From: Lachnospiraceae bacterium
GTDB lineage: Bacteria; Bacillota; Clostridia; Lachnospirales; Lachnospiraceae
Assembly (NCBI GenBank): GCA_017542245.1
Contig: JAFXXN010000078.1
Location: 1 to 64,000, forward strand
Length of the DNA: 64,000 bases
Direction of reading: 5' to 3'
Position 1 is the first letter of the stretch, and the number at the start of each line of letters is the position of its first letter. The notes under the pieces are model-generated. The model saw only the letters and a program-made list of their open reading frames with translations. It was not told the origin of the DNA and did no database searches. A program made the position numbers and the translations under genes. This document shows positions 1-64,000 of this stretch, piece by piece.

Positions 1-2
1 AT

Positions 3-37
3 ATCCCCCACCTCTTAGCGTAGCGAAGGTGGGGGGA
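3..37 (+). repeat. Hairpin repeat, copy 1 of 2
   Basis: A nine-base-pair perfect stem (CCCCCACCT at 5-13 with AGGTGGGGG at 27-35) encloses TCTTAGCGTAGCG-type sequence. A closely similar element, same orientation relative to its gene, lies at 39857-39892 upstream of the PII-like gene. The loop core CTCTTAGCG and GAAGGT arms are shared. It may be a mobile repeat or a terminator of an upstream operon outside the window. Confidence 0.5.
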
Positions 38-45
38 GATCTTCG

Positions 46-75
46 TTTCAGGCGGGGTTCAAGCCCCGACTGAAA
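46..75 (+). other. Second hairpin in the leader of the peptide ABC operon
   Basis: TTTCAGGCGGGG at 46-57 pairs with CCCCGACTGAAA at 64-75, with one mismatch and a six-base loop. There is no T-run after it, so a terminator role is doubtful. It sits between the first hairpin and the leader repeat. Confidence 0.4.
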
Positions 76-80
76 TGAGA

Positions 81-140
81 TGCGGAGCATCGTTTTGTTA
101 CCGAGGAAACGCAGAAGGCGTTTTCGAGGTGACATTGACT
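81..140 (+). repeat. Leader repeat family, copy A
   Basis: About 60 bases shared with copies at 4910-4969, 16749-16809 and, on the minus strand, 34250-34305. It contains an internal stem GGAAACGC/GCGTTTTC (104-111 with 117-124 approximately). An alternative pairing of CGTTTT (91-96) with the same GGAAACG strand is also possible. It ends 18 bases before the permease start codon. Confidence 0.7.
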
Positions 141-158
141 AGGGAAAGGAGCATACAT

Positions 159-1106
159 ATGAATTATTATCTGAAAAAGCTGGTATCGTTTTTGATTACG
201 CTTTTTTGTGTTGCGCTGCTTTCCTTTCTTTTGTTTCAAGTAATCCCCGGGGATGCAGCCATGTCCAAACTTGGTATAGAGGCTACACCCGAACAGGTCG
301 AAGAATTGCGTGCACAGTACGGTTATGACCGTAATGTTTTTGCACGCTTTTTTTCATGGTTCGGAGGCGTATTTACGGGAGATCTTGGCGTATCTATAAA
401 GTATGGGCCGATGACCGTGTCTGAATTGATAGGACAGAGGCTTCCCGTTACTATATGGCTTGGGGTTCTGTCAATAATCCTGATAGTTCTGTTTTCCATT
501 CCTTTAGGACTCATTTCGGCAAAGAGACCGGGCGGAATAGTGGATATGGTTACGGACTGGATAGCCCAGCTGTTTATGGCTATTCCATCATTTGTGCAAG
601 GTATATTGATTTCATTTATATTTGGTATTGTATTCAGTCTGTTTGTGCCGGGTAAGTATGTCAGTCCTACGACTAATTTTGGGGAATTCCTTCAGTGTAT
701 GATATTCCCGGCTTTTGCTGTGGCTATCCCCAAGATAGCTATGACAGTAAGGTTTATGAAAACCTCTGTTAAGAAAGAGCTGAAATACGATTATGTTAAA
801 ACGGCCAAGGCAAAAGGCTGTTCATTAAACAGAATAATGTGGAAGCATGTTCTTAAAAACTCCATGCTTCCTGTAATAAATTTTATTGGACTTATAGTGG
901 CAGAGGTTATGGCCGGAAGTATAATGATAGAGAAAGTATTTAATCTTCCGGGACTTGGACTTTTGCTTGTAAATTCCATATCGACAAGAGACTATACGGT
1001 AGTTCAGGCAATAGTAATGTATATTGCACTGATAGTTATTACAGTGAATTTCCTGGTAGATATCATCTGCAGGGTTCTTGATCCGAGACAGGAGGAGAGC
1101 TTATGA
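159..1106 (+). CDS. Peptide-type ABC transporter permease (DppB/OppB family)
   Basis: Membrane permease of a peptide/nickel/opine-type ABC importer, 315 residues, the usual family length. It starts with an amino-terminal membrane helix (about residues 8-30), has several further helices, and carries the conserved cytoplasmic EAA loop around residues 212-235 (AKAKGCSLNRIMWKHVLKNS), which docks on the ATPases. The reading frame opens at 75, but the ATG at 159 is preceded by AGGGAAAGGAG and gives the normal family amino terminus, so 159 is chosen. Its stop overlaps the start of the next gene by four bases (ATGA), which implies translational coupling. No extracellular binding protein is visible in the window; it may lie upstream of base 1 or be encoded elsewhere. 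The substrate cannot be told from sequence. Confidence 0.93.
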   Translation: MNYYLKKLVSFLITLFCVALLSFLLFQVIPGDAAMSKLGIEATPEQVEELRAQYGYDRNVFARFFSWFGGVFTGDLGVSIKYGPMTVSELIGQRLPVTIWLGVLSIILIVLFSIPLGLISAKRPGGIVDMVTDWIAQLFMAIPSFVQGILISFIFGIVFSLFVPGKYVSPTTNFGEFLQCMIFPAFAVAIPKIAMTVRFMKTSVKKELKYDYVKTAKAKGCSLNRIMWKHVLKNSMLPVINFIGLIVAEVMAGSIMIEKVFNLPGLGLLLVNSISTRDYTVVQAIVMYIALIVITVNFLVDIICRVLDPRQEESL

Positions 1107-3694
1107 AGATGATGGAAAAAGGAGTAAAAAGTCAGAATATTCATGGTTTAAAGTATAATAAAACCAATGTACGTCTTATTATAGGCATCTGTCTGTTAAG
1201 CGCAGTTGTCCTGTTAGTGGTTTTTTCTTTGCTGGTAGAGATATATGATCCTAACGAAGTAAATTATTCGGAAATGCTGAAAAAACCATCGCTTAAACAT
1301 ATATTCGGTACAGATGATTATGGCCGTGACATCTTTACCCGAGTTATGAGAGGAGCAGCAACCACCTTTGGGATATCACTGTTCACGGTAGCAATGGGAG
1401 CTGCAGTCGGGACTGTGGTCGGAGCACTCACCGGATATTTTGGCGGAATAGTAGATGAAATACTGATGAGAGTGAACGACTGTTTGGCATCATTTCCAAG
1501 TATTCTTTTGGCACTGGTGGTAGTGAGCCTTCTTGACAAAGGAACATGGAATATCTGTATAGCATTGGGAATAGTGTTTATTCCAAGCTTTGCCAGGATT
1601 ATGAGGGCAGAGTTCTTAAAAGAGAAAAATAAGGACTATGTATTAAATGCCAGATTGATGGGCGCCAGCCATTTTAGGATAATATTTAAACATATATTCC
1701 CGAACACCCTGCCCATACTGTTTTCAGGTATACTGGTAGGTATAAACAATGCAGTACTGGCAGAAGCAGGACTCAGTTACTTAGGACTCGGAGTACAGCC
1801 ACCTGATCCGAGCCTTGGCAGGATGCTTTCAGAAGCAAAGACATTTCTTCTTAACGCCCCATGGTACGAGCTTTATCCCTGTCTGGTGATGATATTGTTC
1901 ATACTGGGCCTGACACTGATCAGTGATAATTTTGGTGTATCGGGAGTGTCTCTTAGGAGCGTTAAAAAGAAGAATGAAAAACTGAGAGAAAATGCTCAAA
2001 CAGATATCCGGGAGGAGTCTGGAAACAAAGATACAGGAAATATAACTCAAAAGGGTAATAAAAAGAATGGCAATAAAAAGACAGAATCCGGAAAATCTGA
2101 GGGTGAAATCATAATAAGCGTAAAAAATCTGGAAGTCGGCTTTATAGAGGATGATGGCATAGATGATACGCTGTATGGCATCTCCTTTGACCTGCATAAA
2201 GGCGAAGTCCTCGGAGTAGTGGGAGAGTCAGGTTCGGGCAAGAGCCTTACTGCGATGAGTATTATGGGTACACTTTCCGAAAAAGCCGTGATCACAGGTG
2301 GAAGTATAATATTGGATGGAAAAACAGATCTGACAAAACTTCCGGAGGAAGAATACAGAAAATTACGCGGCGGACGGCTTGCATATGTATTTCAAGAGCC
2401 AATGACAAGCTTGAATCCTGTTCAGAAAATCGGTGTACAGATAGATGAAATACTGGATATTCATTCGTCTAATCTTCCCGAAGCAGAACAAAAGAAACTG
2501 GTATTGGAGGCATTAAAAGATACCGGATTGCATGATGTAGAAAAACTGTATGAGATGTATCCTCATGAGCTTTCCGGAGGAATGCGCCAGAGAGTGTGCA
2601 TCGCTATGGCTCTTGTGGCAAAAGCAGATGTGATTCTGGCTGATGAACCGACCACAGCGCTTGATGCGAATGTTGCCGATGTAATACTTGATATCTTTAA
2701 GCATATAAACAGAAAATACGGTACTGCTATCATGCTTATATCACATGATCTGCGCGTAATAGGTAAGCTTGCTGACAGAGTTCTTATAATGCAGGATGGA
2801 AACATCGTAGAAACCATGGAGCTGCCCGAGGAAAAAGATGATAAAGTGGTATTGGATAAAAAGAAAGCTTCTGTAATCAAGGATGATGCAGAAATGTACC
2901 GATTCCGCACACCTGAAACTGAATATGGAAGAAAGCTGTTATCGGCAGCATTCTCAACCAAGAGATATAATGCTAAAGATAATGCTGGGAAGACTTCAGT
3001 TGCGGAAAACAAGAGAGGAGCACTTGTAAGAGCAGAAAATTTAAGTATATCATATAAGAACAGATCTTGGAAAAAAAGAGGATTTAATAAGGTTGTAAAA
3101 GAAGCATCTTTCGAGATACCTGAGGGTATTACTGCAGGATTTGTAGGAGAAAGCGGAAGCGGAAAGAGTACATTGGTAAAGGCAATAGCAGGACTTCAGA
3201 AGTATGTGGAAGGAAAACTTGAGATAAAATGTGAAAGTCCGGGTATGGTATTTCAGGATCCTTATTCTTCACTGAATCCGGCATTCCCCGTAAAAAGAAT
3301 ACTTGAAGAACCATTCAGGCTGAAAAAAGGATGGGGATGGCTTTTCGATAAAGAATACAGGGTAAAGTCGAACAGTGAAATAGAAGAGATCCTGGACAAA
3401 ATTGAACTTGAAAAAGAAATCCTTGACAGAAAGATATCGGAGCTCTCCGGAGGACAGCGGCAGAGAATTGCGATAGCTCTGACGCTGATACAGAAAAAGA
3501 AGCTTATAATTTTGGACGAACCTGTATCGGCACTGGATGTGACAATACAGGAACAGATACTTGATCTGATCATGAAACTGAAAGAAGAATATGCTCTCAC
3601 ATATATTCTTATATCGCATGATTTAAGACTTGTATCTCGTGTCTGTGATATTGTTTATAAAATAGAGAAGGGAAAAGTTTCTAGACAATCTTAA
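1103..3694 (+). CDS. Fused ABC importer protein: DppC-type permease plus two ATPase domains
   Basis: One 863-residue frame carries what is normally three proteins. Residues 1-285 are an OppC/DppC permease with the family signature FGTDDYGRDIFTR near residue 68 and an EAA loop near 171-206. Residues 288-335 are a charged Lys/Asn/Glu-rich linker. Residues about 338-600 are a DppD-type ATPase with Walker A GESGSGKS (about 374), Q-loop, LSGGMRQR (about 489), Walker B ILADEPTTALD and the switch histidine in SHDLR. Residues 640-863 are a DppF-type ATPase with Walker A GESGSGKS (about 682), LSGGQRQR (about 781) and LDEPVSALD. Both ATPase sites look intact. With the upstream permease this makes a complete importer core from two polypeptides. 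GGAGGAG lies just before the ATG. I see no stop or frameshift in the linker. Confidence 0.93.
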   Translation: MKMMEKGVKSQNIHGLKYNKTNVRLIIGICLLSAVVLLVVFSLLVEIYDPNEVNYSEMLKKPSLKHIFGTDDYGRDIFTRVMRGAATTFGISLFTVAMGAAVGTVVGALTGYFGGIVDEILMRVNDCLASFPSILLALVVVSLLDKGTWNICIALGIVFIPSFARIMRAEFLKEKNKDYVLNARLMGASHFRIIFKHIFPNTLPILFSGILVGINNAVLAEAGLSYLGLGVQPPDPSLGRMLSEAKTFLLNAPWYELYPCLVMILFILGLTLISDNFGVSGVSLRSVKKKNEKLRENAQTDIREESGNKDTGNITQKGNKKNGNKKTESGKSEGEIIISVKNLEVGFIEDDGIDDTLYGISFDLHKGEVLGVVGESGSGKSLTAMSIMGTLSEKAVITGGSIILDGKTDLTKLPEEEYRKLRGGRLAYVFQEPMTSLNPVQKIGVQIDEILDIHSSNLPEAEQKKLVLEALKDTGLHDVEKLYEMYPHELSGGMRQRVCIAMALVAKADVILADEPTTALDANVADVILDIFKHINRKYGTAIMLISHDLRVIGKLADRVLIMQDGNIVETMELPEEKDDKVVLDKKKASVIKDDAEMYRFRTPETEYGRKLLSAAFSTKRYNAKDNAGKTSVAENKRGALVRAENLSISYKNRSWKKRGFNKVVKEASFEIPEGITAGFVGESGSGKSTLVKAIAGLQKYVEGKLEIKCESPGMVFQDPYSSLNPAFPVKRILEEPFRLKKGWGWLFDKEYRVKSNSEIEEILDKIELEKEILDRKISELSGGQRQRIAIALTLIQKKKLIILDEPVSALDVTIQEQILDLIMKLKEEYALTYILISHDLRLVSRVCDIVYKIEKGKVSRQS

Positions 3695-3702
3695 TAATAA
3701 TT

Positions 3703-3764
3703 TTGACTATAAGACAATGTTATGTTATCATTCTGGATAAGACTGATGGCATACATTGTCTTAT
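3703..3764 (+). promoter_or_regulatory. Candidate promoter interleaved with a 12-bp inverted repeat
   Basis: TTGACT (3703-3708), a 17-base spacer and TATCAT (3726-3731) form a plausible sigma-A promoter for the dehydrogenase at 3821. ATAAGACAATGT at 3709-3720 fills much of the spacer and is repeated as a perfect inverted copy, ACATTGTCTTAT, at 3753-3764. It could be an operator pair or a weak terminator hairpin with a 32-base loop for the ABC operon. Confidence 0.45.
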
Positions 3765-3820
3765 TTTATCCGTGTAATTTTTATACATGGATCAGTGAAA
3801 AAAGAAAGGTAGGAATAAGT

Positions 3821-4801
3821 ATGGAAAAGGTAAAATGGGGTATACTCGGAACAGCGAATATTGCAAGATGGGCTACGATTCCGGGTATGAAAAAGTCAGA
3901 GAACTGTGAACTTTATGCTATTGCAGGAAGAAGTCTTGAAAAAGCTGAGCAGTATGCAAAAGAATTTGGTATTGAAAAGGCTTACGGAAGCTATGAGGAT
4001 TTATTAAAGGATGATAAGGTTCAAGCAGTTTATATCCCGCTTCCGAATGATATCCATCTAAAATGGGTGGAAGCTTCGTTAAAGGCAGGAAAACATGTAC
4101 TTTGTGAAAAGCCGCTTGCACTTAATGCGGAAGAAGTAAAAAAAATGTTTAAAACTGCTGATGAGAACGGTGTATATCTTATGGAGGCTTATGCTTATCT
4201 GCACAGTCCGTATATCGAAAGTCTGAAGAATGATATAAACAGCGGAATCATCGGTGATGTTGATTATATAGATACAGCATTTGTCACTCAAGGTTATAAG
4301 GAGGATTTCAGGCTCCATAAAGAATTTGGAGGCGGAGCGATGTATGATCTTGGATGCTATTGTACTACCATGATACTTTCGCTTATAGATTCCAATCCGG
4401 AATTTGTCAAAGCAAGTGCTGAATTCTCTGAGCTTGGTGTTGATTATATGACTGCAGGAATAATCAGATTTGCAAATGGCGCAAGGGCAGCTTTTAATGT
4501 TGGCATGATTCTTGGAAAAAATACCAATTCAAGATATGACAGACTGTATATACACGGAAGCAAAGGTTCGATAAGATCCGATGTTGAATACAATCAGGAA
4601 GGCAATGTGAGTTACAATATTTATACCGCAGACGGGATGACGGTTAGAAATATATTTGTCCCGCAAAACTATGCCTTAGAGGTTGACCAGCTCAGCAGAT
4701 GTATTCTTTCAGGTGAAAAACCTCATATAACAAAGGAGTTTTCTGTTAAAAATGCAGAGCTGATTGATAAAGTGCTTAATGAAATCGGCTTTTGGAATTG
4801 A
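3821..4801 (+). CDS. Gfo/Idh/MocA family NAD(P)-dependent oxidoreductase
   Basis: A 326-residue dehydrogenase of the glucose-fructose oxidoreductase/inositol dehydrogenase family, oxidising or reducing a sugar or polyol hydroxyl. The amino terminus is a Rossmann fold (GILGTANIARWA, residues 6-17), followed by the family signature CEKPLAL near residue 95, whose lysine is catalytic in homologues. The second domain has the characteristic GGGAMYDLGCY near residues 169-179. The frame is open from 3722, but AAAGGTAGG precedes the ATG at 3821 and the Rossmann fold begins there, so 3821 is chosen. It is followed by an iron alcohol dehydrogenase, an ABC exporter and a sugar-isomerase-like protein. The substrate is not predictable. 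Confidence 0.9.
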   Translation: MEKVKWGILGTANIARWATIPGMKKSENCELYAIAGRSLEKAEQYAKEFGIEKAYGSYEDLLKDDKVQAVYIPLPNDIHLKWVEASLKAGKHVLCEKPLALNAEEVKKMFKTADENGVYLMEAYAYLHSPYIESLKNDINSGIIGDVDYIDTAFVTQGYKEDFRLHKEFGGGAMYDLGCYCTTMILSLIDSNPEFVKASAEFSELGVDYMTAGIIRFANGARAAFNVGMILGKNTNSRYDRLYIHGSKGSIRSDVEYNQEGNVSYNIYTADGMTVRNIFVPQNYALEVDQLSRCILSGEKPHITKEFSVKNAELIDKVLNEIGFWN

Positions 4802-4820
4802 TGGATTATTCTTAAAGAAC

Positions 4821-4848
4821 TTACAATAAACTACATTCCTTATATAAT
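4821..4848 (+). promoter_or_regulatory. Candidate sigma-A promoter for the alcohol dehydrogenase
   Basis: TTACAA, a 16-base spacer and TATAAT. It would give a leader of about 140 bases that contains repeat copy B. Confidence 0.4.
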
Positions 4849-4909
4849 ATTATTTGTTGTATTTTTATTCTTTGATATTGTATTATTGTCTTATAACAAA
4901 ATTGAAAAT

Positions 4910-4969
4910 CCAGAACATCGTTTTGTTATCTCGGAAACGCTAAAAGATGTTTCCGGGGTGGCATTGACT
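4910..4969 (+). repeat. Leader repeat family, copy B
   Basis: It aligns with copy A from the CATCGTTTTGTTA core to the CATTGACT end. The internal hairpin CGGAAAC/GTTTCCG is perfect here, and relative to copy A a G-T wobble is replaced by a G-C pair. It lies 25 bases before the ATG of the iron alcohol dehydrogenase. Confidence 0.7.
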
Positions 4970-4994
4970 GTTGGATAAAAAAGGAGGATACAAC

Positions 4995-6176
4995 ATGTTT
5001 GACTTTAAGTATTATACCCCTACAAAAGTGGTATTTGGAAAAGGAACCGAGCAAAAAACAGCTGAACTTATAAAGGAATTTGGCGGGAAGAAAGTTCTTA
5101 TCCATTATGGCGGCGGAAGTGTAGTACGTTCAGGTCTTTTAAAGAGAGTAACAGATCTTTTGGATGATGCCGGAATAGCTTATGTTACATTGGGCGGCGC
5201 AGTCCCGAATCCACATTTGAGCCTTGTTTATGAGGGTATTGAGCTTTGTCGTAAGGAGGAAGTTGATTTTCTCTTAGCAGTTGGCGGCGGAAGCGCAATA
5301 GACTCCGCAAAAGCGATAGGATACGGAGTTACCAATGAAGGCGATGTATGGGATTTCTATGATTATAAGAGAAAAGCACAGGCATGTCTTCCGCTTGGCG
5401 TTATACTTACAATAGCTGCTACAGGTAGTGAAATGAGCGATTCTTCCGTTATCACAAAAGAAGAGGGACTTGTAAAGCGCGGATATTCAAGTGATTACTG
5501 CAGACCTAAATTTGCTATTCTGAATCCGGAATTAACTATGACTCTTCCCGATTATCAGACAGCATGCGGATGTACCGATATTATGATGCACACCATGGAA
5601 AGATATTTCACAAACGGCGGAAATATGGAAATAACAGATTCTATGGCAGAAGGACTTTTGAGGACAGTTAAGGATAATGCAGTTATTCTTGCGAAAGATC
5701 CCAAAAACTATGATGCAAGAGCAGAAGTAATGTGGGCAGGAAGTCTGGCGCATAACGGCCTTACAGGATGCGGAAACGATGGCGGAGACTGGATGACACA
5801 TAAACTGGAACATGAACTCGGAGGCCTTTATGATGTGGCTCATGGCGCAGGTCTTGCTGCAATCTGGGGTAGCTGGGCAAGATATGTATACAAGAACTGC
5901 CTGCCTCGTTTTAAAAGATTTGCAATAAATGTTATGGGTGTTGAAAATAAGGGTTCAGATGAAGAAATCGCATTAAAAGGCATAGAAGCTGTAGAAGCAT
6001 TCTATCGTGAGATTAAGATGCCTACCAATCTAAAAGAACTTGGGATTAATGCGACTGATGATGAACTTAAGGAAATGGCACATAAATGCGCAGTCGGAGT
6101 AGGAGGAGCCATGGGTTCGGCAAGGCTTCTTAAAGAAGAAGATATGCTGGCAATCTATAGGGCTAGCGTTGGCTGA
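4995..6176 (+). CDS. Iron-containing alcohol dehydrogenase (butanol dehydrogenase-like)
   Basis: A 393-residue group III alcohol dehydrogenase of the BdhA/YqhD type, reducing aldehydes to alcohols with NAD(P)H. The nucleotide-binding GGGSAIDSAKAI is near residues 97-108. The four predicted metal ligands are Asp195 and His199 (CGCTDIMMHTMERY), His269 (HKLEHEL) and His283 (AHGAGLAAIW); their spacing agrees with characterised butanol dehydrogenases. The frame opens at a TTG at 4971, but the ATG at 4995 has AAGGAGG eight bases upstream and matches the family amino terminus. The next gene starts 11 bases after the stop. A leader with repeat copy B precedes it. It may regenerate NAD+ during fermentation, or act with the sugar-type enzymes beside it. 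Confidence 0.93.
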   Translation: MFDFKYYTPTKVVFGKGTEQKTAELIKEFGGKKVLIHYGGGSVVRSGLLKRVTDLLDDAGIAYVTLGGAVPNPHLSLVYEGIELCRKEEVDFLLAVGGGSAIDSAKAIGYGVTNEGDVWDFYDYKRKAQACLPLGVILTIAATGSEMSDSSVITKEEGLVKRGYSSDYCRPKFAILNPELTMTLPDYQTACGCTDIMMHTMERYFTNGGNMEITDSMAEGLLRTVKDNAVILAKDPKNYDARAEVMWAGSLAHNGLTGCGNDGGDWMTHKLEHELGGLYDVAHGAGLAAIWGSWARYVYKNCLPRFKRFAINVMGVENKGSDEEIALKGIEAVEAFYREIKMPTNLKELGINATDDELKEMAHKCAVGVGGAMGSARLLKEEDMLAIYRASVG

Positions 6177-6187
6177 AAAATACAACT

Positions 6188-7903
6188 ATGAATACACTTT
6201 GGAAACTTACTAAAGAAGCAGCCCGATATAAGGGCTTATATGTGATTGCCATTCTTTCAACCTTTGGGCTGACAGTAGTTAATCTGTCAGCTCCGAAGGT
6301 TCTTTCAGCTATGACAGGAATAGTGGAGAAAGGAATGGATGACGAAGGATTGAGCTCTGTAAGAAATCTTGCACTTATCCTATTAGGTTTATATCTTCTC
6401 CGTGTATTATTCCGTTTCTTAAGTAATTATCTGGCACATCGTGCCGCCTGGTATCTTGTGGGAGACTTAAGGAGCAGGCTGTATGATAAGTTACAGAGTC
6501 TTGATCTTGGCTTTTTCCATGATAAACAGACAGGCGATCTTATGAGCAGAGTTGTAAATGATACAAGGGATTTTGAACTCTTATATGCCCACATGATTCC
6601 TGATCTTATTACGAATTTTGTTACATTTATAGGTGTACTGATAATTCTTCTGTCAATAAATGTTAAGCTAGCCCTGATCACCTGCTGTCCGATTCCACTG
6701 ATACTTATATCGGGAGTAATTTTTGCCAAAAAAGTACGTCCATACTTTAAAGCATCTCAGAAGGTTATGGGAGAGCTTAATGCCCAGTTGCAGGACAGCC
6801 TGTCGGGGCTCCATGAAATACAGGCATTCGGACAGGAAGCATATGAAGGGGAAAGAGTCAAAAAGAAGAGCTTTGAGCAGGTGGTTGCAATGCTTAAGGC
6901 GTTAAAGGCCAGTGCTGTTTTCCATCCTTGTGTGGAACTCCTGTCTTCTGCAGGAACGGTGCTTGTTGTATTTTTTGGCGGATATCTGGCTTATCGCGAA
7001 CAGATTTCAATAGCTGATATAGTAGCTTTTGTACTTTATCTTTCACTTTTCTATGCTCCGGTATCGGGGCTCGCCAATCTGTTGGAAAACCTTCAGCAGT
7101 CACTTGCAGGTGCCGAGAGAGTAACGCTGATACTTGATACGCCTTCAGCTATACAGAATTCACTTAAGGCGCATAAGCTGGAAAATGTTAAGGGAGCCAT
7201 TACATTTGAAAATGTTTCGTTTAATTATGAAAATAAAATTCCGGTGTTAAGAGATATCAGTTTCTCATGTGAACCGGGGATGATGGTTGCACTGGTAGGG
7301 CCTACAGGTGTCGGAAAGACAACTACGGCACAGCTTATCTCAAGATTTTATGATGTAACAGACGGCAGGATAATGATAGATGGGCAGGATGTAAGAGATG
7401 TTACTCTTGAATCTTTGAGACATAATATTTCACCGGTGCTTCAGGATACATTTTTATTTAACGGAAGTATAGCTGAAAATATCGGATATGCCCGTCCCGA
7501 ATCAACAAAAGAAGAGATAGAAGAAGCCGCAAAAGCAGCGAATATTCATGATGATATATTGCAAATGCCAAACGGCTATGAAACTCAGGTAGGAGAGAGA
7601 GGACTTCGCCTTTCAGGTGGACAGAAACAAAGGGTTGCCATAGCCAGGGCGATACTTCGCAAAAGTCCGATCATCATACTTGACGAGGCAACTGCTTCAG
7701 TGGATGTACAGACTGAACGCCAGATTCAGGCAGCTATTTCGAAGCTTACAGGCAAATGTACCATAATCGCCATTGCACATCGTTTATCGACAATTATGAA
7801 TGCAGATCTCATTCTTGTAATACATGAGGGAAAGATAGTGGAACGTGGTACACACAGTGAACTTATGGCACAAAAAGGCTTTTATTATAAGATGCAGGCC
7901 TGA
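6188..7903 (+). CDS. ABC exporter, fused membrane and ATPase domains (MsbA/multidrug type)
   Basis: A 571-residue half-transporter expected to work as a homodimer. Residues 1-310 hold six predicted membrane helices. Residues about 330-571 hold an ATPase domain with Walker A GPTGVGKTT (about 371), a Q-loop in SPVLQDTF, signature LSGGQKQRVA (about 475), Walker B IIILDEAT and the switch histidine in IAHRLST. Every site residue is present. It follows the alcohol dehydrogenase by 11 bases and has no clear ribosome site of its own, so it may be translationally coupled. Substrates of this family range from lipids to drugs and peptides; nothing here fixes the choice. Confidence 0.92.
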   Translation: MNTLWKLTKEAARYKGLYVIAILSTFGLTVVNLSAPKVLSAMTGIVEKGMDDEGLSSVRNLALILLGLYLLRVLFRFLSNYLAHRAAWYLVGDLRSRLYDKLQSLDLGFFHDKQTGDLMSRVVNDTRDFELLYAHMIPDLITNFVTFIGVLIILLSINVKLALITCCPIPLILISGVIFAKKVRPYFKASQKVMGELNAQLQDSLSGLHEIQAFGQEAYEGERVKKKSFEQVVAMLKALKASAVFHPCVELLSSAGTVLVVFFGGYLAYREQISIADIVAFVLYLSLFYAPVSGLANLLENLQQSLAGAERVTLILDTPSAIQNSLKAHKLENVKGAITFENVSFNYENKIPVLRDISFSCEPGMMVALVGPTGVGKTTTAQLISRFYDVTDGRIMIDGQDVRDVTLESLRHNISPVLQDTFLFNGSIAENIGYARPESTKEEIEEAAKAANIHDDILQMPNGYETQVGERGLRLSGGQKQRVAIARAILRKSPIIILDEATASVDVQTERQIQAAISKLTGKCTIIAIAHRLSTIMNADLILVIHEGKIVERGTHSELMAQKGFYYKMQA

Positions 7904-7930
7904 TGAGAATAATAGGGAGGAAGGAACACT

Positions 7931-8758
7931 ATGAGACTTGGGACATCTTCGCCGCTAAAACATTTAGATCCAAAGGAATGGGCGGAAAATCAGACTAAGC
8001 TTGGATGCACTTCAGTTGTATTTCCGGTTCAGAGCAATGAACCAAAAGAAAAAATCGATGCATATAAGGAAGCAGCTGAAAAAGCAGAGCTTATGATAGC
8101 AGAGATCGGAATCTGGAGAAATGCTTTGGCAGCAGATCCAAATGAGTTTAAAACAAATGTCGATTATTGTGTTGAACAGTTAAAGCTTGCCGATTATGTT
8201 CATGCGAGATGTGCCGTTAATGTCGCAGGCTCTTTCGGACCTGTCTGGGACGGCGGATACAGAGAGAATTTTACTAAAGAAGCATGGGAAAAGACGGTAG
8301 CTATTATTCAGACCATAATAGACAGAGCCGATGTAAAAAATACGTATTTTACAATAGAGCCGATGCCTTGGATGATACCTACCGGACCTGAAGAGTATCT
8401 GAAGCTGATAAAGGCTGTAAACCGTGACCGTTTTGCTGTCCATATGGATATTATAAACATGATAAATTCTGCAGACAGATATTTTCATGCTGAGGAATTT
8501 GTTGATAAATGTTTTTCGGAACTCGGTGACAATATTAAAAGCTGTCATATAAAGGACGTTCACTTAAGTGAAAAGTATACGATAAGGCTGGAAGAATGTG
8601 CACCGGGAGAAGGTGAATTTCCGTTAAGATACTATGCTTCAAAAATTAATGAAAAAGATCCGGATATGCCGGTAATCTTGGAACATCTAAGTTCAGATGA
8701 GGACTATATCAAATACTTGGGTTATCTAAAAGAGGAATTAAAAGGATTATATCGTTAA
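7931..8758 (+). CDS. Sugar phosphate isomerase/epimerase family protein (AP endonuclease-like TIM barrel)
   Basis: A 275-residue protein of the xylose-isomerase-like TIM-barrel superfamily. Metal-site residues are recognisable: Glu in FTIEPMPW, Asp and His in FAVHMDIINMI, His in KSCHIKDVHL, and Glu in PVILEHLSS near the carboxy end, a typical Glu/Asp/His/Glu arrangement. Members isomerise or epimerise sugars or inositols. GGGAGGAAGG lies before the ATG, and the gene follows the ABC exporter by 27 bases. With the Gfo/Idh/MocA dehydrogenase 4 kb upstream it suggests a small carbohydrate or polyol catabolic unit; the compound is unknown. Confidence 0.85.
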   Translation: MRLGTSSPLKHLDPKEWAENQTKLGCTSVVFPVQSNEPKEKIDAYKEAAEKAELMIAEIGIWRNALAADPNEFKTNVDYCVEQLKLADYVHARCAVNVAGSFGPVWDGGYRENFTKEAWEKTVAIIQTIIDRADVKNTYFTIEPMPWMIPTGPEEYLKLIKAVNRDRFAVHMDIINMINSADRYFHAEEFVDKCFSELGDNIKSCHIKDVHLSEKYTIRLEECAPGEGEFPLRYYASKINEKDPDMPVILEHLSSDEDYIKYLGYLKEELKGLYR

Positions 8759-8795
8759 GGAATAATTGTAAGACAGGTTTACAAGGAGGAGACGG

Positions 8796-9692
8796 ATGAG
8801 CTACGAAAGAATATCTGACGCAAATGAGATTACTGCAAAATACATGGACTCGATACTGATACAACAAAGGCTTATAGATTCTGTTAAAGCCGATATATCG
8901 ACTGTTTTTCTGGGGGAAGAATTTGACAGTCCCGTTATGACACCTGCTTTTTCGCATCTTGGGAAATATAACGGAAGAGAACTTACCGGGCTTGAAGAAT
9001 ATTCTGTGGCAGCTAAGAAATGTAACATCTTAAATTTCTGCGGTATGATGGAAAATGATATGTTCCAGAAGATCATCGATACAGGAGCAAAGACTATCCG
9101 CATTGTAAAGCCATATGCCGATAACGGGAAAGTCAGAGATCAGCTTCAGTTTGCCGAAGAAGCCGGAGCTTTTGGAATAGGCATGGATATTGACCATATA
9201 TTCGGTGAAAACGGTTACGATGTGGTTATAGGCGAAGAGATGGCTGCTCAGACAACGGATATGCTGCATTCATATGTAGCCTCAACTAAGCTTCCTTTTG
9301 TGATTAAAGGAGTTTTAAGTGTAAGGGATGCTGTAAAATGTGCGGATATAGGAGCTAAAGCGATAATAGTCAGCCATCATCACGGACGTCTGCCATATGC
9401 GGTTCCTCCGATGAAAATACTTCCCGAGATTAAGGAAAACCTTAAAGGAAGAGATGTTAAGATCATAGTTGACTGCGGTATTGCCGGAGGTGCTGATGTA
9501 TATAAGGCACTTGCTCTTGGCGCAGACGCTGCAGCGGTAGGAAGGTCGATGCTTCCTTCTCTTGAAAAAGAGGGTGCCGAAGGTGTAGAAAAATTTTTGA
9601 AAAGAATAGGAAATGAATTAAGATTTATAATGAGCTGTACAGGTTTTGAAAAAGTTAATGAGATAGATGACTCTGCATTATGCTTTAATTGA
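8796..9692 (+). CDS. FMN-dependent alpha-hydroxy-acid oxidase/dehydrogenase family protein
   Basis: A 298-residue protein of the lactate oxidase/glycolate oxidase TIM-barrel family. The amino terminus is short, but the FMN barrel is present: PVMTPAFSHLG early on, a phosphate- and flavin-binding KLPFVIKGVLS with conserved lysine, a SHHHGRLPYA segment in place of the family SNHGGRQ-type active-site loop, IIVDCGIAGGADVYKAL, and ALGADAAAVGRSM for phosphate binding. The change from SNHGGR to SHHHGR alters the active-site region, so substrate preference may differ from classical lactate oxidases. GGAGGAG precedes the ATG. It is the last gene of the redox and sugar run and is separated from YitT by a promoter. 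Confidence 0.85.
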   Translation: MSYERISDANEITAKYMDSILIQQRLIDSVKADISTVFLGEEFDSPVMTPAFSHLGKYNGRELTGLEEYSVAAKKCNILNFCGMMENDMFQKIIDTGAKTIRIVKPYADNGKVRDQLQFAEEAGAFGIGMDIDHIFGENGYDVVIGEEMAAQTTDMLHSYVASTKLPFVIKGVLSVRDAVKCADIGAKAIIVSHHHGRLPYAVPPMKILPEIKENLKGRDVKIIVDCGIAGGADVYKALALGADAAAVGRSMLPSLEKEGAEGVEKFLKRIGNELRFIMSCTGFEKVNEIDDSALCFN

Positions 9693-9705
9693 GTGGTAAA
9701 AAATG

Positions 9706-9734
9706 TTGATAAATGCTCTCTGTTATGATACAAT
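9706..9734 (+). promoter_or_regulatory. Sigma-A promoter for the YitT gene
   Basis: TTGATA (9706-9711), a 17-base spacer and TACAAT (9729-9734), each five of six to consensus. The leader after it contains AGTGACACCGACTA (9749-9762), which resembles only the 3' end of the leader repeat family. Confidence 0.65.
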
Positions 9735-9806
9735 CAAATCTGAAAAACAGTGACACCGACTAAGTAATGAAACGGTAGTTGATTGCGTTTGCGGAGAGAG
9801 CATAAA

Positions 9807-10658
9807 ATGAGTAATGAGAAGAAGAAATTCAGCTGGAACAACCTGGTAGCATATCTAATGATCTGCTTGGGAGCGTTAATGGCCAGCTTTTCTGTTGTAT
9901 GTATTCTGATACCTAATGATGCGATAGACTACGGCACAGCCGGAATAGCAATCGTTATAAGTAAACTTACCAGTATGAATCTGTCCTTGTGTGTGGCGAT
10001 GGTATTCATCCCGTTTTTAATAGCCGGTTTTTTGGTACTTGGAAAAAGATTCGGTATCAAAGCTATTCTTGGAGCCTTCGTCTACACCATAGGTCTTGAA
10101 ATTTTTGAAAAAATCCCGTTTGAACTGAATACAGAGCATTATCTTGCTGTAATATTCGGCGGAGCGATACTGGGCGGAGGCCTTTCAATCATATTAAAGA
10201 GCGGAGGCTGTATTGACGGTTCTGAGATATTTGCGAATATTTTAGTAAAAAAAATATCGGACAAAACAGGAAACAATTTCAGTATGACACCTATTCTTAT
10301 ATGTTTTAATGCATGTGTATATGCTACGGTGTTTATAGTGATAAACAGGAATGCTGCACTTATGAGCCTTTTGGTTTATGTTGTCGCAACATCGATCATA
10401 AACCATTTTACAGATCATTTTGAAGCGATAAAACAGGTGACTATTATAACCAAGAATCCGGATAAGCTGGTACAGGCTATAAAGAAACAGCTGAATAAAA
10501 CGTGTACAATGATGGATTCCTACGGCGCGATAGCCGGAGATAACAAGACACTTATCTGTTATATCAACTATTTTGAACTGTCAAAGATGAAGGAAATACT
10601 ATCTCAGAATCCCGGAAACTTCAGTACGGTTTCTACGGTTGATGAAATAATAAAGTAA
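9807..10658 (+). CDS. YitT family membrane protein
   Basis: A 283-residue integral membrane protein of the YitT (DUF161 plus DUF2179) family. The amino-terminal two thirds hold about five hydrophobic helices with the family-typical glycine-rich ILGGGLSIILKSGG and CIDGSEIFANIL. The carboxy-terminal cytoplasmic part (about residues 205-283) is the small DUF2179 domain. The function of the family is not established. The frame is open from a TTG at 9783, but GGAGAG lies eight bases before the ATG at 9807. A promoter of its own lies upstream, so it is probably transcribed apart from the FMN enzyme gene. Confidence 0.88.
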   Translation: MSNEKKKFSWNNLVAYLMICLGALMASFSVVCILIPNDAIDYGTAGIAIVISKLTSMNLSLCVAMVFIPFLIAGFLVLGKRFGIKAILGAFVYTIGLEIFEKIPFELNTEHYLAVIFGGAILGGGLSIILKSGGCIDGSEIFANILVKKISDKTGNNFSMTPILICFNACVYATVFIVINRNAALMSLLVYVVATSIINHFTDHFEAIKQVTIITKNPDKLVQAIKKQLNKTCTMMDSYGAIAGDNKTLICYINYFELSKMKEILSQNPGNFSTVSTVDEIIK

Positions 10659-10710
10659 GGGGAAAGTTTAAAAGGAATAGATATACGATAGTGAGTATAG
10701 AAAAGGGAAT

Positions 10711-12090
10711 ATGAGAATGAAGATATTTAAAAAAGTTTTAGTTTTGTTATTGGTGCTCAGCATAACTTTGAATATTGCAGGGATAACTAAAGTATCTGCT
10801 GCAGACAGTAATGATCAGGATTTATTAAATAATGAGGAAATAATAGACATAGGAATTGAAAACGGCGGATATACAAGAAAATCAAAAATTAAAGTAAAAA
10901 CATCTGGAAAGATAAAGTATATTAAAGTAAATGGGGAGAAGATAACCGGAAAAACAATCGTTTTGGGTGAAGATGGTTTATACAGGATAAAAATCGTAAC
11001 TCAGAACCATAAAAAAACATATAAGATTACAAAAGATTCCAAAAAGCCTAAGATAAAAGGCGTTAAGAATGATAATACCTATAAATCCGTCAAAATAAAA
11101 TGTTCCGATGCAGGTTCAGGCGTAGCTGAGATTGTTATGACAATGTACGGAATAAAGGATAATTCCATGATGGTAGCGGAACTTCCTCCAGAATTATTTG
11201 AGAAAGGGTATAAAATATCTAAAAACGGCATCTACCGGTTAGAGGTAAAAGATAATGCCGGTAATGTAAAAAAAGTCAGTTTTATCATAAATGACGAAGA
11301 AGAGCAGACTGCGGATAAACTGGCAGAGATAAAAAATCGCGGTGTGATAAGGATAGGATCAACCGGAGATTACCGTCCGCTTTCTTTCTATAATGCAGAA
11401 ACAGGCAGTTATGAGGGATTTGATACTGAGATGTCATATTATCTGGCTCAACTTTTAGGTGTTGAAGTTGAATTTGTTCCTACAACATGGCCTACACTTA
11501 TAGAAGATACTTTGGCCGGGAAATTCGATATGGCTATGTGCGGTATAACTATAACTGATGCAAGAAAAGAACAGGCTCTTATGTCGATAGGCTATCTTGA
11601 AAATGGAAAAACTGTTCTGTGCCGGGCTGAGGATGCAGATAAATATACCAGCTTGGAAGCAATAAATCAGAAAGATGTAAGAGTCATGGAAAATCCCGGG
11701 GGATTAAACGAAAAGTTTGCCAGGGAAAATCTTCCAAATGCAACTCTTATAATCCATGATGTGAATGAGGAAATTCCGGGACTTGTAGCTGCAGGTGAAG
11801 CTGATGTTATGATAACAGAGATACTGGAAGCAGGTTATTATGTAAGCGTAGATGACAGGCTTGCGGCTCCTTTGATAAATCAGCCTTTTACAAGCGGACA
11901 GCTGGGAATACTTATGCCAAAGGGCTATGATACTCTTTTAGAGTATATCAATAACCTGATAATGCAGCTTGAAAGCAGCGGATATCTGAAGAAACTGAAA
12001 GATTATTATATTTTTGGCATTCAGAATGAATTAGGAAATCTTGATATCGATAACTGCACTACATCAAGAGCGTTTGAGGATGCAGCATAA
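10711..12090 (+). CDS. Secreted cyclohexadienyl-dehydratase-like binding protein with an Ig-like domain
   Basis: A 459-residue exported protein. Residues 1-31 are a signal peptide (Lys-rich start, hydrophobic core, VSAAD cleavage region). Residues 40-195 contain lysine-rich beta-sandwich-like sequence with a bacterial Ig-like segment (CSDAGSGVAEI, LEVKDNAGNVKKVSF). Residues 205-440 are a type 3 solute-binding fold most like cyclohexadienyl (arogenate) dehydratase PheC: IRIGSTGDYRPLSFYN, MCGITITDARKEQA, ENPGGLNEKFAREN and DVMITEILEA, the last keeping a glutamate at the place of the PheC catalytic acid. It could be an extracellular dehydratase or an amino-acid sensor or binding protein; there is no permease beside it. 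AAAAGGG precedes the ATG, and a strong terminator follows. Confidence 0.8.
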   Translation: MRMKIFKKVLVLLLVLSITLNIAGITKVSAADSNDQDLLNNEEIIDIGIENGGYTRKSKIKVKTSGKIKYIKVNGEKITGKTIVLGEDGLYRIKIVTQNHKKTYKITKDSKKPKIKGVKNDNTYKSVKIKCSDAGSGVAEIVMTMYGIKDNSMMVAELPPELFEKGYKISKNGIYRLEVKDNAGNVKKVSFIINDEEEQTADKLAEIKNRGVIRIGSTGDYRPLSFYNAETGSYEGFDTEMSYYLAQLLGVEVEFVPTTWPTLIEDTLAGKFDMAMCGITITDARKEQALMSIGYLENGKTVLCRAEDADKYTSLEAINQKDVRVMENPGGLNEKFARENLPNATLIIHDVNEEIPGLVAAGEADVMITEILEAGYYVSVDDRLAAPLINQPFTSGQLGILMPKGYDTLLEYINNLIMQLESSGYLKKLKDYYIFGIQNELGNLDIDNCTTSRAFEDAA

Positions 12091-12102
12091 AAAAGACATA
12101 AA

Positions 12103-12129
12103 AAGGGATGGGCATTTGACCCATCCCTT
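12103..12129. terminator. Bidirectional intrinsic terminator
   Basis: AAGGGATGGG/CCCATCCCTT, a ten-base-pair perfect stem with a seven-base loop. It lies between the convergent binding-protein gene and degV. Confidence 0.85.
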
Positions 12130-12134
12130 AAATA

Positions 12135-12980
12135 TTATTCAATATATAAAACTCCAAGTGTGCCGGGACCGCAATGTGAAGACACTACACAGCCGGCTTT
12201 TGTGACAAGGACTTCTTTAAAATGATTAAGGCTTTCGAGGAGTCCTTTTACTTTAGAAACAATAGGTTCGGGACATTCGGAATGAGTTATAAAAACTCTC
12301 TTTGGTTTAGCAAGCTGAAGTAAAGGAAAGAGCTCTTCGGTATATTTAAGGATTACTTTTTCCAAGTTTCCACGGTATTTTCTGTCAGAGTGCATGGAAC
12401 CGTCTTCAACTACTATTCTGGGATGGAGTTTAAGAACCGAACCGAACATGGCAGCGAGTCCACTGCATCTTCCTCCTCTGTGAAGGAATACAAGAGTATC
12501 GATAATAAAGCTTGAGCGTACCTTGGGTCTTAACTTAAGGATTTCGGATTCGATAGTTTTGATATCCTTTCCTTCATGTGCCATCTCAGCCGCCTCAAGA
12601 ACCAGGAGACTTATACCTGTTGACAGGTTTGCGGAATCAATAACAACTATCCTGTCCGAAGCATTTAATGACTCGACAGCAAGCCTGCATACATTATTGC
12701 TTGCAGACATTAATGAAGAAATGGTGAATACTACAAGATCGTCACCGTTATCAAGATGTTTTTTGAAAACTGTTTCAACTTCCTCCGGTGTGGGAGCTGA
12801 AGTTTTAGGTGTAGAACCTGTGGAATTGGACCATTGATATATCTTTTCCGTCTGAATGTTTACACCGTCGAGGTATTCATCATTCCCCAAATAAACATGC
12901 AGCGGAATGATTCCAATATCATATTTTTTTATCAATTCCGGTGACAGATCACAAGTGCTGTCTGACAAAATCCTGACCAT
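12135..12980 (-). CDS. DegV family fatty-acid-binding protein
   Basis: A 281-residue cytoplasmic DegV protein. It begins MVRILSDSTCDLSPELI, the family amino terminus in which the Ser/Thr near the start of the lipid site is conserved. It continues with TSAPTPEEV, a Ser-containing FTISSLMSASNNV segment, and IDSANLSTGISLLV, which line the carboxylate-binding pocket in FakB-type proteins. FakB proteins present fatty acids to the kinase FakA for phosphorylation. No fakA gene is in the window. The minus-strand start has GGAGG eight bases upstream and a promoter at 13026-13054. It is convergent with the binding-protein gene across a shared terminator. Confidence 0.92.
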   Translation of the reverse strand: MVRILSDSTCDLSPELIKKYDIGIIPLHVYLGNDEYLDGVNIQTEKIYQWSNSTGSTPKTSAPTPEEVETVFKKHLDNGDDLVVFTISSLMSASNNVCRLAVESLNASDRIVVIDSANLSTGISLLVLEAAEMAHEGKDIKTIESEILKLRPKVRSSFIIDTLVFLHRGGRCSGLAAMFGSVLKLHPRIVVEDGSMHSDRKYRGNLEKVILKYTEELFPLLQLAKPKRVFITHSECPEPIVSKVKGLLESLNHFKEVLVTKAGCVVSSHCGPGTLGVLYIE

Positions 12981-13025
12981 ACAGAGCCTCCGTATTAAAA
13001 TTTTAATAAAAAACCTTTAAAGTTT

Positions 13026-13054
13026 ATGATAGCACTATTTAGATTTTGCTACAA
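13026..13054 (-). promoter_or_regulatory. Sigma-A promoter for degV
   Basis: Read on the minus strand: TTGTAG (13054-13049), a 17-base spacer and TATCAT (13031-13026). Confidence 0.55.
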
Positions 13055-13073
13055 GTTAATTTTTTATTAACAT

Positions 13074-13111
13074 AACCTTAGGTTGACGGAAAAATCAAAG
13101 GGGAGTATAAT
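13074..13111 (+). promoter_or_regulatory. Strong sigma-A promoter of the two-component operon with a palindrome at -35
   Basis: TTGACG (13083-13088), a 17-base spacer and a perfect TATAAT (13106-13111). The 11-base palindrome AACCTTAGGTT (13074-13084) overlaps the -35 box, which would suit an operator, perhaps for the response regulator itself. Confidence 0.75.
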
Positions 13112-13159
13112 AAAACTGATAAAAATTCGGTAATCAGAGGATTTGGAGGAGGAGATGTC

Positions 13160-13849
13160 ATGGCAGATATTCTTGTAGTGGAAGACAATAAAGAAATGGG
13201 AACACTTTTGTGTGATTTCCTTCGTGCGGAAGGCTATACTGTTGAACATTGCATGGACGGAGCAGATGCATTGGATATGTTTGTCCTCTCTAAAGCCAAA
13301 ATGGTAATACTTGACATAATGCTTCCGCATCTTGACGGCTTCGGAATCTGCAAAAAGATAAGGGAATCCTCCAATACGCCCATTATCATGGTCAGTGCAA
13401 AAAATATGAAGGATGATAAACTGAAAGGCCTGATATTGGGAGCGGATGACTATATAGAAAAACCGTATGATATTGATATCCTTTTGGCAAAGGTAAAGGG
13501 AATCTTTTCCAGAAGGTACAGTTCAGATACGTTTTCAGATGAGTTTATAAAAATTGATAAGATCAGGAAAACAGTCGGTGTTAAAAGGGGAACCGCTGCC
13601 GCAGCAGCTAAAAACGAACTTGAACTTACTCAAAAAGAGTTCGAACTCCTTAATCTTCTGGTAGAAAATACCGGAAAAACCATGAATAAAGATTTTCTTT
13701 TCAATAAAATATGGGGAATAGACAGTGATTCCGAGCAGCAGACTCTTACGGTCCATATAAAATGGCTTAGACAGAAGATAGAGGAGGATCCGAAAAATCC
13801 TAAACATATAGTTACAGTCTGGAGTGTAGGCTACAGATATGAGGTGTGA
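13160..13849 (+). CDS. OmpR/PhoB-family response regulator
   Basis: A 229-residue DNA-binding response regulator. The receiver domain (1-120) shows the acidic pair VVEDN, the phosphoacceptor Asp in MVILDIMLP near residue 52, the switch Ser in IIMVSAKN, and the conserved Lys in YIEKPYD. The winged-helix effector (about 130-229) has LTQKEFELLNLLVENTG and the recognition region TLTVHIKWLRQKIE, ending in the family VGYRYEV. GGAGGAGGAG precedes the ATG. The histidine kinase gene starts three bases after the stop, so the two form a cognate pair. The target genes are unknown; the MATE exporter just downstream is a candidate by position only. Confidence 0.94.
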   Translation: MADILVVEDNKEMGTLLCDFLRAEGYTVEHCMDGADALDMFVLSKAKMVILDIMLPHLDGFGICKKIRESSNTPIIMVSAKNMKDDKLKGLILGADDYIEKPYDIDILLAKVKGIFSRRYSSDTFSDEFIKIDKIRKTVGVKRGTAAAAAKNELELTQKEFELLNLLVENTGKTMNKDFLFNKIWGIDSDSEQQTLTVHIKWLRQKIEEDPKNPKHIVTVWSVGYRYEV

Positions 13850-13852
13850 CCC

Positions 13853-15091
13853 ATGAAGAAATTTAACAGACTGCTGTTAACAGTCATTATCTGTATGATA
13901 GTACTTACGGCAGTGGCAAATATAGTGTTAATATATGGAAAAGAGGGCGACGAAGGTCGCCCTTATCGCGTTGAAGCGGAAAGAATAGCTTTAGAGATTG
14001 AACGGGGAAATCAGATAGAGCTTTCAAACTATAAATATATTGATTCGGTTGAAAAATATGAAGGAACGGATCCAAAGTTTTTTGAGCAGGATAAAGATTA
14101 TCTTATTAAGATAATAAACGGAAGCTGTTACAGGTTTAATTATTTCTATTCTAAATCATCTGAATTAGAAAAAACACTGCTCATACTTAATATATGCCTT
14201 GCAATAGTATATATTACGGTTATCATATTCCTGCTTTATATAAGGAGGAAAATACTTGCTCCGTTTGAAAAAATATCAAAGATGCCGTCAGAACTTGCAA
14301 AAGGGAACCTTACAAAACCTTTAGAAGCAGATAAAAACAGCTTTTTTGGAGGATTTCTCTGGGGACTCGATCTTTTAAGAGAGAAAATTGAAAAAGGGAA
14401 ACAGCAGGATCTTGAATTGCAGAAAAATAAAAAAAGCCTGATTTTGTCTCTGTCACATGATATAAAAACCCCGCTCGGGATCATTGAACTGAATTCAAAA
14501 GCACTTGAGAGAGGATTATATGAGAACGACGAGGAAAAGAAGAAAAAGATAGTTATCTCCATAAATGAAAAATGTGTGGAGATAAAAAACTATGTGGATG
14601 AGATAATAAGAGCTTCTAAAGAAGATTTTCTTGAACTTAAAACGGACAACAGAGAATTTTATATTTCAGAGGTTATTGACAGCATCAAAAACGTATATAT
14701 CGAGAAAATGTCAATTCTTCAGATCGGTTTTAAAATCGGAGAATTTACGGACTGCCTGGTCAAAGGAGATCCGGAAAGAACGGTAGAGGTTTTACAGAAC
14801 CTTTTGGAAAATGCCATAAAATATGGGGACGGAGAAAGCATATCAATATCGTTTACACGCGAAGAAAACAGTCTGCTTATTTCGACGATAAATACCGGAT
14901 GTACTTTAAATGATGCTGAACTTCCGCATATCTTTGACAGCTTCTGGCGCGGGTCGAATACAGACGGAAATAGCGGAAGCGGGCTAGGCTTATATATATG
15001 CAGGCAGCTTATGGGAATGATGAACGGTGATATCTTCGCAGAAATGGATGACGGCAGGATGAAAGTAACTATCGTTTTAGGCATGGCGTGA
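13853..15091 (+). CDS. Membrane sensor histidine kinase
   Basis: A 412-residue kinase paired with the preceding regulator. It has two membrane helices (about residues 7-27 and 103-127) flanking a short extracellular segment of about 75 residues that lacks a recognisable sensor fold. A HAMP-like stretch follows, then the H-box LSLSHDIKTPLG with phospho-accepting His about 202, the N-box LLENAIKYGDG (about 316), and the ATP-lid GSGLGLYICRQL (about 375). The catalytic residues look complete. The small extracellular loop is typical of envelope-stress or antibiotic-sensing kinases, but the signal cannot be inferred. Confidence 0.93.
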   Translation: MKKFNRLLLTVIICMIVLTAVANIVLIYGKEGDEGRPYRVEAERIALEIERGNQIELSNYKYIDSVEKYEGTDPKFFEQDKDYLIKIINGSCYRFNYFYSKSSELEKTLLILNICLAIVYITVIIFLLYIRRKILAPFEKISKMPSELAKGNLTKPLEADKNSFFGGFLWGLDLLREKIEKGKQQDLELQKNKKSLILSLSHDIKTPLGIIELNSKALERGLYENDEEKKKKIVISINEKCVEIKNYVDEIIRASKEDFLELKTDNREFYISEVIDSIKNVYIEKMSILQIGFKIGEFTDCLVKGDPERTVEVLQNLLENAIKYGDGESISISFTREENSLLISTINTGCTLNDAELPHIFDSFWRGSNTDGNSGSGLGLYICRQLMGMMNGDIFAEMDDGRMKVTIVLGMA

Positions 15092-15166
15092 ACGGAAAAA
15101 GGAGCTGTAGGGAAAGAAAATAAAACGGATGTACAGAATAATACATTTAATAATCAAAAAACACAG

Positions 15167-15195
15167 TTGAATTTCGTTTAGGTTTTTTGTATAAA
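15167..15195 (+). promoter_or_regulatory. Sigma-A promoter for the MATE exporter
   Basis: TTGAAT (15167-15172), a 17-base spacer and TATAAA (15190-15195). Confidence 0.6.
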
Positions 15196-15261
15196 TGAGA
15201 ATCATGAACCATATTAAAACAGCATTCGCAAAAGCGAAAGACATAGGAAGGTGATTTTCTT

Positions 15262-16656
15262 ATGACAAGAAGCAGGGCTGTGATGTTAAATATGACGGAG
15301 GGAAATCCTACGTCACTGATCATCAGATTTTCAATCCCGATGCTTATCGGAAATATTTTTCAGCAATTATATAATCTTGTAGACTCAGTTATAGTAGGAC
15401 AGTTTGTAGGACCCAATGCTTTGGCTGCCATCGGAGCAACGACATCGGTAACATTTCTTTTTATTGCTCTGTGCAACGGTATAGGAAGCGGCGGAGGAAT
15501 AATTACATCCCAGAGCTTTGGTAAGGGAGACAGACAGGAAGTTAAGGCATGTATTATAAATACGGCCTTTATCATGATGATATTCCCCATGGTAATCGGA
15601 GTCATCGCATTTCTACTCTCTTCACCGCTTTTGACACTGCTCGGTACTCCTGAGGGAATAATGGAAGATTCCTTAGGCTACATGAGAACAATGTGTGTGG
15701 GTATAGTATTTGTTTCGCTTTACAATTTTGCATCGTCCATGCTGAGGGCTCTTGGAGATTCAAAAACTCCTCTGTATTTCCTGATTTTCTCATGTCTGCT
15801 TAATACGGGACTGGATATACTCTTCGTTTACGGGCTGGAGATGAGCGTTATGGGAGCAGGTATAGCAACAGTTATCGCTCAGCTTGTTTCGGGAGTTTCA
15901 TGCCTGTTATATGCAATAAAGAAGAATGAATACTTTAAAATGGAAAAATCCGAGATAAGGTTTAATAAGAGTATATCATTAAGAATAGTAAAACTCGGAG
16001 TTCCGTTATCGCTTCAGTTTTCACTTATTTCTATTTCCTGCATGGCACTTCAGAGAGTAGTAAATTCATTTGGAGCTACGGCTATGGCGGCATTTACCGC
16101 AACGAGCAGGATGGAACAGCTGATACATCAGCCTTATCAGACATTGGGAACTGCACTTTCTACTTTTACCGGTCAGAATTACGGTGCCGGAAAGAATGAC
16201 AGAGTAGTTATGGGTTACAGAAAAGGAACCTTCATAATGGTTGTATTTTCTCTTATAATGCTTCCCATAATGCAGTTTTTCGGTGATAATATCATAAGAA
16301 TCTTTGTCAGCGATGCTCCGGTAGTTGAGATGGGAGCAAAAGCGTTAAGAATTACCAGTTTGTTCTATGTATGCCTCGGGACAATTTATGTGGTACGAGG
16401 AGTACTTAACGGTTTGGGAGATGCATTCTTTGCATTGCTCAACGGTATAGTAGAAGTAATAGGAAGATTTACGGTTCCGATCATTCTTACCGGAATAGCC
16501 GGTATCGGTGTATGGGGAATCTGGTGGTCAGTTGGTATAGTATGGACTCTTGCCGGAGGCTCAGCTCTCTTCAGATATATTTCTTACAAGAAAAAGCTTG
16601 GCATCAGAAACGAACATGCATCCGAAAGAAAGTTCATTACCGCTAAACCGTGTTAA
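15262..16656 (+). CDS. MATE family efflux transporter
   Basis: A 464-residue multidrug and toxin extrusion protein with the usual twelve hydrophobic helices in two pseudo-symmetric halves. Family signatures include FSIPMLIGNIFQQLYNLVDS and VGQFVGPNALAAIGA in the first half and LGVPLSLQFSLISI and FTGQNYGAGKNDRV in the second. It is expected to export cationic compounds in exchange for Na+ or H+. It has its own promoter, a ribosome site (GGAAGG) and a terminator, so it looks like a single-gene unit. It could belong to the regulon of the two-component system just upstream. Confidence 0.93.
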   Translation: MTRSRAVMLNMTEGNPTSLIIRFSIPMLIGNIFQQLYNLVDSVIVGQFVGPNALAAIGATTSVTFLFIALCNGIGSGGGIITSQSFGKGDRQEVKACIINTAFIMMIFPMVIGVIAFLLSSPLLTLLGTPEGIMEDSLGYMRTMCVGIVFVSLYNFASSMLRALGDSKTPLYFLIFSCLLNTGLDILFVYGLEMSVMGAGIATVIAQLVSGVSCLLYAIKKNEYFKMEKSEIRFNKSISLRIVKLGVPLSLQFSLISISCMALQRVVNSFGATAMAAFTATSRMEQLIHQPYQTLGTALSTFTGQNYGAGKNDRVVMGYRKGTFIMVVFSLIMLPIMQFFGDNIIRIFVSDAPVVEMGAKALRITSLFYVCLGTIYVVRGVLNGLGDAFFALLNGIVEVIGRFTVPIILTGIAGIGVWGIWWSVGIVWTLAGGSALFRYISYKKKLGIRNEHASERKFITAKPC

Positions 16657-16659
16657 TCT

Positions 16660-16693
16660 AATCGCTTATCCTTTAAGGGTAAGCGATTTTTTC
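16660..16693 (+). terminator. Intrinsic terminator of the MATE gene
   Basis: AATCGCTTA pairs with TAAGCGATT around an inner CCTT/AGG stem, followed by TTTTTTC. Confidence 0.85.
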
Positions 16694-16709
16694 TTATCAC
16701 TGTTTTCTC

Positions 16710-16738
16710 TTGCATTTGACGGCTGTTTTGCATATAAT
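16710..16738 (+). promoter_or_regulatory. Sigma-A promoter for the phosphopantetheinyl transferase operon
   Basis: TTGCAT (16710-16715), a 17-base spacer and a perfect TATAAT (16733-16738). The predicted start site is just before repeat copy C. Confidence 0.6.
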
Positions 16739-16748
16739 AAAATAAGAA

Positions 16749-16809
16749 TGCAGAGCATCATTTTATTACCGGGGAAGCGCTGAAGGCATTTTCAAAGTAA
16801 TATTGACCA
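16749..16809 (+). repeat. Leader repeat family, copy C
   Basis: GCAGAGCATCATTTTATTACC and the following hairpin region align with copies A and B. The stem here is weaker, with wobble pairs and one mismatch. It begins about ten bases after the predicted transcription start. Confidence 0.65.
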
Positions 16810-16907
16810 TGTACTGCTTTGATAAATAGCAAATGTGGACAACTTATATTATTTTTGGGATTATCATATATATAGCAAGAGAAATAAACAATTATCGAGG
16901 AATAGCA

Positions 16908-17603
16908 GTGATAACAGAAGAAGGGTTGATCATTCAGAGGAAGAAATTTAAGAATATTCTGGTACTGACGGGAGATATTAATCCGCTAAAAGAAGACGAA
17001 GAACTCTTTGAAAAGTTTTATTATGGGCTTTCAAATTTTAGACGTGAAAAATGTAATCGGTTTAAAAAGAAGAACGATAAGATCAGATGTACGGGAGCCG
17101 GGATTCTTTTGGATTTAGGGTTAAAGGAATACGGACTTTGTGAAAAGAACAGTACCTACCTGTTGGGGAAAAATGGGAAACCATATATTGAAGGACATCC
17201 TGAACTCTGTTTTAACATTTCACATTCGGGAGACAGAGTTATGTGTGCTTTCGCGGATGTTCCCGTAGGATGTGATGTTGAATTTGTTGAAGAGGGAAAA
17301 AAACAGACTGATTCAATAGCAAAACGTTTTTTCACAGAGAATGAAAGAAGATTGATAGAAACGCAAAAATCCGATGACGGTATATTTTATACAATATGGA
17401 CCTTAAAGGAAAGCTATGTAAAATGTATCGGCGAAGGATTACAATGTCCGTTTGACAGTTTTTCAGTGGTGGACGATAATGGAAATATAGCTTTATCGGG
17501 AGATTGTGGGATTGAGCTTTTTTCATTTAAGGAGGATAATTACCGATTCGGAGTTGCATATGCAGTATCTGACCGAGCTTACAGTTATTTAGACAGAGAG
17601 TGA
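16908..17603 (+). CDS. 4'-phosphopantetheinyl transferase superfamily protein (Sfp type)
   Basis: It transfers phosphopantetheine from CoA to a serine of acyl or peptidyl carrier proteins. Sfp-type motifs are clear: FNISHSGDRVMCAFAD, the Mg-binding GCDVEFVE (Asp-x-Glu), FFTENERRLI and WTLKESYVKCIGEG with the catalytic-site Glu and Lys. The frame is open from an ATG at 16833, but that start has no ribosome site and would add a hydrophobic stretch foreign to the family. A GTG at 16908 has GAGG seven bases upstream and is preferred, giving 231 residues. NadE follows by 22 bases. The carrier-protein operon beginning at 21965 is an obvious possible client. Confidence 0.85.
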   Translation: MITEEGLIIQRKKFKNILVLTGDINPLKEDEELFEKFYYGLSNFRREKCNRFKKKNDKIRCTGAGILLDLGLKEYGLCEKNSTYLLGKNGKPYIEGHPELCFNISHSGDRVMCAFADVPVGCDVEFVEEGKKQTDSIAKRFFTENERRLIETQKSDDGIFYTIWTLKESYVKCIGEGLQCPFDSFSVVDDNGNIALSGDCGIELFSFKEDNYRFGVAYAVSDRAYSYLDRE

Positions 17604-17625
17604 TGAATAAGGAGGAAAACTAACG

Positions 17626-19575
17626 ATGAAAAATAATTTGATCCAGGTTGCGGCAGCAGCTCCTAACTTAAAAGTAGGAGATGTAGGGTACAATACAGAT
17701 CAGATCATCAAGCAGATAGAAGAGCTGAAGGACAGTGGGGTTATAGTATTTCCGGAACTGTGCATAACAGGATATACCTGTGCGGATCTGTTTTTAAGCG
17801 ATCTGCTTTTGACAGCGTCAGAAAAAGCATTGCTGAAAATTGCAGATTCTACAAAGAATATGGGAGCAACGGTTGTAGTTGGAGTTCCGTATCGTTACGA
17901 AAACTGTCTTTATAATTGTGCTGCGGTTATATCCTGCGGAGATATAAGGGCACTCATTCCTAAGATATATATTCCTAACTATTCAGAGTTTTATGAGTGC
18001 AGATGGTTTGAATCGGGAAAAGATATAGTTGGAAAAGTTGTTAAAATAGGTGACAGGGATGTCCTTTTCGGAACAGATATTTTAGCAGAGGATCCCAAAA
18101 CCGGTGCAGTTCTGGGTGTTGAGATATGTGAGGATCTGTGGGTTCCTGATAAGCCGAGTACACATTTGGCTTTGGCCGGAGCCAATATTATAGCTAATCC
18201 CTCAGCATCTGACGAACTGATCGGAAAACAGGAATACAGGATAGAACTTGTCAGACAACAGAGCGGAGCCTGTTATTGCGCTTACATATATTCATCTTCA
18301 GGTACTATGGAAAGCAGTACCGATCTTGTTTTTTCAGGGCATTCGATCATAGCTCAGAATGGAAGTCTATTTGCGGAGAGCATATTCCCGTCATATCCGC
18401 ATGTTGAAAAAGCTCTGGTGGATATAGGATGCATAATGCATGACCGCAGAAGGCAGAATACATTTAAAAATGCAGAGTCATCAGGTTACAGAAAAGCAGA
18501 AGTCAGAATACAGGCAGCAGGAGCTGACGAGGCAGATGTTAAGGAATTAAAAGATATACTCAACAGATTCAATTTCCCTGTTGCGAAAAATCCGTTTGTG
18601 CCTTCGAATAACAGTATCAGAGATGCCCGCTGCCGCAGGATACTTCAAATACAGTCAAACGGACTTGCTACCAGAGTAAGATCTACAGGAATAAAAAATC
18701 TGGTCATAGGAATATCGGGAGGACTTGATTCGACGCTTGCTCTTTTAGTATGCGCTGAGGCAAAGAAGCTCATACCCGAAATCAGGATAATAGCGTATAC
18801 CATGCCAAATCAGGGAAATACCTCGGATCTGACACTAAACAATGCGAAAAGACTTATGGAAATCCTGGCGGATGAATCATATGAGATACCTATACTGGAA
18901 GGAGTTCAGCTTCATCTTACCCAGCTCGGACATGAACTGACATATCAGGGCGAGGGAGATGTTACCTATGAAAACGCACAAGCCAGGATGCGTACATATA
19001 TTCTGATGGATGCCGCAAACATGAAAAACGGCCTGGTAGTCGGAACGGGAGATCTATCAGAGCTTGCACTCGGATGGTGTACCTATAACGGAGACCATAT
19101 GTCAATGTACGCTGTTAATGCCTCGGTTCCCAAAACTCTGGTCAGGTTTATCTGCCGATCCTATGCGGATATTTGCATGAATGATAAACTTAAGGAAGTT
19201 CTTATATCGATATGCGATACTCCTATAACACCTGAACTTACCCCGGCAGAGAACGGACAGATTGCTCAGATGACGGAAGAAAAGATAGGCAAATACGATC
19301 TTAATGATTTCTTCCTTTTCTACACTCTGCGTTATGGCTTTGAGCCCTCAAGGAGTGCGGCTTATGCTTTGCGAGCATATCCTGAGCTTTCGGAAGAAAA
19401 GGTGATGAGTGCTGCACAGAACTTCTTTAAACGGTTCTTCAGACAACAGTTTAAGCGCAGCTGTCTGCCTGACGGTCCTAAAGTCGGTTCAGTAACACTT
19501 TCACCGAGAGGAGACTGGCGTATGCCAAGTGACGCATCGCCTGCATTATGGCTTGATGACTGTTTGCTGAACTGA
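17626..19575 (+). CDS. nadE: Glutamine-dependent NAD+ synthetase
   Basis: It makes NAD+ from nicotinic acid adenine dinucleotide, ATP and glutamine, the last step of NAD synthesis. The 649 residues comprise an amino-terminal nitrilase-type glutaminase (1-270) with the Glu of VFPELCITGYTC, Lys of LIPKIYIPNYSEF and Cys of GVEICEDLWVPD as catalytic triad. A carboxy-terminal synthetase (320-649) has the pyrophosphate-binding SGGLDSTLAL near residue 362. Full length is consistent with the two-domain family. A strong AAGGAGG precedes the ATG. It is co-directional with the phosphopantetheinyl transferase gene and with nagA 40 bases downstream. Confidence 0.96.
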   Translation: MKNNLIQVAAAAPNLKVGDVGYNTDQIIKQIEELKDSGVIVFPELCITGYTCADLFLSDLLLTASEKALLKIADSTKNMGATVVVGVPYRYENCLYNCAAVISCGDIRALIPKIYIPNYSEFYECRWFESGKDIVGKVVKIGDRDVLFGTDILAEDPKTGAVLGVEICEDLWVPDKPSTHLALAGANIIANPSASDELIGKQEYRIELVRQQSGACYCAYIYSSSGTMESSTDLVFSGHSIIAQNGSLFAESIFPSYPHVEKALVDIGCIMHDRRRQNTFKNAESSGYRKAEVRIQAAGADEADVKELKDILNRFNFPVAKNPFVPSNNSIRDARCRRILQIQSNGLATRVRSTGIKNLVIGISGGLDSTLALLVCAEAKKLIPEIRIIAYTMPNQGNTSDLTLNNAKRLMEILADESYEIPILEGVQLHLTQLGHELTYQGEGDVTYENAQARMRTYILMDAANMKNGLVVGTGDLSELALGWCTYNGDHMSMYAVNASVPKTLVRFICRSYADICMNDKLKEVLISICDTPITPELTPAENGQIAQMTEEKIGKYDLNDFFLFYTLRYGFEPSRSAAYALRAYPELSEEKVMSAAQNFFKRFFRQQFKRSCLPDGPKVGSVTLSPRGDWRMPSDASPALWLDDCLLN

Positions 19576-19615
19576 TATGTTGTTAAATCTTCAAAAATAC
19601 GTTTAGAGAGATGCT

Positions 19616-20761
19616 ATGAAATTTTATAACGCAAATATATTTCAACCGGAAGCAGGATTTAAACATGGAAGCTTTGAGGTGGAAAACGGAATTTTTTCTA
19701 AGGTTGAATTTGGAGAGAAAAGCAGTAATTCAGGGATTGACCTAAACGGAGCTCTTGTAATCCCGGGACTTATTGATTTACATACTCACGGGAATTCAAA
19801 CACTGATTTTTCCGATGGCGATAAGAAAGGTCTTGAAGCAATAGCTAAGTACCTGATACATAACGGGATCACGTCATTTTTACCGACATCCGTGACCCTG
19901 CCTTATGACAGCTTAAGCAAAGCTTTTATATCAGCACATGAGTTTACCCTCGAAGAACATCCGGATTGTGCCAATGTTATAGGAATACATATGGAAGGCC
20001 CATATCTGTCTCAAAAGTATAAAGGAGCTCAGAATGCTGAATACCTAAAACTGCCGGATGCAAATAGTTTTAATAAACTTCAGGTAGAATGCGGAAATCT
20101 TATAAAGATAGTAGATGTGGCACCGGAAACAAAAGGGGCGGTAGAATTTATAGAAGAGGTATCCGGCAAGGACGATGGACCGGAGAAAACACTAATATCT
20201 TTAGCTCATACCGATGCTGATTACGAAGTGGCATTAAATGCCTTTGATTCAGGTGCAAGGCATGTAACCCATCTTTTTAACGGAATGGCCCCGATGCACC
20301 ACAGAAACTCCGGTGTTATAGGAGCAGCAAGTGACAGAGATGATGTTACCGTAGAATTGATATGTGACGGATTGCATGTCCATCCTTCTGTTGTAAGAAT
20401 GGCATTTAAGATTTTTTCGCATAGAATCTGTCTGATATCGGATTCAATCAGATGCTGCGGAATGCCGGAAGGCGAATATGAGCTTGGCGGTCAAAAGGTT
20501 GTGCTTAAATCGGGAGAAGTAAGGCTTGCCGACGGAACTTTGGCAGGATCTGCTACAAATCTGTTTGAGTGCATGAAAAAAGCCATAAGTTTCGGTGTTC
20601 CTGTGACTGACGCTATTGCGGCAGCGACTTTTACTCCGGCAAAATGCCTTCATATGGAAAACAGGATAGGTGTGATAAAGACAGGGAACGATGCAGATTT
20701 TATCGTATGTAATGATGGGTTTGATATCACCAATATATATAGAAAGGGAAGTGCTCTTTAA
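19616..20761 (+). CDS. nagA: N-acetylglucosamine-6-phosphate deacetylase
   Basis: An amidohydrolase that removes acetate from GlcNAc-6-phosphate in amino-sugar catabolism and cell-wall recycling; 381 residues, the usual length. Motifs in order: LIDLHTHGNSNTDFSDG (metal site; the family HGxxG is modified), IGIHMEGPYLSQKYKGAQN (metal-ligand Glu), LAHTDADY, GARHVTHLFNGMAPMHHR (His ligands and substrate loop), DGLHVHP, and the catalytic Asp in LISDSIRCCGMPEG. No nagB or PTS gene is adjacent. The ribosome site (AGAGAG) is modest, and the gene may be read with nadE from the same transcript. Confidence 0.94.
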   Translation: MKFYNANIFQPEAGFKHGSFEVENGIFSKVEFGEKSSNSGIDLNGALVIPGLIDLHTHGNSNTDFSDGDKKGLEAIAKYLIHNGITSFLPTSVTLPYDSLSKAFISAHEFTLEEHPDCANVIGIHMEGPYLSQKYKGAQNAEYLKLPDANSFNKLQVECGNLIKIVDVAPETKGAVEFIEEVSGKDDGPEKTLISLAHTDADYEVALNAFDSGARHVTHLFNGMAPMHHRNSGVIGAASDRDDVTVELICDGLHVHPSVVRMAFKIFSHRICLISDSIRCCGMPEGEYELGGQKVVLKSGEVRLADGTLAGSATNLFECMKKAISFGVPVTDAIAAATFTPAKCLHMENRIGVIKTGNDADFIVCNDGFDITNIYRKGSAL

Positions 20762-20819
20762 AATGGTTCTAAACCAATCATAAATCTACTATAAATCCGG
20801 GATTTCTCATCTTTTTGTA

Positions 20820-20848
20820 TTGACGAATAATATCAAATTTGATAAAAT
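20820..20848 (+). promoter_or_regulatory. Sigma-A promoter for the secreted protein gene
   Basis: TTGACG (20820-20825), a 17-base spacer and TAAAAT (20843-20848). The TTG that opens the longer reading frame is the -35 box itself, which argues against it as a start codon. Confidence 0.7.
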
Positions 20849-20888
20849 TGTATATAACAAATTTATTAAAGAAAGGATGATGTACATC

Positions 20889-21800
20889 ATGAAAAAACTT
20901 TTCAAGGTATTGCTGTGCGGTCTGTTTGCACTTGGCTTTTTCGGACTGCTCGGAACTTATTCTTTAAAGGCTGAGGACAACACTATTTATGAGGATCTTA
21001 ACGGAGACGGAGTAGAGGAGTGCCTCACATATGATTTTAAGATCACCCAGATAAACGATGACGACTCAGAATACAGATTTGTCATAACTGAAGACGGTGA
21101 TAAGATTTATGTTGAAGATGAAATCATCAAAAAGTACACCGATGATGTTGAAACATCTCATTCTCTTCATGACGACTTGTTTGGACTTGGATGGGTCAAG
21201 GTACAGGTAGTTGATGCAAATCCCAAAGACAAGTATAAAGAGATTGTTGTCAGCTACTATCATAATGAGGATAATGTACTTTTAGCTGTCAAGGTTCTTC
21301 GCTATAAGAAAAAGAATAAATTGACAGTTGTAAGCGAAAGCGCTAACATTATGCCGTATTCATATGTTCCGAAGGCTCAGAAAAATAACAAGTATCTTAC
21401 AATAAGTACCAGTGTCTGGACTACATCATTAGGTTGCATCTGGCTTAAGCTTGACTATAAACTTACCAAGAATGGATTAATCCCTCAACTTAGCAAGACC
21501 GGTGTCTATACTGTAGCTCCTGAGTTTGCAGAGGATTATAAGCAGAGCAAGTTTAAGGCTGCAAGAACCATTACAGTATTCGGCGATAAGACATGTACCG
21601 AACCTATAGGTGAGATCGCTAAAGGTAAAAAGTTCACATTGAAGAAAGTTTTAATTACCAGTCTGGATGATGACGCTCCGTTCATAGCATATGTTAAAGC
21701 ATCATCAGGACTTAAGGGATGGATTTATATCAGTAATGAATCCGATGAATATGGACAGGCTGTAGATAAGATAGTTCAGGATCCTCGCTTCTTCAACTGA
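20889..21800 (+). CDS. Secreted protein of unknown function with a VCBS-like motif and SH3-like tail
   Basis: A 303-residue exported protein. The first 30 residues form a signal peptide (MKKLFKVLLCGLFALGFF, then SLKAED). An acidic calcium-loop-like segment, EDLNGDGVEE, follows as in VCBS/FG-GAP-type repeats. The central part is beta-rich without a family I recognise. The carboxy-terminal 75 residues (FGDKTCTEPIGEIAKG to GLKGWIYISNES) resemble a bacterial SH3-type domain. Three ATG codons at 20877, 20880 and 20889 lie in frame behind GAAAGG; 20889 gives the cleanest signal peptide, but the others are possible. A promoter and terminator of its own bracket the gene. Confidence 0.75.
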   Translation: MKKLFKVLLCGLFALGFFGLLGTYSLKAEDNTIYEDLNGDGVEECLTYDFKITQINDDDSEYRFVITEDGDKIYVEDEIIKKYTDDVETSHSLHDDLFGLGWVKVQVVDANPKDKYKEIVVSYYHNEDNVLLAVKVLRYKKKNKLTVVSESANIMPYSYVPKAQKNNKYLTISTSVWTTSLGCIWLKLDYKLTKNGLIPQLSKTGVYTVAPEFAEDYKQSKFKAARTITVFGDKTCTEPIGEIAKGKKFTLKKVLITSLDDDAPFIAYVKASSGLKGWIYISNESDEYGQAVDKIVQDPRFFN

Positions 21801-21821
21801 TCATTATGTTTTAAAGATAAA

Positions 21822-21859
21822 ATACCGCTAACCTTTTATTGGGTCAGCGGTATTTTTTT
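21822..21859 (+). terminator. Intrinsic terminator
   Basis: ATACCGCTAACC pairs with GGGTCAGCGGTAT with one mismatch, followed by seven T residues. Confidence 0.9.
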
Positions 21860-21871
21860 CGGCGACATTTC

Positions 21872-21900
21872 TTGACAGTTTCTTCATTTTGCTATAAAAT
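21872..21900 (+). promoter_or_regulatory. Sigma-A promoter of the acyl-activation/acyltransferase operon
   Basis: A perfect TTGACA (21872-21877), a 17-base spacer and TAAAAT (21895-21900); the overlapping TATAAA gives a 15-base spacer. It leaves a leader of about 60 bases before the first gene of the lipid-type cluster. Confidence 0.7.
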
Positions 21901-21964
21901 AAACTCTGTATGATGCAAAGAATTGTTGCCGATAGAGAGGTGTTTAGGGATAAACCTTTGATAG

Positions 21965-23887
21965 ATGAAATTTTATGAGAAATTATTGCTAAAACTGGAG
22001 AATGAAACACATTCCATGCAGACGGTATATAAGCATATGTGTGAGTTTTCCGATGAGATAGCATTTGAATACAGTAGGAACCTGATAGTATATAAGATTA
22101 CATATGCAGAGTGCAGGAGAGAAATACTTAGAATACATGACTATTTAAAGAGAAACACGCAAAAAGACGATGTGGTAGCCATTTCCATGGACAATTCGCC
22201 ACTGTGGGTAGAATGCTTCTGGGCAGTTCTTATGTCAGGATGCAGGGGGCTGCTGCTTTCTAAGAACATGACTGACAGGGTGTTCCTTAAGAGCTTAGAG
22301 AAAACAGGGTGCAGGTTGGTTTTGGGAGACCGCAATATTGAAGAGATAAGAACGGTTTCCTGCGAAGAACTAAAAAGTTACAGGCCTGACAGCGCCACTA
22401 TTACCGAACCGTCGGACGGCTGGGGAGATGAAATCATTCTTTCCACTTCGGCGACTACGGGAGAACCCGGATTATATGCATATACCGGCAAAGAAATATG
22501 TTGTCAGATATTAAACAGCGGGTATGTACTGAAAAATTGCCGGGATGTTTCAAGATTCTGGCATGGACAGTTCAGATTACTTGCTTTTTTACCGTTTTCA
22601 CATATTTTTGGGTTAACTGCATGCTATTTATGGTTTACGATTTTCGGAAGGACATTTGTATTTCTTGAGGATCTGGCTCCAACGACGATCATGAGGACAT
22701 GCAGGCTTCATAATGTAACACATATCATGGCGGTTCCGCTTTTATGGGATGCACTCGCAAGAGGAATAAAAGCGGAGGCAGAAAAGACCGGAGAGGCCGA
22801 AAGGCTTGAAAAAGGAATAAAGATCAGCTTGAAGCTGCAGGATAATTTTCCTGCACTTGCAAGATTTTTAGTTCCTAAGATGATGAAGAGTGTTCAGAAA
22901 AAAACCTTTGGAAAGGCAGTGCGTTTCTGCATCAGCGGGGGCGGAATCTGCAACAGCGATACCGGAAGAATTGTTAACGGATGCGGATATCATCTTGAAA
23001 ACGGATACGGAATGACCGAAATCGGTATAGCAAGCGTTACGCTGCACAAAAAAGCAAGCAAAAGAGACGGTTCTTCCGTAGGAAAAATGTTTCCGTCATA
23101 CTCCTACAGAATAAACGAGGAAGGTCATCTGCTGGTACGGGGAGACACCTGTTATTATGCAAGATATACCGACGGAAAGAGGATAGAAAGAAATAAGGAT
23201 GAATGGTTCGACACGGGAGACTGCTTCTTGGAACTTCCGGACGGAAACATGAAGATTCTGGGAAGATCGGATGATATTATAAACGGCGCTAACGGAGAAA
23301 GAATAAGCCCGGAGATGATAGAGGCGGATCTTGAACTGGATATGCCGGTCTGCGTATTTGAAACTGAAAAAGGACTGACGCTCCTTGTAGAAGCAGATGA
23401 GGGGGCAGGAGTTTTAAGTGACAGACGTGAAAAAATCATCAAGTCCGTTTCTGAATCCATAGAGAAACTGCCTTCAGCAATAAGACCGAGAAATATTCTT
23501 TATACTTACAGCAAGATTCCTCATTCACTCAGCTATAAAGTATGCAGAAAGGAAGTAATAGACTTAGTTCTCGGAGGAAAAACAGAGGTTTTTGATACGG
23601 AACAATTCCGTTCGTCCGATGGAGGAAGCGGGGAGGAAAAAGAGGTCATCAGTTTAGCCGACAGGATTGCAGGGATCATGCGGGAAACCTTGCGGATTAA
23701 AGAAGCAGTTAATATAGAAAGTGATTTCTTCGCCACATTAGGAGGAGACAGCTTAACTTATATGGATTACCTTAATTCCTTAGAGCAGGCATTTAACATA
23801 AAGATACCGCAGGAGATGACCGCAGGCTGCATTACGCCTGTTGCTACAGCAAAAATAATCAAAGATATCGTTAGAACACGAGGATAG
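21965..23887 (+). CDS. Adenylation domain fused to an acyl/peptidyl carrier domain
   Basis: A 640-residue two-domain protein. Residues 1-535 are an adenylate-forming enzyme with the P-loop-like STSATTGEPG (about 161), the A5 motif NGYGMTEIG (about 346), WFDTGDCF (about 414), hinge GRSDDIINGANGERI (about 433) and a late lysine in SYKVCRKEV (about 523). All elements for acyl or aminoacyl adenylation are therefore present. Residues 560-640 are a carrier domain with the phosphopantetheine serine in GGDSLTYMDYL (about 596). It would activate an acid and load it on its own arm. The substrate cannot be read from sequence. It is first gene of an eight-gene run; the next gene starts four bases after its stop. 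Confidence 0.88.
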   Translation: MKFYEKLLLKLENETHSMQTVYKHMCEFSDEIAFEYSRNLIVYKITYAECRREILRIHDYLKRNTQKDDVVAISMDNSPLWVECFWAVLMSGCRGLLLSKNMTDRVFLKSLEKTGCRLVLGDRNIEEIRTVSCEELKSYRPDSATITEPSDGWGDEIILSTSATTGEPGLYAYTGKEICCQILNSGYVLKNCRDVSRFWHGQFRLLAFLPFSHIFGLTACYLWFTIFGRTFVFLEDLAPTTIMRTCRLHNVTHIMAVPLLWDALARGIKAEAEKTGEAERLEKGIKISLKLQDNFPALARFLVPKMMKSVQKKTFGKAVRFCISGGGICNSDTGRIVNGCGYHLENGYGMTEIGIASVTLHKKASKRDGSSVGKMFPSYSYRINEEGHLLVRGDTCYYARYTDGKRIERNKDEWFDTGDCFLELPDGNMKILGRSDDIINGANGERISPEMIEADLELDMPVCVFETEKGLTLLVEADEGAGVLSDRREKIIKSVSESIEKLPSAIRPRNILYTYSKIPHSLSYKVCRKEVIDLVLGGKTEVFDTEQFRSSDGGSGEEKEVISLADRIAGIMRETLRIKEAVNIESDFFATLGGDSLTYMDYLNSLEQAFNIKIPQEMTAGCITPVATAKIIKDIVRTRG

Positions 23888-23890
23888 AAA

Positions 23891-25138
23891 ATGGGTAACA
23901 TAGTGTTATGGTTTGTAAAGATTACCGGTGTGATCCCGTTCCTCATCTGGTACAGACCGAAAAAGTATTATGAAGGAACAAAACCGAAATATACCGGGCA
24001 GGGTGAGATCCTGATAGCAAATCACACAACTATGATGGATTTTGCATCGATGATATATATTTACCCCTTTCACGTGATAAGAGTTTTAATGGCGGAGGTT
24101 TTATTTAAGAAAAAGCTTTGCGGATGGTTTATGACTCAGATAAAGGGGATAAGGGTAAACAGATATTCGAATGAAAGTACTGACGGATTATCGGAAGCCA
24201 TAGATACTCTTGAGAAAGGCGGAAGAGTCGGTATATTTCCGGAAGGAAGGCTGAATAAAGAAGGAAAAAATTACGGACCTTTGCTTAACTTCTGTCCGGG
24301 AGCGGCATATCTGGCATTAAAGACCGGAATGCCGATAAGACCTGTATATTTTAACAGCAAGACAGGATTCTTTAAAAGAACAAGCATGCTGATCGGAAAT
24401 CAGATCGATCTGAGAGAGATTTACGGGAATTCGACGGATAAAGAGAACGTTGCAAACGCTTCAAGATTCCTTAGGCAGAAGATGGAAAAGATGCGTGAGG
24501 ATTTAAAATTCCGCAACGAATATAAAGAAAAATCATTAATAACAAGATTTACTAAGTGGAGCATGCGTTTAGGCATGAAGATAGCTTTTCCATATAAGCT
24601 CCATATCGATGAAGATAATGACTGTCTGGAAAAAAATACGGATGCTGTCATTATTGCATCAAATCATACATGTATATATGATCCGCCGCTTCTGTGTACT
24701 GTATTTAAGAAAAAAAATGTGCATGTTTTAGCCGGAGAGATACTGTATGAACATCCAATGCTCGGCAGACTGTTAAAACGTCTGGGATGCATAAAGCTCG
24801 ACAGAAATACGCTGGATGTTGAGTCTTTTCATACAATGCAGTTTCTTCTTGAAAAGAATGAGAGTATAGGGATATTTCCCGAAGGAAAGCTTTCACCGGA
24901 TGGGGAACTCGGAGAGTTTAAACAGGGGGCACTTCTTGCAGCATATGCATTTAAGGCGGATATCATTCCGGTATATATTTCCAACAAAGCGAAGATGTTC
25001 AGGAAAAAAGGAAGGGATATATGGATAGGAAAGAGGATCAGCCTTTCAGGCGGCATGACGACAGGTAACATAAAAGAAGGATCGGAGCTTTTATATAAAA
25101 GCATCAATGACTTAAAAGAGAAATCAACGGAGGTATGA
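23891..25138 (+). CDS. Tandem PlsC-type acyltransferase protein
   Basis: A 415-residue protein with two lysophosphatidate-acyltransferase-like domains. Domain one (about 30-215) has the catalytic NHTTMMDF (H-x4-D) and the acceptor-binding FPEGRLN. Domain two (about 240-410) has NHTCIYDPP and FPEGKLS. Both keep the His/Asp pair, so both may be active. Such enzymes move acyl groups from acyl-ACP, acyl-phosphate or acyl-CoA onto glycerophospholipids or related acceptors. A hydrophobic amino-terminal stretch suggests membrane attachment. Two PlsC domains in one chain could acylate two positions in sequence. The next gene begins four bases after the stop. Confidence 0.9.
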   Translation: MGNIVLWFVKITGVIPFLIWYRPKKYYEGTKPKYTGQGEILIANHTTMMDFASMIYIYPFHVIRVLMAEVLFKKKLCGWFMTQIKGIRVNRYSNESTDGLSEAIDTLEKGGRVGIFPEGRLNKEGKNYGPLLNFCPGAAYLALKTGMPIRPVYFNSKTGFFKRTSMLIGNQIDLREIYGNSTDKENVANASRFLRQKMEKMREDLKFRNEYKEKSLITRFTKWSMRLGMKIAFPYKLHIDEDNDCLEKNTDAVIIASNHTCIYDPPLLCTVFKKKNVHVLAGEILYEHPMLGRLLKRLGCIKLDRNTLDVESFHTMQFLLEKNESIGIFPEGKLSPDGELGEFKQGALLAAYAFKADIIPVYISNKAKMFRKKGRDIWIGKRISLSGGMTTGNIKEGSELLYKSINDLKEKSTEV

Positions 25139-25142
25139 TCGC

Positions 25143-26591
25143 ATGGATTCATATTTCATGAACATTATGACCGAAGAAGAAAAGCAGAAGATGGTAAGGC
25201 TTTCCACGATTTCAGAACTGGAAAGATACTGTCTTGATAACTATAAAGACTTACCGGCAGTAAACTTAAGCAACAAAACGATCATCTATAGTGAATTATG
25301 GGATGAGGTAGCTTCTTATAGGGCACTGCTGGAAAAATACGGTGTTGAGAAAAAAGAGAATGTAGCTATCGTACTGCCCAACAGCAAGGAATGTATAGAA
25401 GCTTTTCTTGCGGTTACCACATACGGAGCCATAGCTGTTATGGTTCAGGGTGCAGGACCTGCGGCTTCTAAGGTGGAAGCCTGCACAATAGCGGGATGTA
25501 AAAAAGCCATATGCACGGAAGAACTGGAAGGCATACAGTGTATAGATCCTTCTACAGTCGATCTTTCAAAAAAGAAGGATTCGGAGGAACTATGTGCAGA
25601 CGATCCCGTGGCAGGATTTTTTACGGGCGGAACCAGCGGGACTTTAAAATGTGCATTGCTTTCAAATAAAGCAATTATGACAGGAGTATACAACGGAATA
25701 TTCTCCCCGGGACCTTCTTTCTATCAGAAGTATTACGGACTTATTCCGTTCTCTCATATTTTCGGCATGATCAGGAACCTGCTTACATGTTTCCAATCGG
25801 GAAGCCAGATAAGGCCATGCACTGATATGAACATGCTGGTTCAGGATCTTAAGGAATACAGGCCTACAATCCTTATACTTATCCCGGCACTTGCAGGAAT
25901 GCTCCTTAATCTTGCAAAGCTGTACGGACCGGAAGTATTCGGAGGAGAATTAAAGCAGATAGTTACCGGAGGAGCACCGCAGCCTACAGAGATAGCAAGG
26001 ATATTTATAGAAAAGTTCGGTATCGATTTTGTAAGCGGATACGGTCTGACAGAAACAGCCAACTTAGTCAGCGGAAGCGTAGACCTTCTTACTAAGGAAG
26101 GCTCAGTAGGAAAACTGTATGATTTCCAGGAGATCAGATTTGTAGATAACGAGATACAGTTAAAGGGAGATAATTTATTCCTTGAATATATCAATGATCC
26201 TGAAGAAACCAAAAAATCCTTTGTGGACGGATGGTTCAGGACAGGAGATCTCGGATATCTGGATGATGACGGATATCTCTATATTACAGGCAGGATAAAG
26301 AATCTTATATACTTTACAAACGGTGAGAAGATATGTCCTGAACAGATTGAGGCAAAAGTAGATAAGCTTCCGGGAGTAAAGGCTTCTATGGTATCAATGA
26401 AGCAGAATCTTTTCGGGGTCAGTGTGCTTACCTGTGAGATATTTACAGATCCGGCCGGAGATAAGGATAAGATCAGAAAGAGCATTGAAGACATAAATAA
26501 TACTCTTCCCGGATATTCACATGTTCAGCAGGTATTGTTCAGAAATGAAGATTTTCCCAGAACAGGTGCTATGAAGATCAGGAGGGATTAA
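25143..26591 (+). CDS. Stand-alone adenylate-forming enzyme (acyl-ACP ligase-like)
   Basis: A 482-residue ANL-superfamily ligase without a carrier domain. Motifs: TGGTSGTLKCALLS (phosphate loop, about 160), SGYGLTETANLV (about 298), WFRTGDLGYLDDDGYLYI (about 363), GRIKNLIYFTNGEKI (hinge, about 383), and a carboxy-terminal TGAMKIRRD carrying the A10 lysine. All catalytic elements are present. The gene for a discrete carrier protein starts one base after its stop, so this enzyme probably loads that carrier. GGAGG overlaps the end of the upstream gene. A fatty acid is the likeliest substrate in view of the neighbouring PlsC genes, but that is inference. Confidence 0.88.
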   Translation: MDSYFMNIMTEEEKQKMVRLSTISELERYCLDNYKDLPAVNLSNKTIIYSELWDEVASYRALLEKYGVEKKENVAIVLPNSKECIEAFLAVTTYGAIAVMVQGAGPAASKVEACTIAGCKKAICTEELEGIQCIDPSTVDLSKKKDSEELCADDPVAGFFTGGTSGTLKCALLSNKAIMTGVYNGIFSPGPSFYQKYYGLIPFSHIFGMIRNLLTCFQSGSQIRPCTDMNMLVQDLKEYRPTILILIPALAGMLLNLAKLYGPEVFGGELKQIVTGGAPQPTEIARIFIEKFGIDFVSGYGLTETANLVSGSVDLLTKEGSVGKLYDFQEIRFVDNEIQLKGDNLFLEYINDPEETKKSFVDGWFRTGDLGYLDDDGYLYITGRIKNLIYFTNGEKICPEQIEAKVDKLPGVKASMVSMKQNLFGVSVLTCEIFTDPAGDKDKIRKSIEDINNTLPGYSHVQQVLFRNEDFPRTGAMKIRRD

Positions 26592-26592
26592 A

Positions 26593-26835
26593 ATGACACA
26601 TGAAGAAGTACTTCAAAAAATGGGGGAAAGCTTGAAAAAAGTACGTCCGGAGACGGATTTAAGCAAAGCTGACGAAAGTACCCGTTTGACAGAAGATCTC
26701 GGCATGGATTCCCTTTCGATGTTATTGTTTGCACTTCAGTCCGAAAAAGATTTTGGAATACACTTTGAAAATGCAGGAACCTCCACGTTTAAAACAGTCG
26801 GAGACATATGCAGATATATTGAAGGAAAGCTGTAA
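26593..26835 (+). CDS. Discrete acyl carrier protein
   Basis: An 80-residue carrier protein. The phosphopantetheine attachment serine is Ser40 in LGMDSLSMLLF. The length, acidic helix pattern and helix 2 sequence fit acyl carrier proteins more than peptidyl carriers, which usually have GGDSL, the form seen in the two fused carriers of this operon. It differs enough from a fatty-acid-synthase AcpP start to suggest a dedicated role. AGGAGG precedes the ATG. It is packed between the ligase (one base) and the LRAT-like gene (three bases). Confidence 0.93.
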   Translation: MTHEEVLQKMGESLKKVRPETDLSKADESTRLTEDLGMDSLSMLLFALQSEKDFGIHFENAGTSTFKTVGDICRYIEGKL

Positions 26836-26838
26836 TAT

Positions 26839-27258
26839 ATGGGAGAACAAAAGGAACCGAATAAAGAGGAATGGGTTGTCCGGGAAATAAAAAAGGGTGA
26901 TATACTGCGAGTACATACAGGCCGTTTTTATCATTTTGGCATATATATAGGAGATGAAGAAGTCATTCATTTCGCAGGACCTGATATGTCAAGGCTTACA
27001 GATGCCGAAAGCGCTGTAGTCAGGCAGGATTCCCTCGCACATTTTTCCATGGGAAAACCTTTGGAAGTAAGAGACTTTTCACTAAAAGAAAAGATTAAAA
27101 AACGTTCGGTAAAAAAAATCATTGAAGAAGCAAAGAACAGTCTTGGAACAGGCGGATATGATATCATTTACAATAACTGCGAGCACTTTGTGAACCGCTG
27201 TGTTTTCGGGATAGCTTTTTCGACCCAGATTGAAGAACTACGAAAAATGATAAAGTAG
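26839..27258 (+). CDS. LRAT/PLAAT-like NlpC/P60-superfamily thiol acyltransferase
   Basis: A 139-residue protein of the lecithin:retinol acyltransferase family. The triad is visible: His32 in FYHFGIYIG, His44 in EEVIHFAG, and Cys114 in NNCEHFVNRC. The 12-residue His-His spacing equals that in LRAT (His60, His72) and PLAAT3 (His23, His35), and NCEHF is the family hallmark. In eukaryotes these enzymes take an acyl group from phosphatidylcholine onto the cysteine and pass it to retinol or an amine, or hydrolyse it. There is no signal peptide or membrane helix, so it should act in the cytoplasm, perhaps taking acyl chains from lipids or carriers. It is translationally packed with the carrier gene. 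Confidence 0.85.
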   Translation: MGEQKEPNKEEWVVREIKKGDILRVHTGRFYHFGIYIGDEEVIHFAGPDMSRLTDAESAVVRQDSLAHFSMGKPLEVRDFSLKEKIKKRSVKKIIEEAKNSLGTGGYDIIYNNCEHFVNRCVFGIAFSTQIEELRKMIK

Positions 27259-27269
27259 GGAGTTTTATC

Positions 27270-28871
27270 ATGCATAAGAAACAGTGGCAGGCGGTATGCG
27301 GTTTTATAGTAGACGGCTGTGAGTCTGTAGCGGATTCCGGCCGGACTATGAAAGACCTGTACAGAATTATCACGGAACAGAAGGATTCGGCTTTGTTCTG
27401 TGTTGAAAGAAACGGACATACCATTCCTGTCAGAAGAGATGAGTTTCACAGAAAAACAGTTTCTGTCGCAAAAAGAATCCAGGAAAATATCGATGAAAGC
27501 CATAAACTGATCTGCCTTCATATGGAAAGCGGGTTCGAATGGGCGGTAATTTTCTGGGGAATACTGATGTCGGGTCATATTCCTGTAATTTTCGATCCGA
27601 AGAATGAACTGTTTTACTATCGAAATCTTCCGAATGCGGAAGAAGCATATTGTATATCAAGAGAGAAAAACTATCCGAAGGCAATTGAGCCGGAAATACT
27701 GTTAGAAGATCCTATTGAGATGGATGCTGCATTCTTTGACAGCTCATGGACTGATGAAGTGGTCTTTATCAGTAAGGATTCTTCTCAGAAAATCAGAGGA
27801 ATTATATATAACGGTTATACCTTAAGCGAACAGGTTTTAAGATTAAAAAGAGTATACAGATACAACGCTGCTATGCTATACCCGCCTGCATTTGGCAGAA
27901 TGAAGCTGCTCTTGGGACTTCCTCTGTATGATTTCTTCGGATTTGTTATGGGCATGCTGTTATATCCGCTATTTGGAGGCGAGGTATATTTAAAAAGCAG
28001 TGCAGAAAACGGCACCGATATTTTAAAACGCTGTAAAGATTCTTCCGTTACTCATATGTGCATAGACGGAAAGACATGTAATTACATATCCGAGGCAATA
28101 AGCCAAAGGATAAAAAAGAACTTCCCGCGCCATTACAAACATTTAATGGGATGGCTCACGGGAACTGAAAGGATAAATGATTTCAGGATCCTTTCAAGGT
28201 ATGCCGCCATAGCTTTAAAAATCAAAAAAGTTATTTTAGGTAACAATCTCAGATGTATCCTGTCAACGGATGAAAACATGAACGGATATGTCCCGAGAGC
28301 TTTAAGTCAGCTTGGAATATACTTTGGTAAAGGGTACTGTAATACAGAGGCGGGACTTGCCACGATGGAATTATCACCGGATCCCGCATTCAGGTCCAAA
28401 AACAGTGTGGGTACAGTACTTGACGGTATCAGTGCCAGGACGGATGAAAACGGTTTTCTGATATTTAAAAGTGCCTGTTTTGAAAGATGCCGTTTGCTCG
28501 GCAGCAAAGAGAAGCTGGCCGATACTGTAAAAATTGAGAGAAAAACGTCGATAGATGCGAGTAAAAGAATTCATATAGAAAAGACTTCGGCAGACCAAAA
28601 CGAGTCTGACGTAATAACCGATCCAAAGCTGATCATAAAAGTACGTGATCTCTATGCAGCCGTATTAAACAGACCCAAAGAGATGATTGGAGAAAATATG
28701 GATTTCTTCTCCGAATTAGGAGGAGACAGCCTGACATATTTCCTGCTGCTTCAACATATAGAAGTAACATTCGGGGTAAACATTCTGCCTGAAGACAGGA
28801 AATATATGATAACAGTCAGATATGCAGCGGAAACGCTAAAAAATTATCAAATAACGGAGGCTTCAAAATGA
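27270..28871 (+). CDS. Degenerate adenylation-like domain fused to a carrier domain
   Basis: A 533-residue relative of the operon's first protein. The adenylation-like region is eroded: the usual Ser/Thr/Gly phosphate loop is replaced by SKDSSQKIRGII (about 168), the A5 motif reads KGYCNTEAG, and the carboxy-terminal subdomain with the hinge and catalytic lysine is essentially missing. The carrier domain is intact, with phosphopantetheine Ser487 in GGDSLTYFLLL. It is unlikely to adenylate; it may be a scaffold that presents a chain loaded by another ligase. The gene itself is not a pseudogene: the frame is clean and it overlaps the next start by four bases (ATGA). Confidence 0.8.
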   Translation: MHKKQWQAVCGFIVDGCESVADSGRTMKDLYRIITEQKDSALFCVERNGHTIPVRRDEFHRKTVSVAKRIQENIDESHKLICLHMESGFEWAVIFWGILMSGHIPVIFDPKNELFYYRNLPNAEEAYCISREKNYPKAIEPEILLEDPIEMDAAFFDSSWTDEVVFISKDSSQKIRGIIYNGYTLSEQVLRLKRVYRYNAAMLYPPAFGRMKLLLGLPLYDFFGFVMGMLLYPLFGGEVYLKSSAENGTDILKRCKDSSVTHMCIDGKTCNYISEAISQRIKKNFPRHYKHLMGWLTGTERINDFRILSRYAAIALKIKKVILGNNLRCILSTDENMNGYVPRALSQLGIYFGKGYCNTEAGLATMELSPDPAFRSKNSVGTVLDGISARTDENGFLIFKSACFERCRLLGSKEKLADTVKIERKTSIDASKRIHIEKTSADQNESDVITDPKLIIKVRDLYAAVLNRPKEMIGENMDFFSELGGDSLTYFLLLQHIEVTFGVNILPEDRKYMITVRYAAETLKNYQITEASK

Positions 28872-30235
28872 AGAAACTAAAGGGATGGAAACTGTTTTTA
28901 TTTTCAATGGCAGGTTTCGGACCAAACTTAATGATGACTTTGGTAACAGGATATTTAAATGATGCGTTGCTTGCACCGGACGGAATAAGCCCGGCAAAGA
29001 CTATCACGGGAACCATATTGATCTCAGCAGGACTGGGCAGTGTACTGTTTTTTATTGCCAAGATAATCGACGGAGTTATCGATGTGCCCCTTGCATATAT
29101 AAACGACAAGATGCACTGCAAGCTTGGAAGAAGAAAATTGGGTATACTTCTCGGCTGGATTCCAATGGTACTTTCCTTTATACTTATCTGGAATCCCGGA
29201 ATATTCAGCGCAACAGGTGAAGTAGGAACTACAATCGTAGAAGCATTATTGCTTATAATCTTTTACTCGAGTTATACTATGTGCCTTGTATCGTATTACG
29301 GATCGTTCTCAATAGTTGTGGAAACTGAGAAGGAGAGACTCCGTTTATCACATTTTAAAGCATTTTTCGATACAGTACAGTATTGCTTTGCATATGCACT
29401 GTTCCCTTCACTGCTTTTAACTCTTCTCGGAGGAAAGGAAACAGGAGCAATCTCAAGTGCATTATTAAAACTTTCACCTCTTATGCTTACAATGCTGATT
29501 CCTGTTTTACTGCTTAAGGAAGAAGACGATAAAAGCGTTAACCATGAAGTTCCTTTGGTAGAGAGCATTAAGCTCTCATTTAAGAATAAATCTTTCAGAG
29601 CATGGCTTCTTACACTGCTCATGATGCATATGGGACTCATGCTGTTCCTTACGGGAATTGGAACCACCATACCGGACAGCCTTATGGGAATAAGCGGCTG
29701 GCAGGTAACGGTAATGAATTCGGCAGCATTTGCACCTGTTCCGTTAATGCTCCTGCTTTTCAACTATATTAAGAAAAAACGCGGAATGAGAGTTTCCATT
29801 CAGACTTCACTCATTGCATTTGCACTGGCTATGTTTACCTTTGCAGCTGCATGGAAGAGCCTTTGGAACAGTCCTACGATCAGCCTTATAATAGGCCTTA
29901 TTGCTTCAACCATAGGAAGTTATGCAATAGGAGTATTCTTCTCATCGTCATATTACTTCCCGTCCCAGATAGCTGCACTGGAGATATCCGAAAAGAAGAT
30001 AGATCATTCAGCTATGTATTTCGCTGTACAGGGTCTGGTAACACAGGTGGCAGGAGCTATAGCGGTAAATCTTATCTATATGAACCTTATTGCTTCACCA
30101 ATGGAAGTTTTGGGAAAAGAAGGCGGACAGTTCTTCCTGATCCCCGTTATAGCAGGCGTAATGATGATCCTCGCATTCTTCTGCACATTTAAGATGGCCA
30201 AGGATGGCATTTCCGAGAAAGGAAAGGTGAAATAA
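28868..30235 (+). CDS. MFS_2 (GPH/MelB-type) transporter
   Basis: A 455-residue transporter with about twelve membrane helices. It has the GPH-family features AKIIDGVIDVPLAYINDK and KLGRRKLGILLGWIP after the second helix, where MelB has its cation-site aspartates and the GR(x)RP loop. Most bacterial members move sugars, but the same superfamily contains MFSD2A, which carries lysophosphatidylcholine. In an operon of acyltransferases and carrier proteins, a lysolipid or acylated product is a reasonable cargo; this is inference. Start and stop overlap or abut the neighbouring genes. Confidence 0.85.
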   Translation: MKKLKGWKLFLFSMAGFGPNLMMTLVTGYLNDALLAPDGISPAKTITGTILISAGLGSVLFFIAKIIDGVIDVPLAYINDKMHCKLGRRKLGILLGWIPMVLSFILIWNPGIFSATGEVGTTIVEALLLIIFYSSYTMCLVSYYGSFSIVVETEKERLRLSHFKAFFDTVQYCFAYALFPSLLLTLLGGKETGAISSALLKLSPLMLTMLIPVLLLKEEDDKSVNHEVPLVESIKLSFKNKSFRAWLLTLLMMHMGLMLFLTGIGTTIPDSLMGISGWQVTVMNSAAFAPVPLMLLLFNYIKKKRGMRVSIQTSLIAFALAMFTFAAAWKSLWNSPTISLIIGLIASTIGSYAIGVFFSSSYYFPSQIAALEISEKKIDHSAMYFAVQGLVTQVAGAIAVNLIYMNLIASPMEVLGKEGGQFFLIPVIAGVMMILAFFCTFKMAKDGISEKGKVK

Positions 30236-30838
30236 ATGTTGTTTGTTTGGCTTTTCAAGCTTACAGCATGTTTACCTTTAAGACTGTTCTTCCGGGTAAA
30301 AGTAATAGGTAAGGAGAACAAATATAAGGGGCCCTGTATTCTGGCCATGAATCACGGAGCTGCCATGGATGCAACCCTTGTAAATACATTATACCCTTTT
30401 AAAAGGATATATATGCTTACAACAAAAAAGCTTTTTAACTGTTCAAGATTACATCAATGGGAGCTGTGGCAGATGGGATGCAGACCGTCCATGTCTCCTT
30501 CGGAAGATATAGAAACTATGACTGCTATAGCAAATAATCTAAAAAAATATGAGTTGATAGGCTTTTTTTCAGAAGGAAAGATACATAACAGCGTCGGGAA
30601 TTTTATGGGAGGAGCGGTAATGCTCGCTCTAAGGACGAAACTTCCTTTGATCCCTATATATATAAAGACGGCTCCGTTCTATAAGGGCGGAACAAGGATC
30701 ACATTCGGTGAGCCTATAGAAGTAAATACTAAAGAGTATCCTACGGCTAAGGATATAGAAGAGATAAATGATATCCTTAGATCGAGAGTAATACGGTTAT
30801 CATTAACTAAAGGAGGAAAAAGAAATGGGTTACAATGA
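30236..30838 (+). CDS. Small PlsC-type acyltransferase
   Basis: A 200-residue single-domain lysophospholipid-acyltransferase-like protein. It has an amino-terminal hydrophobic helix (LFVWLFKLTACLPLRLFF), the catalytic NHGAAMDATL (H-x4-D; the usual Asn-His is kept) and SEGKIHNSVGNFMGG, where the family FPEG has become FSEG. It is the third PlsC domain in the operon. Its ATG follows directly on the transporter stop, and its own 3' end overlaps the next gene by 14 bases. It probably transfers an acyl chain to a lipid-like acceptor at the membrane. Confidence 0.88.
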   Translation: MLFVWLFKLTACLPLRLFFRVKVIGKENKYKGPCILAMNHGAAMDATLVNTLYPFKRIYMLTTKKLFNCSRLHQWELWQMGCRPSMSPSEDIETMTAIANNLKKYELIGFFSEGKIHNSVGNFMGGAVMLALRTKLPLIPIYIKTAPFYKGGTRITFGEPIEVNTKEYPTAKDIEEINDILRSRVIRLSLTKGGKRNGLQ

Positions 30839-31358
30839 TGGTTATCAAAACAACCAGGCATATCAAAATGATCAGAGGTATCAGAACAATCAGGGATTTC
30901 AGAATAATCAGGCATACCGGAATTATCCTGTAGCAAATCAGGGAAATAATAATTTCCAGAATAATTATCAGAATAATTATCCTCAGCAGGGCGGCTATGC
31001 AGACCCTATGGGATATAACGGACAGCAGGGCATGTATGCAGATCAGCAGGGCATGTATCAGGATGAGCAGGAATATCCCATCAATAAGCCCGGTACCGGC
31101 ATAACAAGTATGATTTTCGGTATCTGTTCCGTATCTCTATGGGAAGTACCTTTCATTACATCAATCCCTTGTATAGTATTCGGAATTATTGCACTTGTTC
31201 TCCAAAAAAAGCGTTGGATAACAAATCCCAGATTCCATGGCTTTTATAAAGCAGGAAAAGTTACCGGTATCATAGGAATAATCATTGCATCTATTTATAC
31301 TCTTATCTATATTTTTGCAGTAGGAGCATTGGCAACAACACTCAGAAGATGGTACTAA
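30825..31358 (+). CDS. Gln/Asn-rich small membrane protein (DUF4190-like)
   Basis: A 177-residue protein. Residues 1-85 are an extreme Gln/Asn/Tyr-rich tract with imperfect repeats of the form YQNNQ, then GMYADQQ repeats. Residues about 88-177 contain two hydrophobic helices around KKRWITNPRFHGFYKAGK, resembling the DUF4190 arrangement. The low-complexity tail should be cytoplasmic or surface-exposed depending on topology, which I cannot settle. AAAGGAGG lies in the end of the preceding acyltransferase gene, so the 14-base overlap is real coupling. The function is unknown. Confidence 0.78.
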   Translation: MGYNDGYQNNQAYQNDQRYQNNQGFQNNQAYRNYPVANQGNNNFQNNYQNNYPQQGGYADPMGYNGQQGMYADQQGMYQDEQEYPINKPGTGITSMIFGICSVSLWEVPFITSIPCIVFGIIALVLQKKRWITNPRFHGFYKAGKVTGIIGIIIASIYTLIYIFAVGALATTLRRWY

Positions 31359-31425
31359 GATAAAAATAGGAACCCAAATAACCGGCAGATAAACAAAGTG
31401 TAAAAGAAATGGACGGATAGTCTGT

Positions 31426-33276
31426 ATGGACATTTTTAATATTATTTCATTACTCGGAGGCCTGGCTCTTTTCCTTTACGGTATGAAGCTGATGGGAAAC
31501 AGCCTTAAAGAAGGTTCCTCCGGAACATTGAAGGTTATAATGGAGAAGGTCACGAATAACCCGATAAAGGCCTTTCTCCTCGGCTTGGTTGTTACAGCCG
31601 TTATTCAGTCGTCGACTGCAACAATCGTTATCACTTCCGGTCTTGTAGCAGCAGGCATCATATCGCTTAGACAGTCTCTCGGCATCATAATCGGAGCTAA
31701 TGTCGGAACTACCGTTACAGGACAGATAATCCGTCTTCTTGACGTAAGTTCTGAAGGAACATCGGTGCTTAAACTATTTACACCGTCCACACTTGCACCG
31801 CTTGCTCTTGTAATCGGTGTCCTTCTTGTAATGTTCCTTAAGTTTAACAAGTCGGAAAATATTGGAAATGTATGTATTGGTTTTGGTATTCTTTTTACCG
31901 GCCTTATGAACATGACGGCAGCAGTAAGCACGCTTACCGAAGGCGGTCTTGTAAGTAAGATTTTCCTAAGCCTCGGTAATAATCCGCTTTTGGGCTACTT
32001 AGCGGGTGCGGGAGTTGCATTTGTCCTGCAAAGTTCATCTGCGACCATCGGTATACTGCAGGCATTCGCCATGGCGGAAAGTATACCGTTTAAAACAGTA
32101 TATATAATCCTTGTGGGCGTTTATCTTGGCGATTGTGTTACTACCGCTATTGTATGCTCTATAGGTGCTAAGCCTGATCAGAAACGTGTCGGAATGATCA
32201 ATATCTTATATAACTTAAGTAAGACGGTTTTGGTTATAGTAGCAGTAGTAATCCTTTACAATACAGGGGTTCTCGATAATCTGTGGGAAAGCTCGATGAC
32301 TCCGGGCTCTATAGCAAACGCCAACTCCATATTTAACCTTGGATGTGCGGTTCTCTTATTACCTCTTGTCGGTGTATATGAGAAGCTGAGCAAAGTTATT
32401 GTAAAAGATGTTCCTCAGGAAACAGGTAAGTATTCAGAAAAACTGGCAGCACTCAACCCTGTATTCTTCAGTACTCCGGCACTGGCATTAAGAAGTATCT
32501 ACGATGTACTCCGTACAATGCTTGAAGCATCGATCAACAATATCGATAAAGCGATGAACCTGATATATGATTATAAACCGGGACTTGCGGCGGAGATAGA
32601 AAAAGAAGAAAACGCCATAGACCAGATGACGGATGTGGCCAGCAGCTATATGATGAAGCTGTCGCCACATGTAAAAGAAGAGCTTCATATGAAGATCCTG
32701 GATCAGTATTATAAGGATGTAACCGAGTTTGAACGTTTGGGTGACCATGCGGTAAACCTTATGGAGTCGGCAAGAGAACTGGCGAAAGATGACTCGGCAC
32801 TGACGGATGATGCAAAGAACGAACTGGATATCTTAAGAAGACTCTTAAGCAGGATACTGGAAAACGCTTCACTTGCCTTCATAAAGCGTGATGTAGTGGC
32901 AGCACGGCACATCGAGCCTATGGAAGAGGTAGTAGATGATCTTGTAAATTCACTTCATGATAATCATATAGTGAGATTACGTGACGGAAAATGTAAGGTC
33001 AATGCAGGAATTGTTTTCCTCGATATATTAACAAACCTTGAAAGAATATCCGATATCTGTTCAAATATCGGTGTAGCTACGATAGCCCGTGCTACTCCGG
33101 GTGTTGAAACACTGGCTCATTCATATATATCTTCACTTCATCAGGGTAACGATGCTGAGTTCAACATGGAATACAGCAAGATACACAGTGAATATTACAA
33201 GATGTTTGAAGAACAGAAGTCAGATAAAACAGAAAGAGCAGAGAAAAACGTTAAATCAGAGAGAAAAGACAGATAA
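31426..33276 (+). CDS. Na+/phosphate cotransporter with PhoU-like domain
   Basis: A 616-residue NptA/YjbB-type transporter. Two repeated inverted membrane motifs carry the QSS signatures: VIQSSTATIVITSG near residue 60 and VLQSSSATIGILQAF near 200, the hallmark of Na/Pi-II-type carriers. Residues about 345-595 are helical PhoU-like bundles (acidic ERLGDHAVNL and ERISDICSNIG repeats), which in this family regulate phosphate transport. It lies 67 bases after the Gln/Asn-rich gene and is closed by a terminator. It may be in the same transcript as the lipid-type operon, but I see no sequence argument for a shared function. Confidence 0.92.
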   Translation: MDIFNIISLLGGLALFLYGMKLMGNSLKEGSSGTLKVIMEKVTNNPIKAFLLGLVVTAVIQSSTATIVITSGLVAAGIISLRQSLGIIIGANVGTTVTGQIIRLLDVSSEGTSVLKLFTPSTLAPLALVIGVLLVMFLKFNKSENIGNVCIGFGILFTGLMNMTAAVSTLTEGGLVSKIFLSLGNNPLLGYLAGAGVAFVLQSSSATIGILQAFAMAESIPFKTVYIILVGVYLGDCVTTAIVCSIGAKPDQKRVGMINILYNLSKTVLVIVAVVILYNTGVLDNLWESSMTPGSIANANSIFNLGCAVLLLPLVGVYEKLSKVIVKDVPQETGKYSEKLAALNPVFFSTPALALRSIYDVLRTMLEASINNIDKAMNLIYDYKPGLAAEIEKEENAIDQMTDVASSYMMKLSPHVKEELHMKILDQYYKDVTEFERLGDHAVNLMESARELAKDDSALTDDAKNELDILRRLLSRILENASLAFIKRDVVAARHIEPMEEVVDDLVNSLHDNHIVRLRDGKCKVNAGIVFLDILTNLERISDICSNIGVATIARATPGVETLAHSYISSLHQGNDAEFNMEYSKIHSEYYKMFEEQKSDKTERAEKNVKSERKDR

Positions 33277-33288
33277 GAAATAAAAAAT

Positions 33289-33309
33289 AAGCAGGTCAAC
33301 GGCCTGCTT
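33289..33309. terminator. Bidirectional intrinsic terminator
   Basis: AAGCAGG/CCTGCTT stem with a seven-base loop, between the convergent Na/Pi transporter and DHH genes. A-rich sequence lies on one side and T-rich on the other. Confidence 0.8.
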
Positions 33310-33321
33310 AATTTATTATTT

Positions 33322-34242
33322 TTATTCATTTGCAAGGGAGCAAAGCTCGTTAAGCATCTTGGGAAGGTCACTTTCCATGTTTTCATCGGAAAACTGACAG
33401 GTACCTACTGCCTTATGACCGCCGCCATTATACTTTAACATAAGATTTCCTACATCAAGTGTACAGGTACGGTTAAGAATGCTGTAACCTACAGCTGCTG
33501 AGCAGCCATGGCCGCCGCGTCCGGAAACGATCCAAGCGGAGATGTTCTGATCGGGATAGAGACTGTAGATCATGAAACGGTTTCCTGTATAGATGGGATC
33601 AACTCCGCGGAGATCTGTAATGATTACATTTCCATTGGTAGAAGTATACTTTATAACCATGGACTTAAAATTCTCTGTCTGTTCATTATAAACATCAATA
33701 CGTTCCTGAACATCGGGAAGATTAAGAATATCTGCGGTACTCATGGTACGGCAGGCATCTATAAGCATTTCCATCAACTGATAGTTTGAGATAGTGAACT
33801 GTCTCCAACGGCCAAGTCCTGTACGGGGATCCATAAGGAAACCGATAAGAATCCAACCGGTGGGATTCATGATCTCTTCACGGGTAAGATTACCTGAGTC
33901 AACCTTATCAACTGCTATCATCATCTCTTCAAACTGAGGGAAGCGCTCAGCTCCGCCATAGTAATCATATATAATACGGGCACAGGAAGGAGCAATTCTG
34001 CTCTCACCCTTATACTTGCCCTGAAGTTCATTTCTTTCAAATTCGCTGGAGTGATGGTCGAACCAGAGTCCACATCCCGGAACAAAAGGAACGTTAGCCA
34101 GGCAGTCATTATCATTAACTTCTACCAGACCATCCTGTAAATCCTTCGGATGTGCAAACTTCCAACAGTCGATAATGCCGGCCTCTTTTAAAAGGGCGCC
34201 GCATGCCAAACCATCAAAATCCGAACGTGTTATCAATCTCAT
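33322..34242 (-). CDS. DHH-family phosphoesterase
   Basis: A 306-residue cytoplasmic protein of the DHH/DHHA1 superfamily. The amino terminus has the metal-site Asp pair in ITRSDFDGLACGAL, then the family DHH signature WFDHHSSEFE, and near the carboxy end the DHHA1 GGGHKAVGTCQF. Relatives hydrolyse nanoRNA, phosphoadenosine phosphate or cyclic dinucleotides; no extra domain here decides between them. The frame extends to a TTG at 34254, but the ATG at 34242 with GGTGG five bases upstream is preferred. Its promoter lies at 34318-34346 and repeat copy D lies in its leader. Confidence 0.85.
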   Translation of the reverse strand: MRLITRSDFDGLACGALLKEAGIIDCWKFAHPKDLQDGLVEVNDNDCLANVPFVPGCGLWFDHHSSEFERNELQGKYKGESRIAPSCARIIYDYYGGAERFPQFEEMMIAVDKVDSGNLTREEIMNPTGWILIGFLMDPRTGLGRWRQFTISNYQLMEMLIDACRTMSTADILNLPDVQERIDVYNEQTENFKSMVIKYTSTNGNVIITDLRGVDPIYTGNRFMIYSLYPDQNISAWIVSGRGGHGCSAAVGYSILNRTCTLDVGNLMLKYNGGGHKAVGTCQFSDENMESDLPKMLNELCSLANE

Positions 34243-34249
34243 GTAAGCC

Positions 34250-34305
34250 ACCAATACCGTAAAACGGATCCTTTCATTTCTATATTCGGTAACAAAACGA
34301 TGCTC
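34250..34305 (-). repeat. Leader repeat family, copy D
   Basis: On the minus strand, 20 bases (34305-34286) are identical to positions 85-104 of copy A. Similarity then weakens, but a CGTTTT-containing segment remains near 34260. It starts about five bases after the predicted transcription start of the DHH gene. Confidence 0.6.
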
Positions 34306-34317
34306 AACATCTATTTT

Positions 34318-34346
34318 ATTATAATATAGACCGTATTATTTTGCAA
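34318..34346 (-). promoter_or_regulatory. Sigma-A promoter for the DHH phosphoesterase gene
   Basis: Read on the minus strand: TTGCAA (34346-34341), a 17-base spacer and a perfect TATAAT (34323-34318). Confidence 0.65.
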
Positions 34347-34390
34347 GTAATATAAAAACAAAATTTTTATAAACTAAACAAAAACAATAC

Positions 34391-34419
34391 TTGTATGATA
34401 GTCTGAAATATGGTATGAT
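34391..34419 (+). promoter_or_regulatory. Candidate promoter for the HD-GYP gene
   Basis: TTGTAT, a 17-base spacer and TATGAT (34414-34419). The -35 box is weak. Confidence 0.4.
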
Positions 34420-34468
34420 AAAATTTGAATGTTGTATTTGGAGAATTTTGCAGGAAAGGAGGAAACCG

Positions 34469-36379
34469 ATGTCAGTTATAGAAAATGGTCTGATAACCGA
34501 GTTCTATAATACCTACAGACAGAATCTCGAAACGGTAAGGGAGATTGAAGAGGGTCTGGTTAAAGCTTCGGACAGGAGCAGCTGGGTTGAAAAACTGGCT
34601 GAAAAATCGGATTTCCTTCGTTCAGCATATGTATATAACGAAAGTAAACTGAGTGAGCTTATATATCCCTTCGTAAATAATGAGGTTGAGCTTGATGAAG
34701 AGGTAGCTGACGAGTTTTTTGACAATATATATGCCATGTCCATGGCCGCCGAAAACGACTCACTTCTTACAACAGAGGTATTGCTTAAGCTCCAGGACTT
34801 TTATAAGTCAAGGGAGCAGGAAGAAAAGTGGATACTTACCACATACATGCTGGCGCTTTCATATAACGATAAATCAAATGACCGTTCGATAGAAAAAGCC
34901 CGCGACTGTTTCGAGGATGTAGCCCGTATGGGTTATAAATACTGCGAGTTAAAGGAATGGGAAACACGCCGCCGTATCATAATGTCCGCATACTACAGTA
35001 TTGAAGATAAAGATCTGCAGAATAACGAAGAACGTATAGAACGTATCGTACAGTACGAAAACTTCAAGAAATTCCTGGAGAGGAAAGACGTAAGGGATCT
35101 CGACAGTGACAAATTCGATTTTGATGAGATACTGAGCCTGATCAAGGACGCACTCATGTGGGCACTGGTAAGGTCCGATTCGGCACCGAACAGGGCGGTT
35201 CTTGAATACATGGTAAGAGAACTGCTTCCCGACGGTATCAACAGGGACAACCTAAACCGTCAGGCCGCAGTAAATGCAGTTTCATATATCTGGTGTAATC
35301 TCTACTCAGGTAATCTTCCGGCTGATACGGCCGTAATACTTCTGTTTAAATACTACGAAGCAAATGATGAGATCATAGATTACCCATCGGTACTAAGCTC
35401 ACATACGGCAAACGAAGCATATCAGAAAAAGATAACCTGTATGCAGGAATGCTTCAGGGCACTTGCGCTTCCGAATGTTACCTTGGAAAACAAGGAAGAG
35501 CTGTTCTATGAAATGGCCGGTGAATTCAGAAAGATATACACATCCATTCCACATTTGACAAATAACGGATATATAAATGATGATCTGTGCCGCACAGTGA
35601 AGCTTATGCTGCGTACGGCATACGATGAAGAGGAATCACTGGAATACATTCAGGAGATAATCCTGAACAGAAATTCCATGACCCTGATACATTCTATGAT
35701 GGTGGGCAAGATTGCCTGCATCATCATGGATGCATTGATAGATAAAGTACCGGATATGTTTTTCGAACTGATCGGTACAAAAGATCCGAATATAGTAAAG
35801 AACAGAAGAAGCTATCTCTTAAAATATATAGAGAGATGCGCACATCTGCACGATATAGGAAAAGCTTATATTTCCGATATCATAAACCAGCAGACAAGAA
35901 AACTGACAGGAGAGGAATATTTCCTTATTAGACAGCATCCCACATTCGGACATGAACTTCTGGCAGATACCAAGCTTTCGGGAAAGTATAATTCGGTAAT
36001 TGAAGGCCATCACAGAAGTTTTGACGGACAGGGCGGGTACCCTCCTTCATTTGATAACGTACATGACAGAATGAAGATAATGATCGACATTATCACAATA
36101 GCGGACTGTATAGATGCCGCAACGGATACGCTTGGAAGAAACTATACCAAGAGTAAAACGTGGCTCCCGGCTCTTGCGGATGAGCTTGAAAGCGACGATC
36201 AGATGCGTTATAATCAGGAAATAGTCAACATTATAAAGAATGACGCCGAGACCTGCAACAATATATCATATATTACCGATGCGGGCCGAACGGATATCTA
36301 CTACGATATTTACAGAAAATATATTTCCGACAAGGAAGAAAATCAGGAAATACGTGTTGAACAGGTTATGATAAAATAA
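34469..36379 (+). CDS. HD-GYP domain protein, predicted cyclic di-nucleotide phosphodiesterase
   Basis: A 636-residue soluble protein. Residues 1-400 are a long helical region with no recognised sensor domain. Residues about 405-620 are an HD-GYP domain: His in LIHSMMVGKIA, the HD pair His461-Asp462 in HLHDIGKAYISD, QHPTFGHELL, and the signature GHHRSFDGQGGYP. The domain hydrolyses c-di-GMP in characterised members. The frame is open upstream to 34391, but AAAGGAGGAAA precedes the ATG at 34469. trpS follows by 43 bases. With the EAL protein at 44120 it gives the region two predicted c-di-GMP hydrolases and no intact GGDEF. Confidence 0.85.
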   Translation: MSVIENGLITEFYNTYRQNLETVREIEEGLVKASDRSSWVEKLAEKSDFLRSAYVYNESKLSELIYPFVNNEVELDEEVADEFFDNIYAMSMAAENDSLLTTEVLLKLQDFYKSREQEEKWILTTYMLALSYNDKSNDRSIEKARDCFEDVARMGYKYCELKEWETRRRIIMSAYYSIEDKDLQNNEERIERIVQYENFKKFLERKDVRDLDSDKFDFDEILSLIKDALMWALVRSDSAPNRAVLEYMVRELLPDGINRDNLNRQAAVNAVSYIWCNLYSGNLPADTAVILLFKYYEANDEIIDYPSVLSSHTANEAYQKKITCMQECFRALALPNVTLENKEELFYEMAGEFRKIYTSIPHLTNNGYINDDLCRTVKLMLRTAYDEEESLEYIQEIILNRNSMTLIHSMMVGKIACIIMDALIDKVPDMFFELIGTKDPNIVKNRRSYLLKYIERCAHLHDIGKAYISDIINQQTRKLTGEEYFLIRQHPTFGHELLADTKLSGKYNSVIEGHHRSFDGQGGYPPSFDNVHDRMKIMIDIITIADCIDAATDTLGRNYTKSKTWLPALADELESDDQMRYNQEIVNIIKNDAETCNNISYITDAGRTDIYYDIYRKYISDKEENQEIRVEQVMIK

Positions 36380-36422
36380 TTAAAGGATTGATAAAAGAAA
36401 AAGGGAAAATCAGGAGGAAATG

Positions 36423-37514
36423 ATGGAAAAAATAATATTAACCGGAGACAGACCTACAGGACGTCTTCACTTAGGACATTATGTGGGATCGCTTAAAAGA
36501 AGAGTAGAACTTCAGAATTCAGGCGAATATGATAAGATTTTTATAATGATAGCAGACGCTCAGGCACTGACAGATAATGCCGATAATCCTGAAAAAGTCC
36601 GTCAGAACATAGTAGAGGTTGCACTTGACTATCTTTCGGTAGGACTGGATCCAGAAAAATCCACACTCTTTATTCAGTCCATGGTACCGGAGCTTACCGA
36701 ACTTACATTCTATTATGCAAATCTGGTAACAGTATCCAGGCTTCAGAGAAATCCTACCGTTAAATCTGAAATCCAGATGAGAAACTTTGAAACCAGCATC
36801 CCGGTAGGTTTCTTCACATATCCTATAAGTCAGGCTGCTGACATTACAGCCTTTAAGGCAACCACAGTTCCTGTAGGCGAGGATCAGATGCCCATGCTCG
36901 AACAGTGCCAGGAGATAGTTCATAAGTTTAATGCAACATACGGAGAGGCTCTTGTAGAACCCAAGATACTTCTTCCTTCGAACAGTGCATGCTTAAGACT
37001 TCCCGGTACCGACGGAAAAGCTAAAATGAGTAAATCACTGGGTAACTGCATTTACCTTTCGGACGGTCCGGATGAAGTAAAGAAAAAGGTTATGTCCATG
37101 TATACGGATCCCGGTCATGTAGACTTGAACCAACCCGGAAAGATAGAGGGGAATGCCGTATTTACTTATCTTGATGCATTCAGCAAAGATGAGGACTTTG
37201 CAGAGTTCTGGCCCGATTATAAGAATCTGCAGGAAGCTAAGGATCATTACCAGAGAGGTGGTCTGGGCGACGTAAAAGTTAAGAAATTCCTTATAAAAGT
37301 ACTTGAGAAGGAACTGGCTCCTATCCGTGAAAGAAGGAAGAAGTGGGAACAGGATATCCCCGGAGTATACGAGATACTTAAGGCAGGAAGCGAAGTAGCT
37401 GAAAGAACAGCTGCCGAAACACTTGCGGATGTTAAAAAAGCAATGAAGATCAACTATTTTGATGACGGTGCTCTGATCAAGGAACAGATGGAAAAATACA
37501 GCAACAAAAAGTGA
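36423..37514 (+). CDS. trpS: Tryptophanyl-tRNA synthetase
   Basis: A class I aminoacyl-tRNA synthetase that charges tRNA-Trp; 363 residues. The HIGH-type motif is LHLGHYVGS near residue 17, and the KMSKS loop is [11 protein letters not shown] near residue 201. The amino terminus [14 protein letters not shown] is typical of bacterial TrpRS. Two ATGs are adjacent (36420 and 36423); AGGAGG at 36411-36416 spaces better with 36423. No T-box-like leader is evident in the short gap from the HD-GYP gene. Confidence 0.95.
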
Positions 37515-37538
37515 TCTTAAATCAGGAGAGAACAAAGG

Positions 37539-38252
37539 ATGGAGAATACCGGCGGAAATGACGTTATAAAAAGAATAGCCTATATCCGAACGGATTTTCC
37601 TGAAAAATTCGGAATCCCGAGACAAGCTTCGGTAGTACCGGAGCTTCGCGGAAAAATAGTTTTTGAACCTGAGTACAGAAATATGGATATGCTTAAAGGC
37701 CTGGAAGAGTTCTCACATCTCTGGATTATCTGGCAGTTCTCGGAAAACCTTGACAGTCTGGGACAAAGCAGATGGACTCCGACGGTAAGGCCGCCGAGAC
37801 TTGGCGGGAATGAGCGAAAAGGAGTTTTTGCGACAAGATCTCCGTTTAGGCCTAATCCATTAGGACTTTCAGCAGTAAAAATTGAGAAAATTGTTTTTGA
37901 ACAGGGACTTGGCCCGGTCGTTTACGTGCTTGGAGCCGACATGGTGGACAAAACCCCCATTTATGATATAAAACCATATATTCCTTATGCAGATTCCATA
38001 CCTGATGCTAAGGGAGGATTTACAGATAATAAAGAATACAAAAAGCTGAAGGTTGAGTTCGAGACCGGAGTCTTTGATGCGGTAAATGAGGATGACTTAA
38101 TTATAGGCCTAAAAAAAATCCTGGAAAACGATCCCAGACCTCATTACCAGAATGATCCCGAAAGAGTATACGGAATGTCATATGCCGGATATGAGATTAA
38201 GTTCAGGGTTGAAGATGATGTGCTGAAAGTTATAAGATTGGATAAAAAATAA
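37539..38252 (+). CDS. trmO: tRNA (adenine37-N6)-methyltransferase TrmO
   Basis: A TsaA/YaeB-family enzyme that uses SAM to methylate t6A37 in tRNA. It is 237 residues with the family motifs FGIPRQ, the RSPFRPNPLGLSAVKI substrate loop, and YDIKPYIPYADS. A carboxy-terminal extension (GLKKILENDPRPHYQ, then the Y-G-M-S-Y region) matches the longer Firmicutes form. GGAGAG lies 14 bases before the ATG. It follows trpS by 24 bases, so the two tRNA-related genes are probably co-transcribed. Confidence 0.93.
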   Translation: MENTGGNDVIKRIAYIRTDFPEKFGIPRQASVVPELRGKIVFEPEYRNMDMLKGLEEFSHLWIIWQFSENLDSLGQSRWTPTVRPPRLGGNERKGVFATRSPFRPNPLGLSAVKIEKIVFEQGLGPVVYVLGADMVDKTPIYDIKPYIPYADSIPDAKGGFTDNKEYKKLKVEFETGVFDAVNEDDLIIGLKKILENDPRPHYQNDPERVYGMSYAGYEIKFRVEDDVLKVIRLDKK

Positions 38253-38264
38253 TGAAATAAAAAA

Positions 38265-38287
38265 CGAGTAGGTTTTAAGCCTACTCG
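38265..38287 (-). terminator. Intrinsic terminator of the minus-strand antiporter operon
   Basis: CGAGTAGG/CCTACTCG stem with a seven-base loop. The T-run lies on the minus strand (positions below 38264), so it terminates leftward transcription, 29 bases beyond the antiporter stop. Confidence 0.75.
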
Positions 38288-38304
38288 AGAAAATTGACTA
38301 TCAG

Positions 38305-38339
38305 GCAGGAGAGAATTAAGAAATCTCTCCTGCTTTTTT
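38305..38339 (+). terminator. Intrinsic terminator of the trpS-trmO transcript
   Basis: GCAGGAGAGA/TCTCTCCTGC ten-base stem followed by six T residues on the plus strand. It overlaps the last codons and stop (38316-38318) of the convergent antiporter gene. Confidence 0.85.
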
Positions 38340-39485
38340 AAGTGCAAGTTTAGTAATGACAGGGCCGGTAAGTTCATATATTACCGTACCGCAAAGAATA
38401 ATAGTCCTGATCTTAGGACCGTATGCCGGAACGATGGACATTGTCGTAGTGGCAAGACCTATAGCTACACCGGCCTGAGGAATAAGCGTAAATCCAAGGT
38501 ATTTTTGGACATTCTTATTTGCTTTGGACAGTTTTGCTCCGGTAAATGAACCAAGCATCTTACCGACAACACGCATGATTATATAAATGAAACCGATAAG
38601 TCCGACCGACGGGATAAGGGAAATATCAAGCGCGGCACCCGAAAGGAAGAAGAACATCATAAATATGGGAGGTGTCATCCTGTCCGTCTGTTCAAAGATT
38701 ACATCGGCGAAGCTTGAAGTGTTTGCGAGCGTTGCTCCCAAAGCCATACATGCAAGAAGCGAAGAGACGTTAAGCATTTCTCCAAGTCCGATACAGGCAA
38801 AAACAAGAGCATATGTAACTGCAAGTCTGTTTCCGCGTCCGGTAAACCATTTTACAAGAAAACGGAAAAGTATACCGAATATTATGCCTATGGCAAGCGC
38901 TGCGATAATCTCAAGCAAAGGCTTAAGGATCGTCATAGCAATATTGTCGCCAACACCGCCTTCGATAGTTTTTGCGATAGCAACCGATATACCGAAACAC
39001 ATAAGAGCTGTAGCATCATCCAAAGCTACAACCGGGAGAAGGGTCTCCGTAACAGGACCGTGAGCTTTATATTGCTTAACAACCATAAGTGTAGCTGCAG
39101 GAGCTGTTGCGGCGGCTATAGCACCGAGGCAAAGCGAGAAAGGAACATCGTTTCCTGCAGCTATAAGTACAAGGTCAACCACAAGGACAGCGCCGAAAGA
39201 TTCAAGACAGGCAATGATGATCGGCGCCTTACCTACTTTTTTCAGATAGGAAAATTTGAATTCAGCGCCTATGGAGAAGGCGATGAATCCCAAAGCAGCT
39301 TCAGGGATTATACCGAGGCTGTCAACGGTATCCAGAGGTATAAGATTTAAAACATAGGGGCCGGCAAGCAATCCGACGATCAGATATCCTGTTACATTCG
39401 GAAGTTTAGCCAGCTTCATAAGCTTGCTCGAAAGGAGAGCTAAGATCAGAGCGATCGAGAGATATAATAATATATTGAGTTCCAT
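38316..39485 (-). CDS. CPA2-type cation:proton antiporter
   Basis: A 389-residue membrane protein of the monovalent cation:proton antiporter-2 family (KefB/GerN/NapA-like). It begins with a hydrophobic helix, has LPNVTGYLIVGLLAGP early (family-typical), GFIAFSIGAEF, and an ATAPAATLMVV segment with an acidic VVALDDATALMCFG, which supplies the ion-site aspartates of electrogenic members. There is no carboxy-terminal RCK/TrkA domain. The PII-like gene lies two bases upstream in the same operon and may take the place of a fused regulator. Confidence 0.9.
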   Translation of the reverse strand: MELNILLYLSIALILALLSSKLMKLAKLPNVTGYLIVGLLAGPYVLNLIPLDTVDSLGIIPEAALGFIAFSIGAEFKFSYLKKVGKAPIIIACLESFGAVLVVDLVLIAAGNDVPFSLCLGAIAAATAPAATLMVVKQYKAHGPVTETLLPVVALDDATALMCFGISVAIAKTIEGGVGDNIAMTILKPLLEIIAALAIGIIFGILFRFLVKWFTGRGNRLAVTYALVFACIGLGEMLNVSSLLACMALGATLANTSSFADVIFEQTDRMTPPIFMMFFFLSGAALDISLIPSVGLIGFIYIIMRVVGKMLGSFTGAKLSKANKNVQKYLGFTLIPQAGVAIGLATTTMSIVPAYGPKIRTIILCGTVIYELTGPVITKLALKKAGEIS

Positions 39486-39487
39486 GA

Positions 39488-39823
39488 TTATTTCCCAAGC
39501 CCCTCCACGTAAGTTATTGGTACGACGAACATAATTCCGGTATTGGGTTCTTTAAGGTTAACCATATGTTTTACGGTTTCCCTTGCTTCGACTACCTGCT
39601 CGTCGCGGATAACGAAGAGTGCAACATGAACGGCTTCACGCTCCTCATCTTTCATAAGACGGCGCAGTGTGGAGAACATGGGGATATCTTCCATATTCAT
39701 AAGCTCCTCGCCCATACCTTTTCCGGAGAGGATGGTTCCGCCTTTAACACCTTCTTCTGCCAGCTTTTTCAAAATATCATCCATAAGTTTCTCATTCTTT
39801 AAAATAACAACGAGTAATTGCAT
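39488..39823 (-). CDS. PII-like signalling protein, antiporter-associated
   Basis: A 111-residue protein with the ferredoxin-like pattern of the PII superfamily: MQLLVVILKNEKLMDDILK at the start, a GTILSGKGMGEEL loop region where PII has its T-loop, and PNTGIMFVVPITYVEGL at the end. It lacks the classic GlnB uridylylation sequence. The frame is open to 39856, but the ATG at 39823 has GAAGGAAGG upstream. It is coupled to the CPA2 antiporter gene two bases downstream, which suggests a nucleotide-responsive regulator of the antiporter. Assignment to the superfamily is fairly secure; the ligand is unknown. Confidence 0.75.
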   Translation of the reverse strand: MQLLVVILKNEKLMDDILKKLAEEGVKGGTILSGKGMGEELMNMEDIPMFSTLRRLMKDEEREAVHVALFVIRDEQVVEARETVKHMVNLKEPNTGIMFVVPITYVEGLGK

Positions 39824-39856
39824 GTAGACACCTTCCTTCTTAATGTTTATCGACAA

Positions 39857-39892
39857 AATCTACCTTCACTTCGCTAAGAGGCGGGAGATATC
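39857..39892 (-). repeat. Hairpin repeat, copy 2 of 2
   Basis: It matches the minus-strand form of positions 3-37 at roughly nine of ten bases over the CTCTTAGCG core and GAAGGT arm, but the C-run is shorter. It lies 34 bases upstream of the PII-like start codon, in the same orientation relative to its gene as copy 1. Confidence 0.5.
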
Positions 39893-39994
39893 GTCAATTC
39901 TTTATAACAATGTCTTTTGTCTCCAATATCAACACATTATAGGACGGTTATTCGGGATAGTCAAGAGATATTTTATGTAAATTTGGTAATTCTC

Positions 39995-40023
39995 TTGACA
40001 TGTTATTTTGATTTTAGTATTAT
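39995..40023 (+). promoter_or_regulatory. Sigma-A promoter for the MerR-like/RDD protein
   Basis: A perfect TTGACA (39995-40000), a 17-base spacer and TATTAT (40018-40023). The leader is about 67 bases. Confidence 0.8.
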
Positions 40024-40096
40024 AAAAGGTGATTTTTTAGAGAGAAGCCGGATTGAAACAGTAACTTTCTTAAAGTAAGGAAAGGATGTTTGCATA

Positions 40097-42097
40097 ATGA
40101 CCTATAGGGAACTGTCGCAAGAATTGGGCGTAAACGGAGAGTATATGTCCAGGCTTGCGGATTTAGGCATAGTAAAAAAGAGTGCTGTATCGATGCTCGG
40201 CAGCTATGACGGAGATGAACTGAAAAGTATCCGTAAGTGCTGCCTTTTTAGTATGCTTGGAATATCTCCCGAAACTTACTACAGAATGTTGCACGGCGAA
40301 GCAGATTTTAAGGAGACCATAAAAAAGCAGGTCGATGCCATCATTCAGGATGAAAATAACAGAAGTCAGGCTGCTATTGTTCTCCAAAACATGAAACGTG
40401 AGTGTGCAAGTGAAGCAGAGCTTGATCCTGAGCCTTATCTGCAGCATATAAAGGAACTGAAATTCCAGGGCGGAATATTTTATGATATTAATTCTCTAAA
40501 ACCTACATCCGGGGAAAGTAAGCAGACCTCTCAAAGCGGAAACGGAAGACGAAAAGGCATACTGGCAGGCTTTTTCTCGTATAATGACGGTCAGGAAGAC
40601 AGAGAAGACAGGACAGGAAAAGAGAACAGAGGATATAACGGGGAAAAAGAAAGCGACAACAGGGACACTGAAAAGCATTATTACAGGAGTCCCGATGATG
40701 ATAAAAAAGCTAATGAAAAGGATTCCGGGCAGGAAAACGTAAGCACCAGATATTATTACAATTTCCGAAAGCCATGGGAAGCGAAAGAAGATGCGGCGGA
40801 TACACAGGGTAATAAAGTATCAGATATCAATATAACCGGCAACGATGTTGGTGAGTCAAAATATGATGAGTCGAATGCATCAGGGGCTAATGTGGCCGGA
40901 ACTAATAAAACGAGCAACGATGGAGTTGGACAAAATCGTGATGGAGTAAACGCTTCAGGAGTTAACGGAGCAAGTGGTGCCGGCGGAACCGCAGGTGTAG
41001 GAGCAGCCGGGTACGAAGAAAAATGGTCACCATACGGCGACAAAGGTTTGGGTGCATCAAATCTCGGTTCAGGGAACTGGCACGGCTGGTCAGCCGGACA
41101 TGGTTCATATACAGGGCAGGTCGGCACAAGGGAACGGATAAATAATGGTGAAAAGACATGCCCGCATCCTATAAAAAGATATGTTGCAAGAGTTCTGGAC
41201 ACGACTCTGGTAAACATACTGGGCTGTACTGTATTGAAACTGGGATTCAGAATCAACACGGGACTGACATTTCAGATGAATGTATACTGTGAGATTATTT
41301 TCTGGGTATTCTCGCTTATGATAGAGCCGCTTCTGCTCACAACCATAGGAACTACACCGGGCAAATGGATCATGGGTATAAAAGTAAGGGATATGAAGAC
41401 AGGCGGCAACCTTGATCTGAAGAAGGCTTACATAAGGTCATTCAGGCTGGCATGGCACGGATTTGGATTCATGATCCCGATATATACCATATTCAAACGC
41501 ATTACATCTTTCGTGAGATGTAAGTTTGATGATACTCTTCCTTGGGATGAAGGAATAAATGTAGAGATTACCGATAAGAGAGCATTTAGGCTGGTAATCT
41601 GTATAATCGTAATAGTTGTAATGAATTTCTCGGACGAGATTATTTCCGAACAGGCGCTTATCCCGGGCAACCGTGGAGAGATGACAAGGGAGCAGTTCTA
41701 TGAGAATGTGGCTGAAGTCATGAAATATACCGGTTACAATGGCGATATGCCTAATTTTGAGGTAAAAACTTCCGGAAATTATGTAAAGTCAGTTACATTA
41801 ACTTATACCGATAAACAGTATGATATATACCGTTATAATGAAATGTACATCGGATTCCTTGCATTTGCGGGGGCAGCGGAAGGGTCGAACGGTTTCTTAC
41901 TGCAGTTTGCTTCACCGGCTGCCAAAATGAACTATTACTATCTGAGTTTTCAGACAAGTTATTGCGGCGTAAACATAGTAAATGAGTCAGACAGCGGTCT
42001 TAAGGATACTGACAGCTACAGTCTGCTTCTGGCTTTGCTTTATGGAGATGATAAGTCCATGGAAGCATACAACCAGACATTTACTATGAGTAAATAA
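40097..42097 (+). CDS. Membrane protein with MerR-like DNA-binding domain and RDD domain
   Basis: A 666-residue protein in three parts. Residues 1-105 look like a MerR-type helix-turn-helix: TYRELSQELGVNGEYMSRL, then a wing-like stretch and a helical tail. Residues about 130-340 are a hydrophilic, Gly/Asn/Ser/Ala-rich low-complexity linker. Residues about 350-500 are an RDD membrane domain with KRYVARVLDTTL (the R-x3-R-x2-D element) and GTTPGKWIMGIKVRD, followed by an ending (to 666) containing another helix near 505 and a probable extracellular domain. It could be a membrane-tethered transcription regulator. GGAAAGG precedes the ATG, with a strong promoter upstream. The MerR-like call is from the amino terminus only. 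Confidence 0.75.
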   Translation: MTYRELSQELGVNGEYMSRLADLGIVKKSAVSMLGSYDGDELKSIRKCCLFSMLGISPETYYRMLHGEADFKETIKKQVDAIIQDENNRSQAAIVLQNMKRECASEAELDPEPYLQHIKELKFQGGIFYDINSLKPTSGESKQTSQSGNGRRKGILAGFFSYNDGQEDREDRTGKENRGYNGEKESDNRDTEKHYYRSPDDDKKANEKDSGQENVSTRYYYNFRKPWEAKEDAADTQGNKVSDINITGNDVGESKYDESNASGANVAGTNKTSNDGVGQNRDGVNASGVNGASGAGGTAGVGAAGYEEKWSPYGDKGLGASNLGSGNWHGWSAGHGSYTGQVGTRERINNGEKTCPHPIKRYVARVLDTTLVNILGCTVLKLGFRINTGLTFQMNVYCEIIFWVFSLMIEPLLLTTIGTTPGKWIMGIKVRDMKTGGNLDLKKAYIRSFRLAWHGFGFMIPIYTIFKRITSFVRCKFDDTLPWDEGINVEITDKRAFRLVICIIVIVVMNFSDEIISEQALIPGNRGEMTREQFYENVAEVMKYTGYNGDMPNFEVKTSGNYVKSVTLTYTDKQYDIYRYNEMYIGFLAFAGAAEGSNGFLLQFASPAAKMNYYYLSFQTSYCGVNIVNESDSGLKDTDSYSLLLALLYGDDKSMEAYNQTFTMSK

Positions 42098-42148
42098 AGC
42101 AGATGTATATAAAAAATATTGGGCTGACTTTGAGCAAGCCCATTAAAT

Positions 42149-42174
42149 CAATCAGAGAACCGTCCCTCTGATTG
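42149..42174 (+). repeat. Perfect hairpin before tagD, REP-like
   Basis: CAATCAGAG/CTCTGATTG, a nine-base stem with loop AACCGTCC. There is no T-run. A second, smaller stem, TGGGCT/AGCCCA, lies just upstream (42120-42142). It may end the RDD transcript or be a repeat element. Confidence 0.45.
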
Positions 42175-42197
42175 AAAATGAAAGAAAGAGGGCTAAG

Positions 42198-42587
42198 ATG
42201 AAAAAGGTAATTACTTACGGAACGTATGACTTACTGCATGTAGGGCATATAAATTTGCTAAGGCGTGCGAGGGAACTAGGAGATTATTTGATCGTTGTGG
42301 TTTCTTCGGATGAATTTAACGCTATAAAGGGCAAGAAAGCATATTACAGCTTTGAGGACAGGAAGAAGATACTTGAAGCTATAAGATATGTGGATGAAGT
42401 GCTTCCCGAGTATACATGGGAACAGAAGATAGACGATGTAGTGAATAATAACGTGGATGTTTTTGTTATGGGAGATGACTGGACAGGAAAGTTCGATTTC
42501 CTTAAGGAATACTGCGAGGTTGTATATCTGCCCAGAACGGAAGGTATATCCACCACCAAGATTAAGCAGGATCTTTTTAATAAGTAA
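42198..42587 (+). CDS. tagD: Glycerol-3-phosphate cytidylyltransferase
   Basis: It makes CDP-glycerol from CTP and glycerol-3-phosphate for wall teichoic acid or other glycerol-phosphate polymers. It is 129 residues, the standard length. Catalytic and nucleotide motifs are intact: GTYDLLHVGHINLLRRA (HxGH), DRKKILEAIRYVDEV, and the carboxy-terminal RTEGISTTKIKQ. AAAGAGGG lies before the ATG. No other teichoic acid gene is adjacent; the next gene is a PLP decarboxylase. Confidence 0.94.
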   Translation: MKKVITYGTYDLLHVGHINLLRRARELGDYLIVVVSSDEFNAIKGKKAYYSFEDRKKILEAIRYVDEVLPEYTWEQKIDDVVNNNVDVFVMGDDWTGKFDFLKEYCEVVYLPRTEGISTTKIKQDLFNK

Positions 42588-42617
42588 GAACAGTGAACGG
42601 AAAGAAAGGCAGATATT

Positions 42618-43877
42618 ATGAAAACACCTTTTGTAACAAAAGAACAGATAGAAGAGATAGTTAAGAAATATCCTACTCCTTTTCATATCTATGATGAAAA
42701 AGGAATCAGGGAAAATGCACGCAGGATGCAGCAGGCATTTGCCTGGAATAAAGGTTTTAAAGAGTTTTTCGCCGTAAAAGCGACACCGAATCCCTTTATA
42801 ATACAGATGCTTAAAGAGGAAGGATGCGGAGTTGACTGCGCATCCATGCAGGAACTCCTTCTTGCAGAAGCTGTAGGATTAGGCGAAGGAGAGATCATGT
42901 TCTCATCAAACGAGACCCCTGAGGGAGAGTTTACCAAGTGCAAGAGTCTTGGAGGATATATCAACCTTGATGATATCACCCTTATCGACTTTCTTGACAA
43001 AGAGTGCGGCGTACCCGAAACAATATTCTGCAGATTCAATCCCGGCGGAGTATATAATGTTACAAACGGGATAATGGATAATCCCGGGGATGCAAAATAC
43101 GGAATGACACGTCCTCAGATAGCAGAGGCATTTAAGAGGCTCAAAGAACTTGGAGCAAAGAAATTCGGAATCCATGCATTCTTATGCAGCGGAGCAGTAA
43201 CAAACGATTATTATCCCATGCTTGCCGGCGATCTGTTCAAACTTGCCGTTGAACTTAAGGAAGAGACCGGAGCAGATATCAGATATATCAATCTTTCCGG
43301 CGGCGTAGGAATACCCTACAGACCCGACCAGGAAGGCTGTGATATCTTAAAGATCGGTGAAGGTGTAAAGAAGAAGTATGAAGAGATAATCGAGCCGGCA
43401 GGAATGGAAGTAGCCATATTCACCGAACTCGGACGCTTTATGCTTGCACCTTACGGACATCTTGTAGTAAAGGCTATACATGAAAAGCACACCTACAAAG
43501 AGTACATAGGAGTTGATGCATGTGCTGCAAACCTTATGAGACCAGCTATGTACGGTGCTTATCATCATCTGACGGTTCTCGGTAAAGAAAATGCGCCAAA
43601 GGATCATGTATATGATGTTGTAGGAAATCTTTGCGAGAACAACGACAAATTTGCTATAGACAGGGAGCTTCCGAAGATAGACATCGGAGACTATATCTGC
43701 ATACACGATACAGGTGCACATGGTTTCTCCATGGGATACAACTACAACGGTATGTTACGTTCAAAAGAACTTCTCCTGCATGAAGACGGAAGCGTTCAGC
43801 TTATCCGACGTGCAGAGACAGCTAAAGACTATTTTGCAACATTTGACTTCTGTGATATTATGAAGAAGGTATTATAA
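42618..43877 (+). CDS. lysA: Diaminopimelate decarboxylase-type PLP enzyme
   Basis: A 419-residue fold-type III decarboxylase that would convert meso-diaminopimelate to lysine. The PLP lysine is in FFAVKATPNP (about residue 53), followed by GVDCASMQELLLAE, the HAFLCSGAVTNDYYP loop, the glycine-rich YINLSGGVGIPY that binds the phosphate, FTELGRFMLAPYG, and the active-site Cys-containing NLCENNDKFAIDREL. The family also contains carboxynorspermidine and other amino-acid decarboxylases, so the substrate is probable rather than proven. It follows tagD by 30 bases, and two hairpins end the transcript. Confidence 0.85.
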   Translation: MKTPFVTKEQIEEIVKKYPTPFHIYDEKGIRENARRMQQAFAWNKGFKEFFAVKATPNPFIIQMLKEEGCGVDCASMQELLLAEAVGLGEGEIMFSSNETPEGEFTKCKSLGGYINLDDITLIDFLDKECGVPETIFCRFNPGGVYNVTNGIMDNPGDAKYGMTRPQIAEAFKRLKELGAKKFGIHAFLCSGAVTNDYYPMLAGDLFKLAVELKEETGADIRYINLSGGVGIPYRPDQEGCDILKIGEGVKKKYEEIIEPAGMEVAIFTELGRFMLAPYGHLVVKAIHEKHTYKEYIGVDACAANLMRPAMYGAYHHLTVLGKENAPKDHVYDVVGNLCENNDKFAIDRELPKIDIGDYICIHDTGAHGFSMGYNYNGMLRSKELLLHEDGSVQLIRRAETAKDYFATFDFCDIMKKVL

Positions 43878-43880
43878 AAG

Positions 43881-43932
43881 AACACCTCGAATCTCACGAT
43901 TTTTCAAAGAAAAATCGTTTCTTCTCGGTGTT
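43881..43932 (+). terminator. Large hairpin after the decarboxylase gene
   Basis: An inner perfect stem CGATTTTT/AAAAATCG (43897-43904 with 43910-43917) lies inside outer arms AACACC/GGTGTT. The T-run is short, so termination may be partial. Confidence 0.55.
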
Positions 43933-43950
43933 TGGACGGTTAAAAAATCA

Positions 43951-43985
43951 AAAAAGCCTATTCAAGCGAGCTTGATAGGCTTTTT
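43951..43985 (+). terminator. Strong intrinsic terminator
   Basis: AAAAAGCCTATTCAAGC pairs with GCTTGATAGGCTTTTT with a single bulged base. It is the main stop before the c-di-GMP gene. Confidence 0.9.
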
Positions 43986-44063
43986 GCTTTTTAACCTTGG
44001 GCATCTCAAAATATCAAATAATTAAAGTAAAAAATATAAAAAAAATAAGTAGTAAATTTTTAA

Positions 44064-44078
44064 CAGGCTTGGTATAAT
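44064..44078 (+). promoter_or_regulatory. Extended -10 promoter candidate for the EAL gene
   Basis: A perfect TATAAT at 44073-44078 preceded by TGG (extended -10). No good -35 is visible. Confidence 0.45.
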
Positions 44079-44119
44079 GTGAGAGTAGTAGGAGTGTCTT
44101 TTTTAGTGCGGGGGAGTTT

Positions 44120-47100
44120 ATGAGCGAGAAAAACAAGATACTGGGAATTTGTCTTGCAAAGCTGCAGGACAGAATAAGAACCGAATATTTAAACGCCATA
44201 AACAGGGCAGCATCTGTTTCGGGGTGGAAAGCGGTTACCTATAACAGCTTCAGAGATTTCAGAAAGAACGATCTTTGTGTTCAGGGATCAAAATCCATAT
44301 ATAATATAGTTAACTATAATGACATAGATGTACTGGTCGTATTTCCGGAGAGTATGAACCGCAGTGAGATAGCGGATGACCTTATTGCATTTGCACAGTC
44401 GAAGGGAAAGCCGGTCATCAGTATAGGTCCTAATAAGCCCGGATGTTTTTCAATCATCAGGGATTATGATGCAGGCTTCAAAGATCTTATGAACCATGTA
44501 ATAGATGTACATGGGGCGAAAAAGACATTTTTTGTCGGCGGTTTTTCTGAGGATGATGAGAGAACGGTCTTAAGGGTAAAAGCTTACAGAGAAGTCCTTG
44601 AGGCACATGGATTCGCATTTAATGAAAATATGGTCGATTACGGGGATTATAAGGATGAGATCATAAATAATGTGATGGACAGACTTATGGGCAGGGGAGA
44701 TGTTCCTCAGGCCATCTTCTGCATAGATGACAAGACAGCCATTCAGGTTTGTGAGAAGCTTTCAGAATTTGATCTCAAAGTTCCCGATGATGTGATAGTT
44801 ACCGGTTTCGGCGGTATTCCGGCAGCTTACTATTATCATCCGAGCATCTCATCGTGTTCAGATGATGTAGAAGTGTTTGCACAAATGGTAATTCAGGCGG
44901 CAGAGGCTGCATTAAGCGGTGAACCTCCGAAAGTTTATAAAAATCCGTTTAAGGCAAGGATCAGAAGATCATGCGGATGTGACATGAGGTCATATCTTTC
45001 AGCCGGAAGACGTGAATATGACTTGGCAGCAGCAAAGGCAGCAGGAATCTGCGTTATTGAGAACGAGAATGAAGCCGGCAAGACAAAAGGCTCCGAAAAT
45101 ATAGAGACGGCAGAGGCAGCTGAAAAAACCGAGCAGCAGAATATTGCCGGTGGGGAAAAGGCCAAACAGGAAGATACCAAACAGGAAGATACGATATTCA
45201 TGCCGGATGCCGTAAAAGACGGAACGGTTATCATATATAAAAAGTATCCCGAAACAGAGGATGCTGAAGGACAGAATAAAGAGGAAACAAACGAGAGTAA
45301 AAGTGAAGAAAACGCCGATGCACCGGCTGACACAGAAATTACTCCGTCCGATATAAAATTCGGTATAAAACCCGAAGAAATACCGGAATACACACCGGAT
45401 AAGCTAAAAGAGGCAGCAGCTTCCAGCGATCCCAGGCTTGCAGAAGCCATGAAAGGCGGATATGACATATCGTACGGATCCGGCAGATGTGACAGGGCAG
45501 CAGATGCTAAATCAGATACCGCTCCCTGTGACATAAGCAAAGAAAAAGATCAGACCGGCAGCACCGGATCAGGTGAATCTGCAAATAAGGAATACTCTGC
45601 AGAAGAACAAATCCACGGGATGGCAAAGATATATCCTTCCGATATTTTTAGGAAAAGAGCAGAAGAAAGAACCGGAGAAAATATTACCGGTTGTGAGAAT
45701 AGCAAAACAGCAAGCGAAAACAACTCCTCCGACCCCGAGGTTGATAAGGCCGCTAAGCGTGCCATGGAAGTGGCTGAAGACAAGCGGTGCATAGGCGGTC
45801 ACGGAGAAGCCAGATTCCGTTCGGGAAATCATGTAGCATATATCTATAAAGAACTGGATGAAATAGAGCGTAGAGAAGACTCTACACTTGCCTGGATGGA
45901 CAGAATGCTTGAGCTGGGCGATATAGAAAGCATCTGTGACAACATCGCCAAGAGGCTTCCAAAAGGTTCAGCACTTTATATATTTACCAAGCTTATTGAT
46001 TCCGGTTTTGATATAGACGGATTCGTTACTGATAACCTAAGTGAGGAAAGCCTCACGGTTATAGAGTCGAAAAACGGAGCCGGCAAAGAATCGGGACATA
46101 TAGAATATTCCGAGAAACCGACCGTAAAAGTAAAGCATCTGGTTAAAGACTATATAATGTCGGACATAGACGGTTCGATGATGGTATTTAACCCTGTGTT
46201 TATCGGTGATTTCGTGTGTGGTTATTATATGATAAGAACCGCACAGCTGAATGACATCAGGAATAACACAAAGCTTCTATGTACCGGACTGAACATGGTA
46301 TTCAGGTTCCTGGCAAATCAGAACCGCCAGCAGCAGATGCTCTACAATATAGAAAATTCTACATTTGTGAGCTCCATGACCGGTCTTCCTAACCTGAAAG
46401 GACTTACGCGCTGGTTCGAGACCTTCTCGGCAGAACCCGAGAACCATGCTAAGGCACTTAACATAAGCGTATTCTCGATGCCGAGATATACATACATATA
46501 CGAAAATTACGGATTAAATGAAATAGAAGAAAGCGTCCGCTTTATAGTGGACAAGATAAGAAGCACCTGTCCGAGAACAAGTTTCATAGGACAGTTTGCT
46601 GAAGGCGAATTTGTTGCCATTGACAGTGTCAGACCCGAAGATACCCGCGAGATAGTTGAGTGCGAGGACGGTACCGAAGATACGGTAAATGTCAATATGG
46701 AAGAAATCTTCCACAGATTCGATAAGATCATGGAAGAACATAACCGTATCAGTACCAAAGAATACTTCTTAGAGGTTAATTACGGAACTTCTGTTGTAGA
46801 AGAAGGATGGAATTCTTCACTGGAAAGCATGGTACGTATGGCGGTAAGTGATATGTACTTAAGAAGACTTCGCCAGGGCAGGGCTCCTGTAATAAGGGAT
46901 AAGACCTTTGACAGAGAGTACTTTGCCACATTCGAACTTCTGGTAGACAGAAATCTGTTCCGTTACCATTTCCAACCCATAGTTGACGCGGGCACAGGAA
47001 AGATATACGCATACGAAGCACTCATGCGTACCGGCGGCGGCATTTCGATGTCACCTTTAGATGTACTTGAGATAGCTAAGAATGCACAGAGACTGTATGA

Positions 47101-48805
47101 CATAGAAAAAGCGACACTGTTTAATGTTCTGAAATTCTATGAAGAACATCTCGAAGAGTTTGGAGACAAGAAATTATTCATAAACACCATACCCGGATAT
47201 TTCCTTAACGACCAGGACAGAAATGAACTGATCGAAAGATACGGGAAATATATTGATGCATTCGTCTTTGAAGTTACGGAGTCAAACACGGTGACCGATG
47301 ACGAGCTTGAAAAGCTTAGGAAACCTGCTCCTAACGGAAAATGTGCAAGCGTGGCGGTAGATGACTTCGGAACCGGACATTCTAACATAGTAAATCTTAT
47401 CCGTTACACACCTGAGATAATAAAGATAGACAGATACCTTATAAGCAATATCCAGGATGACAGCAACAAGCAGATGTTTGTTAAGAATACTATAGAATTT
47501 GCGGCACTTAACGGCATCAAAGTACTAGCGGAAGGCGTTGAGACATCCGAAGAATTGCGTAAAGTTATCGAATACGGTGTAGATTTTATCCAAGGGTATT
47601 ACACGGCTCATCCCGAAGCAAGTCTTATGCAGCAGATACCCCAGAACATTCGGAGCGAGATACTTAACGAAAGCATCAAAGCTTCAAAGTTTGATAATGA
47701 AAACATGGTATATAATGCAAAATCAGGAGAGACGATCAATCTTCTTGAACTGACACTTCAGAAATACACAAGTGTATTCATACCGGGCGGAAAAGTAAAG
47801 ATAGTCGGTGAACCGGGAAATACCATCGACATGATAATAAGAACGGCCGACAACAGAAAAGCAGATATCACTTTCGAAAACGTAAATATACGAGGCGAGC
47901 TTGAAACCACTGTTCAGCTGGGAAGAAACACAGAGACAAGCCTTACCATTATGGGAGAATGTACACTGAACAAGGATGGAATCCTCGTTCCCTCGGGATC
48001 GAGACTTACCTGTACAGGTCCCGGTAACCTTCATATCATAACGAGCAGGAACCTAAGCATAGGTATAGGATCGAACTGCAACGAGCCTCACGGAGACCTA
48101 TCATTCGATATGACGGGAACCGTAAAGATCGTAGCAAACGGCGATAAGGTAGTAGGTATAGGCGGTGGCAGATGTGACGGATCAAGGATAAGGCTTATAA
48201 ACGGATACTTTGATATATCAGCCAAAGCAATACATGCAGTTGCCATTGGAAGCGATGTGGGCGATACCGACATATATATAGGAAGAAATGTTTCATGCAG
48301 ACTCAAGTGTGACGGAAATGAATCTATAGCACTGGGCTCTATTAACGGAAAAGCAGAAATCGTTTCAAGAGGACGGCTTGATGTTACCGGAGACGGTGAA
48401 AAGACAGTCGGCATAGGATCGATCTACGGCTTTGCTAAGATAGATATCGTAAACCATCCGGTTTCGGTAGTGCTTCACAGCTTCTGTGGCATGGGAATCG
48501 GATCGCTGACAGGGAAGGCTGAGCTAACCAGTGAAGACTCAGAAGTTAACATATATGCGGAAGGAACCCAGATAAACGGTATCGGAAGCGGCGAAGACTA
48601 CGCGGATACACAGGTAAGCGGAGGAAAGGTCAGAGTAGAGATCTTAGCCGGTATACCAAGATCGCTCGGTTCACAGCGAGGTACATTTACTCTTAAATAC
48701 GGAAGCTTCACATCCATGCACGATCTTGACGTAAATGTCAAGGATGAACACGGTTTGAGGATAATGCCGAAGATGATAGAAAACGGCGTTTTGTTCGAAA
48801 GATAA
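44120..48805 (+). CDS. Multidomain EAL phosphodiesterase with LacI-type sensor and beta-helix-like tail
   Basis: A 1561-residue protein predicted to be cytoplasmic (no signal peptide or membrane helix seen). Residues 1-285 are a LacI/PurR-type ligand-binding fold without a DNA-binding headpiece, closing with the RRSCGCD motif common in such sensors. About 290-560 is an acidic, repeat-poor linker. About 590-730 is GAF-like. About 735-925 is a GGDEF relative whose signature is lost (GQFAEGEF). About 937-1180 is an EAL domain with EAL, the Asn of FINTIP, FEVTES, DDFGTGHSN, IKIDRYL, EGVE and QGYY, so it should cleave c-di-GMP. About 1190-1561 holds short beta repeats with GIGS and GIGGG turns, suggesting a parallel beta helix. 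It stands just upstream of the pilus genes. Confidence 0.85.
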   Translation: MSEKNKILGICLAKLQDRIRTEYLNAINRAASVSGWKAVTYNSFRDFRKNDLCVQGSKSIYNIVNYNDIDVLVVFPESMNRSEIADDLIAFAQSKGKPVISIGPNKPGCFSIIRDYDAGFKDLMNHVIDVHGAKKTFFVGGFSEDDERTVLRVKAYREVLEAHGFAFNENMVDYGDYKDEIINNVMDRLMGRGDVPQAIFCIDDKTAIQVCEKLSEFDLKVPDDVIVTGFGGIPAAYYYHPSISSCSDDVEVFAQMVIQAAEAALSGEPPKVYKNPFKARIRRSCGCDMRSYLSAGRREYDLAAAKAAGICVIENENEAGKTKGSENIETAEAAEKTEQQNIAGGEKAKQEDTKQEDTIFMPDAVKDGTVIIYKKYPETEDAEGQNKEETNESKSEENADAPADTEITPSDIKFGIKPEEIPEYTPDKLKEAAASSDPRLAEAMKGGYDISYGSGRCDRAADAKSDTAPCDISKEKDQTGSTGSGESANKEYSAEEQIHGMAKIYPSDIFRKRAEERTGENITGCENSKTASENNSSDPEVDKAAKRAMEVAEDKRCIGGHGEARFRSGNHVAYIYKELDEIERREDSTLAWMDRMLELGDIESICDNIAKRLPKGSALYIFTKLIDSGFDIDGFVTDNLSEESLTVIESKNGAGKESGHIEYSEKPTVKVKHLVKDYIMSDIDGSMMVFNPVFIGDFVCGYYMIRTAQLNDIRNNTKLLCTGLNMVFRFLANQNRQQQMLYNIENSTFVSSMTGLPNLKGLTRWFETFSAEPENHAKALNISVFSMPRYTYIYENYGLNEIEESVRFIVDKIRSTCPRTSFIGQFAEGEFVAIDSVRPEDTREIVECEDGTEDTVNVNMEEIFHRFDKIMEEHNRISTKEYFLEVNYGTSVVEEGWNSSLESMVRMAVSDMYLRRLRQGRAPVIRDKTFDREYFATFELLVDRNLFRYHFQPIVDAGTGKIYAYEALMRTGGGISMSPLDVLEIAKNAQRLYDIEKATLFNVLKFYEEHLEEFGDKKLFINTIPGYFLNDQDRNELIERYGKYIDAFVFEVTESNTVTDDELEKLRKPAPNGKCASVAVDDFGTGHSNIVNLIRYTPEIIKIDRYLISNIQDDSNKQMFVKNTIEFAALNGIKVLAEGVETSEELRKVIEYGVDFIQGYYTAHPEASLMQQIPQNIRSEILNESIKASKFDNENMVYNAKSGETINLLELTLQKYTSVFIPGGKVKIVGEPGNTIDMIIRTADNRKADITFENVNIRGELETTVQLGRNTETSLTIMGECTLNKDGILVPSGSRLTCTGPGNLHIITSRNLSIGIGSNCNEPHGDLSFDMTGTVKIVANGDKVVGIGGGRCDGSRIRLINGYFDISAKAIHAVAIGSDVGDTDIYIGRNVSCRLKCDGNESIALGSINGKAEIVSRGRLDVTGDGEKTVGIGSIYGFAKIDIVNHPVSVVLHSFCGMGIGSLTGKAELTSEDSEVNIYAEGTQINGIGSGEDYADTQVSGGKVRVEILAGIPRSLGSQRGTFTLKYGSFTSMHDLDVNVKDEHGLRIMPKMIENGVLFER

Positions 48806-48843
48806 AAAATTTATAAAAATGTTACAAAAAAATGCAAAATTCC

Positions 48844-48872
48844 TTGAAATTTTTATCATAAAAGCATATAAT
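48844..48872 (+). promoter_or_regulatory. Sigma-A promoter at the head of the pilus locus
   Basis: TTGAAA (48844-48849), a 17-base spacer and a perfect TATAAT (48867-48872). Confidence 0.75.
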
Positions 48873-48925
48873 AGTAAAGGTGATTTTGCGAGCATAAGCA
48901 AAATACATAAAGATGGAGGAACGTT

Positions 48926-49915
48926 ATGGCTATTTTTAACGACGCAAAAAGCGGAAACAACAATCAACAGTTAGCAGAGCAGGTAGTGGCAGGAATATCA
49001 GAGACAGTCACTCGTGCTATCACAGATGCATTAACACCTGTATTTACAGTGTTTGCAGCAAACGTAAAGAAATCACTTGAAGTATCAAAGGATCTTCAGG
49101 CAGAAGCTATAGGCAGACTTACCCAGGCATTCATGGACAGACTCGAGGAATCCACTCAGGGTACATTCCAGGATCTTTCACGTTCAGCAGTTGAAGGTGC
49201 AAGAATGCAGAAGGAAAGCGCCGACGCTGTAAGACAGTTGGTAGACGGTTTCTCCAGCACACTATCAGAGATGAAGGAAATATCCTCAGCTCAGAAAGCT
49301 ATCTTAGAGGATATGAGAACCGCAACAGAAGACCTTCGCTCTACAATTTCACTTGCATCGGTTGAGATGCAGAGGTCGATAAAGGATGCATCCGATGCTA
49401 TGAAGACCATTACCGTAGGCGTATCGGACGGCATGAACTCACTTACTACCGACACTATCAACAGCTTAAAGAACGTATATGACGATATTTCAAAGAGCTT
49501 GAAGAATATTTCAGAGACACAGGCAACAAACCTTCAGGATCTTGGCACAGTTCTCAACCGTCTGGGCGATCACTTAGCAGAAGAGAAGAAGATACTCGAA
49601 GGACATCAGTCAAGCTGGGCTACAAGCTATGTAAAGGCAGACGAAGAGATAAACAAGAACTCAGAAGAACTCCTTGCACAGATGACAAAGTATACAAAGT
49701 CCATGACAAGCTATACAGTTGCACTGAACGAAGTATCGGCAGACATGAAGGTGAACCTGCCTTCTTTCGAGGAGATGATGGCAAAGACCATAAACGACAT
49801 CTTCGCACTCCTCGACAAGCAGTTAGCAGATGTAGCTACCACACTCGGAAAGACAACAGAAGAGATCAACGAAGCCGCAGCAAGGCTGCCTAAGGCTTTG
49901 AGAGGGCTGACATAA
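48926..49915 (+). CDS. Long helical coiled-coil protein, pilus-locus associated
   Basis: A 329-residue, almost entirely helical protein without a signal peptide or membrane helix. Heptad-rich sequence resembles chemoreceptor signalling regions and the tails of MotA/ExbB-type ZorA proteins; the end TLGKTTEEINEAAARLPKAL is the most ZorA-tail-like part. I cannot assign a family with certainty. GGAGG precedes the ATG, a good promoter lies upstream, and the next gene begins 35 bases downstream. Codon use is regular, with a cluster of synonymous preferences typical of abundant proteins. It may be a cytoplasmic scaffold for the pilus motor. Confidence 0.7.
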   Translation: MAIFNDAKSGNNNQQLAEQVVAGISETVTRAITDALTPVFTVFAANVKKSLEVSKDLQAEAIGRLTQAFMDRLEESTQGTFQDLSRSAVEGARMQKESADAVRQLVDGFSSTLSEMKEISSAQKAILEDMRTATEDLRSTISLASVEMQRSIKDASDAMKTITVGVSDGMNSLTTDTINSLKNVYDDISKSLKNISETQATNLQDLGTVLNRLGDHLAEEKKILEGHQSSWATSYVKADEEINKNSEELLAQMTKYTKSMTSYTVALNEVSADMKVNLPSFEEMMAKTINDIFALLDKQLADVATTLGKTTEEINEAAARLPKALRGLT

Positions 49916-49950
49916 AGATACTTCAAGCATTAAGAAAAGGATGATTGCTC

Positions 49951-51177
49951 ATGGAATACAATATGTACCAGCCATCCATCCTCGGTACTGCTGCTGAAAA
50001 TATAAGACAGGCACGTGAGGACAGGATAAAAAAGAGAAGCGAGGAGGCGGCTACCGGACTCGGTGAATGCGCTAAGATTTTCGAGAAGATCGGAGAGAAG
50101 CCATTAGCTGAGATGCAGGGCATAGCATATTGCTTAAGCGCCGATGAAAAGAACCTCCTCATACCATATATGTTTTCACAGATGAAGGCGGCTCAGGAAG
50201 GAAAAGCCGACCCGAAGAAAGTGGAAGATCACGTAAACAAATACATAAGCATACTGACAGAAAGCTCAGAAAAGCTTCCGGATGATGTAGTACTTGAAAT
50301 TTACAAAGGGTGCCAGGACAACTTCAAGTCTCCTGCATTAAAGCCTCTGTTCAAGCGTCTTGAAAAAGATGATGCATTCTGTGACTCGTTGCGCCGTCAG
50401 TGCGGTCAGGACGCAAAAGAACTTATGAGACAGTTCTATGACGGATCCATAGCAGCATATTTTAACAAGCTTGCTACAGCAAAGACCGGGCAGAACGGAA
50501 ACTATGCACAGGCGTTAGAGATGGTAGGCGTTATGAAGGACACCGCACTGTACAACGAGTGCATGGTATACTTCATCGTCATATGTAATGCAGAGGAATA
50601 CAGGAAGTTCAAAGAAGAAGACCTTTACGAGATGGCAAAGGACTTCGACGAAGACATGAAGAAGAAGCTTCTTATTAATATGGTAAAGAACCTCGATACC
50701 GTACAGCTTCGTAAGTATGCAAGTCTTGTAGAACTGTTTGAACCCGTTACCGGAGCTAAGGGAAGCGAGAAGTACATAGCCGTTATGGAAGACCTTGCTC
50801 CCCAGTATCAGCAAAGATATGCCGTATGGCTCAACCAGTTCCTTATTACACGTATGCTCGGAAAAGGAGATGTGGCAGCATTCTGGCTCAACTACTCTTC
50901 AAAGATCGCAGTATCCGTACATCAGTGCGGCAGCGTAATCTTAGACTTCGGCAAGTTCGTTGTCATCGAGATAGTTGAGACCAATACAGCATTCTTCTAT
51001 GAGATAGGATATTACAAGGAGAATGTAGCGCCTAACATCATCGACTTCGAATCAGAAGCAGACATGAGCTCATTCCTCTCAGGAAAGACCGACATGAACG
51101 CCGGCATGAACTGGAGACGTGTACATATGGGCGACTGGCAGTATTCGGTAAGAGATTATATTTCTAAGTACCAATAA
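49951..51177 (+). CDS. Protein of unknown function, possible EH-signature-like C-terminus
   Basis: A 408-residue soluble protein that I do not recognise overall. Residues 1-300 are mixed helical and acidic (TPR-like feel, no clear repeat). The last 120 residues have FWLNYSSKIAV, VVIEIVETNTAFFYEIGYY and a terminal RVHMGDWQYSVRDYI; this order recalls the EH-signature domain of Zorya-type ZorC proteins, but the match is only by eye. The frame is open from a TTG at 49945; the ATG at 49951 with AAAAGGA upstream is preferred. It lies between the coiled-coil gene and pilB, 30 bases from the latter. Confidence 0.7.
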   Translation: MEYNMYQPSILGTAAENIRQAREDRIKKRSEEAATGLGECAKIFEKIGEKPLAEMQGIAYCLSADEKNLLIPYMFSQMKAAQEGKADPKKVEDHVNKYISILTESSEKLPDDVVLEIYKGCQDNFKSPALKPLFKRLEKDDAFCDSLRRQCGQDAKELMRQFYDGSIAAYFNKLATAKTGQNGNYAQALEMVGVMKDTALYNECMVYFIVICNAEEYRKFKEEDLYEMAKDFDEDMKKKLLINMVKNLDTVQLRKYASLVELFEPVTGAKGSEKYIAVMEDLAPQYQQRYAVWLNQFLITRMLGKGDVAAFWLNYSSKIAVSVHQCGSVILDFGKFVVIEIVETNTAFFYEIGYYKENVAPNIIDFESEADMSSFLSGKTDMNAGMNWRRVHMGDWQYSVRDYISKYQ

Positions 51178-51207
51178 AAATAAGATGCACCAATCGGAGA
51201 AAACATA

Positions 51208-52950
51208 ATGGCTTTTATGAACAAAAAAGTCAGGCTCGGTGATGTGCTGATGGACGAGGGTATCATTACCCTTGATCAGTTAAACCAGGCGCTGACCAGA
51301 CAGCAGGAAACCAGACATAAGCTCGGTGAAACTCTTGTAGAACTCGGTATAGCCACTGAAAGACAGATAGCTACGGCACTGTCCAGACAGCTCGGTCTTG
51401 ACCTTGTAGACCCGAACCGTGTTGTAATAAAAGAAAACATACTGAACTTAATAAAGGATCATACAGTATTAAAGAGAAACCTTGTGATCCCGTTTGATTT
51501 CGATGAATACGATTCAAGATACCTGAAAGTAGCCATGGCAGACCCCATGGATATCAAAGTCATAGATGATATGACATTGCTTACAGGTATGCAGATATCA
51601 CCCTGTATCGCAACATCTACGGACATACTGGCTGCCATAGATAAATACTTCGGTAACCTGGAAAACCAGGCCGTGGCAGATGCGTTCGCAGCAGAGCGTG
51701 CAGCAGAAGAAGAGCAGTACAAGGACGAGGACATGACCGAAGCAAATGCGGCAGTCGAGAACTCGCCCGTTGTTGTGCTTGTTAACCGTATCATAGAGCA
51801 GGCCGCACGTCAGCGTGCATCCGATATTCATATCGAGCCTTTCGAAAAGCACATAAGAGTCCGTTATCGTATCGACGGTGTTTTAAAGAACTCCGGTGAT
51901 TATAAGATAAACATGCTTTCCGCTGTAAACACACGTATTAAGATCATCGGCGGAATGGACATATCAGAAAAACGTAAACCTCAGGACGGTCGTATCACAT
52001 CCATAGTAGATAAAGTAGAATACGATATCCGTGTTTCCATGCTTCCTACCGTATACGGCGAAAAAACCGTTATGCGTCTTACTCAGAAGAAAGCACTTTC
52101 AAGAGACAAGAGAAACCTCGGTTTCGATGAACAGGAACTTGGAACATTTGATAAGATATTCTCTAACCCGAACGGTATCATCCTTGTTACGGGACCTACC
52201 GGATCAGGTAAATCAACCACCCTGTACACAGCGTTATCAGAACTTAATAAAGAAGATGTTAATATCATAACAGTTGAGGACCCTGTCGAAGCAAATATCG
52301 AAGGTATTAACCAGGTACAGACAAACGTAAAAGCAGGTCTTACCTTCGCATCAGCCCTTCGTTCTATTCTGCGTCAGGACCCGGACATCATAATGATAGG
52401 AGAAATCCGTGACCAGGAGACTGCAAGTATAGCTGTTACCGCATCTATCACAGGTCACTTGGTCGTAAGTACCCTCCATACCAACTCTTCAGCTGCTTCA
52501 ATTACCCGTCTTGCAGATATGGGACTTGAGTATTACCTGATAGCTGACTCAGTAGTTGGTGTTATTGCACAGCGTCTGGTTAGACGTTTATGTACTGCAT
52601 GCCGTACGGAGCGTCTTGCAAATGAACGAGAGAAGAGAATTCTCGGAGCAGAGAATGAAGACGAAGTAAAAGTATGGGAGCCTAAGGGATGTCCTCAGTG
52701 CGGCTACAACGGATACCGTGGCCGAATCGGTGTATACGAGCTCATGCCCGTATCACAGCGTATAAAGAACATCATAGCAGGAAAAGGCACCACTGAACAG
52801 ATAGAAAAAGCAGCTTTGGCAGACGGTATGTACACTCTGCAGATGGCTTGTTCAAAACATGTGCGTAACGGCACAACTTCCATTAATGAGCTTAAGCGTA
52901 TCGTATACGCAGGCGAGGATGTAGATGATGTAGATGCAGTTACATCATAA
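51208..52950 (+). CDS. pilB: Type IV pilus assembly ATPase PilB (GspE family)
   Basis: The extension motor of the pilus. In its 580 residues the amino-terminal MshEN/T2SSE_N domain (LGDVLMDEGIITLDQLNQAL, about 8-145) is followed by the hexameric ATPase: Walker A GPTGSGKSTTLY (about 331), Asp box, Walker B IMIGEIRDQETA, and His box GHLVVSTLHTN. A tetracysteine zinc site (CTAC, then CPQCGYNGYRGR) is near residues 468-500. MshEN-type amino termini can bind c-di-GMP in some PilB proteins, which fits the EAL protein upstream, but I cannot confirm the binding motif. GGAG precedes the ATG. Confidence 0.94.
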   Translation: MAFMNKKVRLGDVLMDEGIITLDQLNQALTRQQETRHKLGETLVELGIATERQIATALSRQLGLDLVDPNRVVIKENILNLIKDHTVLKRNLVIPFDFDEYDSRYLKVAMADPMDIKVIDDMTLLTGMQISPCIATSTDILAAIDKYFGNLENQAVADAFAAERAAEEEQYKDEDMTEANAAVENSPVVVLVNRIIEQAARQRASDIHIEPFEKHIRVRYRIDGVLKNSGDYKINMLSAVNTRIKIIGGMDISEKRKPQDGRITSIVDKVEYDIRVSMLPTVYGEKTVMRLTQKKALSRDKRNLGFDEQELGTFDKIFSNPNGIILVTGPTGSGKSTTLYTALSELNKEDVNIITVEDPVEANIEGINQVQTNVKAGLTFASALRSILRQDPDIIMIGEIRDQETASIAVTASITGHLVVSTLHTNSSAASITRLADMGLEYYLIADSVVGVIAQRLVRRLCTACRTERLANEREKRILGAENEDEVKVWEPKGCPQCGYNGYRGRIGVYELMPVSQRIKNIIAGKGTTEQIEKAALADGMYTLQMACSKHVRNGTTSINELKRIVYAGEDVDDVDAVTS

Positions 52951-52993
52951 GCACCATATATAATAAGAAGAAAAACTTACAGGAGAAGGACAT

Positions 52994-54055
52994 ATGCTAT
53001 CAATTAACGAAATGCTGATCATAGCGAATCAGATGCACGCGTCGGACTTACACCTGTCGGTAGGTGTACCACCCAAGGTAAGAGTATTCGGTGACCTGGT
53101 AGATATCGAAGGATGTTCGATACTTACGCCTGCGGACACTGCAGAGCTCGGGTACTCCATTATACCGCCGGCACTCATACAGCGCTTTGAGGAACAGGGC
53201 GAGCTTGACTTCTCATATGCGATCATGGGAGAAGGACGTTACAGAGCGAACGTTTTCCACCAGAGAGGCACAATTGCAGCCGTACTTCGTTTGATAGGTA
53301 TGGACATCCCTTCACCGGGACAGCTCGGTATACCGAATGCAGTAGTAGATCTTACTTTTAAGAAGAGGGGACTGGTTCTTGTAACAGGACCTACCGGTTC
53401 CGGTAAATCAACTACACTTGCTTCGCTTATCAATCTTATTAATGACAGATCGCCTTTCCACGTTATCACTCTTGAAGATCCTATCGAGTACCTTCATCCG
53501 CATAAACGTTCCATAGTTAACCAGCGAGAGATCGGACTTGATACCAAGAGCTTCTCACAGGCGCTTACATCTGCACTTCGTGAAGACCCTGATGTTATCC
53601 TCGTAGGTGAAATGCGTGACCTTGATACTATTGCAACGGCCATAACTGCAGCAGAAACCGGTCACCTGGTATTCAGTACCTTGCATACCATCGGAGCTGC
53701 AGCAACCATCGACCGTATCATCGATGTATTCCCTCCTTATCAGCAGACACAGATCCGTTCACAGCTTGCCATGGTTCTTGAAGGAGTTATCTCTCAGGCA
53801 CTGCTCCCTGTAATAGGCGGTAACGGACGTAAGGCAGCCTTTGAAGTCATGTTGGCAACTCCTGCCATAAGAAACCTTATCCGTGAGAATAAGACCTTCC
53901 AGATAGCAGGTACCATGCAGACTTCACGTAAGATGGGTATGAAGACTCTGGATGATGATATATATGATCTGTATAACCAGCACTTTATAGACAGGGAGAC
54001 AGCATTGAGCTTCGCTCAGGATGCAGGAACACTGGCGAACAGGTTATCGTTCTAA
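52994..54055 (+). CDS. pilT: Twitching motility/retraction ATPase PilT
   Basis: The retraction motor of the pilus; 353 residues. Motifs: HASDLHLSVGVPPKVRV at the start (PilT-type), Walker A GPTGSGKSTTLASL (about 137), REDPDVILVGEMRDLDT Walker B, and GHLVFSTLHTIGA. The carboxy-terminal region through EVMLATPAIRNLIRENK matches the family AIRNLIREGK regulatory motif. AGGAGAAGG precedes the ATG. It follows pilB by 43 bases. After it a 176-base gap holds a new promoter before pilC. Confidence 0.95.
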   Translation: MLSINEMLIIANQMHASDLHLSVGVPPKVRVFGDLVDIEGCSILTPADTAELGYSIIPPALIQRFEEQGELDFSYAIMGEGRYRANVFHQRGTIAAVLRLIGMDIPSPGQLGIPNAVVDLTFKKRGLVLVTGPTGSGKSTTLASLINLINDRSPFHVITLEDPIEYLHPHKRSIVNQREIGLDTKSFSQALTSALREDPDVILVGEMRDLDTIATAITAAETGHLVFSTLHTIGAAATIDRIIDVFPPYQQTQIRSQLAMVLEGVISQALLPVIGGNGRKAAFEVMLATPAIRNLIRENKTFQIAGTMQTSRKMGMKTLDDDIYDLYNQHFIDRETALSFAQDAGTLANRLSF

Positions 54056-54100
54056 TAGTAATAAAGAAAATATTTGTTCAATATTTGGTATTAGTAAATG

Positions 54101-54174
54101 TGAACAAGCCCTAATTATTGGGATTTAGAACATTTTTACAAAAAATGAACAAAAAATGAACAAATTTTGAATAA
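54101..54174 (+). promoter_or_regulatory. Repeated TGAACAA motifs upstream of the pilC promoter
   Basis: TGAACAA at 54101-54107, 54146-54152 and 54157-54163, then TGAATAA at 54168-54174. The last three are spaced exactly 11 bases apart, ending five bases before the -35 box at 54180. An inverted TTGTTCA at 54074-54080 pairs with the first copy. The arrangement suits a helically phased activator or repressor site. Confidence 0.55.
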
Positions 54175-54179
54175 AATGC

Positions 54180-54208
54180 TTGACAAGTAAAAAAACATGT
54201 GTTATAGT
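54180..54208 (+). promoter_or_regulatory. Sigma-A promoter for pilC and the pilin genes
   Basis: A perfect TTGACA (54180-54185), a 17-base spacer and TATAGT (54203-54208). A TATAAT at 54208 would need a 22-base spacer. Confidence 0.65.
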
Positions 54209-54231
54209 ATAATCACTGAAGGAGAAAAGCC

Positions 54232-55446
54232 GTGGGACAGTATACATACGTAGCGGTCACTAAGATGGGTGACCAGACCAAAGGCAATATCGAAGCAAAA
54301 AATATCGAAGCAGCTAAGTTGCAGCTTCAGGCTAACGGACTTACACCTATAAGTGTAAAGAACCAGAGCATCTTCTCTAAAGATCTTAATATCGGTGGAG
54401 AGAAGAAGGTAACCAAGCGTGACCTTTCAGTTTTCTGTAGACAGTTCACCTCTATTCTTAATGCAGGCGTAACAGTTGTAGAAGCTCTTAACATGTTAGC
54501 GGATCAGACACAGAACAAGACTTTGGTAAAAGCTTTAAGAAAGACATCAGAGTCAGTTCAGCAAGGTGATACTTTGGCGGTATCCATGGCCAAGCATCCG
54601 AAGGTTTTCCCTGAGATGTTTGTAAACATGGTAGAAGCCGGTGAAGTTTCCGGTAGCTTGGAAGAAGCTGTAAGCCGTATGGGTGTTCAGTTTGAAAAGA
54701 GTGCTAAGCTAGCTGGTATCATCAAGAAAGCTATGATATATCCTATAGCGGTTATCGTAGTTGCTTTAGTAGTTTTGATTGTTATGTCAGTAGCGGTTGT
54801 TCCACAGTTTGCAAGTATGTTTGAATCAATGGGGTCAGAACTTCCAGGTTCTACTAAGGCAGTTATGGCACTGGCAGATTTCCTTATCAATAAATGGTGG
54901 CTTTTAATTATCATAGTTGTAGCCACTATAGTTGGATTAAATTTGTTTGGCAAGACTGATAAAGGAAAGACTGTATTTGGTACTATTGCAATAAAGATAC
55001 CTATTATCGGTCAGGTAAATGTTAAGACTCAGTCAGCATCATTTGCCAGAACCATGAGTACACTGGTTTCTTCAGGACTTGGTATTTCTCAGGCGCTTGA
55101 GATATGTGCAAAGGCCATGAAGAACATCCTTTATAAGAATGCTCTTATAAAAGCTAAACAGGAAGTAGAACAGGGCGTTAACCTTTCAGTTCCTATCAGA
55201 AGAGCAAAGGTTTATCCTACACTTGTTCCTAACATGATAGCCATAGGAGAGGAAACAGGTAATATCGAAAACATGCTTGACAAAGTAGCAGATTACTTTG
55301 AAGAAGAAGCAGAGCTTGCTACACAGTCTATGTCAGAAATGATGCAGCCTATCATCATAGTAGTACTTGGTGGTCTTGTAGGATGGATGGTACTTGCTAT
55401 GTATCAGCCTATGATCACGATGTACGGTGATATGGAGAATCTGTAA
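54232..55446 (+). CDS. pilC: Type IV pilus inner membrane platform protein PilC (GspF family)
   Basis: The membrane platform on which PilB and PilT act; 404 residues. Two GspF domains (about 65-190 and 270-395), with VFCRQFTSILNAGVTVVEAL at the head of the first and ARTMSTLVSSGLGISQAL at the head of the second. Each is followed by a membrane helix; a third is near the end (PIIIVVLGGLVGWMVLAMY). It starts with GTG behind GGAG; no ATG is available nearby. Its own promoter, with TGAACAA repeats upstream, suggests control separate from pilBT. Confidence 0.94.
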   Translation: MGQYTYVAVTKMGDQTKGNIEAKNIEAAKLQLQANGLTPISVKNQSIFSKDLNIGGEKKVTKRDLSVFCRQFTSILNAGVTVVEALNMLADQTQNKTLVKALRKTSESVQQGDTLAVSMAKHPKVFPEMFVNMVEAGEVSGSLEEAVSRMGVQFEKSAKLAGIIKKAMIYPIAVIVVALVVLIVMSVAVVPQFASMFESMGSELPGSTKAVMALADFLINKWWLLIIIVVATIVGLNLFGKTDKGKTVFGTIAIKIPIIGQVNVKTQSASFARTMSTLVSSGLGISQALEICAKAMKNILYKNALIKAKQEVEQGVNLSVPIRRAKVYPTLVPNMIAIGEETGNIENMLDKVADYFEEEAELATQSMSEMMQPIIIVVLGGLVGWMVLAMYQPMITMYGDMENL

Positions 55447-55543
55447 AAACGAATTAAATCCCGGGGGCTTTCGGCGAGTGAGAAAGAGGAGGGGTTTAAG
55501 ATAAAAAATTATAATTTTTACACACAAAAAAGGAGAAAATGTT

Positions 55544-55972
55544 ATGAAGAAAATGAACAACAAAGGTTTTTCACTGGTAGAACTTATCGTAGTAGTTCTT
55601 ATCATGGCTATCATCGCTGTAGCTCTTGCACCTCAGGTTATGAAGTGGGTTGAGAATTCAAGAAAGTCAACAGACTGCAACAACTATGACTCTGTAGTAT
55701 CAGCTGTTAATATTGCACTTGCTAATGAGACCGTTATGAAGGATCTTCCTGCTGCTGGAACAACATTAACATGGACCCAGGGTGCAACAACTCCTTGGTC
55801 AGGCGGATATACATCACTTAACAATGCTATAGGTGTTACAATTGGTACTTCTTGGGCTACAGATATGAAGATTAAGAGAACAACTGATTATACAGGTCCT
55901 TACACCATTACTATTGATGGAAACGGAACAGTTACAAGAACAAATGATCCTAACGCTGAGAGCATTTCGTAA
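55544..55972 (+). CDS. Type IV prepilin, likely major pilin
   Basis: A 142-residue prepilin. A short positively charged leader ends at the PilD site NNKG/FSLVELIVVVLIM (glutamate at +5), followed by the hydrophobic alpha-1 helix. The remainder is a small Ser/Thr/Gly-rich globular head with a Cys near residue 44. A strong ribosome site (AAGGAG) and the following terminator suggest high expression, so I take it as the major pilin; this is inference. The first 33 mature residues equal those of the next pilin almost exactly. Confidence 0.9.
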   Translation: MKKMNNKGFSLVELIVVVLIMAIIAVALAPQVMKWVENSRKSTDCNNYDSVVSAVNIALANETVMKDLPAAGTTLTWTQGATTPWSGGYTSLNNAIGVTIGTSWATDMKIKRTTDYTGPYTITIDGNGTVTRTNDPNAESIS

Positions 55973-56015
55973 TTAGCTAAGATTATATATTATTAGATTG
56001 TAATTGATTATGAAC

Positions 56016-56053
56016 AATCCCAGGTTCGGGTGGGGAGACCCGAACCTAGGATT
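56016..56053 (+). terminator. Long hairpin after the first pilin gene
   Basis: AATCCCAGGTTCGGGT pairs with ACCCGAACCTAGGATT around a six-base loop, with one mismatch. Only four T residues follow, so it may stabilise the pilin mRNA 3' end as much as terminate. Confidence 0.7.
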
Positions 56054-56062
56054 TTGAACAAA

Positions 56063-56212
56063 CGGTAGGTTCTTACCGGAGAAAGATTTTTGTAGTTACG
56101 TAGTGCAAAAATTCAATAAGAACTTTATTACACCTTTCGTGTCACTCGAAGTAGGAAGCAAACATCGTACCGGTACTTGTTTCTTACTACCCACGAAAGG
56201 TGTTTTGTTTTA
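56063..56212 (+). ncRNA. Candidate structured RNA ending in an intrinsic terminator
   Basis: CGGTA/TACCG (56063-56078) competes with GTTCTTA/TAAGAAC (56069-56075 with 56117-56123); inside the latter ATTTTTG pairs with CAAAAAT. Next, ACACCTTTCGTG (56130-56141) pairs perfectly with CACGAAAGGTGT (56192-56203), enclosing GTAGGAAGCAA/TTGTTTCTTAC with two wobbles, followed by TTTTGTTTT. It could be a small RNA, a riboregulator or a pilin mRNA 3' UTR. It does not match riboswitch consensus sequences I know. Confidence 0.4.
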
Positions 56213-56241
56213 TAATTTCTTAAAAAAATATTAAAATATTC

Positions 56242-56270
56242 TTGAATAATTATTCACAATATGATATTAT
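56242..56270 (+). promoter_or_regulatory. Sigma-A promoter for the second pilin gene
   Basis: TTGAAT (56242-56247), a 17-base spacer and TATTAT (56265-56270) preceded by TGA, giving an extended -10. Confidence 0.7.
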
Positions 56271-56337
56271 AAAAACACTTATTGGCAATTGAGTGGAAAA
56301 AATTTGCTTATAAGAAAAGATAATGAGGGGGATTATT

Positions 56338-56856
56338 ATGAAAGGAAAGAGATTAAAAAATGATGGTTTCTCGCTTGTTGAACTAATTGTTGTAGTTCTT
56401 ATTATGGCTATTATAGCTGTAGCTCTTGCTCCTCAAGTAATGAAGTGGGTAGAAAATTCTAGAATAGCAAGTGATTTACAGACACGAGCAGATATAGAAA
56501 ATAACTGTATTCTTGCTATAACAGAGGAAGCAGCTTTTGAAAAAGTAAAAGATGGTGGATACGAAATTATTATTGAAAAGTCAGTAAGCGGTAATATTTC
56601 ATTTACATATAAAACAAATACAGGAGGAGTTGTAACTACTTTGCCTGGAAGACCAGATCCTGATACGGATGCATTTTGGGAGAAATTTTTATTAGTAAGT
56701 GGGTATGATGATTTTGAAGAATTTGAAAATTCAGTACAAATAAAATCAACTCCTATGCATGGGACTGGTATAACACTTGATGTTCATGTTTATGAAGGAG
56801 GTTATACATTTAGCGAACTTGAAGGTGTTAACAAAGAAGATCTTGGAGTTTCGTAA
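56338..56856 (+). CDS. Second type IV prepilin
   Basis: A 172-residue prepilin with leader NDG/FSLVELIVVVLIM and the same alpha-1 helix as the first pilin, while the DNA of the two differs at many synonymous positions. The head domain is unrelated in sequence and more acidic (EKFLLVSGYDDFEEFENS). An ATG at 56323 is also in frame, but GAGGGG lies behind the ATG at 56338. It has its own promoter, and the prepilin peptidase gene follows by 28 bases. It may be a minor or alternative pilin. Confidence 0.88.
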   Translation: MKGKRLKNDGFSLVELIVVVLIMAIIAVALAPQVMKWVENSRIASDLQTRADIENNCILAITEEAAFEKVKDGGYEIIIEKSVSGNISFTYKTNTGGVVTTLPGRPDPDTDAFWEKFLLVSGYDDFEEFENSVQIKSTPMHGTGITLDVHVYEGGYTFSELEGVNKEDLGVS

Positions 56857-56884
56857 CTTGATAAAAAAATAAAAGGATAATATA

Positions 56885-57703
56885 ATGTTAAATATAATTT
56901 TTTATATATTCTTGTTTTTATATGGCGTAATTGTTGGTAGTTTTCTAAATGTGTGTATTTTAAGAATACCTCTTAAGGAGACTATAGTATCAAAAAGATC
57001 ACATTGTATGACATGTGGACATCAGTTAGCATGGTATGATCTATTTCCGTTATTTAGCTATTTATTCTTGGGTGGAAAATGTCGGTATTGTAAGGCGAAA
57101 ATAAGTAAACAGTATCCGATAATTGAATTCCTTAATGGTGTATTCGCTGTACTTTGTTTCTTATTTGGAGGTTTCTTCCCTTCTGATATTGTTACAGTAT
57201 ATAATTGGGGATGGTTTGGATATAGTGTTCTTGTACTATTCCTTTCGGCTATTTTATGTTCGATACTGATAGTTATATCAGTTATAGACTGGCGTACATT
57301 TGAGATTCCTCTTGGAGCCAATATTATTATACTTATTTTAGGAATCGTCCGCTTGGCAGTTAATCTCATAGTATATGGCTTTGACGGAGATTGGCTGGAT
57401 TTTGTTATAGGCTTCTTCGTGGTCAGCATTCCGCTTGCTATTATATATTATGCTTCAAAAGGTAGAGCTATAGGTGGCGGTGATGTTAAGTTAATGGCTG
57501 TCGCTGGATTATTCTTGGGATGGAAGCTGGCAATAGTTGCTCTGATAGCAGGATGTCTTTATGGAAGTATAATACATATTATACGTATGAAAGTTTCTGG
57601 TGAGGGGAAACAGCTTGCTATGGGCCCATACCTTTCAGCTGGTATAGTTACTGCCTTATGGTTTGGCGAATATATAGTTGATTGGTACGCAGGATTCTTT
57701 TAA
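56885..57703 (+). CDS. pilD: Prepilin peptidase PilD (A24 family)
   Basis: A bifunctional membrane aspartyl protease and N-methyltransferase that matures the pilins beside it. It is 272 residues with a membrane helix at the start (VGSFLNVCILRIPLKE), two CxxC pairs (CMTCGHQL and CRYCKAKI) in the cytoplasmic methylase domain, and the catalytic aspartates in ISVIDWRTFEIP and GGGDVKLMAV. Several further helices follow. All residues needed for both activities seem present. The gene is read with the second pilin. Confidence 0.95.
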   Translation: MLNIIFYIFLFLYGVIVGSFLNVCILRIPLKETIVSKRSHCMTCGHQLAWYDLFPLFSYLFLGGKCRYCKAKISKQYPIIEFLNGVFAVLCFLFGGFFPSDIVTVYNWGWFGYSVLVLFLSAILCSILIVISVIDWRTFEIPLGANIIILILGIVRLAVNLIVYGFDGDWLDFVIGFFVVSIPLAIIYYASKGRAIGGGDVKLMAVAGLFLGWKLAIVALIAGCLYGSIIHIIRMKVSGEGKQLAMGPYLSAGIVTALWFGEYIVDWYAGFF

Positions 57704-58131
57704 AATATTTTATGATAACAGTCTCGTGAACTTTGTTGTTTACGGGACTATTTTTTAATGTTCAAAAGAATCGAGACAGGCAAAATTTAAATTATATGCT
57801 ATTTTGCAGAAAAAAATTTTATATATGAAAAAGAAAATTATAATGCATAAGAAGTATGAAAAAATAGAATATATAAAAAAGTAGTCAGATATTATTTGAA
57901 TATTTCGAGTAAAAAAAACACAACTAATATTATATCAATGATTTTTCAGACAAAGATGATTAAAAGATATTATAATACCACATCTTATTTTAAAAAAAAA
58001 CTGGTAATTTTAATAGTTTTATGTTAGAATACAAATGATAAAATATGAATATTGGGATGAAGTAGTTTTATCTTCAGACCAAAATACATATTAAAACCCG
58101 GTACTTTTAAGGGGGATTTTGGAGGAGCGTA
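57704..58131 (+). other. 428-base AT-rich gap between pilD and the PilM-PilN gene
   Basis: It contains the pilD terminator (57720-57756), then about 260 bases of AT-rich sequence without frames or clear repeats, and an extended -10 element at 58022-58030 (TGTTAGAAT) that may serve the next gene. Confidence 0.6.
57720..57756 (+). terminator. Intrinsic terminator after pilD
   Basis: AGTCTCGTGAAC pairs with GTTTACGGGACT (two wobble pairs), followed by seven T-rich bases. Confidence 0.85.
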
Positions 58132-60150
58132 ATGGCTGTAACAAAAGTACTAAGTATTGAAATTACGGATATTGTTACCAGAGTCATTGAAGTAGACTAT
58201 GGTAAGAAAGATCCTGTAGTTCACAAGGCTGCGGTATTCGCTACACCTGAGAAGACCGTAAGCGACGGCGTTATCGAAGGAGTTGAAACCTTTGCTAAAG
58301 AGTTCCAGAGACAAACGCATGGCTTTGGAACAAAGAATGTTATCTTTGCACTTTCTACAAATAAGGTAATAAGCAGAGAAGTTTCTATCCCTGAGATGAA
58401 GGATGACCAGATTGCAGATTTTATCGAGAATCAGAAGAGTGAGTATTTTCCTATGGATACCACCGGTCATAACCTTGTTCACAGGATACTTGACAGAGAC
58501 AAAGACAAGAAGCAGATCCGCATAATCATTTATGCAGTTCCTCAAAAGCTGATAGCAAATTATCAGTCTTTCGCTTCACTTGCGGGACTCACTATAGTTA
58601 GCATTGATTATAACGGAAACGCTATATATCAGTGGCTTTCAAATGAATCTCACAGGCAGATGGATATGTATCTGCAGATTAACGAACGCAGCACCCTCTT
58701 TACAGTACTTGAAAAGAGAAAACTTGCTATTCAGCGTAATATAAACTTTGGTGCCTATGCTTTAGCAGATCGTCTTATACAGAGTGGTTATTATGACAGT
58801 GAAGATATGGGACAAGGGCTAACCAGGTCGGATGCGTTGAAGAAGCTGACTGAAGAAGAACTTATGTTCCCGAGCTTTGCAGCAATCAAGTTAAGCGAGC
58901 CTGATTCAGAAGCCGCTGAGCGTCTGCATAGCGCAAAAGAGCAGGTAACAGAAGGCATGAGACAGCTTCTTGGTAACCTCTCTCGTGTTATGGAATACTA
59001 TCATTCAAAGAATCAGAATGCTGAGTTAAATACTATATTCGTTGGTGGATGTGGTGCAAAGATAAAAGGCATTAAGAGTTTCCTTGAAAATGAATTTTCA
59101 GGCGTAGAAGTAGTTGCTCTTGATCAGCTTCCGGATGTAAAGATTAGTTCGTCGGTAAGTAAATCAGGTATTAATACTTCAGAACTTATTGCCTGCTTAG
59201 GTGCTGCTGAAGGATCTATTACTTTTGTGACTATATCTAAAGAGGCTAAGGCCAACAAAATGATCTTCCTTGGCCTTATAGTTCTTGTGGCAGGCATAGT
59301 TGCAGCGGTTGTACTTGTTATAATGGGTAAGGGTCAGTACAATAGTAAACTAAACGAGAAGGAAAAAGTTCAATCCCAGATAAATGATCTTGTTGCCAGC
59401 GGCATAGAAGATCTTGAGACAAGATATAATGCGGCACAGACTGCAGTTTCGAGAATTATTGAATTCCATGAAGGGACATATAGAAATAATGAAGAATGGA
59501 ATAAAGTTCTTGCAGAAGTAGAAGAGAAAACCGTAAGTTCTATGGTTGTATCGGATCTTACTTCTGATGCGGAAAATCTTGTTTTTAACTTATCAGTTGG
59601 ATCTAAGGAAGAAGCAGCTAAGTTAATCCTTCAATTCCAGATGATACCATATTTTAAGGGAGTTAGCGTATCATCAATTCGTGAATCAGTTTCCGAAACA
59701 ACAGGACAGACACTGGTATCGTTTACCTTGGTATGCACTTATGAGAAATACGTCGATTTGGATGTTAACGGTGACGGTAAAGTTGATGATAACGATGATA
59801 AGAATGGCGATGGAGTAGTAGATAAGCTTGACATCTATGGAGACGCTAACCATGATGGTGTTACCGATATCCGCGATATTATTACGGCTGAAAATGAAAT
59901 CAGAGCGGCAGTTCGTGATCTTATTGAAAATGATATTAATAACGATGGCGTTGTTGATGGCAACGATGATGTAAATCAGGATGGTGCTATAGATGATATC
60001 GATAGAGACTTGTTTGCAAGACTTGAGAACTTAAATATCGATACTATCGGTGATCTGAATATGGATGGAGTAGTAGATATCTTTGATGGAATTGAATACA
60101 TCCGTATCATGGACGAGCTGGCAGCAGCAGAAAGTGAGGGCATCCAATAA
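58132..60150 (+). CDS. PilM-PilN fusion with C-terminal calcium-loop repeats
   Basis: A 672-residue fusion of two pilus alignment proteins plus an extra tail. Residues 1-370 are an actin-like PilM (SIEITDIVTRVIEVDYG; FVGGCGAKIKGIKSFLEN). Residues about 377-400 are one membrane helix, and about 400-540 a PilN-like coiled and ferredoxin-like part outside the membrane. Residues 543-655 hold six 12-residue Asp/Asn loops such as DVNGDGKVDDND, DKNGDGVVDKLD, DANHDGVTDIRD and DLNMDGVVDIFD, as in dockerin or EF-hand calcium sites. The tail should lie outside the cytoplasm. TTGGAGGAG precedes the ATG. The PilO gene shares its last base (TAATG). Confidence 0.88.
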   Translation: MAVTKVLSIEITDIVTRVIEVDYGKKDPVVHKAAVFATPEKTVSDGVIEGVETFAKEFQRQTHGFGTKNVIFALSTNKVISREVSIPEMKDDQIADFIENQKSEYFPMDTTGHNLVHRILDRDKDKKQIRIIIYAVPQKLIANYQSFASLAGLTIVSIDYNGNAIYQWLSNESHRQMDMYLQINERSTLFTVLEKRKLAIQRNINFGAYALADRLIQSGYYDSEDMGQGLTRSDALKKLTEEELMFPSFAAIKLSEPDSEAAERLHSAKEQVTEGMRQLLGNLSRVMEYYHSKNQNAELNTIFVGGCGAKIKGIKSFLENEFSGVEVVALDQLPDVKISSSVSKSGINTSELIACLGAAEGSITFVTISKEAKANKMIFLGLIVLVAGIVAAVVLVIMGKGQYNSKLNEKEKVQSQINDLVASGIEDLETRYNAAQTAVSRIIEFHEGTYRNNEEWNKVLAEVEEKTVSSMVVSDLTSDAENLVFNLSVGSKEEAAKLILQFQMIPYFKGVSVSSIRESVSETTGQTLVSFTLVCTYEKYVDLDVNGDGKVDDNDDKNGDGVVDKLDIYGDANHDGVTDIRDIITAENEIRAAVRDLIENDINNDGVVDGNDDVNQDGAIDDIDRDLFARLENLNIDTIGDLNMDGVVDIFDGIEYIRIMDELAAAESEGIQ

Positions 60151-60926
60151 TGAAAGGTAATGAAAAAAGTATTCTTATTGGCATGGCTGTGGTTGCTGTG
60201 CTTATAGTATTAGCTGCATTTAAATTTTTCTATTCAGCCGACATAGAAAAAGCTGATCAGGTTCAGAACGAAATCAATACTCTTCAAGCAAGACTTAATG
60301 AACTGAATGAGAAAAACGCAAATCGTTCAATGTATGAGGCTGGCATTGCTAGTTCTGGCGAAATTATTGATACTGTTCTTTCGATATATGGTCCGGGAAA
60401 TACTGCAGAAAAAACCATAATGATGGTAGTTGATCTTTGCCACAAAACTGGTATATCTGTTTCTGATCTGGTATTTCAAGAAAAATCACTTGTATATTCA
60501 AGTGAAGTTACTGAAGCGGATGCTCAGCCTGAAATTCAGATATATAAATCAGGTATGGCTTTAAATGTTTCTGCTGGTTATACTCAGATGAAGAAACTAA
60601 TGGATTATATAAACTCTTATCCGGAACGTATGAATGCAGAGGATTTTCATGCCGCATTTAATGCAGAGAGTGGAAGACTTGATGTTTCTATGAATGTAAA
60701 TATGTATGCGGTTGTTGATAAGAACCATGAGTATAAAGAGCCTGTTATTGAAGATATTGAGCTTAGCAACTCTAATATCTTCAGAACATTAGAAGTTGCA
60801 CCTGAAGAGGAGACAGAAGAAGGTGTTGAAGAGACAGGTAATACTCAGACAAATGTAGCACAGCCCGTAACACAGAATACAGGTGATGAAGGCACTTCTG
60901 AAAATACAGAAGGAAATGAGGAGTAA
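60150..60926 (+). CDS. pilO: PilO-like pilus alignment protein
   Basis: A 258-residue single-pass membrane protein: helix at 8-27, coiled coil at 30-60 (QNEINTLQARLNELNEKN), then a ferredoxin-like domain and a Glu/Thr-rich tail (EEETEEGVEETG) of about 40 residues. The position and topology match PilO, which pairs with PilN. It starts one base before the end of the PilM-PilN frame, so the two are coupled. Sequence similarity in PilO is always weak, so the name rests mostly on context and layout. Confidence 0.82.
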   Translation: MKGNEKSILIGMAVVAVLIVLAAFKFFYSADIEKADQVQNEINTLQARLNELNEKNANRSMYEAGIASSGEIIDTVLSIYGPGNTAEKTIMMVVDLCHKTGISVSDLVFQEKSLVYSSEVTEADAQPEIQIYKSGMALNVSAGYTQMKKLMDYINSYPERMNAEDFHAAFNAESGRLDVSMNVNMYAVVDKNHEYKEPVIEDIELSNSNIFRTLEVAPEEETEEGVEETGNTQTNVAQPVTQNTGDEGTSENTEGNEE

Positions 60927-61037
60927 TTTATTTAAGTAATATTGGGTAGCCGGTTGCAGTAGATAAACTGCAACCGGAAAAAACCCGCAAAGAGAGGAAA
61001 ACAGAAAGTTATAGAATGACAGGGGAGGCGTTAGGAT

Positions 61038-62234
61038 ATGGGAAGGAAAAGCAAATGTCGATTCAGAAAGTCTGTAATGGGCGATAATAAGGGCTCTACG
61101 CTGATAGAAATCATAATCAGTGTGCTTATAGTAGGCATAGCCTTTGTGCCTCTTATGATGGGCCTGAATGCAGCACTTACTGCTAACAGGAAGACGGAAA
61201 AAGACTTGTATGCCGAAAATGTTGCTACAAATGTTATAGAGGTCGCAAAGCGTTACGGAACTAAGAAATTACCCGACCTCGTTGCAGAGGGTGCAACTGA
61301 TTCAACAAAGGGAATTTCCAAAATACTTACAGGGGCAACAATGACAGGTGGTGGAAATTCATATACCATTGAAAATATCTCATCCGGTACAAAGGATGGT
61401 TATTATACAGCAGTAATATCTTTTAATTCGGTATCCGGTGATCAAAACGATTTTTCAGGATATCCTACCATAGAGGGTGTGAGCAATGCTATTTCAGTAT
61501 CTGTTGCTCAGGATTCCATAAAAGAAATTACAGATCATTTCTTTGCAGAAGCTTTAAGCAGGAACAGTTCATTAACCGAAGCTGATAAAAATAATATGGA
61601 AAAGGATGCTGCAAAGTGGCTTAAACGTGATATATATATAACTTTAACAGATGGAACCGATGCTGATGTCGGAAAAACTATTGTAAACAAAAAAATTGTT
61701 TATACAGCTCAAAATGTAAATAATATAGAGGGCTGGGAAAATAAATGGCTTTTCTATGAAGCAAGTGCTACAGTAGAACCATGGACAAAAGAAAATACAG
61801 AAGGAGATTCAACGAAAGAAATTAAATGTGCAAGTACTCCGGGATCAATTATTTTATCTTTCAAAGAACTTAAGGATAAGAAAAAGAAAGATTATAAACT
61901 TGGTATTGGAAATGATGTTATAACTATAACAAGACAGACAACAGGAGATGAATTATATCTGTATTGCTTATGTGAAAATGGTAGTACATTAAAAGGAAAA
62001 GGTTATCACACCGATATTAAGTCTGTAGCGTATGGTACCAATGCACTAGATACAACAAATGAAGTACATGCTTATTCGAATCTTGATTTCATTTTCTCAG
62101 GTGGCGTAACTGAAACAAGTTTTGGGTCGACTACAGGAAAACAGAGTAAATTAAAAGAAATTACAGTAACTGTAAAGGATAATGAAGGTACAGCTATTTT
62201 GGACAAGACATCTACTATGATAGAGTTTGAATGA
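61038..62234 (+). CDS. PilV-like minor prepilin
   Basis: A 398-residue protein with a type IV prepilin start: a basic leader, then NKG/STLIEIIISVLIVGI with Glu at +5, as in PilV/PulI-type minor pilins, and an unusually large Ser/Thr/Lys-rich head of about 350 residues. The alpha-1 helix is less like the two pilins upstream. AGGGGAGG lies before the ATG at 61038; a later ATG at 61077 would shorten the leader to five residues. Lower GC and many Asn/Lys codons in the head suggest a fast-evolving surface domain. It probably primes or tips the pilus. Confidence 0.82.
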   Translation: MGRKSKCRFRKSVMGDNKGSTLIEIIISVLIVGIAFVPLMMGLNAALTANRKTEKDLYAENVATNVIEVAKRYGTKKLPDLVAEGATDSTKGISKILTGATMTGGGNSYTIENISSGTKDGYYTAVISFNSVSGDQNDFSGYPTIEGVSNAISVSVAQDSIKEITDHFFAEALSRNSSLTEADKNNMEKDAAKWLKRDIYITLTDGTDADVGKTIVNKKIVYTAQNVNNIEGWENKWLFYEASATVEPWTKENTEGDSTKEIKCASTPGSIILSFKELKDKKKKDYKLGIGNDVITITRQTTGDELYLYCLCENGSTLKGKGYHTDIKSVAYGTNALDTTNEVHAYSNLDFIFSGGVTETSFGSTTGKQSKLKEITVTVKDNEGTAILDKTSTMIEFE

Positions 62235-62249
62235 TAAGGAGCATTAAAG

Positions 62250-64000
62250 ATGAATAAATCCGGAATAATAAAAAATAACAAAGGAGCTTCACTGGTTTTA
62301 GTAATAGTTGCAATGCTTTTTGTTGGGATCATAGCATCTATTATACTTACCGTTACGGTAGGAAACAGTAGAACGACTCGGGCTACAATTTCTAATTCTG
62401 AAAGCTTCTATACTTCAGAAAGTGCACTTGATGACTTAAAGATGTTCTTTAAGAAACTTGCAACTTCAGCAGCAACAAAAGCATACGGAAAAACTCTTGA
62501 AACACTTGATCCGTCAACACTGGAGGCTGACTTTAAGGATAATTTTAAGACAGCATTTAAGGCAGAGCTGACAGAAATTTCTAATCTGTATACTACAAAT
62601 GAAGGAACTTTGACAGTACTGGATGCTGATTTTATTGATAATCAGATATCATTTAGCAGAGCAGGAACCGGAGAGAAGATTAAAATATGTTTTAGCGGAA
62701 CTACAATAGATAATTTCCTTGATATATCCGGTACATATCCTATTTTAAAAGGAATACAGGTTAGTTTTACAGACGCTACTGGATATGAATCTACTATAAC
62801 TACTGATATGACATTTAAAGCAGCACTTCCGTCAACCAGTACAGGAGATACATCAGAATATTTTAGCTATCCTATAGATAATTTCATCATGATATCAGGT
62901 GAGAACATATCTCCCGCTAATGGAACTCTTTCTGGTAAATTTACAGGGAATATATATGCTGAAGGTAACTTTAATATTTGGACAAAATCCCCAGCATTAA
63001 ATCCCGGGGTTGCAACAAAAGCTGATAAGCTTTATCTCAATATTCAGAAATTAATAGTAGGAAATAACATTAATGTAAAGGGAAGAATGTATCTGTGGCC
63101 TATTGATAATACAGATATTATTGGTGTTCCGACTCAGTCAGAAGTTTGGTGCAATAACTTAAAACTTTCCGGAAGTGATTCTTCAGTGGGCATGAATGTA
63201 CAGGAGCCTTCTTCTGACCAGGATACGGCTTTTGAAACGAAGAATACTCTTGCTTCAGATGTTTACCTTAAGGGAAATCTTGAATTAAATGGTGTTGCTG
63301 CTTCATATAAAGCTGGTTCAGGTTCACTTTTTGGATTCTCATCAGAACCCAGTGCAGACAGCGTAGTAAGAACTAAACCGGACAGCAGTGCTATAATCCT
63401 TAATGGTCTTGGCGCTAAACTTGATCTTTCAGGGCTTAATCAGTTAAAGATAGCAGGTAGGGCATATACAGCACTTCCTGATATTAATGCAACAAATGCT
63501 ATAGAAAACCTGTATGCATATTATTCAGGATCAGGAGCAGATCCTAATAACGGATATTATTATACACAGGGTGAATCAATTACTTACCGTGCATTACAGG
63601 CGTTGTATCTTGTACCTGGTGATTATATCAAGGGTGTAGGTCATAACCCTATGAAAAAATCAGAGTTTGAAAGTATTGCTACATTGGATACTTCAACAAA
63701 CAAGTATGTTATTAAACAAGCAAGCTTGGATATCCCTTCTGATATAGCTTCTCTTTTGGGATCTCAGAAAGTTAGATATAATATTGTAAGATATCTTGCA
63801 GGCGGGACAGGAAGCAGCGATATAGTTTATCTTTTCTTTGACTTTGCTACTGATAGTGATGCGACTAAATATTTTAATAAGGTGACGGGCACAAACGGCA
63901 GATATGCAGAGCTTCTTGATAAACAGGGTGATATTCTTGGAAGAAATGATGGATATATAAAGCTTCCTTCATCAGGAGTTCAAACAAGTGGAAACAGAAT
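62250..64000 (+). CDS. PilX-like minor pilus protein, cut by the window end
   Basis: A frame open from the ATG at 62250 (AAGGAG upstream) to the last base, over 583 residues. Its start KNNKG/ASLVLVIVAMLFVGI is prepilin-like but lacks the +5 glutamate, as in PilX/GspK-type minor pilins, which sit at the pilus tip. The rest is a long Ser/Thr/Asn-rich extracellular region with no domain I recognise. It follows the PilV-like gene by 15 bases and is probably co-transcribed with it. The missing 3' end prevents a length comparison. Confidence 0.8.
   Translation, partial: MNKSGIIKNNKGASLVLVIVAMLFVGIIASIILTVTVGNSRTTRATISNSESFYTSESALDDLKMFFKKLATSAATKAYGKTLETLDPSTLEADFKDNFKTAFKAELTEISNLYTTNEGTLTVLDADFIDNQISFSRAGTGEKIKICFSGTTIDNFLDISGTYPILKGIQVSFTDATGYESTITTDMTFKAALPSTSTGDTSEYFSYPIDNFIMISGENISPANGTLSGKFTGNIYAEGNFNIWTKSPALNPGVATKADKLYLNIQKLIVGNNINVKGRMYLWPIDNTDIIGVPTQSEVWCNNLKLSGSDSSVGMNVQEPSSDQDTAFETKNTLASDVYLKGNLELNGVAASYKAGSGSLFGFSSEPSADSVVRTKPDSSAIILNGLGAKLDLSGLNQLKIAGRAYTALPDINATNAIENLYAYYSGSGADPNNGYYYTQGESITYRALQALYLVPGDYIKGVGHNPMKKSEFESIATLDTSTNKYVIKQASLDIPSDIASLLGSQKVRYNIVRYLAGGTGSSDIVYLFFDFATDSDATKYFNKVTGTNGRYAELLDKQGDILGRNDGYIKLPSSGVQTSGNR

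Follow-up and report, generated by a model that had tools for sequence, protein, structure and literature searches.

A compact Lachnospiraceae operon of adenylation, carrier, PlsC, LRAT-type and MFS_2 genes, a candidate acyl salvage and lipid re-acylation module

Described systems and the locus

The described system closest in logic to the operon studied here is Aas-LplT, which re-acylates lysophospholipids in Gram-negative bacteria. According to PMC11416262, acyl-ACP synthetase activity, a PlsC-type acyltransferase and an MFS transporter are joined there in one unit, and preformed chains are activated and placed on a lysolipid. The operon lies in a window of 64,000 nucleotides (the whole stretch of DNA analysed) from a Lachnospiraceae bacterium; it unites the same three kinds of part, and a similar use of preformed chains is predicted for it. 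Unlike Aas-LplT, it consists of separate proteins, with three PlsC domains, its own carriers, an MFS_2 transporter, an LRAT enzyme and a truncated AL-ACP, and its relatives additionally hold Fak, PlsX, hydrolases and a phosphopantetheinyl transferase (PPTase). The synthetase-acyltransferase fusion of the Aas family is not in the operon, the transporter is MFS_2 (PF13347) and not LplT, and protein B falls far below the cut-offs of Aas-type NCBIfam models (97.7 against 1221 for PRK08633, 43.4 against 886 for PRK08043). The initial annotation had named Aas-LplT as the nearest known logic: the operon is indeed best read as working alike, but it is built from other parts.

There is also a likeness to the Gram-positive Fak (FakA/FakB)-PlsX pathway for exogenous fatty acids, since relatives carry FakA, DegV-type and sometimes PlsX genes in or beside the cluster. 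The window operon itself has none of the pathway's genes (neither FakA nor DegV/FakB by Pfam), and the cluster adds AL-ACP, dedicated carriers, PlsC pairs, LRAT and MFS_2. Mammalian PLAATs have a C-terminal membrane helix. In contrast to PLAAT/HRASLS and LRAT proteins of mammals, the LRAT-type protein E lacks such a helix, with no transmembrane segment in a hydropathy scan, while cluster LRATs are found beside or fused to carrier-protein machinery and their third triad residue is mostly Gln in relatives. LnsA, of staphylococcal lipoprotein N-acylation, is likewise a bacterial permuted NlpC/P60 enzyme moving acyl chains; it has a predicted signal peptide and partners with LnsB, encoded elsewhere, to give N-acylated lipoproteins, and the accessible part of PMC7387801 names no carrier, AL or PlsC genes for it. 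A literature search, with most subscription papers outside its scope, found no described cluster with this gene set, in agreement with what had been claimed at the outset.

Composition of the operon

The operon (21965-30838, + strand) comprises eight genes, A to H, which by Pfam run AL-ACP, PlsC-PlsC, AL, ACP, LRAT, truncated AL-ACP, MFS_2 and PlsC (Table 1), with intergenic gaps of 3, 4, 1, 3, 11, -4 and 0 bases. Domains, catalytic residues and packing can be read directly from the sequence. The eight close-packed or overlapping genes of the initial annotation were recovered at its coordinates, with gaps from -4 to 11 bases; as it had stated, no ketosynthase, condensation domain, reductase or thioesterase is among the Pfam matches of these proteins, and Pfam and motifs agree on three carriers, three PlsC domains on two proteins and an MFS_2 transporter. 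Its end of the unit at the eighth gene has to be moved, as a ninth gene overlaps H by 14 bases. Of the three closest relatives retrieved, L015 (7.8e-32) and L017 (3.6e-21) have a homologue of this gene at the equivalent position; none was found in L016. A promoter-like site sits within the 164-base gap ahead of gene A; such matches are not enriched in the region (27 against a shuffle mean of 33.4).

Table 1. Positions of the operon genes and nearby features in the window, with predicted products.
Feature	Positions	Strand	Predicted product or description	Matches and motifs
PPTase	16833..17603	+	Sfp-type 4'-phosphopantetheinyl transferase; outside operon, three genes between	PF01648 67.2 bits
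Promoter-like site	21872..21900	+	Consensus match only	TTGACA-17-TAAAAT, 11/12 consensus bases
A	21965..23887	+	640 aa; adenylation (AMP-binding) domain and C-terminal acyl carrier domain	PF00501 132.6 bits, PF00550 35.2 bits; GYGMTE, TGD, GRSDDII, GGDSL
B	23891..25138	+	415 aa; two PlsC acyltransferase domains	PF01553, two stretches, 147.8 bits; NHTTMMD, NHTCIYD
C	25143..26591	+	482 aa; stand-alone adenylation enzyme (acyl-CoA/acyl-ACP synthetase-like)	PF00501 157.3 bits, PF23562 21.7 bits; GYGLTE, TGD, GRIKNLI
D	26593..26835	+	80 aa; free-standing acyl carrier protein	PF00550 25.3 bits; GMDSL
E	26839..27258	+	139 aa; putative LRAT/PLAAT-type thiol acyltransferase	PF04970
F	27270..28871	+	533 aa; truncated adenylation domain and intact carrier domain	PF00501 37.9 bits, PF00550 33.9 bits
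G	28868..30235	+	455 aa; MFS_2 (MelB/MFSD2A family) transporter	PF13347 92.5 bits
H	30236..30838	+	200 aa; single-domain PlsC acyltransferase	PF01553 61.7 bits; NHGAAMD, FSEG
Ninth gene	30825..31358	+	177 aa; small membrane protein, two predicted transmembrane segments	

The GYGxTE/TGD/GR-type adenylation motifs are present in A and C and missing from F, and the DSL serine is found in all three carriers (A, D and F). The alignment also reveals an unusual P-loop region in A. Three adenylation proteins, one of them eroded, had been proposed: the three AMP-binding matches are there, weak in the case of F (cut-off 29.9 bits), but "eroded" is better replaced by the loss of the C-terminal adenylation subdomain in a fully open frame. 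This loss recurs in L015, while the L017 counterpart is intact. A decaying pseudogene was rejected as the simplest reading of F because L015 shares the loss with the carrier intact and the frame open. In a tree of 33 of the 81 A proteins in our sample, three F-type and three C proteins, with several rows of unusual composition, the F-type proteins form one clade (support 100/99).

All three PlsC domains carry the NH-x4-D motif, and an H-type PlsC follows MFS_2 at the equivalent position in L015, L016 and L017. Elsewhere the genome has its own PlsY and PlsX and six further PlsC-domain matches, so the operon genes are additional. For the transporter G, the closest solved sequence is MFSD2A (1.6e-7), with MelB at 1.5e-3; for its structure model (pLDDT 86), MelB ranks slightly above MFSD2A. 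The equivalent of the sugar-binding MelB Asp124 is Met or Leu in all 33 aligned MFS_2 proteins, and the cation-site residues D68, D72 and T137 (MelB Asp55, Asp59 and Thr121) are kept in the same 33. G weakly matches four GPH-type NCBIfam models, none of them LplT. A fusion of MFS_2 with PlsC, echoing LplT-Aas, was considered for relatives with MFS_2 proteins of 610-650 aa and dropped, as the extra part is hydrophobic and gives no PlsC match.

Protein E scores 94.9 bits against PF04970 (curated cut-off 24.3) and has the permuted NlpC/P60 fold. The LRAT triad attributed to it is complete: H32, H44 and C114 are all present. Cluster LRATs were found in 50 loci and 49 were aligned (L054 was left out, its frames starting upstream of the likely starts); the catalytic His H32 and C114, the Cys in NCEHF, are invariant in all 49, while position 44 is His in three (window, L016 and L017), Gln in 37, Ala in six and Glu in three. 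A His as third residue gives the CHH triad of LRAT/PLAAT enzymes, as described in PMC10318531.

A gene-cluster family in relatives

Relatives were chosen by similarity to A (the best 80 of 307; 81 loci with the window), and the neighbours of the seed rows L015, L046 and L060 and of the window were already known at that point. L011, L012 and L013 are identical to the contigs of L015, L046 and L060 and were counted once. Family profiles were built from these same loci, and the counts are of homologues at E <1e-4 and >22 bits, not of curated families; profile matches had priority in the locus gene calls, and representatives of the profile families were checked with Pfam. Loci similar at gene A form a real gene-cluster family in clostridia and bacilli. 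The neighbourhood check proposed in the initial annotation returned related gene sets recurring in conserved order. Among the 64 loci with at least 6 kb of 3' sequence, window included, we observed downstream of A a PlsC in 61, an ACP in 52, an LRAT in 46 and an MFS_2 in 31. DegV and/or FakA lie within about 10 kb in 48/64 loci (47/63 without the window) and PlsX is present in 17/64; the association with these genes, with hydrolases and with PPTases in relatives is seen at the level of sequence.

The window DegV lies about 9 kb upstream, on the opposite strand and outside the operon, and the sole FakA match of the source genome is about 216 kb away on the same contig. For a DegV protein from one relative, matches to Fatty Acid Kinase B1 chains start at 6.4e-17 and are outranked by uncharacterised DegV proteins (to 7.7e-26). 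A FakA-like protein of a relative matches PF13684, PF21645 and PF02734; two relatives checked (G262 and G075) have several FakA copies, including the one in the cluster.

The LRAT is tied to carriers: a carrier gene precedes it in 44/50 loci, it is fused to a PPTase in 19/50, and a free PPTase occurs in seven more. In the window, the PPTase of Table 1, a possible activator of the operon carriers, gives the sole PF01648 match found genome-wide. Within the order, 38 of 392 genomes have LRAT-domain proteins scoring above the Pfam cut-off. A 99/91 branch separates the cluster LRATs, as one clade, from 25 other clostridial LRAT proteins (L120-L123, without a match to the LRAT profile, were excluded from the tree). 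The idea that LRAT accompanies A in general was considered and rejected: none of the 29 LRAT loci kept from the order-wide search (L095-L123, flanks of about 1.5 kb) has A, ACP, PlsC or MFS_2 beside the LRAT, so the link to A is limited to the cluster clade.

Proposed function and alternatives

We propose that the operon forms a module that salvages acyl chains on carriers and re-acylates lipids with them, a reading to which we give an even chance. A and C would convert preformed fatty acids to acyl-AMP and then load carrier domains, A its own and C that of D; F, with its dead adenylation scaffold, would supply a third. From the carriers, the PlsC domains of B and H would transfer the chains to a lyso- or monoacyl-lipid; this lipid, or a product of its breakdown, may cross the membrane through a cation-coupled MFS_2. 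The LRAT Cys114-His32 pair would form an acyl-enzyme, through which chains could pass from a membrane lipid to carrier D or the reverse. The initial annotation had preformed chains activated, held on carriers and placed on an acceptor, with a transporter, and this is supported in part: domains, catalytic residues, packing and conserved order are seen in the sequence, while we infer every substrate (that of MFS_2 included), the LRAT reaction, which lipid is the acceptor and which way transport runs. The cluster family occurs in Clostridia and Bacilli, many of them from animal guts. It could account for their use or remodelling of preformed acyl chains, and it places a carrier-linked clade of bacterial LRAT/PLAAT enzymes in a genomic context.

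It is unlikely that the enzymes of this clade pass acyl chains straight from membrane lipids to the phosphopantetheine thiol of a dedicated ACP, or back. Such a transfer would load or unload a carrier protein from the membrane without ATP and, together with AL, PlsC and MFS_2, would give gut-associated Clostridia and Bacilli a complete deacylation-reacylation cycle running on dedicated carriers.

The strongest competitor to the salvage module, tentative and somewhat improbable, is a biosynthetic cluster making a special acylated molecule (glycolipid, amino sugar or signal) exported by MFS_2, with PlsC adding O-acyl chains and LRAT an N-acyl chain from ACP, as in Nod-factor synthesis. Nod-factor synthesis employs a deacetylase, a glycosyltransferase, a carrier and an acyltransferase. 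Dedicated carriers and a fused or nearby PPTase would suit such a cluster, as would GT2 and PlsX together in 14/81 loci, a deacetylase-like gene in L032, L058, L059, L072 and L075 (PF01522 in both checked, L032 and L059; a fragment at the end of L031) and a patchy distribution, in 2/398 genomes of the phylum including its own. BtrH, a papain-like enzyme described in PMC10318531, accepts acyl groups from ACP. However, the window operon has no glycosyltransferase, deacetylase or condensation domain by Pfam, and the FakA, DegV and PlsX partners beside the cluster in relatives indicate bulk fatty acids.

Fatty-acid assimilation or detoxification, in which free fatty acids are stored on glycerol backbones and MFS_2 carries a non-lipid (glycosylglycerol or sugar), appears quite improbable. 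A ruminant or horse sample is named for 35 of the best 80 of 307 relatives, hydrolases lie within about 10 kb in 45/64 loci (one matches an esterase at 4.3e-14 and monoacylglycerol lipase at 1.1e-5), and the MFS_2 model is nearest to MelB, yet the Asp124 equivalent is lost in 33/33 proteins and the window operon itself has neither hydrolases nor Fak. Lipoprotein or protein acylation, with LRAT acting like LnsA and the other genes repairing leftover lysolipid, is very improbable: LnsA belongs to the NlpC/P60 superfamily with permuted LRAT/YiiX-like proteins as nearest structural relatives (PMC7387801) and in L012 (the L046 contig) the cluster comes after a gene for prolipoprotein diacylglyceryl transferase, but a hydropathy scan shows no transmembrane segment in E, whereas a signal peptide is predicted for LnsA, no LnsB-like/CPBP family appears in the Pfam tables of the operon proteins, and ACP adjacency and PPTase fusions are left unexplained.

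For the salvage and re-acylation module, the LRAT-PPTase fusions pose a specific question, the use of acyl-ACP by LRAT, and the truncated AL-ACP, its open frame kept in two species, poses a second clean one. Close relatives of the bacterium live in animal guts.

Operon composition and an eroded adenylation protein

The gaps between consecutive genes A to H (3, 4, 1, 3, 11, -4 and 0 bases, in order) confirm the tight packing of eight genes, with spacings of at most 12 bases or overlaps, claimed in the initial annotation. Its inventory of three adenylation-type proteins (one eroded), three carriers and three PlsC domains also held, Pfam and a motif check agreeing: the operon contains three carrier serine motifs (DSL) and three acyltransferase motifs (NH-x4-D), and adenylation core motifs are found in A and C, not in F. 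At the related locus L015 the counterpart of F lacks the same subdomain, and at L017 the protein is intact (636 aa). These three F proteins form one clade (100/99), separate from the 33 A proteins in the tree. F seems to be a carrier attached to a dead adenylation scaffold, its reading frame kept open in two species. The ninth gene has same-place homologues in L015 and L017 and none in L016. G+C is 0.41 in the operon vs 0.39-0.42 in four flanking stretches, so by this measure recent foreign DNA is not indicated.

Features of the window and its genome
Feature	Position	Strand	Content	Basis
Operon A-H	21965-30838	+	eight genes	
A	1st gene	+	AMP-binding domain, carrier domain	Pfam; motif check
B	2nd gene	+	two PlsC domains	Pfam; motif check
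C	3rd gene	+	AMP-binding enzyme without carrier	Pfam; motif check
D	4th gene	+	free carrier	Pfam; motif check
E	5th gene	+	LRAT protein	Pfam
F	6th gene	+	truncated AMP-binding domain, carrier	Pfam; motif check
G	7th gene	+	MFS_2 transporter	Pfam
H	8th gene	+	one PlsC domain	Pfam; motif check
Ninth gene	30825-31358	+	14-base overlap with H	
DegV	12135-12980	opposite to operon	~9 kb from operon	
PPTase	16833-17603		sole PF01648 match found in own genome	
326 aa protein	20820-21800		precedes operon; one hydrophobic segment near N-terminus; no Pfam family above cut-off	
1561 aa protein	44120-48805		Peripla_BP_3 domain, EAL domain	
FakA	C146:247106		only one in own genome; same contig, ~216 kb from operon	

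Conserved gene order in the relatives

An alignment of four A proteins was used to search genomes sampled at one per species, and the best 80 of 307 relatives were kept. Loci were chosen without regard to neighbours; L015, L046 and L060 among the 80, together with the window, supplied the four seed rows, and their neighbours were known beforehand. Gene calling was profile-led; A was followed by 6 kb or more of sequence in 64 of 81 loci (window included), and 17 with short flanks were dropped. PlsC lies downstream of A on the same strand in 61 of these 64 loci, ACP (acyl carrier) in 52 and LRAT in 46, with identical counts when both flanks and both strands are taken in, to about 10 kb. The corresponding figures (within about 10 kb in brackets) are 38 (47) for DegV, 36 (45) for hydrolases, 35 (47) for FakA, 34 (34) for C-type adenylation enzymes, 31 (32) for MFS_2, 20 (27) for PPTase, 6 (17) for PlsX and 3 (14) for GT2. 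Where more than 500 bases follow A, the next gene is PlsC in 64/77 loci, MFS_2 in 9/77 and neither in 4/77. The cluster is real and its gene order conserved; the scattering in relatives that would have spoken against it was not borne out.

Architectures across the relatives
Type	Gene order	Loci
i	A, PlsC, PlsC, C, ACP, LRAT or LRAT-PPTase, hydrolase, DegV, MFS_2, FakA, hydrolase	e.g. L056, L085
ii	A, PlsC, PlsC, ACP, LRAT with PPTase; hydrolases, GT2, PlsX, FakA, DegV nearby, often divergent	L032, L055, L076
iii	A, long MFS_2, PlsC, PlsC, C, ACP, LRAT	L065, L066, L082
iv	A, PlsC-PlsC, C, ACP, LRAT, F, MFS_2, PlsC	window, L015 (no LRAT), L016 (no F), L017 (complete)

The association with fatty-acid kinase (Fak) genes is true of the wider family, not of the window's own operon: no Fak genes occur in the type iv clusters, in the stretches of the window, L015, L016 and L017 examined. 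Counter-evidence comes from LRAT, absent from 18/64 loci and from the nearest relative, and from A without PlsC in 3/64, a GlgA-type starch synthase being the neighbour in the two scanned. PlsC was not recognised downstream of A in L018-L021, where the A-type gene immediately follows a gene of 486-515 aa; in the two scanned, L018 and L019, that gene encodes a GlgA-type starch synthase, an acyl carrier ligase here adjoining glycogen synthesis. L021, one of the three loci with A but no PlsC, nevertheless carries PlsX, DegV and FakA on the opposite strand less than 10 kb away, and counts among the 48 of 64 loci with DegV and/or FakA.

LRAT is fused to PPTase in L054, L056, L060 (same contig as L013) and 16 other loci, both Pfam matches exceeding cut-off in the three proteins scanned (L013, L056, L054). 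MFS_2 carries up to ~200 extra, apparently membrane-embedded C-terminal residues in L065, L066, L082, L062, L024, L023 and L086, with no further Pfam match there in L065 and L066, the two scanned.

Proposed role and alternatives

The sequence shows activation, carrier, acyltransferase and thiol acyltransferase domains plus a transporter, and in the relatives a conserved association with genes for fatty-acid kinase, PlsX, hydrolases and PPTase. We give an even chance to acyl salvage with lipid re-acylation. Fatty acids would be activated, LRAT might swap acyl groups with the carrier, and a lyso- or monoacyl-lipid would be the acceptor, the direction of MFS_2 transport being presumptive. The proposed working resembles in outline that of the Aas-LplT system, named as closest in logic by the initial annotation; the operon is not a member of it, neither a fused Aas protein nor LplT being found there. 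The literature searched, like the initial annotation, yielded no description of this gene set, which does not prove its absence from print.

That the cluster makes a special acylated product is possible, if distinctly less probable. L032, L072, L058, L059 and L075 have a deacetylase-like gene alongside GT2 and PlsX, and L031 has a fragment of one; both copies scanned, from L032 and L059, match PF01522. This gene set resembles that of Nod-factor synthesis. GT2 proteins of L041, L063, L032 and L031 (four scanned) each have four C-terminal hydrophobic segments. Also on the side of counter-evidence, the GT2 and deacetylase genes of some loci suggest that the acceptor may vary between branches of the family. 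Fatty-acid assimilation with the transporter carrying a non-lipid is unlikely, and lipoprotein acylation very improbable, beside salvage and re-acylation.

The window's genome (4.72 Mb, 203 contigs, completeness 97%, contamination 8.6%) has one PlsY, one PlsX and six PlsC-domain matches beyond the operon. Its only PPTase match probably serves all carriers. Relatives of A were present in 4 of the 24 genus genomes at E <=1e-40 (own included, one cut by a contig end) and in 2 of 398 phylum genomes at E <=1e-80 (own included, with no more than three candidates from each genome scored). Among the best 80 of 307 relatives, 35 record titles name a ruminant or horse sample. Adjoining the Fak cluster of L063, a single 863 aa reading frame joins an AP_endonuc_2 TIM barrel to an AMP-binding enzyme, and L087 has a similar long frame.
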